DNA of 37,013 nucleotides from a virus. Shown one piece after another: positions 1-37,013 of this stretch (position 1 is its first letter; each line of letters begins with the position of its first letter). The translations under genes were made by a program, and so were the position numbers. The notes beneath the pieces are model-generated. The model searched no databases. It saw nothing but the letters and a program-made list of their open reading frames with translations, and was not told the origin of the DNA. The stretch is taken from the IMG/VR virus record IMGVR_UViG_3300050343_000210, positions 1-37,013 of that record; one strand, given 5' to 3'.

Positions 1-1596
1 CATTATCCTTGCATGGAGAGGGTTATCAGCAGCATCGATCTGCCCTTGGGTCTCCTCATAAAGGGCCATCATTTCTTCATATTGTGCCAAGTCAGCCTCA
101 GCCTGCCGGGGTGTAGGCACACTGGGGTCAAAGGTCATATCACTGGCAAGCTCACCAAAGTCCATGCTCGGTGCAACAAAGGTGGCAAACTCTGACAGGG
201 GGATCTCAACGTATGCGCCCGGGTTTTCCTGCGCGTACCGTAGATTCTCTGCAGTCTCAGGCATGGACTCTTCTAATACTTCAGGATCTATCTCCTGAAA
301 GAAACGCTGCGCCGCATCATCATCGACATGGATAGTATCGACCTTGCCATGCTTCTCCCTGACAGCATTGATAAACTCTTTGAACTTAGAGGGGGCATTC
401 TTGAAGGTAGTGCTCTCACTAACCGCCTCACCCAGTGCTTGGAAGGCAGCCTTTCTTTTCTCAACCTCAGACTTCTGTGATGCAGCACCCGCCGTATCAA
501 CCACACCCGCAGGCAGGCCAAGCACCAAGGCAGTTCGTGTTCCCTGAGACCACGTCTCAAAGATCTGCTCACCAGCAGACTCAGGCATCTTCCCTGTCAG
601 GAGGTACTCACCCGCTATCTGGCTCATCTCTTGAAGGGCTTCAGTGCCACCCTCTACCTGAGAGTTGATCGCGTAGTCTCTGGCAATCTCAGCCGCCCTT
701 GCTCGGAACCGAGGATGACGTAGTAGTTGTTTTACATTCTGCTTCTTCAGGCTGGACAGGAACCTGAACGCGCCTGTCGCCCGGGCAACAGCACTGGCAC
801 CCAAGAACTCCAGTCCACCATTGATTCCACCAACCAGTAGCGCAGCACCCCGTGCTACATTGGGATCGATAGGCTCCCCATCAGGGCCAATGAGGTCAAT
901 GTACTCACGATAGGCAGCACCAGTCTCCATCTCAAACATCTCTTTACCAGCAGCTAACTTCATAACGGCTGCTGTGCCGGGATATCTACCTTTGTTAATC
1001 AAGGTCTCAACAAAAGCAGCGGCGACTGTTGGATAGAAGACCGTGTCCTGCGTCAGGATACTGGAGTACTGACCAGCGAATTCAGCCGCATCGCCCGGGG
1101 CTTTGGATATCCAGTTGAGTCCTGCATCTCGTCCTTCGTATTGCTGGAGCTGTGCATCATACCCGGCCATGCCCTCTAGGTAGGTCTTGGTGTTCTGCCA
1201 CATGGTATTGAAGGAATGGTTACTGGACTCATGGGAGATGTCACCAAACTTAGTGGACTGTGAGATGTCTCTGGTGATGTTATCCAGATAGCTCTCGGTC
1301 TTGGCTAGGCTCTCGATGTCATCCTGAAGCGCAAGCTCATCAGCGTCCAGCAGGATCCCACGGGATACGGAGTCCTCTGGAAGAGTGTCATACAGCCCAC
1401 GGTTTCTGGCATCGCGCTCAATCTGGGCGTAGTTGTCCTCAACGAACTGAACATCCTCCTCACCAGTGATCTTGGCAAGGTGCTCTGCCTTCAGTCTTCT
1501 CTCGGCGTTAACATCCAGAGACATCTGCACATTGTCAGTAAGACGCGCGGCATCTCGCTCCTTGTACTGGGCTGCATACTCTTCAAGCTCATTCAT
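1..1596 (-). CDS. Putative internal virion (ejection) protein, 532 aa, runs to window edge
   Basis: The frame opens at ATG 1596 and stays open to base 1. If the window is circular the next codon (37013-37011) is TAA, giving a complete 532-residue protein. The start overlaps the upstream stop as ATGA and has an AAGGA ribosome site. The protein is helical and charged at the N-terminus. Roughly residues 240-275 form a glycine/alanine-rich hydrophobic stretch (around GAALLVGGINGGLEFLG) that could insert in a membrane. The C-terminal part is acidic. I recognise no catalytic motif. Its place between another large internal-type protein and the 2519-aa polyvalent protein suggests it is packed in the head and ejected with DNA, like T7 gp15/gp16. 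That role is inferred from gene order only. Confidence 0.75.
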   Translation of the reverse strand, partial: MNELEEYAAQYKERDAARLTDNVQMSLDVNAERRLKAEHLAKITGEEDVQFVEDNYAQIERDARNRGLYDTLPEDSVSRGILLDADELALQDDIESLAKTESYLDNITRDISQSTKFGDISHESSNHSFNTMWQNTKTYLEGMAGYDAQLQQYEGRDAGLNWISKAPGDAAEFAGQYSSILTQDTVFYPTVAAAFVETLINKGRYPGTAAVMKLAAGKEMFEMETGAAYREYIDLIGPDGEPIDPNVARGAALLVGGINGGLEFLGASAVARATGAFRFLSSLKKQNVKQLLRHPRFRARAAEIARDYAINSQVEGGTEALQEMSQIAGEYLLTGKMPESAGEQIFETWSQGTRTALVLGLPAGVVDTAGAASQKSEVEKRKAAFQALGEAVSESTTFKNAPSKFKEFINAVREKHGKVDTIHVDDDAAQRFFQEIDPEVLEESMPETAENLRYAQENPGAYVEIPLSEFATFVAPSMDFGELASDMTFDPSVPTPRQAEADLAQYEEMMALYEETQGQIDAADNPLHARIM

Positions 1597-3197
1597 TTTT
1601 TCTTATCCTTCAGATATACACGGTATGCCTTACCATAGGATATAGAGTTAATCGGAGCACCAGTAGCCCGGATCCTGCTTTCTAGTTCCTGCATCACCGC
1701 AGAGGTATTCTTCCCTTCTCTCTCCGCTATCATAGTAAACACATCATCGTAATCTTCAGTAAATGTGAACCCCATATATCGCCCTGTGACGATCTGTTCT
1801 TTCTGTAGCTTGAACTGACTGTTAACAATGACACGGATCTCCTCCGGGGTGGGCTCGGCCCCGCCCTTCTCACTTCGCTTCGCCAAGACAGCAGCATCAA
1901 CAGCAATCCTGAAAGCCTCCTCCCTTTGGAGATCATCTTCCTCGGATGGGTCTATTTGCATTGTCTTAATTTTTCGATCAACAAGAGCTTTGATAGCGTC
2001 AAAGCTGGCTATTGATTCAGGGTTAGCTCTCGCTGTGAGCTTGTCACTAAGCCCTTGCCATGTTGTTTCTCTCAGACTTCCGGTGGCTTCGTTCAGCTCC
2101 TTCAGTAAATCAGCATAAGGAATAGACCTGTCTTCAATTTTATTGTTTAGCTTGGTGTACACCCCGGAGTCATCCTCCTTTGAATACAGACTTGTACCGC
2201 CAGAATCAGTGTAAGACTTCCACATTGCATCAATGCTCTTAACATAGGCAGGGTCTTGGGCATAAGGCTCAGACAAGATGGGGGCGAAGTCCTCGCTCCA
2301 CGTCATATCCATACCCCGGTTCTTCTTGTCCATCACGGTAGACAGGGCAGCAGCCTGCTGTGCCTTGATGTACTTGGTGTTAGACGTACCAAGGTCAGAC
2401 TCCATTCGATCAGCAGCAGTGAGGGCTTTGTCTGCCCACTTGTTGTGCTCTGTGTCATCCCAAGGTGTGCCGGCAACAGTCTCATTATCCTTATGTGTAG
2501 CTGCGTACTCCCTGAGCTTCTCAGGATTCCCCCCGGCTATCAGGGCATCATACTCATCCTGCTGATCCCACAGGTACTCATCATCCTGCAGTTGATCAAT
2601 GAGCTCCTGCTTTGCCGCTTTTGCTTTGGGGGTATCAACCGGGTAGGTGTCCAATGCCTGCCTTGCAGCAGCAGCATTCCTGCTTTCTACCGCTAGGTTG
2701 TATCGATCAACAGACTCCAGAGCCATGTCTTCAATAGCCATTGTCGCAGCTTCCTGAACAGACCGCTCGATCTCAGGGGCAATAGCGTTAAGAGCTTCTT
2801 GTTCCCAGACATTCCTGTGTGCCCCAGAGGATATCGTTGCACCCCGGGCAGCCCGTGAGTCATCAGTGAACTTAGCCAGAGCATGAGTGTAAACCTTCCA
2901 CTTCGGAACAGGGCCAGATGAGACATCAACCTCACCCTCCAGTCCCCATGCCTTGATCTCATCTTCACTAAACTCTCGCCGGGTAGACATCCACTGCTTG
3001 AATTTTGTAATGTCATCAAGGTGATCAGCTTGCGCGTTGTTAACATCATACTCATTCTTGATCTCGTTAACATTGGCTGCCATCTCAGCAAACTGACCAA
3101 TCATCTTGGCCTTTGCCAAGTGAGGCGCAGCGGCCTGCCCGGGGGAAATAGTCTGAGACGGCTGCGCTCGACTGCGCTGTATCTCTGGTAACTTCAT
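1593..3197 (-). CDS. Putative internal virion protein, 534 aa
   Basis: ATG 3197 is preceded by GGAG at a good distance, and the upstream gene stops only about 10 bases before. The protein is highly charged and mostly helical. It has many Asp/Glu/Lys and short heptad-like stretches but no signal peptide, membrane segment or recognisable enzyme motif. Size, composition and position, directly after a gp14-like protein and before another large virion-type gene, match the second internal core protein of T7-like particles (gp15 class). Those proteins form part of the ejected trans-envelope conduit. No sequence motif proves this; it is an inference from synteny. The stop codon TGA overlaps the ATG of the next gene, so the two are translationally coupled. 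Confidence 0.75.
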   Translation of the reverse strand: MKLPEIQRSRAQPSQTISPGQAAAPHLAKAKMIGQFAEMAANVNEIKNEYDVNNAQADHLDDITKFKQWMSTRREFSEDEIKAWGLEGEVDVSSGPVPKWKVYTHALAKFTDDSRAARGATISSGAHRNVWEQEALNAIAPEIERSVQEAATMAIEDMALESVDRYNLAVESRNAAAARQALDTYPVDTPKAKAAKQELIDQLQDDEYLWDQQDEYDALIAGGNPEKLREYAATHKDNETVAGTPWDDTEHNKWADKALTAADRMESDLGTSNTKYIKAQQAAALSTVMDKKNRGMDMTWSEDFAPILSEPYAQDPAYVKSIDAMWKSYTDSGGTSLYSKEDDSGVYTKLNNKIEDRSIPYADLLKELNEATGSLRETTWQGLSDKLTARANPESIASFDAIKALVDRKIKTMQIDPSEEDDLQREEAFRIAVDAAVLAKRSEKGGAEPTPEEIRVIVNSQFKLQKEQIVTGRYMGFTFTEDYDDVFTMIAEREGKNTSAVMQELESRIRATGAPINSISYGKAYRVYLKDKKK

Positions 3198-3207
3198 TAC
3201 TTACTCC

Positions 3208-3672
3208 TTATCCCGGCCCGGGCTTTGTTCCAAGGTAGAACGGATCACCTCCATTAGCGGCAGCGTGTCCTTTGTAGGCTCCATAGCCCTGCGCGACATA
3301 GCCTACAGCACTGCTAAGACCTGAATACAGCGCGGTATCTCCTGCCATCTGGCCGGTCTTAATTGCCATCCGAGCATCCATATTAGCCTTTGCCGTTTCC
3401 CACGCCATCTCCTGCCTGTACTGCTGTTGGTAGCCAGACTTATACCGCTTAGACGAACCAGTCATCTGGATGTTACTGGCAGCGACAGCCGCAGTTATTG
3501 AACCTAGATCATGCTGGAGATCCAACTCTCGCCTGCGTTTATTCTCTTGGGCCGTGCGCTCTATCATATCAGCCTGCATCTCGCCTGCCTTCTCCGCTGC
3601 GTCCTTGCCGTTAATGCCGCCAATAACACTGGTGGCCGCGCCAACTGCCGCTATTCCAACTGCTACCCACAT
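3208..3672 (-). CDS. gp14-like internal virion protein, 154 aa
   Basis: Start ATG 3672 sits behind GGAGGAAGT and overlaps the end of the upstream gene. The N-terminal 20 residues are a Gly/Ala/Val-rich hydrophobic helix (around VGIAAVGAATSVIGG). A charged helical middle follows (AEKAGEMQADMIERT onward), then an Ala/Gly-rich hydrophobic stretch at about residues 115-140. Many podoviruses encode a protein of this shape just before the large internal virion proteins. In T7 the equivalent, gp14, forms an outer-membrane pore during ejection. The call rests on architecture and gene order, since residue-level similarity to T7 gp14 is not visible. It could also be a non-pore core protein. Confidence 0.7.
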   Translation of the reverse strand: MWVAVGIAAVGAATSVIGGINGKDAAEKAGEMQADMIERTAQENKRRRELDLQHDLGSITAAVAASNIQMTGSSKRYKSGYQQQYRQEMAWETAKANMDARMAIKTGQMAGDTALYSGLSSAVGYVAQGYGAYKGHAAANGGDPFYLGTKPGPG

Positions 3673-4067
3673 ACTTCCTCCAGTGCGGAAAAAGAATCCG
3701 CTATCAGGTACTTCTCAATCTCTTCAAGGTCTCTGGTATCGGTTGGGTTTGACCACATCCCAGTCCAGACACAATCCTCCAAGCAGACAATTGCTCTCTT
3801 GGTTCCTGCCGGGCTAACCCAAGTATAAGGAGCATCATAGGACTCAGCCTCAAACTCACCTCCAACCAGAACCCTTCCCTTTGAAAGAATGTTAATACAG
3901 GGATACCGATGGATCTTGCCAACCACAACATCATCACGCTTTAGTGACATCTCCCGGGCATAAGTCTGATGCCCAAAGAAATGCCGCAGCCCCTCTTTGA
4001 ACTCAGGATCCACGCCACGCATAGAGTCCTCCAAGGCGACTATGTCATTGCGCTTAGAAAGATCCAT
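3663..4067 (-). CDS. Cupin-like phage virion-associated protein, about 134 aa
   Basis: The protein has the pattern of a beta-barrel (cupin-like) family found near tail genes of many podoviruses. A helical N-terminus is followed by alternating strands with KIHRYPCINILSKGRVLV, an acidic turn, and WVSPAGTKRAIVCLEDCVWT, then a helical, acidic C-terminus. Function in the family is unknown to me; it may be structural or an accessory assembly protein. An ATG at 4082 would add five residues, but the ATG at 4067 has the better ribosome site (AGG seven bases upstream), so I prefer it. The gene overlaps the gp11-like gene upstream and the gp14-like gene downstream, so it belongs to the virion operon. 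Confidence 0.7.
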   Translation of the reverse strand: MDLSKRNDIVALEDSMRGVDPEFKEGLRHFFGHQTYAREMSLKRDDVVVGKIHRYPCINILSKGRVLVGGEFEAESYDAPYTWVSPAGTKRAIVCLEDCVWTGMWSNPTDTRDLEEIEKYLIADSFSALEEVCG

Positions 4068-4665
4068 AAGCCGACCTAGCATCTATAAGAGCATTGCTCT
4101 GGATCATCTCGTTTGATCCCTGCTGCCCGTCCCGGGTGGCCGCCTCTCTCAGCTTGGCCCCGTATAGCTGCCACATTGTACCTTGTAGCGTGACGTTCTC
4201 AGAAAGGGGGATGGCAAGTTCAGCCGCCATTCTAGCCGCCAGTGCCTGAACGAACATGGGTTGAAATTTGCCCGTATCGGTCACGCGCTTGATGCCCCAC
4301 AGGTAGACAGTGGATTCTTTGGCTAAGATGAACTGCCCCTCACGCTTCCACCCTTCTGCTTGGGTTGGGTTATCGACATTACGGAAGCACCTGAATACTG
4401 AGATCCAGTTTAACGGTATTTTGTGTGCGTACATCTGCCCCCACGGGTCTAGATCAGCAACGGTAGAAGTAGCCCGAGCAGTGGCAAACGTCCACATCCT
4501 CTCCTCCAGCACAGCGTCACGAATGTAAGGGTAGTTATTGCGGCACAGTTCAGCCGTGGTTGATTGATCTGCAAAGGAGGTAATAGGGTTTGCTCCCAAG
4601 TACCCGAGGGCTTGGTTGCAGATACTCACCTCACTTATCATGGGGCCATTACTTGGGTCAGCCAT
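4054..4665 (-). CDS. gp11-like tail tubular protein A (head-tail adaptor), 203 aa
   Basis: The N-terminal region SEVSICNQALGYLGANPITSF followed by a conserved aromatic block (ERMWTFATARA) is typical of the T7 gp11 tail tubular A / gatekeeper family. That family forms a dodecameric ring between portal and nozzle. The next part contains the alternating strands and W-rich segment, and the C-terminus is helical (AAELAIPLSENVTLQG). Length of about 200 residues matches the family. ATG 4665 was chosen because GGAGAAG lies seven bases upstream; the longer reading from 4683 lacks a site. The upstream fibre gene stops at 4667, so the two are tightly coupled. The 3' end of this gene carries the last CCCGGG site before the sequence-composition break described in the findings. 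Confidence 0.82.
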   Translation of the reverse strand: MADPSNGPMISEVSICNQALGYLGANPITSFADQSTTAELCRNNYPYIRDAVLEERMWTFATARATSTVADLDPWGQMYAHKIPLNWISVFRCFRNVDNPTQAEGWKREGQFILAKESTVYLWGIKRVTDTGKFQPMFVQALAARMAAELAIPLSENVTLQGTMWQLYGAKLREAATRDGQQGSNEMIQSNALIDARSAYGSF

Positions 4666-4666
4666 T

Positions 4667-7219
4667 TTACTTCTCCGCTTCAAGTTTCTCTATGCGAGCC
4701 GTTAGGTTTTCAATAACTTCCTGTTGCTGCTGGAGCGCCTTGACCAGAATCGGGTTCAGGTTGTCACTCCTAAGCGTCAGCCACTCCATCGTGTCAGAGA
4801 CAAGGTGTTCTGAAATCTCCTGCTGCTCTTGGGCAATGAACCCTATATCCTTCATCCCCGGCATCATGGTCTTGTCGTTCCATGTGAACTCGACAGGACG
4901 CATCTGCATAATGGTTTCAATACCCATCACGCCATCCACAATGTCTGTCTTCAAGCGCCTATCAGATGAGGCGTATCCAATAACACTGAATGCGTTGACG
5001 AGTGTAGGCCCAGCCCCCGCTTGCATACCACCGTTGGTGATGTTCTTTGCGAACTCAGTAGTCTGGTTAAACGTCTTTGTGCCAGTAAAGGTCTGTGTGC
5101 CACTGGTGCGAGCCACCGTGCTGTCTACGGCGAAACTGCGGTTAGCTGTCAGGTTGCCACCACCGGACAGACCATCTCCCGCTGTGAGTGTTCTGCTCGT
5201 AGGAACGCCACCAATATCAGACGCGCTTACTGTGGCTTGTTCGATGATTCCAAAATCACCGACCTGCAACAACCGTCCTTTCGTGTTGAACTGGACGGAA
5301 CCGAAACTACCCGAACTTGCAACAAACCCTGTGGCTGTAAGCGCCCCTGATGTGGTCTGGTCGCCGCTGGTACGCAGCACAGTGTTATCAACGCTGAGTG
5401 TTCTGTTCTGCGAAAGGTTGCCACCGCCACTCAAGCCTGCGCCTGATGAGATGGTCCGGGATTCAGGAACACCGCCAATGTCACCCGCCGTTACAGTAGC
5501 CTGTTCAATAATTCCAAAGTCACCGACCTGTAATAAGCGACCCTTGGTGGTTAGATTAGATGCGCCTACTCCACCGTTTGTGGCAAAAACCCCATCGGCT
5601 TGCAGGGTACGAGTTATCTGTACATCACCGTTTGCATCTTCAAATACCACCTTGTCTGCGGCGTAGGATGCTGGCTCGATAATCCCAAAGTCACCAACCT
5701 GTAACGCTCGGCCTTTTGGTGTGAGGTTAGCCGCACCTACTCCGCCGCTTGTAGCAAACAATCCCGCAGCAGTCAGTGTGCGGTCAATCGACACATCGCC
5801 GTCTGCGTCAGCATAAATCACATTCGCTGCGTCATACGCTGATGGTACGATGATTCCAAAGTCACCGACCTCTAATGCCTTACCTTTTTCTGTGAGGTTG
5901 CCAGCGCCTAACCCGCCGTTTGTAGCAAACACACCGTCAGCAGTTAGCGTCCTTGGTATATCTACATCGCCGTCTGCATCCTTGGTGATAATGTCGGCAG
6001 CATCAAAAGTTGACTGCTGGAGAATACCAAATGGCCCGACCTCAATATTGCGCCCTGTGTCTGTAAAGACCGCAGCGCCAATACCTGCCGTGGATACAAG
6101 GCCATCTGCAACAAGCTCACCGCTTACCGTGACCTTCGTATCGGCCTCGTCTACTTGCAGCAGGCTGGTGGCTACCCAAAGATCACCCCCGCCACAGACC
6201 AGAGTGTCTTTGGCAGTGCCTTCAGGTAGTGGGCCATCGCCACCGCCGCCCGTTATATCATCGGCAGAGAAGGCTGACTGCGTGATGATTCCGAAATCAC
6301 CGACCTCAAGCAGCTTACCTTTTGTCGGCAAGTTGGACGCACCTACCCCTCCGTTTGTAGCAAACAACCCATCAGCAGTCAGGGTGCGGGTTATCTGTAC
6401 ATCACCATCTGCATCCTCTACGACTACTTTGTCTGCGTCATATTCGGAGGGCACGATAATCCCAAAGTCACCGACTTCTAATGATCGACCTGTTGGTGTC
6501 AGGTTTATTGCACCCAGACCCCCTTCATTAGCAACAACCCCTGCAGCATTTAATGTTCTGGGAACTGTAAAGTCTCCGTCAGGCTCAAAGGCGAAATTGT
6601 GCTGGGCACCATCTACATCAATGGTCGCAACATACATGCCAGAGTTTGCGCCTGTTGCTGCAAACGTAATGGCGTTGCCACCAAAAAGGTCTGATATTTG
6701 TGTCAGCGTCCAGTCTTTTGCACCGTTAGTGGTAAAACGAAGCGCCCCTGTAATTGGTTTGCCATCAGCCGTACCGCCGACAGGGATGAAGTTGCCGCAG
6801 TCGTTATTGTTATCCAAGTCTTCAAGTGCCGCCAGCGCAAGTTTAATTCCGAAATTATGCTCTTGAAGTATGAGTGTGATTTTGTCCAGCGCAAACTCAT
6901 GTGTCTCAGCAGGGAATGGGCCATAGGGCTGGTAGTCCACTAGCTGGGTTTGTTCTGTATCCCTACCAATAACAACACCCGTTGCTCCCGCTGGGTGTGG
7001 GCGGGTGAACGTGACTGTGCCACCCGTGTTAATGGTTTCACCTGCGTTGGACGAAAGCTCCACCGTATAATCTACGCCCAGTTCTGCCGCCACAGGGCCA
7101 GTAACGTACTGCTCTGTGACTTTAAGGGAACTGGCATCAACCACCTCAAAACCAAAGTCGTATTCTAGGGAGGCGTTCTTTGAAAACACCTTGGGTATGT
7201 AGCCGCTATCAATGGTCAT
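4667..7219 (-). CDS. Repeat-built tail fibre with C-terminal S74 chaperone, 850 aa
   Basis: The first ~120 residues match the N-terminal virion-attachment pattern of T7-type fibres (DYQPYGPFPAETHEFALDKI motif). The middle contains seven diverged copies of a unit centred on G-[RK]-x-[LI]-[EQ]-VGDFGI[IL], separated by DADGDV and 'ADGxFATNGGxGA' blocks, probably beta-helical shaft modules. The last ~110 residues, with SSDRRLKTDI, IGFIAQEQQEI and a coiled-coil end, are a Peptidase_S74 intramolecular chaperone. In known members this domain trimerises the fibre and cleaves itself off at the Ser of the SD motif. AGGAG precedes ATG 7219. This is a likely receptor-binding fibre or side-fibre; the glycan or protein it binds cannot be told. 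Confidence 0.88.
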   Translation of the reverse strand: MTIDSGYIPKVFSKNASLEYDFGFEVVDASSLKVTEQYVTGPVAAELGVDYTVELSSNAGETINTGGTVTFTRPHPAGATGVVIGRDTEQTQLVDYQPYGPFPAETHEFALDKITLILQEHNFGIKLALAALEDLDNNNDCGNFIPVGGTADGKPITGALRFTTNGAKDWTLTQISDLFGGNAITFAATGANSGMYVATIDVDGAQHNFAFEPDGDFTVPRTLNAAGVVANEGGLGAINLTPTGRSLEVGDFGIIVPSEYDADKVVVEDADGDVQITRTLTADGLFATNGGVGASNLPTKGKLLEVGDFGIITQSAFSADDITGGGGDGPLPEGTAKDTLVCGGGDLWVATSLLQVDEADTKVTVSGELVADGLVSTAGIGAAVFTDTGRNIEVGPFGILQQSTFDAADIITKDADGDVDIPRTLTADGVFATNGGLGAGNLTEKGKALEVGDFGIIVPSAYDAANVIYADADGDVSIDRTLTAAGLFATSGGVGAANLTPKGRALQVGDFGIIEPASYAADKVVFEDANGDVQITRTLQADGVFATNGGVGASNLTTKGRLLQVGDFGIIEQATVTAGDIGGVPESRTISSGAGLSGGGNLSQNRTLSVDNTVLRTSGDQTTSGALTATGFVASSGSFGSVQFNTKGRLLQVGDFGIIEQATVSASDIGGVPTSRTLTAGDGLSGGGNLTANRSFAVDSTVARTSGTQTFTGTKTFNQTTEFAKNITNGGMQAGAGPTLVNAFSVIGYASSDRRLKTDIVDGVMGIETIMQMRPVEFTWNDKTMMPGMKDIGFIAQEQQEISEHLVSDTMEWLTLRSDNLNPILVKALQQQQEVIENLTARIEKLEAEK
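5240..6495 (-). repeat. Seven degenerate coding repeats in the fibre shaft
   Basis: Seven copies of a block encoding VGDFGI[IL] (one reads VGPFGIL) occur at irregular spacings of about 160-270 bases: near 6465, 6295, 6035, 5860, 5685, 5510 and 5250. Flanking segments encoding TRTL-[TQ]-ADG-[LV]-FATNGG are also repeated. The DNA is similar enough to recognise directly (for example CCAAAGTCACCGACCTGTAA on the plus strand). Copy-number change by recombination is plausible. Confidence 0.8.
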
Positions 7220-7230
7220 GTGTGTATCTC

Positions 7231-9720
7231 CTACACAGAATTGCTGTTCATTTTGCCGTAGATTGCTAAGATTTCGCAGCGCATCGGCAGGTTCTCTTCA
7301 ACCAACACAACTTGAGCACTGTTCCACCCGGTGTTAGCAACTTTATATTTAGCGATGTGCTTTAGTGGCTCGGACTGATCCATTAATGATTGCGGTGACC
7401 TATCTGCGGGCCTGCTTAATCCCTGCCACACACCAGTGTCGCGCCCTTGGTGCATTGTGCCTATTTTTGGTGACGTAGAATCCCGAACCCAAACCTCTAA
7501 ATCAGAGTACCGCATCTTAGCTCCGGGGTCAGCCCCGGCCCTACTTGAAGGTATGATCGGTAGCGTCATAATGCGGGATGTCATGGGTCGCCCCACCAGC
7601 GCAGTGACCACATTAATAGGATTACCAATCTGGTCTTTTAAAACAACGCGACCATTCTTGACACGGAACACGCCAAGGTAACTGCCGTCACCAACGACTT
7701 GCGCTCGCAATCCCTCTAAGTGCTCTAGGTTATCTATTTGGTTTGTTGGCCCTTGGGTGGATAGAAACCACCGTGAGCTATTTAAATACTGCCCCTCGTC
7801 TGTGTTCTGCCAGAATGGGATGGCCTCTAACACTAGCTTTTTCTCGCCTTCTATCGTTCGCATGACCGACATATATAGTGTGTCAAACCCGTCAGTATCT
7901 GGGAGAACAGCAATGTCTTTAACCTCTGTTCCAACATCCATAGTTGACCAACCAAACAACTGGTCAACGTTATTTTGTATGTCGTAGTGCAGCAAAGCCA
8001 GCCGCCCACTGTTCAGTAAGCAGACTAGGATCTGATGTGGGTTACGCAAACGCACCATACGCCGAACACCAGACTGCAGTATTTCAGGATTCCAAACAGT
8101 TAAGTCAGGCGCAACCCAACCCTGCTTCTGGTCATTGGGAGATATAGCCCGTAAGCGCCTGCCACCTTCCGCAGCAAACATGACAGTCTCCCCAAACCCT
8201 ACGGGCTGGACGTTTACACCCCCGTGCGTGGAGTGCATGTTCACCCCAAGATCGCCGGGGGCGAAAATACCGTCAGCTTCCGCTATGTATTCCATCTCTC
8301 TAGCGCCGACCAGTAACTGTTTCTGGCCGTATACCCACTGGATGGGGGATCTGTAGATCGCGGTAAACTCAATAGAGTCATCCGGGTTGATCGCATTTAA
8401 ATCATCTATACTGAATTTGTTCCACCGCCCGACCTCAGTACCCCAGACGGTCTCGGAATTAGCATTGACAGGAACGACTACATCATCACTGTAAACAGGG
8501 TCGCTCTGTGAACCTGCTAAGATTAGGCGGCCATTGAATGAGGTACACGCTGCCGGGTAGTTGTTCTCACTCCAATCGGGATGCCCGTTTGGGATAATCT
8601 CAGGTGCGCCATCTACGTTATTTTTGACGAAAGGTATCTCTTCCAGAACGTATTTATTCTGTTGGAAGTTATAGTAGAGCCAATGTGGTCTGTGATTAGG
8701 GTGTACCAATACCAGTGCTTTAGACTTACCGCCTACAGACTCTTGGTTGTAGGGACTTTGAACGTACTGCACAGCGTTTAACTCGTCTGCTGTCCACGGG
8801 GCTTCGCCGTTTATTTCTTGATCGCCTAGCTCGGCATCCCGGTCTACCCAGACCCTGCAGTAAAATAGATTTGAGAGTCCTCCGCAATACTTCTGGTCAA
8901 CGCCTTCGTGGTTCAGTGATAGCTTTATGTGCAAATCACCTTCGTAATCGCTGTCGAATGTTAGCGTCTGTTTTTCTTCCCACACGGTAAATACTACATT
9001 CTCATCTACCTTAAACCGATCTGAAAAGTTTTGCTCGTAGATAACCCTATCATTATCATCAACCACAGTGAGTATAAGGTCAAAGTCTTCACGGGTTCTT
9101 GCGGTGGGGCCGGGAGCGTAACTCAGCTTAAACTCCAGCGAACCCATATTGTTAGGCTGCGGGAGAGAGCAAGAAGTCTTAATCTCGGCATACTTAGGCT
9201 CCGATTGTGGGTACTTATAGTCTCGCGTATGTAACCGCGCCATGTTCCCCGCCTCTACCCAATACGCCCCAAAGGTCGCATCATCGTCATTGGCAGGGGC
9301 AGACTCTTCTGGCATCGGTGTCCAATCATCTAGCCCATTCATAAAGGTGAAGTTCTTTACGATCTGTACGGGTAGACGGGTAGCTATGCGCGAGAGCGGT
9401 GCAGGGCCACTAGGGGTTAGAAACTTGTTTATGTCAGTAGTTAGCTTAATGTCACCATCGGTGAGGTACACCAAGCCCTGTTGAAGATCAGGTGTCTGGA
9501 AAGGGATTAACCGCGCGGCGGTCACCTCTTCGTTTTCAGTGTTGGTTATTAACTCCATAAAGCGGGTGCCGGGAGTACGAACAGCAGTGCCCTGAATCGT
9601 AGGCACAAAGTTCTGCATGAGCAGAGTCGCGGTTGGGGTTACTGGGTGGTCATACCTAGCCAGCATACGGTCAGATATTGCGCCGCCTGTAAAACTACTT
9701 TGAAGTTTGTGCCACTGCAT
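7231..9720 (-). CDS. Tail nozzle / tubular protein B-like protein, 829 aa
   Basis: The N-terminus (LQSSFTGGAISDRMLARYD, then GTAVRTPGTRFM) is the hallmark of the large podoviral tail-tube proteins related to T7 gp12. In those proteins 'FTGGxxSxxLxxRxD...GGxxRRPGTRF' opens the chain. Six copies form the nozzle below the gp11-like ring. Length of about 830 residues is normal for the family. ATG 9720 was chosen because family members start right at this motif; an ATG at 9738 would add six residues without a clear ribosome site. The start follows the stop of a tiny upstream frame (TAATATG), so coupling is likely. No tail-lysin motif is evident within it. Confidence 0.85.
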   Translation of the reverse strand: MQWHKLQSSFTGGAISDRMLARYDHPVTPTATLLMQNFVPTIQGTAVRTPGTRFMELITNTENEEVTAARLIPFQTPDLQQGLVYLTDGDIKLTTDINKFLTPSGPAPLSRIATRLPVQIVKNFTFMNGLDDWTPMPEESAPANDDDATFGAYWVEAGNMARLHTRDYKYPQSEPKYAEIKTSCSLPQPNNMGSLEFKLSYAPGPTARTREDFDLILTVVDDNDRVIYEQNFSDRFKVDENVVFTVWEEKQTLTFDSDYEGDLHIKLSLNHEGVDQKYCGGLSNLFYCRVWVDRDAELGDQEINGEAPWTADELNAVQYVQSPYNQESVGGKSKALVLVHPNHRPHWLYYNFQQNKYVLEEIPFVKNNVDGAPEIIPNGHPDWSENNYPAACTSFNGRLILAGSQSDPVYSDDVVVPVNANSETVWGTEVGRWNKFSIDDLNAINPDDSIEFTAIYRSPIQWVYGQKQLLVGAREMEYIAEADGIFAPGDLGVNMHSTHGGVNVQPVGFGETVMFAAEGGRRLRAISPNDQKQGWVAPDLTVWNPEILQSGVRRMVRLRNPHQILVCLLNSGRLALLHYDIQNNVDQLFGWSTMDVGTEVKDIAVLPDTDGFDTLYMSVMRTIEGEKKLVLEAIPFWQNTDEGQYLNSSRWFLSTQGPTNQIDNLEHLEGLRAQVVGDGSYLGVFRVKNGRVVLKDQIGNPINVVTALVGRPMTSRIMTLPIIPSSRAGADPGAKMRYSDLEVWVRDSTSPKIGTMHQGRDTGVWQGLSRPADRSPQSLMDQSEPLKHIAKYKVANTGWNSAQVVLVEENLPMRCEILAIYGKMNSNSV

Positions 9721-9721
9721 A

Positions 9722-9793
9722 TTACCAGTCCCAATCATCCATCTCGTCTACTATTTCAGGCTCCGTCATCATCGCCACGCTCCGATAAATCAT
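9722..9793 (-). CDS. Possible 23-aa peptide before the nozzle gene
   Basis: A 23-codon frame (ATG 9793 to TAA 9722) lies between the small lipoprotein and the nozzle gene and overlaps the end of the former. It ends in an acidic-aromatic tail (EMDDWDW), and its stop is one base before the nozzle ATG. A weak GTGAGA precedes the start. It may only provide translational coupling. Nothing but position supports it as a real gene. Confidence 0.25.
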   Translation of the reverse strand: MIYRSVAMMTEPEIVDEMDDWDW

Positions 9794-9959
9794 TCTCACA
9801 TCTTGCGAAAAAACACGCGATGATTGTCATCCTTGAATCTTCTTCTTCGTCTTCTGGCATGGGGTATGAAACACAAGCGGATAACATTGTGAGCACCAGT
9901 AGCCCGAATGCCCATGCGTATATATTTGCTGACCCTTTACCTCGTTGCATCGGTTGCAT
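9756..9959 (-). CDS. Small lipoprotein, 67 aa (outer spanin candidate)
   Basis: ATG 9959 follows directly on the upstream TAG. A positively charged start leads to a hydrophobic segment (residues ~14-27) that ends in a lipobox LSAC with Cys at about residue 29, so it should be lipidated by LspA and anchored in the cytoplasmic or outer membrane. The mature part is short and very acidic (PEDEEED and DDDGA) with two more cysteines. Small phage lipoproteins often serve as outer spanins in Gram-negative lysis. Here no partner inner spanin is recognised and the location among tail genes is unusual, so a virion or host-envelope role is equally possible. The signal is clear; the function is a guess. 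Confidence 0.6.
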   Translation of the reverse strand: MQPMQRGKGSANIYAWAFGLLVLTMLSACVSYPMPEDEEEDSRMTIIACFFARCENDLSERGDDDGA

Positions 9960-10661
9960 CTAGATGGGATCTCCCGGCCCGAGTCTAAGCTCATCATCGT
10001 CATCCTCTATGATTGGCGTTATCTCCACAATAGGAGTTATCTCAACCACTGGAACAACTTCAACAACGGGCTGGACTATCGGCTGTAACGAAACCGACAG
10101 ATCGTTAATTAATTCATTAGTGTCTAGCGTGATGTTTTCAATCGCGCTAAACCCGCTAGTAGTTACATCGCTAACAACTCCCAGCGAGGTTTCAACAATA
10201 CCGAGTGCTTGTATTGTACCCGCATTTCCCTGAGTCGCCACCGAGTTAATGGTCGCAGCGTTTAACCGGGCCGCATTGGTCTGGATGTCCCGGTTAGCCG
10301 CAATGCTTATCCTACTGGTCTGCGCCTGAGAATCTGCAATACTCTTGTTGCTGTCGGCCTGTATCCACAGCGCCGCTATCCCTGCCACTGGAGCAGCCAA
10401 TGCTCGGGTATACGACAGGGCTTCATCCTCGATGTATTGCGGCTGTAGGGTCTGCTCTCGCGTCAGTGCCAGTGCCATGACCGCTGCAACCGCTGCGCTT
10501 GAATCGCCACCGTTGCTACGAGCCATATTTGCCAGTGCTGCATACTTAGCCTGTTGGGTTGCACTCTGGGCCTTCGCCGCTTCTGCAATGGCCTGATAGT
10601 AATCCGTTCTTGCCTGACCCGCGCAACCTGTTAAGAAAATCACCAACAATAAAACTCGCAT
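9960..10661 (-). CDS. Lipoprotein with Ala-rich body and acidic tail, 233 aa
   Basis: Start ATG 10661 is placed behind CGGAG, six bases after the upstream stop. A longer reading from 10706 would bury the signal peptide. The first 14 residues form a signal ending in lipobox LTGC, predicting a lipid-modified protein. The body is Ala-rich and helical (AEAAKAQSATQQAKYAA) and has a possible second hydrophobic stretch near ALAAPVAGIAALWI. The C-terminus is a Pro-Val-Glu/Ile repeat (about four copies of P-[IV]-V-E-[IV]) followed by DDDDE. I recognise no family. A phage lipoprotein in the tail operon could act in superinfection exclusion, lysis or tail assembly; the sequence does not decide. Confidence 0.7.
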   Translation of the reverse strand: MRVLLLVIFLTGCAGQARTDYYQAIAEAAKAQSATQQAKYAALANMARSNGGDSSAAVAAVMALALTREQTLQPQYIEDEALSYTRALAAPVAGIAALWIQADSNKSIADSQAQTSRISIAANRDIQTNAARLNAATINSVATQGNAGTIQALGIVETSLGVVSDVTTSGFSAIENITLDTNELINDLSVSLQPIVQPVVEVVPVVEITPIVEITPIIEDDDDELRLGPGDPI

Positions 10662-10672
10662 ATCAATCTCCG

Positions 10673-11722
10673 TTATGCCCAAGGGAACGTGTTTGAATTT
10701 CCCCACTTGATATTTACCGCACCATCTTTACCTTTGTAGACGTTTGTCTTGCCAGTGCCGGGATTAGTCCCCGCACCACCACCCGCGCCGTAATCACCGT
10801 TAGAACCCTGACCACCATTTGTAGGTTCTGTGACTGACTCAGTACCACTTGGCGCACCCGCTATCTTGGAACCTATACCAGCAGTACCTGTGGGGCCAGC
10901 GTAGTCAACACCCACGCCACCGCCCCTGTTACTAGAAAAGCCGTATACTATTAAAGCTGCTGTATAGATATTTATGTACGCAGGATTCTCGCCGTAACCA
11001 AAGTAATAATTTCCCGCAGCACCACCACCGCCACCAGCCCTACTAGCCGTAAGCCCGTTGCCGCCCTCTTTAGGCGGGTCGTTGGAGCCATTGGGGATAT
11101 TGACGCTGTTACCCCCACGAGAGCCGTTAGACACCATAGATGCCGCACCGCCACCTCCACCAGCCATAGCGTAGTTAAGGATAAAAAACCCGGTATCCCA
11201 TTTCATCATGCCACCAGTGCCGCCCATACCGCCCCTGAAGGCAGCGTCCCCTGTGTTATTTGCGCCAAGGCTGGTGGCAGTCTGAAACCCTGTTCTAGCA
11301 TTGCAGGTTGAGGTGTCTTTAAAGTATGTCCCAACCTCCATGCCTACATCACCATCCACTGTCACATTAACCGTTATCTGCTGCCCCGGCGTAACGGCGA
11401 TATTATTCTTGTAAGCACAAGCACCACCAGTGCCACCGCTTCGAGCTTGGTCTACCACAGGTGCGCCTCGCCCACCGCCGCCTACGCAACACACATGAAC
11501 CTTAGTCACACCCGCAGGAACCGTAAAAGTCCCAGACTTATCAAATAACTGAGAACCCACAATGTCAGCAGACTTACCCGCAAAATCCTTGAACTTAATT
11601 GCGCCAGAGGTAGGGATACCGTCAGCCACGCCGTAATAATTCTTCAGCGCACGATTAGCCGCAGTGCCTCCAAACTCCTGCTGGATAGAGGCAAGCGTAA
11701 TGTTGGAAGTGGGGACAGCCAT
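10673..11722 (-). CDS. Glycine-rich tail adhesin, 349 aa
   Basis: The N-terminal ~55 residues (ITLASIQQEFGGTAANRALKNYYG, then IPTSGAIKFKDFAGK) are a common phage tail 'IxLxxIxxEFGG...SLxxYY...P.SG.I.FxdF.GK' module. A beta domain with GTFTVPAGVTKVHVCCVGGGG follows. The rest is a set of poly-glycine blocks (GGGG repeatedly, with GGMGG, AGGGGGAA and RGGG). Such glycine-rich lattices form the receptor-binding part of gp38-type adhesins and of many distal tail proteins. Variable loops between the glycine motifs would set host range. It overlaps the preceding gene by one base (11722) and precedes the lipoprotein. The receptor is unknown. Confidence 0.82.
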   Translation of the reverse strand: MAVPTSNITLASIQQEFGGTAANRALKNYYGVADGIPTSGAIKFKDFAGKSADIVGSQLFDKSGTFTVPAGVTKVHVCCVGGGGRGAPVVDQARSGGTGGACAYKNNIAVTPGQQITVNVTVDGDVGMEVGTYFKDTSTCNARTGFQTATSLGANNTGDAAFRGGMGGTGGMMKWDTGFFILNYAMAGGGGGAASMVSNGSRGGNSVNIPNGSNDPPKEGGNGLTASRAGGGGGAAGNYYFGYGENPAYINIYTAALIVYGFSSNRGGGVGVDYAGPTGTAGIGSKIAGAPSGTESVTEPTNGGQGSNGDYGAGGGAGTNPGTGKTNVYKGKDGAVNIKWGNSNTFPWA

Positions 11723-12261
11723 TAGCGTGACCGAGCCGCGCTAGGTGATGGGGGTATCTGTGGCACAACATCGTCACTCACTGTCACACTGACTTTCAGG
11801 TCACTCACCGCGAGGCTGTGCTTGAAGTGCCACAAGGCTTTATGACTATCGCCATCGCTCTCCATTTCAATCCAGATGTTCTTTGTGTCCTCCAGCAAGC
11901 TATCACTGACAGGCATGTACGCAGGTTCTGCTGCCAGCGTCATGTCCAGCACTGTCTTGGAGGAAAACGCCTCCTGAGAAACAACGGGTTCACCTTCCTC
12001 ATTCGCAGTTGTCAGAGTGTAGGTGCCGCTGACAGTTATCTCGCTGCCCTTGTTGAATCCACCGTCTACCTGCACACAGCACTCATCTACGTTTTCTGTG
12101 TAGGCTGCGCGGAGGTACGCCAAGAAGTTCTCATGCAGAACACCAAGCGGCTTACCCGCACCATCGGTGAATGAGTAAGACTCCTGCCACTCCACCCTAT
12201 CAAAGCTAAGGTAGGCAACGTACTCTGTGTTTGTCTCTCGGCTTACTGTGTCAGTTGTCAT
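11722..12261 (-). CDS. Unknown tail-module protein, 179 aa
   Basis: The start ATG 12261 lies inside the last codons of the S74 fibre gene (ATGACAACTGA), a typical coupled overlap; a longer frame from 12285 is less likely. The protein is predicted mostly beta, with NTEYVAYLSFDRVEWQESYSF at the start and TVSGTYTLTT in the middle, and ends in a Pro/Ser/Arg tail. There is no signal peptide and no family I recognise. Sitting between a fibre and an adhesin gene, it could be a fibre connector, a fibre chaperone or a small baseplate protein. Confidence 0.65.
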   Translation of the reverse strand: MTTDTVSRETNTEYVAYLSFDRVEWQESYSFTDGAGKPLGVLHENFLAYLRAAYTENVDECCVQVDGGFNKGSEITVSGTYTLTTANEEGEPVVSQEAFSSKTVLDMTLAAEPAYMPVSDSLLEDTKNIWIEMESDGDSHKALWHFKHSLAVSDLKVSVTVSDDVVPQIPPSPSAARSR

Positions 12262-14371
12262 GCAATTCACTCCTAAGCGCAGCAATCTCTGCGCGTAAAT
12301 CTTTTATAGACTCCACCAGCAAAGGCACTACTCGCTCGTAATCTATCGTTAAATAATCAGTGCCGTTGTCTATGTTGATGGGTGCGTCCTTCACCACTTC
12401 TGGCAGGACAGCTTGAACATCCTGTGCGCTAAGGCCGACCCTACGCTCACCGCCTCGGTAGCCCAGTGACTGAGCAACATCATTCCGCTCGTAGTAGAAA
12501 CCTTCCAGAGAACACACCTTGTCCAAGGCATCAGGGATAGTCCCCAAGTGCGTCTTGAGGCGCATGTCTGAGTACCCAGCAGTGAAGTCGCCGGGTGTTG
12601 TGAATGCATTAGCAGTTGTGTTGGCGTTGTAAACTGCTACGCCGTTTAAAGAGCGAACCCAACTAGCATCGGGTTGATACCAACCACCGCCATTTGATAG
12701 CTCTAAGTTGCCAGTGCTTATCTGGACGTTGCCGCTGGAGTCGATTCGCATCTTCTCGGTGCCGCTGGTCGTGGCGTAGTTGGTGCTTGTTGTAAATACA
12801 AGGTTGGTTCCAGCCGCTCCAGCTTCCGTACAGTAAATTCCTGCGCCGTCTATGGGGCCAGTGTTAATCTTAAACCCAAGACCAAAGAATCCATTGGCAG
12901 AGGCAAACCCTCCGCGCAGAGCTAGTACTGTTCCATCCAGTGTTGTGGTTCCCGCATTACCCCAAACATCCAAATTAGCCAGTGGATTATCAGTCCCTAT
13001 ACCAACCGCGCCGCTGGGCTGGATACGCATCTTCTCACCGCCCCCGGTTTGAAAGGTCATCTGGTTGGCACCCTCATTGACAATGTTGAAGGTGCCGTTA
13101 TCTGACGACTGAATGTACGCTGTTCGACCAGAGGCTCCGTCTGAGGCGCGAAAGTCTATCAGGGGGCTGCTGGTGGCCTGTAACCGCAATGGTGAGTTGT
13201 TAGCACCGCCGTCCACATGTAACGGTGCAGTTGGATTATCAGTTCCGATACCAACCGACCCGTCAGCGTAGTTAATACCGCCTGTAACATCGTCCCACTG
13301 AGAGCCGCCACCAGCGTCCAGCAAAGACCAGCCACCGTCCTTTTGCACATACTGCTCACCATCAGCAGGGGCTGCGCCTATCATCACGGCCCATAAACCA
13401 TCATTGCCTTTGAACTGTATATCCCCGTTCTTATTACGGAATCCTGCTGAGGGAGGAACAGCACCACCCTTCTGAGCCATCAACATCTGGCCGCTGTCCG
13501 TCAGGGTGAAGTGGTTTGCTAGACTCCCACCAGCGGGTTTGGTGTAGAAATCAAGCTGTGTGCCGCCATCAGGGTTCGTCACCTCTACGATGGACGTAAG
13601 GCCACCAGAACCGCCACCACCACAGACCGCCAGCAGGTTCGCATACACCGCCTGACACCAATAGTCCTGACCGTCCTGCGTCATGTGCAAATAGTCACTC
13701 AGGTTCGTAGTGACGTAATCCCAAACCTCCGTAATACCCAGAGCCGCCGCAACATTCTTCTGGCCCTGACGGATAACCGATGTACCTTCATCCCATGTAG
13801 GGTCATCAGCAATCAAACCTAAATCGGAATACGGCGATAGCTTTATGATTACCCGATAACCCGCATTCTGGAAGTTAGTCAGCAACGTGGTATACGCTGC
13901 CTCAAATTGAGCCTGAGTAATATCAAACGGCTGGCCGCCGGGAGCAAAACCATTACTACACTCAATGCCACCAGCGTCATTACCGCCCAACGCAATCAGG
14001 GCTATGTCACCCTCACTCGCCGCTGGCACATTGAAAAACTGATACTCAGTACCGGTACGAGCAACTGAGGTTGCAGGAGTGGCATCAACAACGCCATCCA
14101 ACGCAAACCGATTCCACAGCATATGCGCCCAAGATTCCGTGGTGCTGTGCTGCTGGAACGGCTCATCAGTCAGACCCGCAGGAAATACATCGCTCTGCTT
14201 ATCAAACTCAACAGACGTTACCGAACCACCTGACACCCTTGCCCAGAACCAGAACATCGCGCTGTTAGGGCCACGCTGCGAAATGTACACATCGCGTGTC
14301 ATGCCCGAACCACCGTCAACAATCTTCAAATCGGAGACAACACCACTGCCGTTGGTCGAATAGCTGAACTG
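12251..14371 (-). CDS. Tail fibre C-terminal part: SGNH catalytic blocks III/V plus S74 chaperone (frame B)
   Basis: This open frame starts after TGA 14372 and has no convincing start: TTG 14329 lacks a ribosome site. It continues an SGNH/GDSL hydrolase whose nucleophile block lies in the upstream frame. Counted from TTG 14329, block III (GGND, residues 115-118) and block V (DYLH, D212/H215) are present. A glycine linker, phage fibre beta repeats (DGSVGIGTDNPTAPLHV, VGIGTDNPLANLDV) and a C-terminal S74 chaperone (SDMRLKTHLG, GLSAQDVQAVLPE, coiled coil) follow. Joined to the upstream part, the product would be an esterase-bearing receptor-binding fibre, for example a capsule or O-antigen deacetylase. 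See the frameshift finding. Confidence 0.8.
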   Translation of the reverse strand, partial: QFSYSTNGSGVVSDLKIVDGGSGMTRDVYISQRGPNSAMFWFWARVSGGSVTSVEFDKQSDVFPAGLTDEPFQQHSTTESWAHMLWNRFALDGVVDATPATSVARTGTEYQFFNVPAASEGDIALIALGGNDAGGIECSNGFAPGGQPFDITQAQFEAAYTTLLTNFQNAGYRVIIKLSPYSDLGLIADDPTWDEGTSVIRQGQKNVAAALGITEVWDYVTTNLSDYLHMTQDGQDYWCQAVYANLLAVCGGGGSGGLTSIVEVTNPDGGTQLDFYTKPAGGSLANHFTLTDSGQMLMAQKGGAVPPSAGFRNKNGDIQFKGNDGLWAVMIGAAPADGEQYVQKDGGWSLLDAGGGSQWDDVTGGINYADGSVGIGTDNPTAPLHVDGGANNSPLRLQATSSPLIDFRASDGASGRTAYIQSSDNGTFNIVNEGANQMTFQTGGGEKMRIQPSGAVGIGTDNPLANLDVWGNAGTTTLDGTVLALRGGFASANGFFGLGFKINTGPIDGAGIYCTEAGAAGTNLVFTTSTNYATTSGTEKMRIDSSGNVQISTGNLELSNGGGWYQPDASWVRSLNGVAVYNANTTANAFTTPGDFTAGYSDMRLKTHLGTIPDALDKVCSLEGFYYERNDVAQSLGYRGGERRVGLSAQDVQAVLPEVVKDAPINIDNGTDYLTIDYERVVPLLVESIKDLRAEIAALRSELHDN

Positions 14372-14894
14372 TCAACAACCCACCACCATTAGGTGAGGTG
14401 AGTGAATCGCCTACCACATAGATAGACTTGCCCAGCTTTCCGTAAGGCTTGAAGGGGTCTTGCCCATCGTAGGACAGCTTGCCCATCAGGTTGGCACCGC
14501 TGTTCTCTGAGTAAACGCCTGTGTACTCGCCTACGCGCAGTGTGGAGTTATTCTTCCAATCCGTACCGTCCCAAACAACTAACTGGTTATCAGCATCACC
14601 ATTAGGCAGCGCACCTCCTGCTGGGCCTTGTTCACCCTGAGCACCGTCTTGTCCATCTTGGCCCGGCGCTCCGTCTTGGCCGTCTTGCCCCGGTGCTCCA
14701 TCCTGTCCATCTTCACCCGCTGGCCCCGGTGGGCCTTCGGTCATATAATCTAGCTGGCTGTAAGGTCTTACACCGTCACCAATCTTAAACTGGTTGGTAT
14801 CTGTCTCTACCCCAAATTCGCCACGCGCCAATACAGGGTCAACACTCAGCCAGTTGGCCTTGGTGTCGCGCCTCATCTGAATTCTGTCAGCCAC
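14316..14894 (-). CDS. Tail fibre N-terminal part: Mtd_N-like domain, collagen-like repeat, SGNH block I (frame A), 192 aa
   Basis: GTG 14894 overlaps the upstream stop (GTGGCTGA). Residues 1-55 (IQMRRDTKANWLSVDPVLARGEFGVETD, KIGDG) match the N-terminal domain of BPP-1 Mtd-type tail proteins, which attaches to the tail. About 14 Gly-X-Y triplets (PPGPAGEDGQDGAPGQDGQ onward) follow and predict a collagen-like trimer stalk. Near the end stands YVVGDSLTS, SGNH block I with Ser164 as the expected nucleophile. After GGGLLTVQ the frame runs into an unlikely Cys/Trp/Arg tail and stops at 14316. The natural continuation (FSYSTNGSGVV...) is in the next frame. The gene is therefore probably the first part of one frameshifted fibre. 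Confidence 0.8.
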   Translation of the reverse strand: MADRIQMRRDTKANWLSVDPVLARGEFGVETDTNQFKIGDGVRPYSQLDYMTEGPPGPAGEDGQDGAPGQDGQDGAPGQDGQDGAQGEQGPAGGALPNGDADNQLVVWDGTDWKNNSTLRVGEYTGVYSENSGANLMGKLSYDGQDPFKPYGKLGKSIYVVGDSLTSPNGGGLLTVQLFDQRQWCCLRFEDC

Positions 14895-15285
14895 TTGCTG
14901 AACCTCCGTTTATATTTTGTGTTTGCAAGTAAACAGAGCTGGCAGATCCGCCGTCCACGTTGTTGCTACCATTACCGCCGCCGCCACCTGCTTTGTTGAC
15001 AAACACGCCATCTTCGTAGGTCAGCACCTCATCATTGAGGGGTAGACTGATATTGACATCGGTGTGGCTATTAAGATCGTGGAACTGAGGGTGATGCTGG
15101 TCAGGCTTAACGTCAATTAGATTGTCGTGCCAGTGTTGGTGGCCGGGGGTTGGGGGTGGGTTGCCGGGCGTTACGCTTCCCTCGTCACCAATCAGGTTGC
15201 CGACAGTCTTTAGCTGTTCCCATACCCAGTGGTACATCTTCCTGTGGGTGTTTGGGCCAGCAGGTTTGGGTCGCCAATCTGACAT
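14887..15285 (-). CDS. His-rich fibre-attachment protein, 132 aa
   Basis: The protein begins with a short basic helix (HRKMYHWVWEQLKTVGNLIG). It then has a histidine-rich segment (HQHWHDNLI, DQHHPQFHDLNSHTDVN) followed by LPLNDEVLTYEDGVFVNK, a block often seen in phage tail fibre connectors, and ends in a Gly/Ser/Asn-rich linker. The clustered His residues could bind metal at a trimer axis. It has no enzyme motif. It abuts the upstream gene without a gap and overlaps the fibre gene downstream, so it probably links the collagen-like fibre to the tail. That role is inferred from order and composition. Confidence 0.68.
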   Translation of the reverse strand: MSDWRPKPAGPNTHRKMYHWVWEQLKTVGNLIGDEGSVTPGNPPPTPGHQHWHDNLIDVKPDQHHPQFHDLNSHTDVNISLPLNDEVLTYEDGVFVNKAGGGGGNGSNNVDGGSASSVYLQTQNINGGSASG

Positions 15286-15474
15286 CTAGCCCCCAAAGAA
15301 AGTAATCAGCCAATCATTTAGCTGGCCTGTGCCACCATTGGCATTGTAAACGTCCCGCCATGTGGCGTAGTCATTGTCTTTGAAGTAAGCATAACGGCGG
15401 TCAGGCAGCGCACCTGCGTATCCTTGGGTGCCAAGCCAATCAAACATAAGATCAGTGAGCGCAGCCATTAGCAT
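15286..15474 (-). CDS. Unknown small tail-module protein, 62 aa
   Basis: ATG 15474 is chosen because AAGGA lies just upstream. A longer reading from TTG 15531 would overlap the previous gene and begin with a very basic run. The protein is aromatic-rich (MFDWLGTQGYAG, RRYAYFKDNDYATWRDVYN, WLITFFGG) with no signal peptide or clear membrane helix. No family is recognised. Its tight spacing with the next gene (stop 15286, next start 15285) suggests a small structural or assembly factor for the fibre complex. Confidence 0.55.
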   Translation of the reverse strand: MLMAALTDLMFDWLGTQGYAGALPDRRYAYFKDNDYATWRDVYNANGGTGQLNDWLITFFGG

Positions 15475-15505
15475 GCTTTCCTTATTACGTTTTAACTGAC
15501 GAGCC

Positions 15506-15934
15506 TTAGCTCGCCGCTTCTTCCTGCTCAAGAGCAGCTTCTTGATTTGCCTTGCGAGTAGCCGCAGCCTTCTGGCCCCGGGTCAGCTCAGTGGACATCT
15601 CAGCACGAACCTCAGCCTCGATCTTGGCGCGTAGAGCATCAGCATCAACAACCGGGGATTGGCCGTTGATAGCAGCAGCGGCAGCCGCAGCAATCTGGGC
15701 AATCTTGTTTGCCTCAGCATCAGCCTTACCCAACTGCTCTTGCTGGTTCTTCTCCATTGCGCGTAACGCTAACGCCTTCTCCGTTGCATCCCACTTGCCC
15801 TCAACTACCTCAGTTACTATCTGAGTAGAAACCCTGAGCCTCTTTGATATCTGATCAGCACTCTCGCCCCGGGCAAACTGCTTCTTCATAGCAACACGCT
15901 CAGTGGCGCGACAGGAATTGCGGATAATAGACAT
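15506..15934 (-). CDS. Helix-turn-helix plus Ala-rich coiled-coil protein, 142 aa
   Basis: ATG 15934 follows an AGGAG site just after the capsid terminator. Residues ~10-45 (VAMKKQFARGESADQISKRLRVSTQIVTEVV) fit a helix-turn-helix of the resolvase/Trp-repressor-like type. The remainder is Ala/Glu-rich helix, including AAAAAAA, predicted to form a coiled coil. Proteins of this type sit after the capsid gene in several podoviruses. They may be head-completion or structural proteins rather than regulators, the HTH being a DNA-contacting element. It is the first gene behind the terminator, so its expression may depend on read-through or on a promoter I could not identify. Confidence 0.65.
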   Translation of the reverse strand: MSIIRNSCRATERVAMKKQFARGESADQISKRLRVSTQIVTEVVEGKWDATEKALALRAMEKNQQEQLGKADAEANKIAQIAAAAAAAINGQSPVVDADALRAKIEAEVRAEMSTELTRGQKAAATRKANQEAALEQEEAAS

Positions 15935-15946
15935 AGCGTCTCCTAA

Positions 15947-15985
15947 ATTAAAAAGAAACCGCCCCCAGACGGAGGCAGTCCCAAG
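15947..15985 (-). terminator. Rho-independent terminator after the capsid gene
   Basis: On the minus strand ACTGCCTCC-GTCT-GGGGGCGGT forms a 9-bp stem (with G-U pairs) and a four-base loop, followed at once by TTCTTTTT. It lies between the capsid stop (15992) and the next start (15934). It should reduce downstream transcription and so help keep capsid in excess over tail proteins. Confidence 0.82.
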
Positions 15986-15991
15986 TCATCC

Positions 15992-16855
15992 TCAGATAGT
16001 TTCTGAGAGGTGTGCGATGACAATCTTCTCATCTTGTACACGAACCGCACCAAACGTGGAGCGGCAGTACACACGCCATGCGAAAGACATTGTGGGGTCT
16101 TCAGCTACGCGAGAGGTCATGCCTTCATTAAGGTTGAAGCCGATAGCATCAGCAGTCATTACAGGACAGTTAACCTGTCCACCAGCAGGCGCGTTCAGCC
16201 GGGTTGAAGGGATCCAAGTGTATCCCATCCAGTTGGTTGGCATTCCAGTCTCAAGAGGACGCAGTGAGTTGTAATCAGCACTGGTCATCTCAGTCAGTTG
16301 CAGGAGCTTACGCACCTGAGCCGGGGAGACGAACCAGACCTTTGCCTCATCAGGGTCTACGTCATTGTTCAGGAACTGCTCCGTTACCTGAGTCACCAGA
16401 TCAAAGGAGATAGCAGCAGAGCCATCACCAACAATCTGACCAGCAGGCAGGGCGACAGTGCCACCGTTACCATCGTCAGCATCGCGCTCACAAGCATCGA
16501 ACAGCTCATCATCATAGGCACGGCCAATGGCGTATACCTGTGACTGGGCAAGCCCGGACTTGGGATCGATCAACACTTCCAGAATGTCTTCTGGCTCTAC
16601 GAGCTCACCGATATCCATCGTGATGGGAACAGAACGCCGCTCGGCAAATACTGCGCCAGTCTCAGGGGTTGCCTGATCCCGGGTCTTCAGTGTTGCATCT
16701 GCAGAGTTCAATACAGGCCAGTTGTGGCCGGCTGACTTCTCGCCACGCTGCATAACCCAAGGCATTACCCGGGACTGACGCTGCTGTGCGAGTTGGATTA
16801 ACGTACTCTCATACGTTTCGATTGCTACTAATGGGACTGTTACGTTACTAGCCAT
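15992..16855 (-). CDS. Major capsid protein (putative), 287 aa
   Basis: The gene follows the scaffold gene and precedes a strong terminator, the usual place of the major capsid gene. GAGGATATT precedes ATG 16855. The protein has no cysteine-rich or membrane segments. It shows an N-terminal helical arm (VAIETYESTLIQLAQQRQSRV), an extended loop, then a helix (AQSQVYAIGRAYDDELFDACERD) resembling the spine helix of HK97-fold coats, an LNNDVDPDEAKVWFVSPAQVRKLL segment typical of the P-domain/A-domain junction, and a beta-rich end with DPTMSFAWRVYCRSTFGAVRV. Length is at the short end for the fold. The call rests on order and this pattern. Confidence 0.83.
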   Translation of the reverse strand: MASNVTVPLVAIETYESTLIQLAQQRQSRVMPWVMQRGEKSAGHNWPVLNSADATLKTRDQATPETGAVFAERRSVPITMDIGELVEPEDILEVLIDPKSGLAQSQVYAIGRAYDDELFDACERDADDGNGGTVALPAGQIVGDGSAAISFDLVTQVTEQFLNNDVDPDEAKVWFVSPAQVRKLLQLTEMTSADYNSLRPLETGMPTNWMGYTWIPSTRLNAPAGGQVNCPVMTADAIGFNLNEGMTSRVAEDPTMSFAWRVYCRSTFGAVRVQDEKIVIAHLSETI

Positions 16856-16933
16856 GTGAATATCCTCACAAAAAGTTAATTGGTTACTTTTCGCTCAGGT
16901 AATCCACAGGTGTGGGCCGTATGCTGAGTGTTT

Positions 16934-16954
16934 AACGTCAATCTCTATGACGTT
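16934..16954. promoter_or_regulatory. Inverted repeat in the scaffold-capsid spacer
   Basis: AACGTCA and TGACGTT form a perfect 7-bp inverted repeat with a seven-base spacer in the 162-base gap before the capsid gene. No T-run follows on the minus strand, so it is not a classic terminator. It could be an operator, a leader hairpin or an mRNA-stabilising element. Confidence 0.4.
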
Positions 16955-17006
16955 TCAGGGGGCTATCAAGGGAACCTCACGGTCAATCCACCCCCTAGTT
17001 GGTCAA

Positions 17007-17035
17007 AATATAACCTATCAATGCTCGCGGGACAA
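17007..17035 (-). promoter_or_regulatory. Candidate sigma-70 promoter for the capsid gene
   Basis: On the minus strand TTGTCC (17035-17030), a 17-base spacer and TATATT (17012-17007) form a promoter-like pair overlapping the scaffold stop, about 150 bases upstream of the capsid ATG. Together with the terminator at 15.95 kb it would make a separate, abundant capsid transcript. Confidence 0.45.
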
Positions 17036-17884
17036 GCCTATATGCTCCATTCGCTTTCGGTTTATCTCATCATACCGGGGATCCATGCTGTTCATTTCCT
17101 GCAGGGTGTTGAATAGCTCAATGGCCCGGTCTCTATGCTCAGACGGAGTCAGTGCTCTGGCATCAGTCTTAACCTGCTGGACAAACTGGCTACCCTCATC
17201 ACCCATCTCCATCATCTTACTGACAAGGGAGTCGTAGACAATGACCAGATCAGCATCGATCTTGCCGGCAGTAATAGCATCAACGTACTCAGTTGCTGCC
17301 CCTGATTGCTCCAGTGCAGACGCTATGCGCCCCAGCTTCTCAGCCTTGGCAGCACCCATGATCGAATCCAGCTTATCGCTCTGCTCCTTCTCCCACGCAG
17401 TAGCCTTCTCACCACTGGCTATTTGGGTAGCAAGGGCTTTGTTGGCATAGTCCTCAAACTGCTTCTGACCCCACTTATGCTCAAGAGCAAACTGAGTGAT
17501 ATCAGCCACAGCAGCAGGATCCAGTCCTTCAGGGATCTTATAACCAGAGGCATCTTCAGGAGGAAGGGTGTCCTCACCCTCAGTCACTACCCGCAGATCA
17601 TCCCACAGTGAAAGGATCCGCTCCCGGGTCTGCTGTTTAGATTCATCAGAAGAATCAGGTGATGGGATCTTAATGTGAGTCTCGCTCATATTCCCCTGTA
17701 GCTGGGCAAAATTATCCAGTGCAGCCCTTGCCTCTTCAGGTGAGCGGATAGTCCCATCCTTCAATGGCCTCAGCCCGGGGGCATCCCTCAATACTTCAGG
17801 TAGTCCACTCACCCAATCACTGGGTAATGATTCATCAACCTTGGTAGTCACCTCCGGGGTGGCCGTAGTTGTGTCGTCACTCAT
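17018..17884 (-). CDS. Scaffolding protein, 288 aa
   Basis: ATG 17884 overlaps the stop of the small upstream gene (ATGA). The protein is acidic, low in aromatics and largely helical, with a Thr/Glu-rich disordered start (DDTTTATPEVTTK). Residues ~130-200 (ALEHKWGQKQFEDYANKALATQIASGEKATAWEKEQ) resemble scaffold proteins of T7-like and related podoviruses. The C-terminus is basic (RYDEINRKRMEHIGLSREH), as expected for the coat-binding end. Scaffolds guide procapsid assembly and leave or are degraded before packaging. Position between portal and capsid supports the assignment. Confidence 0.82.
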   Translation of the reverse strand: MSDDTTTATPEVTTKVDESLPSDWVSGLPEVLRDAPGLRPLKDGTIRSPEEARAALDNFAQLQGNMSETHIKIPSPDSSDESKQQTRERILSLWDDLRVVTEGEDTLPPEDASGYKIPEGLDPAAVADITQFALEHKWGQKQFEDYANKALATQIASGEKATAWEKEQSDKLDSIMGAAKAEKLGRIASALEQSGAATEYVDAITAGKIDADLVIVYDSLVSKMMEMGDEGSQFVQQVKTDARALTPSEHRDRAIELFNTLQEMNSMDPRYDEINRKRMEHIGLSREH

Positions 17885-18084
17885 CGTTCAAGATCCTCTG
17901 CTAGTTGATAACTCTCAAGTAATCGGTACGCCTCAAGCAGTGCAGCGTTATACGCCATCTCTGCTATGTCGGTGCTAAATACGCTGGCTGAACCCCATGC
18001 AATCTTCAGGTCAGCCATCAACTCCTGCCCATCCTTACTGTTCAATGCCCTATGGAACTTGGCTACCTGTGCGCCTCTTTCCAT
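17881..18084 (-). CDS. Small helical protein between portal and scaffold, 67 aa
   Basis: The start overlaps the portal stop (TAATG) and the stop overlaps the scaffold start (ATGA), so it is translated as part of the head operon. The protein is helical (ELMADLKIAWGSASVFSTDIAEMAYNAALLEAYRLLE) without motifs I can name. T7-like phages often have a small head-assembly gene here; a role as head or packaging accessory is inferred from position. Confidence 0.65.
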   Translation of the reverse strand: MERGAQVAKFHRALNSKDGQELMADLKIAWGSASVFSTDIAEMAYNAALLEAYRLLESYQLAEDLER

Positions 18085-19712
18085 TATTCAGTCACCTCTT
18101 GGGCCTGCATTGCATTGCCCTCCTGCTCGGCAACCTCAGCAGCCTGCATTCTCTCCATCATCTCCTGCCTCTGTGCCTGCATTTTCTTGATCTCGGAGTC
18201 ATCACGCATGATTGCACCCGGAGTGTTCAGCTTCTCGCTAATCTCCCTGATACTGGCAACCACATCAATCGCGTCCAGCACATCAGGCCAAGCCTGTGCA
18301 GTGTTAGCTGCCACCCCAAGTACACGCTCAATGGCAGCAACGCCATCAGAGCTCTGCGCCCGGGCAAGGGATCCAAGATAAACAATATCGAGGTTCTGAT
18401 CAGGGTCATTGGTAATGGCCTCTGGTATCGGAGGCAACTGCTCGGCCCTGACCAGCATATTGAAACACCGCTCAATCAGGGGATTGAGGATATCATTACG
18501 GATCTGACCAAGAGTTGCAGCCATATACCGCTGCATCCTCTCGTATCTGATCTGTGCCTCAGTAGCTGTCATGGGCTGGGCCTGAGACTGGGGGAAGTCC
18601 AGCGTGTCAGTCATGTAGTAAGTACGGATGTTGTCCTGCAGTCTGGCAATCTCAGTATCCATATCAATGTTACCCGGACCTGAAGGCATAGGAGCGATAC
18701 CCGCAATGCTCCTGACCACGCTCACCGTGCCGGCATTGAGGTTGAGCTGACTGATATTGGCGCTCTCCTGCACCAACAAGGGCCAGTCATTAGACTTGGC
18801 AGCCTTTCGCTGGTTAGACCTGATCGCCTCATTCAGGGAAAGCACATCAGCAAGGGCATACATCGAGGGTGAGTTGCCCCACTGACTGGAGTTGGTTGTC
18901 TCCCAGCGCCCTACAAAGGCTGACATCTCATAGTAACCACCTTCCTTACCAATGACGCAGGAGTCACTCAATCGGATGTAGGAGTAGGCAAAGGGTCTCG
19001 CACTGGGCGCTAACTTCTGGCCCCAGCCCAAGACTCTGTTGTTCCGGGGGTAGACGCAGAACAGTATCTCAATCTTGTCGGTGTTGCCGTCCTCGTCCAG
19101 CTTCCTGATATCTTCAGGGGTATCCTCGCCAAACTGACGGACAATCTTGGCAGGCTCCCACTCCAGCTTGCGATAGAACCTGACAGCACCGCCGTTCAGA
19201 TCCTCCTCAAAGTACGCCTCCTTCAGGGGGACAGAGATGAAGTTAAGGCCAGTCCATTCTTTGCCCGGCCTCTCCTCCAGTGTGAGTACGGCAGTGCCGT
19301 AGCCCACCAGATCCTGATACACCTTATTGATCTCAAGATCGAAATTGGAGTCCTGTAGCTCGTAGTAGATCCTGTTACTGACAGCCTGCAGCCAGCTAAT
19401 AGCCTGCGTATTCTTATTGAGCGCCTCACTACGGAAGCGAATATCAAACCATTTAAGGGTAGGGGAAGTCACATCACCGTGCAGCCGGGACGCTAGGTTC
19501 TTGGCACCTTGGGTAGCAGTAGAGTCATAGACCTTACGCGCCTCATTCCAGTCAACCGAGGACTCAGACTTCTGATCTTGAAAGAACCGGCCCCGGTAGG
19601 GCATGACAAACTGGGTAATCGCGTCCCAATTCCGCTGGACGGTCTGTCGATCAGAGTGTTCCTGCCTGTACCGCTTAACCAGATCCCTACTTATCTCCGT
19701 GGATTCACCCAT
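18084..19712 (-). CDS. Portal (head-to-tail connector) protein, 542 aa
   Basis: The protein belongs to the T7 gp8-type head-tail connector family. An N-terminal 'R.R....WDAITQFVMPYRGRF' segment is followed by YDSTATQGAKNLASRLHGDVTSP, KWFDI, then YELQDSNFDLEINKVYQDLVGYGTAVLTLEE. Later come a segment with PLLVQESANI and a helical stem with TATEAQIRYERMQR. The C-terminus is a Met/Gln-rich barrel helix (MQAQRQEMMERMQAAEVAEQEG). Twelve copies form the channel for DNA entry and exit and dock terminase and gp11. GGAG precedes ATG 19712. Length is normal for the family (about 535-560). Confidence 0.92.
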   Translation of the reverse strand: MGESTEISRDLVKRYRQEHSDRQTVQRNWDAITQFVMPYRGRFFQDQKSESSVDWNEARKVYDSTATQGAKNLASRLHGDVTSPTLKWFDIRFRSEALNKNTQAISWLQAVSNRIYYELQDSNFDLEINKVYQDLVGYGTAVLTLEERPGKEWTGLNFISVPLKEAYFEEDLNGGAVRFYRKLEWEPAKIVRQFGEDTPEDIRKLDEDGNTDKIEILFCVYPRNNRVLGWGQKLAPSARPFAYSYIRLSDSCVIGKEGGYYEMSAFVGRWETTNSSQWGNSPSMYALADVLSLNEAIRSNQRKAAKSNDWPLLVQESANISQLNLNAGTVSVVRSIAGIAPMPSGPGNIDMDTEIARLQDNIRTYYMTDTLDFPQSQAQPMTATEAQIRYERMQRYMAATLGQIRNDILNPLIERCFNMLVRAEQLPPIPEAITNDPDQNLDIVYLGSLARAQSSDGVAAIERVLGVAANTAQAWPDVLDAIDVVASIREISEKLNTPGAIMRDDSEIKKMQAQRQEMMERMQAAEVAEQEGNAMQAQEVTE

Positions 19713-19769
19713 TATCTACTCCAGCTTGATCAATTGTTGAGCAATGATGCCTATTTTCTGATCAAAAGG

Positions 19770-21248
19770 CTACCGATTCACCGCTATTCTCCCTGACAGG
19801 CCAGTTAAACCCAGTATTGCTGTTCGTTCAGCAGCCATGAGCACCGCATCAGCCCTATCTGTTGATCGACCAAGACGCTTAATAATGTCTTTCTTGGACT
19901 CAACCATGATCCCGTTGGCCCGGAGCTGGTAGGTAGGGGCGCATAGTTCTGCCTTCAGCCGCTGATCTTTGGGTAATGCAACGCCAAACCCGTTGTCCGG
20001 GTTGAGGATATCCCTGAACGCCCACCATAACTGAGCTCTCTTATTGCCAAACGAGTGAATACCAGACCAGTCAGTGTCATTCTTGGCAGCCTCAGCCACG
20101 TTGATAGGCACAACCCGGTTATGGATATACATTCCAAGGATGTCCACTACACTCGCACCGATACCGATAACGTCAGTGTGTACAGGGCATTGAGACATTC
20201 CTAGTAACTCAATCACATTCTTGGCTACAGTCTGACCATCAGGGACTTCATGCCCCTCCCACTCCTGCAGCTCATGGAAGTACCAGTCCTCCCGGCATGA
20301 TAGTACCGTTGAGTCTCGGCCACCTCTTGATGGATCCAGCCCTGCGCTCACTATCCTCGTGGGATCGAATAGCCTTGGCTCCCATCGATTCATCGCCTCA
20401 TCTACCCATTGACTGGGAATGACCTGCCACTCACTGTCCTCTTGGCCTGCAGTGAAGTCTCCGTATAGCATCTGGCTACGCAGAGGCTCAGGCATAGCTT
20501 GGAGCTGGGCCATGTAGTCAGAGTCCATCAGGTATTTATTATCAGTGACCTTGGCCGGGATGAAACTTCTGGACTTGGGAGTAATCAGCTCCTCGCCGTG
20601 CATGAATGGCTCACCATCAGGGCGCTCAATATCCTTTCCCCCAATCGTTGTATACCAGCGCAGATCCCCGGGCATAGCAGGGTTAGGGTGATTGGGATCT
20701 AGCCAAGGGGCAAACATCCTAATCAGCCACTGACCATCTGCATTGGTTGGAGGGTTGGAGCACAGAAGGACTCTAGTTCTTTGGCCCGGGGTTGTAGTCC
20801 TTACCCAGCCCATCAGGAACCTGACTTGTTGCTCCAGCATATTGGCAGCTTCATCAATAATAAGGCAGTCCCTTTCGCGCCCTTGATAACGCATCTCATC
20901 CCCAAGGTTAGGGGTTGAGCCGAACACTATCTTACGCTTGATACCGTCCCACTCAGGGATCTTCCACTCCCGGACAGATCCACTATAGCCATCACGCATA
21001 GGGTCAATGGTACGCGCTAACTCATCGAGTACACCGCCTAGCTGGGTTGCCTCTCGGCGTATGAATAGGGTCTCACGGTGTCTGGTGATTGATAACCCTA
21101 CAGCGAGGGATGTCTTGCCACCGCCTGCAGCCCCTCCATAGAGGAGTACATCAGCAGGATGGAAGTAGGCTTCTGATTGAGGTCCGGGCTGTGCCTTCCA
21201 AGGGAATGAATCAATGTAGCTCTGGGCTTGTTCCTTTGTCAGTGTCAT
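19770..21248 (-). CDS. terL: Terminase large subunit, 492 aa
   Basis: The ATPase-nuclease motor of DNA packaging. Walker A GGAAGGGKTS is at residues 38-47 and Walker B LIIDEA at about 129-134, followed by the coupling region LLCSNPP. The C-terminal RNase H-like nuclease shows SAGLDPSRGGRDSTVLS (Asp305), a DVIGIGASVVDIL strand and the final acidic cluster STDRADAVLMA. Residues are consistent with an active enzyme, and length is normal. The start overlaps the small-subunit gene by 38 bases. The packaging mode (headful or site-specific) cannot be assigned from this sequence, but circular closure of the window suits headful packaging or collapsed terminal repeats. Confidence 0.94.
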   Translation of the reverse strand: MTLTKEQAQSYIDSFPWKAQPGPQSEAYFHPADVLLYGGAAGGGKTSLAVGLSITRHRETLFIRREATQLGGVLDELARTIDPMRDGYSGSVREWKIPEWDGIKRKIVFGSTPNLGDEMRYQGRERDCLIIDEAANMLEQQVRFLMGWVRTTTPGQRTRVLLCSNPPTNADGQWLIRMFAPWLDPNHPNPAMPGDLRWYTTIGGKDIERPDGEPFMHGEELITPKSRSFIPAKVTDNKYLMDSDYMAQLQAMPEPLRSQMLYGDFTAGQEDSEWQVIPSQWVDEAMNRWEPRLFDPTRIVSAGLDPSRGGRDSTVLSCREDWYFHELQEWEGHEVPDGQTVAKNVIELLGMSQCPVHTDVIGIGASVVDILGMYIHNRVVPINVAEAAKNDTDWSGIHSFGNKRAQLWWAFRDILNPDNGFGVALPKDQRLKAELCAPTYQLRANGIMVESKKDIIKRLGRSTDRADAVLMAAERTAILGLTGLSGRIAVNR

Positions 21249-21519
21249 TACTGGTGAACAATCCTCGTAACGTCTCTTCAGTGATTTGGGTAGTATCTAT
21301 GGTGACCGTTTGATCAACAGACATATCAACCTGCTTTGGTGCGTATGCAGCCATTCTCTGTACTGTTCCAACAAAGTCCTCCTTCAGTGCAGCTTCCATT
21401 AGCTTATCTGCATCACCCCTAAGCTCTAGCTTCTCCAGTGCTCGGTCAAACATAGACCGTATTCTTGGAGCGAAGTCCTTTCCCCCGGCTCTCTTTCCAC
21501 TGTTACTGTTTCCAGCCAT
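21211..21519 (-). CDS. terS: Terminase small subunit (putative), 102 aa
   Basis: The gene precedes and overlaps terL, the standard place for the DNA-recognition subunit. The chain starts Gly/Ser/Lys-rich (AGNSNSGKRAGGKDFAPRI). It then has a helical core (RSMFDRALEKLELRGDADKLMEAALKEDFVGTVQRMAAYAPKQ) that resembles the oligomerisation core of small terminases from podoviruses, and an acidic-polar end. No clear HTH is visible. The assignment depends mainly on position and size. The AT-rich gap upstream (21520-21559) holds only a weak GGA ribosome site. Confidence 0.75.
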   Translation of the reverse strand: MAGNSNSGKRAGGKDFAPRIRSMFDRALEKLELRGDADKLMEAALKEDFVGTVQRMAAYAPKQVDMSVDQTVTIDTTQITEETLRGLFTSNDTDKGTSPELH

Positions 21520-21559
21520 TAATATATTCCAATAAGCATTTGAATTGATTAATTATTGA

Positions 21560-21910
21560 TCACATTACTACTTTCGGGGCTTTGTATCTAGTCTCCCTTG
21601 GCATGATCTGGGCCGGCATATCGAGGTTAGGAGGGTATCCGAAGTCAACCTCGCCCTCACTATCAGGGTATTTCTCACCAAATAGAACGTCTTCAGAGGT
21701 GTTAACCACCATGCCATAGATTGCCGGGTTGAAGTCATGGAGGTGTGCAGTCCTGATCAATCCTTCCCAACTGGGGATGACAATGTGACACCTTGAGCCT
21801 TCGATCACCTCAACCTCAGCCAGTACGGTCTTTCCTCGCTTGGCAAACACCCGGTCATCACCCATATCAGACCATTGGGAGTTGTCTTCAGGGATAAAGA
21901 CCTCGGCCAT
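21560..21910 (-). CDS. Unknown protein, 116 aa
   Basis: ATG 21910 is preferred over GTG 21922, which sits too close to its AAGG. The protein is soluble, with an acidic start (VFIPEDNSQWSDMGDDRVFAKRGK), a beta-rich middle (VLAEVEVIEGSRCHIVIPSWEGLIRTAHLHDFNPAIYGMVV) and a Pro/Met-rich end. I recognise no family or catalytic motif. It lies between the NinG-like gene and terS, at the turn from replication to packaging genes. A regulatory or packaging accessory role is possible but unsupported. Confidence 0.62.
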   Translation of the reverse strand: MAEVFIPEDNSQWSDMGDDRVFAKRGKTVLAEVEVIEGSRCHIVIPSWEGLIRTAHLHDFNPAIYGMVVNTSEDVLFGEKYPDSEGEVDFGYPPNLDMPAQIMPRETRYKAPKVVM

Positions 21911-21987
21911 AGACTTACCCACACCTTGTTGCTTCAGGATCCCCTGAATGATGTGAGCAGCTATCCGTCTGGTTCTTAGTGAGTTAC

Positions 21988-22401
21988 TTATAATCCTTTG
22001 ATCCCCCTGATCTCGCTCTCGTAGTGCTTGAGATCCTCAATGATACCCAATATCTCTACCCGGGAGTACTTTCGTACCTCTGTTTTTGTCTGCAGCAGGT
22101 TATCCACAAAGGCCCGACCATAGGTATCGATCATAAACAGGGTGTATTCCTTGTAAGCCCCGCCCTTAAAGCCGTTACAGCCTTTACATTGGGGGTGGAT
22201 ATTCTCCTCCAAGAGCTTGTGAACAGTGTGTGTCCTGCTAATGAAGTGTCCTCCATCACATTCCTGCCAGTGACAGACCTTGCCACAGGTGACGCAGGTA
22301 CAATACCCATCCTCGGAGGCTTTCATCCTGACAATCCGCTGCAGGATGACCGCAGCATCGTTAGTCAGCCGGGCTATAGTCTTCCCTGTCTTCTTCTTCA
22401 C
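21988..22401 (-). CDS. NinG/Rap-like recombination nuclease, 137 aa
   Basis: The protein has the Cys/His layout of lambda NinG (Rap): CTCVTCGK (C34, C36, C39), then ECDGGHFISR with His52, HPQCKGCNGFKGG with C72 and C75, and a helical end. In lambda this HNH-like, metal-dependent protein binds and cleaves branched DNA (Holliday junctions and D-loops), working with Red recombination. Here it would partner the annealing protein encoded at 28.4 kb. GTG 22401 overlaps the previous TGA (GTGA). At 137 residues it is shorter than lambda NinG (about 200), lacking the N-terminal extension. Confidence 0.82.
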   Translation of the reverse strand: MKKKTGKTIARLTNDAAVILQRIVRMKASEDGYCTCVTCGKVCHWQECDGGHFISRTHTVHKLLEENIHPQCKGCNGFKGGAYKEYTLFMIDTYGRAFVDNLLQTKTEVRKYSRVEILGIIEDLKHYESEIRGIKGL

Positions 22402-22595
22402 GCTTGGCTTCTTCTGCGATCGTTGTCAGTGCGCCGGCGATCAGCACGAGGCTTGCTGCGATCTGCTCGATGGCTGCGATGAGTTGATCTTCTCTCATTC
22501 TTTTTCTCCAGTTGTCTACGGATTTCTGACAGCTCTACTGCCATTGCACGAACTGAAGTATTCAGCTCGATCATAATATCTTTTTCGTCTTTCAT
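22398..22595 (-). CDS. Small coiled-coil protein with basic Arg-rich tail, 65 aa
   Basis: ATG 22595 overlaps the NinB-like stop and its own stop overlaps the NinG start, so it is part of the chain. Residues 1-34 form an amphipathic helix (IELNTSVRAMAVELSEIRRQLEKK). The rest is an Arg/His/Asp-rich disordered tail (RADRSKPRADRRRTDNDRRR) likely to bind nucleic acid. Family unknown. A coiled-coil adaptor for the neighbouring recombination proteins is an inference. Confidence 0.55.
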   Translation of the reverse strand: MKDEKDIMIELNTSVRAMAVELSEIRRQLEKKNERRSTHRSHRADRSKPRADRRRTDNDRRRSQA

Positions 22596-22969
22596 GGTTT
22601 AGCCCTCGTATAGGGTATTTGATTCTCGTCTAGGTAAACGTGCATTTGCTCAATAAACGCTGCCATCTCATCCCGGGTGTAGTCAGAGAACGACTTGAGC
22701 CTTGCACCTCGATCCCCGGTTATCAGGGAGGTACACACTGTAATCACCCCAAAGGCCACCTTAGCATCACGCTTGGAGTCCTCCGGGCTTGCTTGCTTGT
22801 AGGCAGCCACCGCGTTACACAACGAGTGAGCATACCGTATCTGCTTCAGTGTCTTGGGATGATGCACCTCAGACACCTTGCACTGGAACGGCAGCCCCCG
22901 GGACTTGATCGCTGCAATCAGGTAATCCCGCTGATCCTCATTCCTGATAACACTATGGATCCCCTGCAC
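22592..22969 (-). CDS. NinB-like recombination mediator (putative), 125 aa
   Basis: The chain shows an N-terminal beta-alpha segment (RDYLIAAIKSRGLPFQCKVSE), then KTLKQIRYAHSLCNAVAAYKQ and, near the end, YTRDEMAAFIEQMHVYLDENQIPY. This matches the layout of NinB-type proteins ('R...QN.....W......' followed by MxxFIExVxxxAxexGI). Lambda NinB (Orf) binds ssDNA and SSB and supplies RecFOR-like loading of recombinases. Placement just before a NinG-like gene agrees with the lambda nin region. Similarity is only moderate by eye, so the call is tentative. Confidence 0.6.
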   Translation of the reverse strand: MQGIHSVIRNEDQRDYLIAAIKSRGLPFQCKVSEVHHPKTLKQIRYAHSLCNAVAAYKQASPEDSKRDAKVAFGVITVCTSLITGDRGARLKSFSDYTRDEMAAFIEQMHVYLDENQIPYTRAKP

Positions 22970-22984
22970 TCTACACCTCCTTGC

Positions 22985-23242
22985 TCATATCCACGCACCG
23001 TGCCGGTACTGGGTGAATACATCCTCTGTGGGCCTGATAGGGCGCTCGTAGTAAGCATTCGTGGATCCACGCTGGCGACCACCCTTCCCATACCTCTTCT
23101 GCAGGACAGTCTCCATATCGTGGCCCTTGCGTAACCGTATAATCAGGGTCTCTTCACTCACCCCGAGCTCCTTTGCCCAGTACCTGAGTGTATGTTCCCG
23201 GCCATCAGGGTGAGTCAGTGTCATATCTCGCATTACTTTCAT
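22985..23242 (-). CDS. Small helix-turn-helix protein, 85 aa
   Basis: ATG 23242 overlaps the upstream TGA and follows GGAGG. A longer TTG start is unlikely. After a short strand-rich lead (MTLTHPDGREHTLRY) comes WAKELGVSEETLIIRLRKGHDMETVLQ, a helix-turn-helix of the kind found in NUMOD-type and other small phage DNA-binding proteins. A basic Gly/Arg stretch (RYGKGGRQRGSTN) follows. It probably binds DNA; whether it regulates late genes or assists replication is not known. Confidence 0.62.
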   Translation of the reverse strand: MKVMRDMTLTHPDGREHTLRYWAKELGVSEETLIIRLRKGHDMETVLQKRYGKGGRQRGSTNAYYERPIRPTEDVFTQYRHGAWI

Positions 23243-23709
23243 CCCCAAACCTCCTTCAGCTTGTATTCGTCAGGGATGGCATCAGGCATATCAAATTTGT
23301 GCGCCTCATGGTTGACGATGTGCATATACCTATCGGCTAACTCATCATCGACACGACTGCTGGCGAAAACACCGTCAAAATTCCGTGACCCGGCACACAA
23401 GGCGTTGTTAAACCACATCCACGCCTTCGCTATTTCAGGGGGGCAGTTCGTAGTGGGTGGTGGGGGCAGCTCATTGCGTCCATGCTGCTGGCTCATATTG
23501 TCCACAATGCTCAGTATGTCGGCAGGCTTGGGTGCAAACTTACCAACCTTGGTGTGTTCAATCAGCGCCTTCTTGAGTCGATCAACACCCTTGTCTTTGC
23601 AAGCCGTCCACCAAAATGATGCCTGCATTCTGTCCACCTCTTTGTTGTAAAAGTGCATGGTCTGCGTCAGGGCATAAAGAAAATCTTCTTTCTCAACCTT
23701 AGATTCCAT
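23239..23709 (-). CDS. Putative helicase loader (P / G39P-like), 156 aa
   Basis: The gene lies directly after the O-like initiator with a TAATG overlap, the place of a helicase loader in lambdoid genomes. The sequence shows a helical N-terminus with FLYALTQTMHFYNKEVDRMQASFWWTAC. It continues with ALIEHTKVGKFAPKPADILSIVD, a 'W...L....A...H....FaPkpadIl' pattern shared with G39P-type loaders and lambda P-like proteins. A Pro/Thr linker leads to a second helical part. Such proteins recruit host DnaB to the initiator-bound origin. No Walker motif is present, so it is not DnaC-like. Confidence 0.6.
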   Translation of the reverse strand: MESKVEKEDFLYALTQTMHFYNKEVDRMQASFWWTACKDKGVDRLKKALIEHTKVGKFAPKPADILSIVDNMSQQHGRNELPPPPTTNCPPEIAKAWMWFNNALCAGSRNFDGVFASSRVDDELADRYMHIVNHEAHKFDMPDAIPDEYKLKEVWG

Positions 23710-24428
23710 TAGATATTCTCCGTTAGGTCTTCAACTTCATCGAAGTTTATGGGGTTGGGTTTTTTGAATTCAGGCCGGGGGATAATTTCATCCTCCCACC
23801 GCTGTTGGTTTAGGTAGGGGGCAGGGCCGGGGATATATTGCTTATCCTTTCCTGTGTCCCACGCACCCAACTCAACACGATCAACAATGTCTTTCATAAT
23901 TCGGTTAATCAGTGCTGGCTGTGGATTCAATTTGTCCCACGCTTTTTTAGCTGATGATCTGCCAACTTTTTTAGGGTAAGCACAATAGAATTCATCGAAG
24001 GGGACTATAGGGGTTACTTGGGTGTTTAATTGGGTGTTTAAAGATGGGTGTTTTATAGGAACTAGCTTCCCTACCCCATAGGAACTAGCTTCCCTATCAA
24101 TAGGAAGTAGGTTCCTATCAATAGGAAGTAGGTTCCTATCTGATTCTGCTAGGATTACAGTGTATTTGTTGGAGGTTTTCACCCCCTTTTCAGTCCGAGC
24201 CTCCCAGTCAATAAGCCCAGCTTCCTTCAGCCTGTTTTGAGCGTCATTGATTGCTCTGGAGGTACAGCCACAATCTCTAGCTAGAGTCGTTTTTGATGCC
24301 CATGATTTGCCATGTTTGTCTGCACGATCCGCGAGGATGATTAGAAGCAGCTTACTAAGAGTGTTTTCTACTGGCTGTTTGACCGCCCAGAAAAGGTAGT
24401 CAGCAGGTTTTACTTTGGTCTTCGTCAT
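23709..24428 (-). CDS. Lambda O-like replication initiator carrying the origin, 239 aa
   Basis: ATG 24428 is preferred: the first ATG (24446) would leave a 13-base leader without a ribosome site, and a GTG at 24515 lies in the terminator. Residues ~5-95 form a winged helix (PADYLFWAVKQP, SKTTLARDCGCTSRAINDAQNRLKEAGLI) that should bind iterons. Residues ~100-150 are encoded by the iteron array itself (DRNLLPIDRNLLPIDRE). The C-terminus (FDEFYCAYPKKVGRSSAKKAW, then YIPGPAPYLNQQRWEDE) is a common phage-initiator tail that contacts the loader. Binding of the initiator to iterons in its own gene and recruitment of the loader encoded next is the lambda arrangement. Confidence 0.83.
   Translation of the reverse strand: MTKTKVKPADYLFWAVKQPVENTLSKLLLIILADRADKHGKSWASKTTLARDCGCTSRAINDAQNRLKEAGLIDWEARTEKGVKTSNKYTVILAESDRNLLPIDRNLLPIDREASSYGVGKLVPIKHPSLNTQLNTQVTPIVPFDEFYCAYPKKVGRSSAKKAWDKLNPQPALINRIMKDIVDRVELGAWDTGKDKQYIPGPAPYLNQQRWEDEIIPRPEFKKPNPINFDEVEDLTENI
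24018..24055. repeat. AT-richer tandem 12-mers next to the iterons (possible unwinding element)
   Basis: TTGGGTGTTTAA occurs twice in perfect tandem (24018-24029, 24030-24041) and a third, altered copy (GATGGGTGTTTTA) follows to 24055, where the first iteron starts. Tandem 12-13-mers beside initiator sites are typical of origin unwinding elements. Here they are also coding sequence of the initiator (NTQLNTQ). Confidence 0.6.
24055..24138. repeat. Four palindromic iterons: candidate replication origin
   Basis: Four repeats start at 24055, 24078, 24100 and 24121. The first two read ATAGGAACTAGCTTCCCTA and the last two ATAGGAAGTAGGTTCCTA. Each is an imperfect palindrome with TAGGAA/TTCC arms. 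Spacing is 23, 22 and 21 bases, about two helical turns, so proteins bound to them face the same side. They lie inside the initiator gene, as the four lambda O iterons do. Confidence 0.82.
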
Positions 24429-24465
24429 TGGTAGGATTACTTCCATTGTTTGTTGTCGCAGATAA

Positions 24466-24494
24466 ACAATACTTGCCAGCTCCCCGCTCGTCAA
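24466..24494 (-). promoter_or_regulatory. Sigma-70 promoter for the replication operon
   Basis: On the minus strand TTGACG (24494-24489), exactly 17 bases, and TATTGT (24471-24466) form a good promoter, starting just after the terminator hairpin. A start near 24459 gives a leader of about 30 bases to ATG 24428. Transcription from here also passes through the iterons, which can activate an origin of lambda type. Confidence 0.7.
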
Positions 24495-24497
24495 GTT

Positions 24498-24535
24498 AAA
24501 AGCCCCGGCCCTCACAGGTTGGGGCTTTTTTTATA
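24498..24535 (-). terminator. Hairpin terminator between early and replication operons
   Basis: On the minus strand AAAGCCCC and GGGGCTTTT pair around a 14-base loop, followed by a T-run. The A/T flanks on both sides allow function in both directions. It directly follows the stop of the PD-(D/E)XK gene (24531) and precedes the replication promoter. Confidence 0.8.
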
Positions 24536-24941
24536 GCGGGTTAAAAGTATTAGCCGGGATCAGGTAAACAGGATCCCTTGTCTCCCCCGCCCTATTCCTT
24601 CGCTTCATACCCCAGCTCTTGTAATCAGGGTGAAGCTGAGTCCAATAGAACTTCCCTTTGATCTCGATAAACAACAGGGGTATAGCCATGAACCGGGAAG
24701 CAGCATCCAGAACCCCATTCACCTTGGTCTTATCAATCGCCAGACCCTTCTCCCTGATCATAGGAATCCTGTAGTCCTTCACTCCCTTAACCTCACCACA
24801 GGCCCAGTAGGTATCACCCTTCCAGATGTCCATGTCATAGGGATCCAGCGTAGCTGTCAGCTCTACATCAAACCCAGTGGCTCTCAGGCACGTTGCACAG
24901 CGCCTCTCCCTATCCCTGTCTGCCTCAGTCTCATAAATCAT
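24531..24941 (-). CDS. PD-(D/E)XK-like nuclease (putative), 136 aa
   Basis: ATG 24941 overlaps the end of the methyltransferase gene by a few codons. Near residues 33-56 stand DPYDMDIW and, after a strand, ACGEVKGV. The Asp...E-x-K spacing is that of a PD-(D/E)XK metal-dependent nuclease core. N-terminal EADRDRERRCATCLRA could hold the first acidic residue and includes a CxxC. The C-terminal strand part has FIEIKGKFYW. Candidates are a junction resolvase (none other is obvious beside NinG) or the nuclease of a restriction pair with the overlapping methyltransferase. The short length favours a resolvase or Vsr/VRR-like enzyme. The fold call is from motif only. Confidence 0.58.
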   Translation of the reverse strand: MIYETEADRDRERRCATCLRATGFDVELTATLDPYDMDIWKGDTYWACGEVKGVKDYRIPMIREKGLAIDKTKVNGVLDAASRFMAIPLLFIEIKGKFYWTQLHPDYKSWGMKRRNRAGETRDPVYLIPANTFNPL

Positions 24942-26067
24942 TGAATGCCTCTATCCTTTTCCCTATCCAGCCCATGACTGGCACTGCCATTGAATTACCC
25001 AAAGCCTTATATCTCGGCCCATCCGGGCAGTTATCCACAGGCTTCTTTCGGTACGGTATTTTAGTGTAGGTATCAGGGAATCCCTGTAGCCGCTCACACT
25101 CCATTGGGGTCAGCCGCCTTACTTGATCAGTAGATACAAACGTCTGCTGTTTCATCCCCGGCTGGGCAGACAGCGCCCCTACCTTATCAGTAAGCCTAAC
25201 CTCATCCCGTTGATTCTGGGTGAATGCACCCATCACCCCTGATGCCCTCAAGGTAGGCGATGGATCCCCGGCACACTGGATATCCCCCGCGTTGCCATTG
25301 CTTTGAAACCCAAGGACTCGCACGACATGACCAGAGTCAGTTGTCTGCGTCCCCGCTACAGACTGGGGACTCTTGGTTGTAATAGGCCCAACAGTTAAAT
25401 GCTCACTACCACCCCCAAGATCACCGCCCTTAGCTCTCAAGGTTCCTGCCCCCTCGCGATAACCTCCAATGCTTCCCGGAGTAAAGACGGTATTATCTTC
25501 TCCCGACTTTCTGCTCGGCGCAGGATGCCCTTGCAAGCTGTGGCGCTCAAACAGTACCGCTGCAGGTGGTCGCCAGTCTCCAAGGTATCCAACAACGAAC
25601 ACACGTCTGCGTCTCTGGGCCACTCCGAAGTTTTGAGCGTCAAGAACCCGGTAGGCGAACCCATACCCGAGTTCCCCCAAACCTCCGAGGAAGGATCCAA
25701 AGTCCCGTCCTCCATTCGATGACAGTACGCCGGGGACGTTCTCCCAAACCACCCACTGGGCGCGTTTTCTGTCAGCAAGTTTAAGGAACTCGAGGGCCAA
25801 GTTTCCACGGTCATCATCCATTCCCTTTCTGAGTCCTGCGACTGAGAAGGACTGACAGGGGGTTCCTCCGACAAGAAGGTCAATTGATCCATAATCACTT
25901 TCTCCTATGGTTGTGAAGTCTCCATGTAAAGGTGTGTCAGGGTAATGATGAGCGAGCACAGCCCGGGGGAATGCCTCAATCTCAGAAAAGAATGCAGCCT
26001 CCCAGCCCAATGGCTCCCAAGCCGCGGTAGCAGCCTCGATCCCTGAACATACAGATCCGTATCTCAC
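24931..26067 (-). CDS. DNA (cytosine-5) methyltransferase, 378 aa
   Basis: All main C5-methyltransferase motifs are visible: I (GSVCSGIEAATAAW, SAM binding), the catalytic motif IV GGTPCQSFS with Cys71, VI WENVPG (109-113), VIII QRRRRVFVVG (151-160), a target-recognition region of about 150 residues, and X (RYKALGNSMAVPVMGWIG) near the end. Length of 378 is complete and active-looking. The enzyme methylates C in double-stranded DNA; the target sequence cannot be read from the variable region. GTG 26067 overlaps the Cro-like stop (GTGA). In a phage it usually shields DNA from host restriction. The overlap with a nuclease-like gene leaves open a compact restriction-modification pair. Confidence 0.93.
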   Translation of the reverse strand: MRYGSVCSGIEAATAAWEPLGWEAAFFSEIEAFPRAVLAHHYPDTPLHGDFTTIGESDYGSIDLLVGGTPCQSFSVAGLRKGMDDDRGNLALEFLKLADRKRAQWVVWENVPGVLSSNGGRDFGSFLGGLGELGYGFAYRVLDAQNFGVAQRRRRVFVVGYLGDWRPPAAVLFERHSLQGHPAPSRKSGEDNTVFTPGSIGGYREGAGTLRAKGGDLGGGSEHLTVGPITTKSPQSVAGTQTTDSGHVVRVLGFQSNGNAGDIQCAGDPSPTLRASGVMGAFTQNQRDEVRLTDKVGALSAQPGMKQQTFVSTDQVRRLTPMECERLQGFPDTYTKIPYRKKPVDNCPDGPRYKALGNSMAVPVMGWIGKRIEAFNDL

Positions 26068-26240
26068 TTGTTGAAACCCTCATCAAGCAGCTTGGCGTAG
26101 TGCTTCTTAGGGATAGGACGGCCCATAGGCCATTGGTGTACAGCCTGCCGGGTGATCCCCAGTACAACCGCCAGCCCAGATGGAGACCCAGCCCACTTAA
26201 CGGCCTCGCCTTTATAGATTGCAAATTTAGTTCGTCTCAT
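26064..26240 (-). CDS. Cro-like repressor, 58 aa
   Basis: ATG 26240 follows GGAGAAAGTA. A longer frame from 26369 has no ribosome site and an unconvincing Pro/Ser start. The chain (AVKWAGSPSGLAVVLGITRQAVHQW, then RPIPKKHYAKL) matches the short Cro/YdaS-type helix-turn-helix family: 'GG...lA..LGIt..AVsqW......IP......L'. Such proteins act as dimers on operators in the divergent promoter region, here 26.7-26.86 kb, three genes upstream. No CI-type partner is found, so whether it serves a lysis-lysogeny switch or only shuts off early transcription is open. Confidence 0.78.
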   Translation of the reverse strand: MRRTKFAIYKGEAVKWAGSPSGLAVVLGITRQAVHQWPMGRPIPKKHYAKLLDEGFNK

Positions 26241-26277
26241 TACTTTCTCCAGTAAAGGGGCCGAAGCCCCGGTTGGG

Positions 26278-26460
26278 TTAGCTGGCGGTAGGCCAGTTCT
26301 TGTCGATGAGGGCTGCAAGGCGTGGGTCATCGGATGCCTGTCGTCTGAGCTTGGCTTCCAGTTTCTCAACCAGCTTCATATCCTCATCGCACCACCAGAT
26401 GGCATTGATGCCTTGGAATATAAGGATGACTTCTTTCTCTGTCAGTTTGGTCTGCTTCAT
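26278..26460 (-). CDS. Unknown small helical protein, 60 aa
   Basis: ATG 26460 overlaps the upstream TGA and has GGAGAC upstream. The chain is helical and charged (TEKEVILIFQGINAIWWCDEDMKLVEKLEAKLRR) with a Trp-Trp-Cys patch. It resembles no family I can name; early-region host-takeover or regulatory proteins often look like this. Confidence 0.55.
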   Translation of the reverse strand: MKQTKLTEKEVILIFQGINAIWWCDEDMKLVEKLEAKLRRQASDDPRLAALIDKNWPTAS

Positions 26461-26687
26461 GTTTTGTCTCCAACCAATTCCATATCAACGTAGTAATTCC
26501 ACTGGTTACCGTCATTCCATGTCGCACCTACCTTTTCACCAGTATCCTCCCGTACTGCAATGGCCTCCTCCTGCCGCAACTTGAGAGCCATCATTCGCCC
26601 AAGCACCATACTGGGAGACAACCCTACTTTGTAGCCGCTGCTGTATTCGACCCAAACAATAAAGCCCTTACCTGTTTTGTTTTCCAT
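26457..26687 (-). CDS. Unknown early protein, 76 aa
   Basis: First gene of the leftward early unit; ATG 26687 follows GGAGATAGAAA. The protein is small, with beta strands (GKGFIVWVEYSSGYKVGL), a helix (MVLGRMMALKLRQEEAIAVRED) and a second strand pair (GATWNDGNQWNYYVDMELV). No family recognised. Its 73-base leader contains the parS-like palindrome, so that element could control this transcript. Confidence 0.6.
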   Translation of the reverse strand: MENKTGKGFIVWVEYSSGYKVGLSPSMVLGRMMALKLRQEEAIAVREDTGEKVGATWNDGNQWNYYVDMELVGDKT

Positions 26688-26700
26688 TTTCTATCTCCAG

Positions 26701-26716
26701 TGTTCCGCGTGGAACA
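26701..26716. promoter_or_regulatory. parS-like palindrome TGTTCC-GCGT-GGAACA
   Basis: The 16-mer TGTTCCGCGTGGAACA has perfect six-base arms and differs at one position from the Pseudomonas-type parS centromere TGTTCCACGTGGAACA. It lies in the leader of the leftward early transcript, 13 bases from the ATG of its first gene. No T-run follows, so it is not a terminator. It may bind a ParB-like or Cro-like protein, or form a hairpin next to the ribosome site. Confidence 0.6.
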
Positions 26717-26766
26717 TCCCCGCTCAGGAGCCTGTCTCCCTAGCTGTTTGACGGATGCTACAGGGT

Positions 26767-26795
26767 ATTAAAAAACTTTACAACAGCCTTTACAA
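26767..26795 (-). promoter_or_regulatory. Leftward early promoter with CTTTACAA repeats
   Basis: On the minus strand TTGTAA (26795-26790), a 17-base spacer and TTTAAT (26772-26767) form a promoter for the leftward early operon. The -35 is part of one of two direct repeats CTTTACAA (26776-26783, 26788-26795; period 12 on the plus strand). These repeats are candidate operator half-sites. Confidence 0.6.
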
Positions 26796-26800
26796 TATAC

Positions 26801-26829
26801 TTGACGGGCTGCCCTGATGTATCTATTAT
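26801..26829 (+). promoter_or_regulatory. Rightward early promoter
   Basis: TTGACG (26801-26806), a 17-base spacer and TATTAT (26824-26829) make a near-consensus sigma-70 promoter about 30 bases ahead of the first rightward gene. Its -35 lies only 5 bases from the -35 of the leftward promoter, so one regulator could act on both. Confidence 0.75.
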
Positions 26830-26857
26830 CAGAATCTCAAGTAACGGGGAGCAAGAC

Positions 26858-27022
26858 ATGAAGACAGTAAAAGCAATGAGGCTGAAGGCAGAGGTGGGTG
26901 CATACCTCGATCAGCTTCCTGAGTTAACACCGCTGGAGACAATGAGCTGGGTAGAGCAGATGCACATGGCCTTTGGCATCAGCGAAGTAAACAGTGAAAT
27001 AAATAAGCAGGTAGCTCAATGA
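26858..27022 (+). CDS. Unknown early protein, 54 aa
   Basis: ATG 26858 follows GGGGAG; a longer frame would start inside the promoter. The chain is helical and Met/Glu-rich (KTVKAMRLKAEVGAYLDQLPEL, then TMSWVEQMHMAFG). First gene of the rightward unit. No family recognised. Confidence 0.6.
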   Translation: MKTVKAMRLKAEVGAYLDQLPELTPLETMSWVEQMHMAFGISEVNSEINKQVAQ

Positions 27023-27219
27023 ATATCGATATATCAGACAGAATGAGAGTCAATGCAATTATCAGGTGTCATCAGATCAAGCGTCTGGATCGAATATGGG
27101 ATGCAGCTAGAGATGAAGGCAATACAACAGCAATGTCTCGCATCCTTCAGATCCAGACTGACATCAGAGTCAGAAACTCAATCACCCTTGAAGTCCTGCT
27201 GCATGGAGAAACACTATGA
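27019..27219 (+). CDS. Unknown early protein, 66 aa
   Basis: Overlaps both neighbours by ATGA. Helical, Arg/Ile-rich (RMRVNAIIRCHQIKRLDRIWDAARDEG, ILQIQTDIRVRN). Could be a small nucleic-acid- or protein-binding factor; nothing in the sequence decides. The coupled overlaps support it as translated. Confidence 0.58.
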   Translation: MNIDISDRMRVNAIIRCHQIKRLDRIWDAARDEGNTTAMSRILQIQTDIRVRNSITLEVLLHGETL

Positions 27220-27485
27220 AGGCTGCTATTAAATACGGCGACCAAGAGTTCAGGACGTTCTGTGAGATACAGGGTGTGGAGCATGCTGTCTGTGTTCACT
27301 ATGACACCTCTCCTGCCGAGCCTGATGTGGGCTGGGCCGGGGGATTGGACATTAACGGTGTCTACCTTGAAGACCAAGGGTGTCAGATCAGCAACATGAC
27401 TGACGAGGAATACGAGCAGTTGGAGATGCGCGTCAATGAGCATGAGAATGACCGCACTGACCCCTACAACGACCCACGGTATTAG
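27216..27485 (+). CDS. Unknown acidic early protein, 89 aa
   Basis: Coupled to the previous gene by ATGA. Strongly acidic (TDEEYEQLEMRVNEHENDRTDPYNDPRY at the end) with an N-terminal beta pattern (GVEHAVCVHYDTSPAEPDVGWAGGLDINGVYL). Acidic early phage proteins often mimic DNA or bind host enzymes; this is only a possibility here. The last gene before a 46-base AT-rich gap. Confidence 0.58.
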   Translation: MKAAIKYGDQEFRTFCEIQGVEHAVCVHYDTSPAEPDVGWAGGLDINGVYLEDQGCQISNMTDEEYEQLEMRVNEHENDRTDPYNDPRY

Positions 27486-27531
27486 CCATAAAGAGTGGCA
27501 TTAATTAATTAATCGTTACGGAGAACGAGAA

Positions 27532-28065
27532 ATGAAACGGACTTTAATCGCACTGGCATTTTTGTCAGCAAGTACAGCACACGCCACCAGCTACTGGTTG
27601 TTTGGCGACTCACTATCATCAGACGCAGGGGCATGGTCTAGCAAAGTGGATTTTCACATCAACAACTCAGCTCAGGCGGGTAGCATGATTACCCAGTCTG
27701 ATATACCCAGACAGGTATCGTGCGCTAGGAGAGATGTCATCTACTGGCTAGGCACCAATGACGCCGGGAGAGGGGTTGATAAGGTGCTGTACCAGCAGGC
27801 GCTACGCGACCACCTGCAGTTTCTGAAGGGCAGGGGTTGCAAGGTCTGGATGGTATTGCCTGTCGTAGTAACGCTATCACCTGAACATGAGCAGCGTACA
27901 AAAGACGCACGACAGTGGTCAAAGGCGGTCGCCAAGGACTACAGCAATGTCACTGTCCTGTCTGCACCGTACCTGACCGCCGACACCAGCGATGGACTGC
28001 ACCCAACTGACAGCCGCCACGGGATAATTGCCCGGTGGATAACCAAGAAACTGGAGGCGAAGTAA
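27532..28065 (+). CDS. Secreted SGNH/GDSL hydrolase, 177 aa
   Basis: A signal peptide (residues 1-18, cut after AHA) predicts export to the periplasm. The mature protein has all SGNH blocks: I FGDSLS with Ser27, II around Gly50 (NNSAQAGSM), III GTND (74-77) and V DGLH (D154/H157). This completes a Ser-Asp-His triad for ester hydrolysis. Length is short but whole for the family, as in TesA-like enzymes. Likely substrates are acylated or acetylated envelope glycans or lipids. With no endolysin visible in the genome, a role in envelope breakdown or in removing receptor acetyl groups to block superinfection can be considered. An ATG overlap (TAATG) couples it to the next gene. Confidence 0.85.
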   Translation: MKRTLIALAFLSASTAHATSYWLFGDSLSSDAGAWSSKVDFHINNSAQAGSMITQSDIPRQVSCARRDVIYWLGTNDAGRGVDKVLYQQALRDHLQFLKGRGCKVWMVLPVVVTLSPEHEQRTKDARQWSKAVAKDYSNVTVLSAPYLTADTSDGLHPTDSRHGIIARWITKKLEAK

Positions 28066-28235
28066 TGAGTAAAGAACTACAGGTAGAAGTAATGGCAAAG
28101 CACATAGCCAAGCTACAGGCAGTACTGGATGCGGCTAAACCATTTGTAACAGCGAAGTGGCTGGATGAAATATCTCCCGCCGAAAGAAGGGCGCTTGAAC
28201 AGGCCATCAAGGAGAGTGAACATGAAGATAGTTAG
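28065..28235 (+). CDS. Unknown small helical protein, 56 aa
   Basis: ATG 28065 overlaps the hydrolase stop (TAATG) with GGAGGCGAAGTA upstream; a longer frame from 28035 overlaps more. Entirely helical (ELQVEVMAKHIAKLQAVLDAAKPFV, then SPAERRALEQAIKESE). No family recognised. Confidence 0.6.
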   Translation: MSKELQVEVMAKHIAKLQAVLDAAKPFVTAKWLDEISPAERRALEQAIKESEHEDS

Positions 28236-28428
28236 AGGAAAGGACGGGCGTTACTGTGCGTCACAAGAAGGGGCCATGAGTCGAATGGCGATAGCTGACG
28301 CAAGCACCAGACCAAAGGCAGCAGAACTCTGTGCTGACCTCCTTCTGGAGCAGCAGAGCGAGGCTTACCACCATGAGCAATCAATGAGTCACTTGGCTGA
28401 ACTTCAGCCATACGGAGCAAAGCAATGA
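28222..28428 (+). CDS. Unknown small protein, 68 aa
   Basis: ATG 28222 follows GGAGAGTGAAC. The first strand-turn (KIVRGKDGRYCASQEGA) is followed by Ala-rich helices (RPKAAELCADLLLEQQSEAYHHEQSM). It overlaps both neighbours and lies directly before the annealing-protein gene (ATGA). A role in recombination is only suggested by position. Confidence 0.58.
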   Translation: MKIVRGKDGRYCASQEGAMSRMAIADASTRPKAAELCADLLLEQQSEAYHHEQSMSHLAELQPYGAKQ

Positions 28429-29156
28429 GTATATGGGAAACACTGAGCAGGATTGACTGTTCACAGCACATTGAGAAGAAGGGCCAGTTCAGCTATCTGT
28501 CATGGAGTTGGTGCTGGAGTATCGTGAAGGAGCACTACCCTGCCGCCAGTTGGCATCTGGAGCCTGAAGTTATATTTCCTGATGGCACTGTCGAGGTTCG
28601 CATAACGGTCAGCATAGAAGACCAGACGGCAACCATGTGGCTCCCGGTGATGGACTTCAAGAACAATGCAAAGCCCAAACCTACAGCCCGTGATGTATCG
28701 GATACCCGCATGAGGTGTCTTGTTAAGTGCGTGGCTGTTGGCTTTGGACTGGGTCATTACATCTATGCCGGGGAGTCTATGCCCCAAGAGCCACCCCGTG
28801 AGACCTACAGCCCGGAGCAGCGCCTTCTGTTTATTGACCTGTTGGCAAGCAAGGATGGCTGGGGACTCAAGAAGTTTGGTCAGGATGTAGGCAACGACAT
28901 CATGTCGGATCTATTCTCCAGCTTCCAGAAGGGGCAGGTCAGTAAGACCAAGTCATTAGTGCGTGAGCTGGTCGGTCAGGCCAATCAGGGACTGAAAGAC
29001 GGACTGGAGGCTCTGGAGCACTACATTATTAATGGCAGCCCCAGTGCCGCACAGGAAGTACTGGCCGAGATGACTGATGTTGAGCGTGACTTTGTGATCG
29101 CTGGATTAACCGAGGTGCAGAAGCACCAATTAACTGAGATGGAAGTAGAACTATGA
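28425..29156 (+). CDS. Sak/DUF1071-type single-strand annealing protein, 243 aa
   Basis: The N-terminal ~125 residues fit the DUF1071 (SSAP_Sak) family: IEKKGQFSYLSWSWCWSIVKEHYP, then VEVRITVSIEDQTATMWLPVMD and DVSDTRMRCLVKCVAVGFGLGHYIYAGE. These proteins anneal complementary ssDNA and promote phage recombination and concatemer formation, as lambda Beta and Rad52-like proteins do. The C-terminal half is helical and acidic and ends EMEVEL. The next gene, coupled by ATGA, has an SSB-like acidic tail, and NinB/NinG-like proteins are encoded elsewhere, giving a fairly complete recombination set. No exonuclease of the lambda Exo type is seen nearby. Confidence 0.83.
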   Translation: MSIWETLSRIDCSQHIEKKGQFSYLSWSWCWSIVKEHYPAASWHLEPEVIFPDGTVEVRITVSIEDQTATMWLPVMDFKNNAKPKPTARDVSDTRMRCLVKCVAVGFGLGHYIYAGESMPQEPPRETYSPEQRLLFIDLLASKDGWGLKKFGQDVGNDIMSDLFSSFQKGQVSKTKSLVRELVGQANQGLKDGLEALEHYIINGSPSAAQEVLAEMTDVERDFVIAGLTEVQKHQLTEMEVEL

Positions 29157-29455
29157 GCTATGACAATTCAAAACAAGTAATTATGAGGAAGGTGGTAGCG
29201 GATAATCCAACCCCCACCACCCCTGTGTTAAGCGTTGAGTGGACTGATAAGCAGGGAGTCAAGCAGACTGCCGCCTTGTGGGAGTGGACTCGCAAAGATG
29301 GCTCACCAGTGCTGGATAAGCACGGAAACAAGATGTATCAGGGCAATTACAAGGAAGACACCTATGCCCAAGAGCAGGGCGACAAGGGCATGGAGCAAGC
29401 CCGGGCCGCCGCAGCCCCGGCTGTTAGCTTTGAGGATGACGATATCCCGTTCTAG
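29153..29455 (+). CDS. Small ssDNA-binding-type protein with SSB-like acidic tail, 100 aa
   Basis: The chain has a beta-rich front (KQVIMRKVVADNPTPTTPVLSVEWTDKQGVKQTAALWEWTR), a polar middle (KHGNKMYQGNYKEDTY) and a tail of Ala/Pro ending FEDDDIPF. That ending copies the conserved C-terminal tip of bacterial SSB (DDDIPF), which recruits SSB partners. The body may be a minimal OB-like domain, but this is not provable by eye. Coupled to the annealing protein, it likely coats ssDNA or links the annealer to the host replication and repair machinery. Its stop codon is part of CTAG shared with the opposite gene. Confidence 0.72.
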   Translation: MSYDNSKQVIMRKVVADNPTPTTPVLSVEWTDKQGVKQTAALWEWTRKDGSPVLDKHGNKMYQGNYKEDTYAQEQGDKGMEQARAAAAPAVSFEDDDIPF

Positions 29456-32400
29456 TCCAGACCCTCCAGTCTCTCCTCATACGGAACCCCGGTGAGGAGG
29501 GACTCTATCTTATCCGACCACTCCTCCTGAGTTAACGCATCGACTACCTCCAGTACCGCCCTGAAGGGCAGGTGAGTCACCACTGTTAGCGAACTCGCTA
29601 TGTTATACGCCGCAGAGGAAGTCAGGTCTTCTGTTGTCAGAGCTCTCTTTGCGCTACCAAATAGCTTGGCGTAGGGGCTGTTGACATCAAATCCACTGGC
29701 CGCACTCACCGCATCCCTGACCAAGGGGATACCAAAAGTCGATGTGCCAATCACATTCTTGAGATAGGTGAGCATGAACTCCTCTTCATTCTCCTCATCA
29801 TCCCCAAAGACAACCTGATCCAGTAAAGAGGATGCCAAGACATACCAGCCAAAGGTGTTAGCAAACCGCATCATAGACTTGGCCCGGGAGTTTGGCCCCT
29901 CACCCCGGATGAAGCCACGCAGCAGATCCTGCCTGCCAGTCATCTCAAGGTGATTGTAGACAACGATCCCCCAAGTAATAAACATGGTCGAGGCTTTAAC
30001 CAGCTCACCCTCGGCCTGCTGTATACCCGCAAGATCCTTCAGTCCTCCACCAGACTGCGACTGACGGACAACAGCGTCAGCGTAGTTAGTAGCTTCCTTT
30101 CCTACCAGCCCCTCAGCCACGGCCTTATCATGGGCAGCCAGCCATGTAATAGCATTGACCTGCTTCTGAACAAAGACAATGAACTGAAATGAATTCGCCT
30201 TCAGGAAGTCCCAGCCATCAATGACCTTCCCCACCCCCGGGCGAGAGACCGATACATTGGACAAGTTTCCTTTCGATATCTCACGGATGTCCCTGTCTAA
30301 TTGGAGGCTCATGTTCCTCAGCTCTGGACTGTTATCCAAAGCAGTCTGGTACATACTGCCGGGGTGGTCTCTGCGGAACGTCCCCGCCTCAGCAACAAAC
30401 CCAAGCAGCACCCTTGCTGTACGAGTAGCACCCACCTCCGCGGCAGTAGAGGCAATACCCAGCGTCTGTTTGACAGCACCTACAATGTCCCAGCCAAGGG
30501 CGACCATTGAATACCCTGCCCTGACATGACTGTGAATATCATTCCAAGTATTCGTAGCAGCATGAGAGGTACTGGAGACCCTGCCATCTGTCGCTATATT
30601 CTGAACCCATGACCTCAATTGCTTGCGCCCGGCCTCACCGAAATACTTTGTATACATCTCAGCAAAATCAGTACGCAAACGCAGCTTATCGAACCGTCTC
30701 ACCGCCTCGTAGTGAGTGATGTAGTGGATAGTCTGGTTGATATGGCTACCGAAATTACTAAACGATAAATCTATCTTCCCCTGCGGAGTCCCCAGTGCCC
30801 GGCTTTGGGTCATCGACTTACTCACCTGACCCGTCATGGGGGATGGCCCCATCTCCACTGTCTTGAACTCAGCAGTCGCCTGCTTCTCTGGGGTGCCGGC
30901 GACATCCTTATACTTCACCGGGTAATACCAACCCGACAGGGTGACACCGTACTTATTTAGATACAGGGGCCGGGACTCAACCTTGGGAGGGATAACACCG
31001 TCAACCTTTTCAGAGACCCTCGCCAGCTCAGGGTAGAAAGAGTCAGTTAGCTGACCCAGTGCCTCAATCCTATAGAAGTCCTCAAGAGTCAGGTGCTCCT
31101 GCAGCTCCTCCATCAGGGTGGCGTAGTCCCAGCTATAACCATTAAGCAATCGGTTGAGGTTGCCCTCATTACCCATGTTCAGGGCTACGACATACAGATC
31201 CCCGACAGTGACATTATCAAAGCCCATGAAGGTGCGCTTGCTGAACAACCGAACAGCATCCTCCTTTGTCATGTCGCCCATGATCTCTTTAACCCTGACA
31301 TCAACCGCATTTAACCTTGTGTCCCGGGCATTCTGTGCATCAACAAAGGGCTGGAAGATAACCTTGCTCCACATCCCACCAATGCCGCCATCAGCCTCTC
31401 GAGCATTAAACTCCACCTTCTTCAGGCTGGCACCAAAGTCCCTGATAGTCCGACCCAATCGATCAAGCCTGCCATTGGGTTCTACCAGTAGTTCCTTCCT
31501 TTTCTTGGCAGTAATGTTGAGACCCGCTACTCGATCCAGCTCCTCAACAATAATCTCCACACCAACGGATCCAAACTCCTCGGTGTATCTGTCATTCAGT
31601 CGGCCTTCTTTCTCCCAGACCTTCACCTGATCCCTGACATCGAGCAGCTCATTGAGCGTCATCTCTTTCCAGTTCTTATCCCCGGCGTACAAAGAGGGGT
31701 CAATCAGCACAACCTCGCCCTCCTGCTCCATCTGCTTTACAGCACCCTTCAGCATGTTACGCAGGTCTATCTTCTTGAGCGATGTCTTCTTGAAGTCGAG
31801 CGCAGCCAGCAGGGTATCAATAGCCCTTGCCTTATCTGGATCATTCTTTCTCCACAGCATAGCCCGGGGCTTGCCCTTGTCATCGAGATACTTTCTTGCC
31901 TTCTCAGCCTCAGTGACAGCCTTACGAGCCTCACGGTACAGGTGGTGATTCAGTAGCTGTTTGCGCTTGGCTACCAGAAACGCCGGGGTATCATCCTTGG
32001 ACAGGGCAATCTGCGCTTCCTTTGCAGCCCTCTGTTCAGCCTGATAGTACTTGTGTGCTGTAATATCCCTGACCAGCATACGGCTGATTATATTTTGAGC
32101 AGCAAGACGAGCCTCTGCAGCCAGAGTCTTCTTAACCTGACCTCCTATCTTCCGGGTAGCAGCATTGGCCTCAGCCACCAGCAGGGCGCTGGTCTTATTG
32201 TTATGCACAGACAGTGCGGCCTGATCAAATATCTCAGTGTCTGTCTTTAGGTTACCAAACTCCTCATCCAGCTTGGCCTGAACCCGGGTCTTGATCTCCT
32301 TGGATCTGGCAGGTGCTTTGATGATCTCCTGTATCATGGACACGGTAGAGCCAAATCCATAGTGATCAGCCAGCGCACTGGGGGATACACCATCCTTCTG

Positions 32401-35400
32401 GTACAGGCCAACAATACGCCTGAGTACAGATGAGTCACCGCCAAACGCCCTGACAATATCAGCAGAGTTTAACCGCCTGCCATCAATCCCATCCGGGGTG
32501 GGACGGCTCTTGTCCTCACCGTTCCTGATCAAATTTTGTACAGCGTAGACAGGCTCCTGATCAATCTCGTCACCGACATCAACCATGAGTTGCTTCTTCC
32601 GCGCCTGATATTCCTTGCGCTTGGTTGCGGCCAGATCCTTTCTTATCTGCTCCTGCACCTCATCAAGCCCGGCTTGGGTGGCCTCGGCATGAAGTTTCTC
32701 CAGTCTCTTTTGTGTCACCTCATCAAACGATGAGTAATCCATCTCCGGGTTAACATCACCAGAGGCAGACTCAACCGCAGCATCCCCCGCCAGCATACGA
32801 TCAAACACCCCACGGATCTCATCCGACAGGGGTGCATCGAGTTTAGATAGACTGCTGTAGACAGACTTCATCCACTCCTTCATCCGCTTAAACATCCCAT
32901 CCATATCAGGGGCCGGAGACCTCCCTTCATAGAAGTAAGCCTCCAGAGATCTGGCAAAGAGCTCATGTTGCTCAGTAGTGAACGCGCCATTAACCCGCTC
33001 ACCCGGGGCATTGGCCTCAAGGTACGCAGTGATTCTGGCAAAGTCCTCAACCATCTCAGGGGGTGCTATACCTGCCAGTACATCAGCCTGTATCAGCTCC
33101 AGTTGAAGGTGGCCCATCTCATGGATAAAGGTGGAGAGATTTGCATTCTTGGTCAGGGTGATCCGATAGGAACCCTCACCGATATCAAGATAACCTGCAG
33201 TAGTTTTGCCCTTGGCCTGCATCACCCTCTGGGTCCCGGTGTATGCCTTCTCGATATTAATCTGGTCTTCATTCCAGATCACATAGTTGTAGGTGTATCC
33301 CCCTGACTTGTTCCTCGTATTGCCATCACGGTATCGGAGGCCCGGGATACCAAGGCTATTCAGGTACAGACTGGCAATCTTATCTGCTCTTTCGTTGGTC
33401 AACCCATTGGCTTCAGCCCAATCAGAAACAATAGGCGATTCACTAAGGCTGTCATAGAACGACCTCCCAGACTGATCTTCGTTCTTACTGGGAAGAACAT
33501 TCGCCGAAAGACCATGAAAACTGAAGAGACTATCAAAGACCTCCTTATCATAGGCCAGTGCCGCCTCAACTTCAGACAGATTTTTGGAATGAAACGAATC
33601 ATCAGGCAGGTCAACAATATAGTCCCCTTCAGTATCTAGGGTGATGACCAGCTCATTGGGGTAGATAAGAACCTGCTCCGTTCCGTCTGGCATATAGTAA
33701 TTAAGCTCAGACTCAGCCTCATCTACAGTCAGGATTCTAGGCTCACCACCAAGAATCTCAAGAGGAGTAGCAGGAATCATGGCAGCAAAATACCGCCCCC
33801 TACTTTCCACAAACCGGGCATAGTCAGACACTGCCTCCATCAAAAGCGGGGTTCCAGAAGGATTTTTTTCATACCACTTGACCGCTTCTTTCCTTGCCTC
33901 ATCCTGAATATCAATCGCAAGAGTGTGCATCTCCCGGGCGGCAGCTCTGGCCTCCACCGTCCTCCATGACTTGATGTCCTTTGATGGAGCCGTGCGCCCT
34001 AGATCATCCAGATCCGTATTCAGGAACTGCATCAATCCACTGATCTCCTCAGACAAGCGGCCCATGAGATCACCTATCTTTGGGCTAGAAGCATCGATCT
34101 CAGTTGCAGAGTGTTGATTAAACAGGTCACCGAGAATACCCTCCAGAAGGTCAAACTCCTCAGTCATCACCTCCAGCGTCTCAGCCATCTCATCAGAGAG
34201 AACACCTGCATCCCTGATAGCCTTCCGCACAAACTCAGGCTGCTTATCAAGACTCGTATCGTAGTACAGTAGGTGGGTGTCTTCAGGCACATCAACCTGA
34301 TAGGTGTAGGGATTGACCCCTGACTCCTCAACATCAGGGAGGCGCTTGCTAGCATCATTAAAGGCATTGCTGATATGGATATTAACCGTCTGTCTTATTG
34401 AGTCGGCCTGATCCTCAAGGATCCTAATCCTCTCCAGATCCTTGATGTGTTGCTCCGGGTTTGTTTTCTCTGTGTCAAAGGTGTTTCGCCTGATCTCAGC
34501 AAACTCATCCTCAATCGCAACAACCTTGGTTATTTTTTCATAAACAGACCGATCATCAAGCCAGTTGAAGAAAGCATCATGCACCACATCACTAGCAGTA
34601 CCATCAAAGAAGTGATCAAGATTGCTGTCCCAGTATTGCTCAATATAGTTTTCAGCATGACTTGGATCCAGCCAAGGCCCACCTGTATTATCCATCCATC
34701 GGGTCGATCTAACATCTGCCCAGATGTCATTCATTAATTTTTCAAACTCAGCATCAGTCCAGTCAGACTGATTTACATTAGACCTGCCGCGGCCCTTTGC
34801 TCTCATCATGTTGTCTCTATACCACTTGGCTGTACTCAAGCGGCCACCAAAGTACATGCCCCAGCCATAGACTTGAGCGCCTTCCCCGGTGTTTATGTAT
34901 TTGAGACTGAAGTTTTCGTAGGGCTTTGGACTGGCCGCACCATGATAGACGGACTGGTAGAGGGTTCGTACCGGGATCAGATCAGCTTCGGCAACTTCAA
35001 TAACCCCTTGTTTATCTTCGCCATGCGCTTGGCTTCGCGTTGCTGGGACTTGGCGATCCGGAGTCGTTGTTTGTCCGATAGGATTCCCTTCATTGACTGA
35101 CTCTCCATCGCGGATTGTTGCAAGTATTGCGCTATATCTAGCATCGTCTATCGCTCCTGATTCTTTTAGTTTCTCAAGAGATGACAGGAACTCCCCCATC
35201 ACATTGTCTTGAGCTGGCTTCTCTTTCTTGTTGGCCTCTAACTGATTGACCTCAGTCTGTCGATCACCACGGAAACAACCAGCACTCCCGTAGAGGTCAC
35301 AGCTTGTGCAAGTCCACTCGCCCTTTTGAAGCGATGGGTATGCAGTATTCTTTTTCGGGATGTCCAGCTTGCCGCTATCAACAGGGCATAGCTCCCGGCG

Positions 35401-37011
35401 CATCAGCTCATAGACATCCGGGTACATCACCTTCAGCTCTGCATGAGTGATCTGCTTGTTACCCAGTTTTACTGGGAGCCAGACAGCAACCCTGTCGGCA
35501 TTGGCCTTGATCCAGTCCTGCGTAAAGCCATCGTTAATAACAACAGCCAGATCAAAGTCTTTGTTCTGCTCTGCTAGATGTAGATTGGTATCATCAACAG
35601 ATAACATCCTGAGATTCGTTGCGTCCGTCTGCGCCAACAACTCAGGGCGCTTGGAGAATATCTGGATCCTGATGCCTTTATCGTTCAATCTCTTGACAAT
35701 GTCAATCTGAGCAAGGGACAGCTCACCCTTCTCATTGATCCTCAAAGCCAGCCCTCCCTGTGCCGGGGCAGACCCTTCAAACTGAAGCGCAATAGAATCA
35801 GCCAGTAACTCAGGGTTCATCTCAGCCATGAACTCAGTGAACTCAACAGCCATCAGGGAGTTGTTATAGCTTGTCCCCCGGGCAGCATAGCAATGGGTAG
35901 CACAGGCCAGACTGGGGCTGCAGTTAACATAGCTTCCGCTGAAGTCCTGCTCTGCTTTTCGGTTTCCACCTATGAACTTATAACCTGTGGCGAACAGCTC
36001 TATCCCTGCCTTACCACGCATGAGCGCCTCGCCCATACCACCAGCAGCCAGAGACCGCTTGCCCCACATAGCAAGGCTCAGTAGGGCTTCAGGGTTAGTA
36101 CCCTCCCACGCCTGATACATGGCCTCCCTGATAACCATTCCCTTCACAGCAGACGCAGCCCACGCTGTGCCGGCGAACTCATTCAGGTTGGCTCTCACTC
36201 GCTCAGATTCTTCTGGTGTCACCCTCGATAAATAGGACTCAACCGCCTCAGCAGCCAGAGGCTCATAGGTCTTCAGGTTATTCAGATCACCAACAGACTC
36301 CCACTTGGTTAATTCTTGAGCAAGTCTCCTCCCGGTGGATTGATTGAATGCGTGTAGCCCCAGTGCGTCCATTGCCTCGGCATTGGTTGTTTGATCCAGA
36401 TCGATACCTTTGGACCGGAGCATTCCCTCCAAGTGATCGAGCGCAACACTGAGATCCATATCCTCCTGAGACTCAAGCCCGGGGACATAGGCTCTGTTGC
36501 CCTGTAGCTCTTGGTCGATCAAAGCCAGTACTGCATCACCCTCGCCTGCAGCCTCACCGATGTCAGGCAGGTAGCCGGCATCCCTAGCCAGCTCATAGGC
36601 CGACTCCATACTGATGCCGCCCTCTTTAGCCAGTACTCGGCCAGCGTAGTCAGGCATTGCCTTGCCAAGATCCCGGCCAGACATCTCGCTATCAAGCTCA
36701 ACGCCGCCCTGAGATATCAGGAACTCAATCAGGGAAGGCCCAAAGATATCCTTCTGTGTTGGCCCCTTGCCTGCGCGGAGAAGGTTCATCAGTCCACCGT
36801 AATAAGAGGGGACATCCTGCTCACCAAACTTGGTCTCCATCTCCCCCTTGATGCTGATGTTTTTTGATCGGAAGTAATCATAGGGATCCATGCCCTTGGT
36901 TCCATCAGGCATCACAATAGCATTGGCCTGCATGGTAATAACCCTAGTGGCAAAGTCAGCCTCCTCAATAGCCACCGCCTCATCACGACCAGCCAGTATA
37001 AGGTCGGTCAT
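29452..37011 (-). CDS. Giant polyvalent virion protein with ART-like and zincin-like regions, 2519 aa
   Basis: ATG 37011 is the last codon in the window; the ribosome site AAGGA is supplied by bases 5-9 of the other end. Visible regions in order: ~360-580, Cys-rich GP88-like (C364/C370/C374, C542, C568/C571/C579); ~685-1250, ADP-ribosyltransferase-like with SVYHG (H690), GWGMYF and the closing GLRYRDG...YNYVIWNEDQ; ~1295-1305, FIHEMGHLQL (H1297, E1298, H1301), an HExxH zinc peptidase motif; ~1400-1900, charged coiled coils; C-terminal ~370 residues, LPD38-like with AEGELVKASTMFITWG. Such polyvalent proteins are packed in virions and delivered with DNA to act on the host. Which reactions this one performs is not proven. 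Confidence 0.85.
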   Translation of the reverse strand: MTDLILAGRDEAVAIEEADFATRVITMQANAIVMPDGTKGMDPYDYFRSKNISIKGEMETKFGEQDVPSYYGGLMNLLRAGKGPTQKDIFGPSLIEFLISQGGVELDSEMSGRDLGKAMPDYAGRVLAKEGGISMESAYELARDAGYLPDIGEAAGEGDAVLALIDQELQGNRAYVPGLESQEDMDLSVALDHLEGMLRSKGIDLDQTTNAEAMDALGLHAFNQSTGRRLAQELTKWESVGDLNNLKTYEPLAAEAVESYLSRVTPEESERVRANLNEFAGTAWAASAVKGMVIREAMYQAWEGTNPEALLSLAMWGKRSLAAGGMGEALMRGKAGIELFATGYKFIGGNRKAEQDFSGSYVNCSPSLACATHCYAARGTSYNNSLMAVEFTEFMAEMNPELLADSIALQFEGSAPAQGGLALRINEKGELSLAQIDIVKRLNDKGIRIQIFSKRPELLAQTDATNLRMLSVDDTNLHLAEQNKDFDLAVVINDGFTQDWIKANADRVAVWLPVKLGNKQITHAELKVMYPDVYELMRRELCPVDSGKLDIPKKNTAYPSLQKGEWTCTSCDLYGSAGCFRGDRQTEVNQLEANKKEKPAQDNVMGEFLSSLEKLKESGAIDDARYSAILATIRDGESVNEGNPIGQTTTPDRQVPATRSQAHGEDKQGVIEVAEADLIPVRTLYQSVYHGAASPKPYENFSLKYINTGEGAQVYGWGMYFGGRLSTAKWYRDNMMRAKGRGRSNVNQSDWTDAEFEKLMNDIWADVRSTRWMDNTGGPWLDPSHAENYIEQYWDSNLDHFFDGTASDVVHDAFFNWLDDRSVYEKITKVVAIEDEFAEIRRNTFDTEKTNPEQHIKDLERIRILEDQADSIRQTVNIHISNAFNDASKRLPDVEESGVNPYTYQVDVPEDTHLLYYDTSLDKQPEFVRKAIRDAGVLSDEMAETLEVMTEEFDLLEGILGDLFNQHSATEIDASSPKIGDLMGRLSEEISGLMQFLNTDLDDLGRTAPSKDIKSWRTVEARAAAREMHTLAIDIQDEARKEAVKWYEKNPSGTPLLMEAVSDYARFVESRGRYFAAMIPATPLEILGGEPRILTVDEAESELNYYMPDGTEQVLIYPNELVITLDTEGDYIVDLPDDSFHSKNLSEVEAALAYDKEVFDSLFSFHGLSANVLPSKNEDQSGRSFYDSLSESPIVSDWAEANGLTNERADKIASLYLNSLGIPGLRYRDGNTRNKSGGYTYNYVIWNEDQINIEKAYTGTQRVMQAKGKTTAGYLDIGEGSYRITLTKNANLSTFIHEMGHLQLELIQADVLAGIAPPEMVEDFARITAYLEANAPGERVNGAFTTEQHELFARSLEAYFYEGRSPAPDMDGMFKRMKEWMKSVYSSLSKLDAPLSDEIRGVFDRMLAGDAAVESASGDVNPEMDYSSFDEVTQKRLEKLHAEATQAGLDEVQEQIRKDLAATKRKEYQARKKQLMVDVGDEIDQEPVYAVQNLIRNGEDKSRPTPDGIDGRRLNSADIVRAFGGDSSVLRRIVGLYQKDGVSPSALADHYGFGSTVSMIQEIIKAPARSKEIKTRVQAKLDEEFGNLKTDTEIFDQAALSVHNNKTSALLVAEANAATRKIGGQVKKTLAAEARLAAQNIISRMLVRDITAHKYYQAEQRAAKEAQIALSKDDTPAFLVAKRKQLLNHHLYREARKAVTEAEKARKYLDDKGKPRAMLWRKNDPDKARAIDTLLAALDFKKTSLKKIDLRNMLKGAVKQMEQEGEVVLIDPSLYAGDKNWKEMTLNELLDVRDQVKVWEKEGRLNDRYTEEFGSVGVEIIVEELDRVAGLNITAKKRKELLVEPNGRLDRLGRTIRDFGASLKKVEFNAREADGGIGGMWSKVIFQPFVDAQNARDTRLNAVDVRVKEIMGDMTKEDAVRLFSKRTFMGFDNVTVGDLYVVALNMGNEGNLNRLLNGYSWDYATLMEELQEHLTLEDFYRIEALGQLTDSFYPELARVSEKVDGVIPPKVESRPLYLNKYGVTLSGWYYPVKYKDVAGTPEKQATAEFKTVEMGPSPMTGQVSKSMTQSRALGTPQGKIDLSFSNFGSHINQTIHYITHYEAVRRFDKLRLRTDFAEMYTKYFGEAGRKQLRSWVQNIATDGRVSSTSHAATNTWNDIHSHVRAGYSMVALGWDIVGAVKQTLGIASTAAEVGATRTARVLLGFVAEAGTFRRDHPGSMYQTALDNSPELRNMSLQLDRDIREISKGNLSNVSVSRPGVGKVIDGWDFLKANSFQFIVFVQKQVNAITWLAAHDKAVAEGLVGKEATNYADAVVRQSQSGGGLKDLAGIQQAEGELVKASTMFITWGIVVYNHLEMTGRQDLLRGFIRGEGPNSRAKSMMRFANTFGWYVLASSLLDQVVFGDDEENEEEFMLTYLKNVIGTSTFGIPLVRDAVSAASGFDVNSPYAKLFGSAKRALTTEDLTSSAAYNIASSLTVVTHLPFRAVLEVVDALTQEEWSDKIESLLTGVPYEERLEGLD

Positions 37012-37013
37012 TA

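What the first reader, a model, noticed from the sequence alone, without database searches (positions are those of the whole stretch)
29452..37011. 2519-residue polyvalent protein: Cys-rich GP88-like + ART-like + HExxH + LPD38-like
The order of regions suggests a multi-effector delivered with the DNA. A possible metal or iron-sulphur region, an ADP-ribosyltransferase-like domain interrupted by a large helical insert between its first motifs (H690, GWGMYF) and its last strand (about residue 1242), a zinc peptidase motif, long coiled coils and an LPD38-type end follow one another. The peptidase could process the polyprotein itself. The joining of a GP88-like region to ART and peptidase in one virion protein looks unusual to me. 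It takes 20% of the genome.
Basis: partly seen in the sequence, partly recalled or inferred. Interest (0 to 1): 0.75.

Follow-up and report, generated by a model that had tools for sequence, protein, structure and literature searches.

The report
Phage injection protein with swappable enzyme cargo
This is most of one very large phage protein that is probably injected into the host with the viral DNA; between two conserved ends it carries a cargo section that differs from phage to phage, and here the cargo is an ADP-ribosylating domain plus a cysteine-rich domain predicted to fold like radical-SAM enzymes, which I did not find described as part of injected phage proteins.

Summary
The ORF is real (minus strand, 29452-37011, 2519 codons) but is only about 83% of its gene. 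The contig ends share CATTA; with one copy, ORF 1-1596(-) joins it in frame into 3050 residues, and relatives align unbroken across the join. It belongs to the BPP-1 Bbp10 family, encoded next to internal-virion genes. The family has a conserved N-module, a HExxH zincin plus a C-tail of nearly constant length, and between them a slot of 19 to 2181 residues. The closest relative (43-44% identity) has an empty slot; here about 1036 residues carry (1) a Cys-rich domain distantly homologous to Pfam GP88 and (2) an ADP-ribosyltransferase with a large helical insert. GP88-like, ART and HExxH are confirmed. LPD38 is not supported. The Cys domain recurs in giant phage ORFs with seven invariant cysteines, models as a (beta/alpha)6 partial barrel (pLDDT 83), and its best PDB fold matches are radical-SAM enzymes (viperin Z 9.5), with CX5CX3C after strand 1. 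This suggests an ejected Fe-S/radical-SAM-like effector, which I found in no paper searched. Activity, virion presence and cleavage are untested; this ART has Asn where most relatives have the third catalytic Asp.

The parts
29452..37011 (-). Residues 532-3050 of the giant gene (P0001, 2519 aa); the first Met here is internal
1..1596 (-). First 531 residues of the same gene, cut by the contig end
   Evidence: (PHROG 9880 hits both ORFs)
37009..37013 (.). CATTA, repeated at 1-5: residual terminal overlap of a circular or circularly permuted genome
36304..37011 (-). Conserved N-module, second part (first part about 1-999)
33196..36303 (-). Cargo slot, about 1036 residues (P0001 237-1272), absent from the 43-44% identical relative L014
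35242..35994 (-). GP88-related, radical-SAM-like Cys-rich domain (P0001 about 340-590)
35890..35922 (-). C364-X5-C370-X3-C374-YA motif after strand 1
35719..35742 (-). RINEKGEL after strand 2 (family consensus ALRLxDKGDL), placed like the radical-SAM GGE motif (inferred)
35275..35388 (-). Second Cys set C542, C568, C571, C579: auxiliary Fe-S cluster or zinc ribbon
34777..34974 (-). ART block 1, YH690G...EGAQVYGWGMYF
34207..34320 (-). ART block 2, YQVDVPEDTHLLYYDTSLDKQPEFVRKAI
33466..34206 (-). Helical insert of about 225-245 residues inside the ART domain
33244..33465 (-). ART block 3, GIPGLRYRDG...YNYVIWNED; Asn1247 stands where most relatives have Asp
32812..33204 (-). Zincin (MPTase) domain, HEMGH at P0001 1297-1301 and downstream HE..A...E.Y
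29455..32811 (-). Conserved, mostly helical C-module; residues after HExxH nearly constant in relatives (1172-1287, n=72)
1593..3197 (-). Upstream gene, 534 aa, in the ejection/internal-virion position (structural lysozyme in relatives)
   Evidence: position, inferred
3208..3672 (-). Small internal virion protein candidate, 154 aa
   Evidence: phrog_805, weak; position

Best explanation
The locus encodes a roughly 3050-residue ejection protein of a BPP-1-like short-tailed phage. A conserved N-module and a conserved zincin plus C-module form a chassis that is packaged and ejected before or with the DNA, much as the giant N4 virion RNA polymerase is. Between them is a slot for interchangeable effector domains. 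Here the slot holds a GP88-related, probably Fe-S-binding, radical-SAM-like domain and an ADP-ribosyltransferase with a helical insert. In the host the zincin may cut the chain to free the cargo, and the two enzymes would modify host molecules or blunt defences before phage genes are expressed. Shown: the gene split by the contig ends, family membership, empty versus filled slots, ART, zincin and GP88 homology, seven invariant cysteines, a predicted partial barrel closest to radical-SAM enzymes. Inferred: ejection, cleavage, catalysis, targets.
For: Join. Genomic context beside internal virion proteins/structural lysozyme and tail fibres in relatives. Slot: in 72 complete relatives the HExxH position varies 676-3039 (sd 432) while the tail length is 1172-1287 (sd 19.7); slot size 19-2181 residues in 54 relatives, 19 of them <=40; cargo in 40 slots includes ART-PolyVal (11), PBECR5 nuclease (7), GNAT (6), MuF_C (4), LPD23, LPD3, PBECR3, RadC. 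Cys domain. ART. Zincin; Bbp10 700-1000 was already placed with zincin-like CLCA_X proteins (PMC3650047). N4 vRNAP, a giant ejection protein with an HExxH domain followed by a large helical domain: PMC12633501.
Against: No virion proteomics. Foldseek against the PDB is not significant for the Cys domain (best E 0.059); the radical-SAM link rests on VIA-align Z up to 9.5, the Cys position and the order of elements. CX5CX3C is not the canonical CX3CX2C. The second Cys set also resembles the L37Ae zinc ribbon (E 0.017), so zinc is possible. This copy departs from the family at the loop after strand 2 (INEKGEL against xDKGDL), and its ART has Asn at the third catalytic position, so either enzyme could be impaired. 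The ART+zincin model was poor and its fold searches uninformative. Relatives were sampled by similarity, so slot statistics are not a census.
Confidence: 0.66

Rival explanations
1. The chassis is mainly a structural ejection channel/motor component (like T7 gp16); the slot domains are passengers with little function, some decayed.
For: Many relatives have an empty slot, so cargo is dispensable; ART Asn1247 and the altered loop after strand 2 in this copy; one Endozoicomonas homologue (L316) has an in-frame stop.
Against: Seven cysteines invariant in 37 diverse copies and an intact, recognisable ART (E 1e-43); most filled slots carry known effector enzyme families.
Confidence: 0.2
2. The Cys-rich domain is a zinc/Fe-S structural or nucleic-acid-binding module on a TIM-like scaffold, not a radical-SAM enzyme.
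For: Non-canonical Cys spacing; C-terminal four Cys align weakly with the L37Ae zinc ribbon; no significant Foldseek PDB match.
Against: The leading PDB matches by VIA-align are radical-SAM enzymes, viperin Z 9.5 over 200 residues, other barrels about 6; Cys triad directly after strand 1; viral fold matches include GP88, Gp37/Gp68-like and radical-SAM proteins.
Confidence: 0.35
3. It is a lysis protein (lysin), as Bbp10-like genes are annotated in some phage records.
For: Records call relatives lysis protein, lysin or crystallin beta/gamma motif protein (PMC9239159).
Against: No muralytic domain found in this protein; size, position and cargo fit an ejection protein; in relatives a lysozyme sits in the neighbouring gene.
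Confidence: 0.05
4. The two ORFs are genuinely separate genes overlapping at TAATG.
For: The record as it stands gives TAA/ATG overlap if both CATTA copies are kept.
Against: Relatives encode one chain across the join; one copy of the terminal repeat gives a perfect in-frame fusion.
Confidence: 0.05

Closest known systems
Bordetella phage BPP-1 Bbp10 family (PHROG 9880; Cobetia Carin1 gp32, Pseudomonas AF_016, OANV1 gp16)
   Same: Same N-module, zincin and C-module, same gene neighbourhood, single long chain
   Different: The slot content differs; Bbp10 has PBECR1 just before its zincin, this one GP88-like + ART
Polyvalent proteins of phages and conjugative elements (Iyer et al. 2017, PMC5512222)
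   Same: Multidomain, MPTase, ART, LPD-type domains, proposed delivery with DNA
   Different: GP88 or radical-SAM is not mentioned in that paper's main text; a fixed slot in a constant chassis was not found described in the passages read
Pfam PF17338 GP88
   Same: Cys motif CX5CX3CYA, order of conserved motifs, fold
   Different: Typical GP88s found here are standalone of about 250 aa; the polyvalent form lacks the HDxGD signature and has a four-Cys C-terminal part
Radical-SAM enzymes (viperin, QueE, TYW1, spore photoproduct lyase)
   Same: Predicted (beta/alpha)6 barrel, three-Cys loop after strand 1
   Different: CX5CX3C instead of CX3CX2C; about 10% identity; no activity known
N4 virion RNA polymerase (PMC12633501)
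   Same: Giant ejection protein with HExxH domain followed by a large helical domain
   Different: No sequence relation detected (no PDB hit); RNA polymerase instead of slot effectors
ART-PolyVal (PF18760)
   Same: YHG and GWGxYF motifs, last strand NYVxF
   Different: About 225-residue helical insert; Asn at the third catalytic position

Membership tests
Bbp10-like giant phage proteins | Conserved N-module, zincin and C-module in one chain | tested here: met
Polyvalent proteins | Several effector domains plus MPTase in one phage protein | tested here: met
Polyvalent proteins | Delivered into the host with the DNA | not testable with these tools
   inferred from gene position
GP88 (PF17338) | Pfam score at or above the curated cut-off | tested here: not met
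   15.7 bits against 24.4 for the window piece; relatives hit to 1.3e-8. Filed as a distant relative, not a member
GP88 (PF17338) | Cys motif and profile-profile similarity to bona fide GP88 | tested here: met
   Prob 95.6 E 1e-8; the Cys motif was part of the retrieval, but similarity covers 135 columns, and one search recovered the family with non-Cys patterns
Radical SAM superfamily | CX3CX2C cluster motif | tested here: not met
   motif is CX5CX3C in all 37 copies; non-canonical spacings exist in some radical-SAM enzymes (own knowledge). Said to fold like one, not filed as a member
Radical SAM superfamily | (beta/alpha)6 partial barrel | tested here: met
   (predicted model)
Radical SAM superfamily | [4Fe-4S] cluster and SAM cleavage | not testable with these tools
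   none
ART-PolyVal (H-Y-D clade) | Sequence profile of the domain | tested here: met
   E 1e-43 with a model of relatives that hit PF18760
ART-PolyVal (H-Y-D clade) | Catalytic His, Tyr and Asp | tested here: inconclusive
   His690 and the Tyr of GMYF present; Asn1247 at the aligned Asp, also Asn or Ser in some relatives
ART fold | Fold by structure prediction | tested here: inconclusive
   low-confidence model
Zincin MPTase | HExxH helix and a downstream helix with Glu | tested here: met
   HExxH 70/70 and Glu of HE..A...E.Y 70/70 in relatives; helices predicted
Zincin MPTase | Peptidase activity | not testable with these tools
   none
LPD38 (PF18857) | Pfam hit in the C-terminus | tested here: not met
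   C-terminal 516 aa, E<=10; 20 relatives, E<=0.01
LPD22 (PF18834) | Pfam hit in the N-terminus | tested here: not met
   no hit in this ORF pair at E<=1, although 18 of 20 chassis relatives hit

The most novel reading that the evidence does not exclude
GP88 and its polyvalent relative are a phage-borne branch of radical-SAM-type enzymes with a CX5CX3C cluster, and the polyvalent form is ejected from virions as an early effector, loaded into a dedicated cargo slot of a conserved ejection-protein chassis and possibly released by the adjacent zincin.
Probability: 0.38. Interest if true: 0.82.

Novelty: new variant of a known kind. Interest (0 to 1): 0.63.

Why it matters
Polyvalent proteins are known, but this gives two testable additions: a constant ejection-protein chassis with one slot that gains and loses effectors between related phages, which offers a place to look for anti-host or anti-defence enzymes by simple comparison; and a widespread seven-Cys, radical-SAM-like domain among those effectors. 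A radical-SAM enzyme carried into a cell in an oxygen-exposed virion would be surprising, and it would give the uncharacterised GP88 family a concrete biochemical hypothesis.

Tried and rejected
Direct HMM and PDB searches of the whole ORF: nothing. Single-sequence scans for close relatives of the N-terminal/GP88/ART parts in viral contigs: none. tblastn of the GP88 part in phages: none. A first Cys DNA pattern had a frame error and was useless. Mycobacteriophage accessions for GP88 were not held. A genome scan with true GP88 plus window found no close relative. Mixed ART/zincin alignments misplaced fragments and were replaced by A13. Its model was low confidence and the fold searches listed mostly coiled coils. 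N4 vRNAP homology of the C-module: no PDB hit. Lysin and separate-genes readings rejected as stated under rivals.

Full report
1. The ORF and the gene. The frame 29452-37011 lies on the minus strand and has 2519 codons. It starts two bases from the end of the record, and ORF 1-1596(-) runs off the other end. PHROG 9880, a 2231-residue profile, matches the second ORF at profile 322-589 and this one at 928-2201. The two ends of the record both read CATTA; keeping one copy fuses the ORFs in frame to 3050 residues. Alignments to Cobetia phage Carin1 gp32 (213-742), PfDIW6 (359-748), SAC (393-749) and L014 (6-767) run through residue 531 without a break. The finding therefore describes about 83% of one gene.

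2. The family. tblastn finds 44 phage records, all below 60% identity, including BPP-1 Bbp10, Pseudomonas AF, Xanthomonas CP2, Vibrio and Caulobacter phages. In the records viewed the gene lies downstream of internal virion proteins or a structural lysozyme and mostly just upstream of tail spikes or fibres. A scan with the core alignment found 568 relatives in viral contigs and kept 80.

3. The slot. In 72 complete relatives the position of HExxH ranges 676-3039 (sd 432), while the length after it is 1172-1287 (sd 19.7). Between the end of the N-module and the zincin, 54 measurable relatives have 19-2181 residues; 19 have 40 or fewer. L014/L015, the closest relatives (43% and 44% over the two flanks), have an empty slot; the window has about 1036 residues there. 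Pfam scans of 40 slots give ART-PolyVal (11), PBECR5 (7), DUF7178 (6), GNAT (6), MuF_C (4), LPD23, LPD3, DUF3293, LPD5, PBECR3, LPD1, RadC and others. The sample was drawn by similarity and is not a census.

4. The Cys-rich domain. The window piece hits PF17338 GP88 first but below cut-off (E 0.014). A DNA pattern for CX5CX3CYAxxGT retrieved 111 ORFs, nearly all standalone, of which four tested are clear GP88. A pattern for NCxPxxxCxxxCYA retrieved 46 ORFs, 45 carrying the motif in the conserved context; at least 31 of them match the window domain at E 1e-37 or better (listing cut), mostly inside giant ORFs. A later scan with patterns not involving the cysteines found largely the same contigs and a few more, and a scan of bacterial genomes gave four. 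Across 37 sequences seven cysteines are invariant. Profile-profile comparison with GP88 gives Prob 95.6 and E 1.1e-8 over 135 columns; 9 of 14 giant relatives hit GP88 directly, best 1.3e-8.

5. Fold. AlphaFold2 with 37 sequences gives pLDDT 82.8, pTM 0.78 and an alternating strand-helix pattern of a partial barrel. Foldseek against the PDB is not significant (best E 0.059). VIA-align on Foldseek's candidates puts radical-SAM enzymes at the top: viperin Z 9.5 (200 aligned, 3.9 A), QueE 8.2, TYW1 7.9, spore photoproduct lyase 7.7, PFL-activating enzyme 7.7, MoaA 7.4, with other barrels at about 6.3 and below. Against viral models the hits are GP88-domain proteins (E 1e-18 and 2e-4), a Gp37/Gp68-like protein and further radical-SAM proteins at weak E. 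The Cys triad follows strand 1 and the conserved [DN]KG[DE] loop follows strand 2, where radical-SAM enzymes carry the cluster and SAM-binding motifs (placement is my inference). The four later cysteines may bind an auxiliary cluster or zinc (L37Ae-like, E 0.017). No paper found here links GP88 or polyvalent proteins to radical SAM; the library lacks many subscription papers.

6. ART. A model built from eight relatives without the window hits P0001 640-1275 at E 1.4e-43 against 999 shuffles, in two blocks with about 225 unmatched residues between. The relatives used hit PF18760. His690 and the GMYF Tyr are present; the residue aligned with the third catalytic Asp is Asn1247, which is Asn or Ser in some relatives too. 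Activity is uncertain.

7. Zincin and C-module. HExxH and the downstream Glu are present in 70 of 70 relatives, and the window fits that profile at E 1.3e-51. Bbp10 700-1000 was placed with zincin-like CLCA_X proteins in 2013 (PMC3650047). LPD38 is not found; LPD22 is found in 18 of 20 relatives, at the N-terminus in the three whose hit position was seen.

8. Mechanism. By analogy with N4 vRNAP, a giant ejected protein with an HExxH domain and a large helical C-terminal domain (PMC12633501), and with the polyvalent-protein model (PMC5512222), I propose that the chassis is ejected and that slot enzymes act early in infection, perhaps after cutting by the zincin. The combination is recurrent: 29 sampled ORFs carry the Cys domain plus the Bbp10-type core, and L252/L295 have Cys domain, ART and zincin in the window's order (several loci come from the same contigs). 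None of the catalytic or delivery steps is shown.

Noticed in passing
12251-14329 and 14316-14894, minus strand: Two overlapping ORFs look like parts of one collagen-like/SGNH/S74-type tail fibre whose frame is interrupted between them; seen by eye.
   Followed up: no
4667-7219, minus strand: 850-aa fibre protein with several internal repeats (ADGVFATNGGVGASNL..KGRLLQVGDFGI) and a Peptidase_S74 chaperone domain.
   Followed up: partly
27532-28065, plus strand: Possible secreted SGNH/GDSL-type hydrolase (signal peptide, GDSLS) by eye.
   Followed up: no
24931-26067, minus strand: Probable DNA cytosine methyltransferase by eye.
   Followed up: no
L304 ORF, 6985 aa: Very large phage ORF with the Cys domain at 3320-3676 and the zincin core at 5442-5609.
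   Followed up: no
L006 (Rhodobacteraceae phage MD07): Giant protein annotated methyltransferase in which the ART follows the zincin instead of preceding it.
   Followed up: partly
L009 (plasmid Rms163): About 4800-aa plasmid protein with many partial or complete ART-like repeats.
   Followed up: no
L316:9613-10365: Endozoicomonas genome copy of the Cys domain is interrupted by an in-frame stop.
   Followed up: no
L098-L216: GP88 (PF17338) is very common in viral contigs as a standalone protein of about 250 aa with CX5CX3CYAxxGT; it may share the radical-SAM-like fold.
   Followed up: partly
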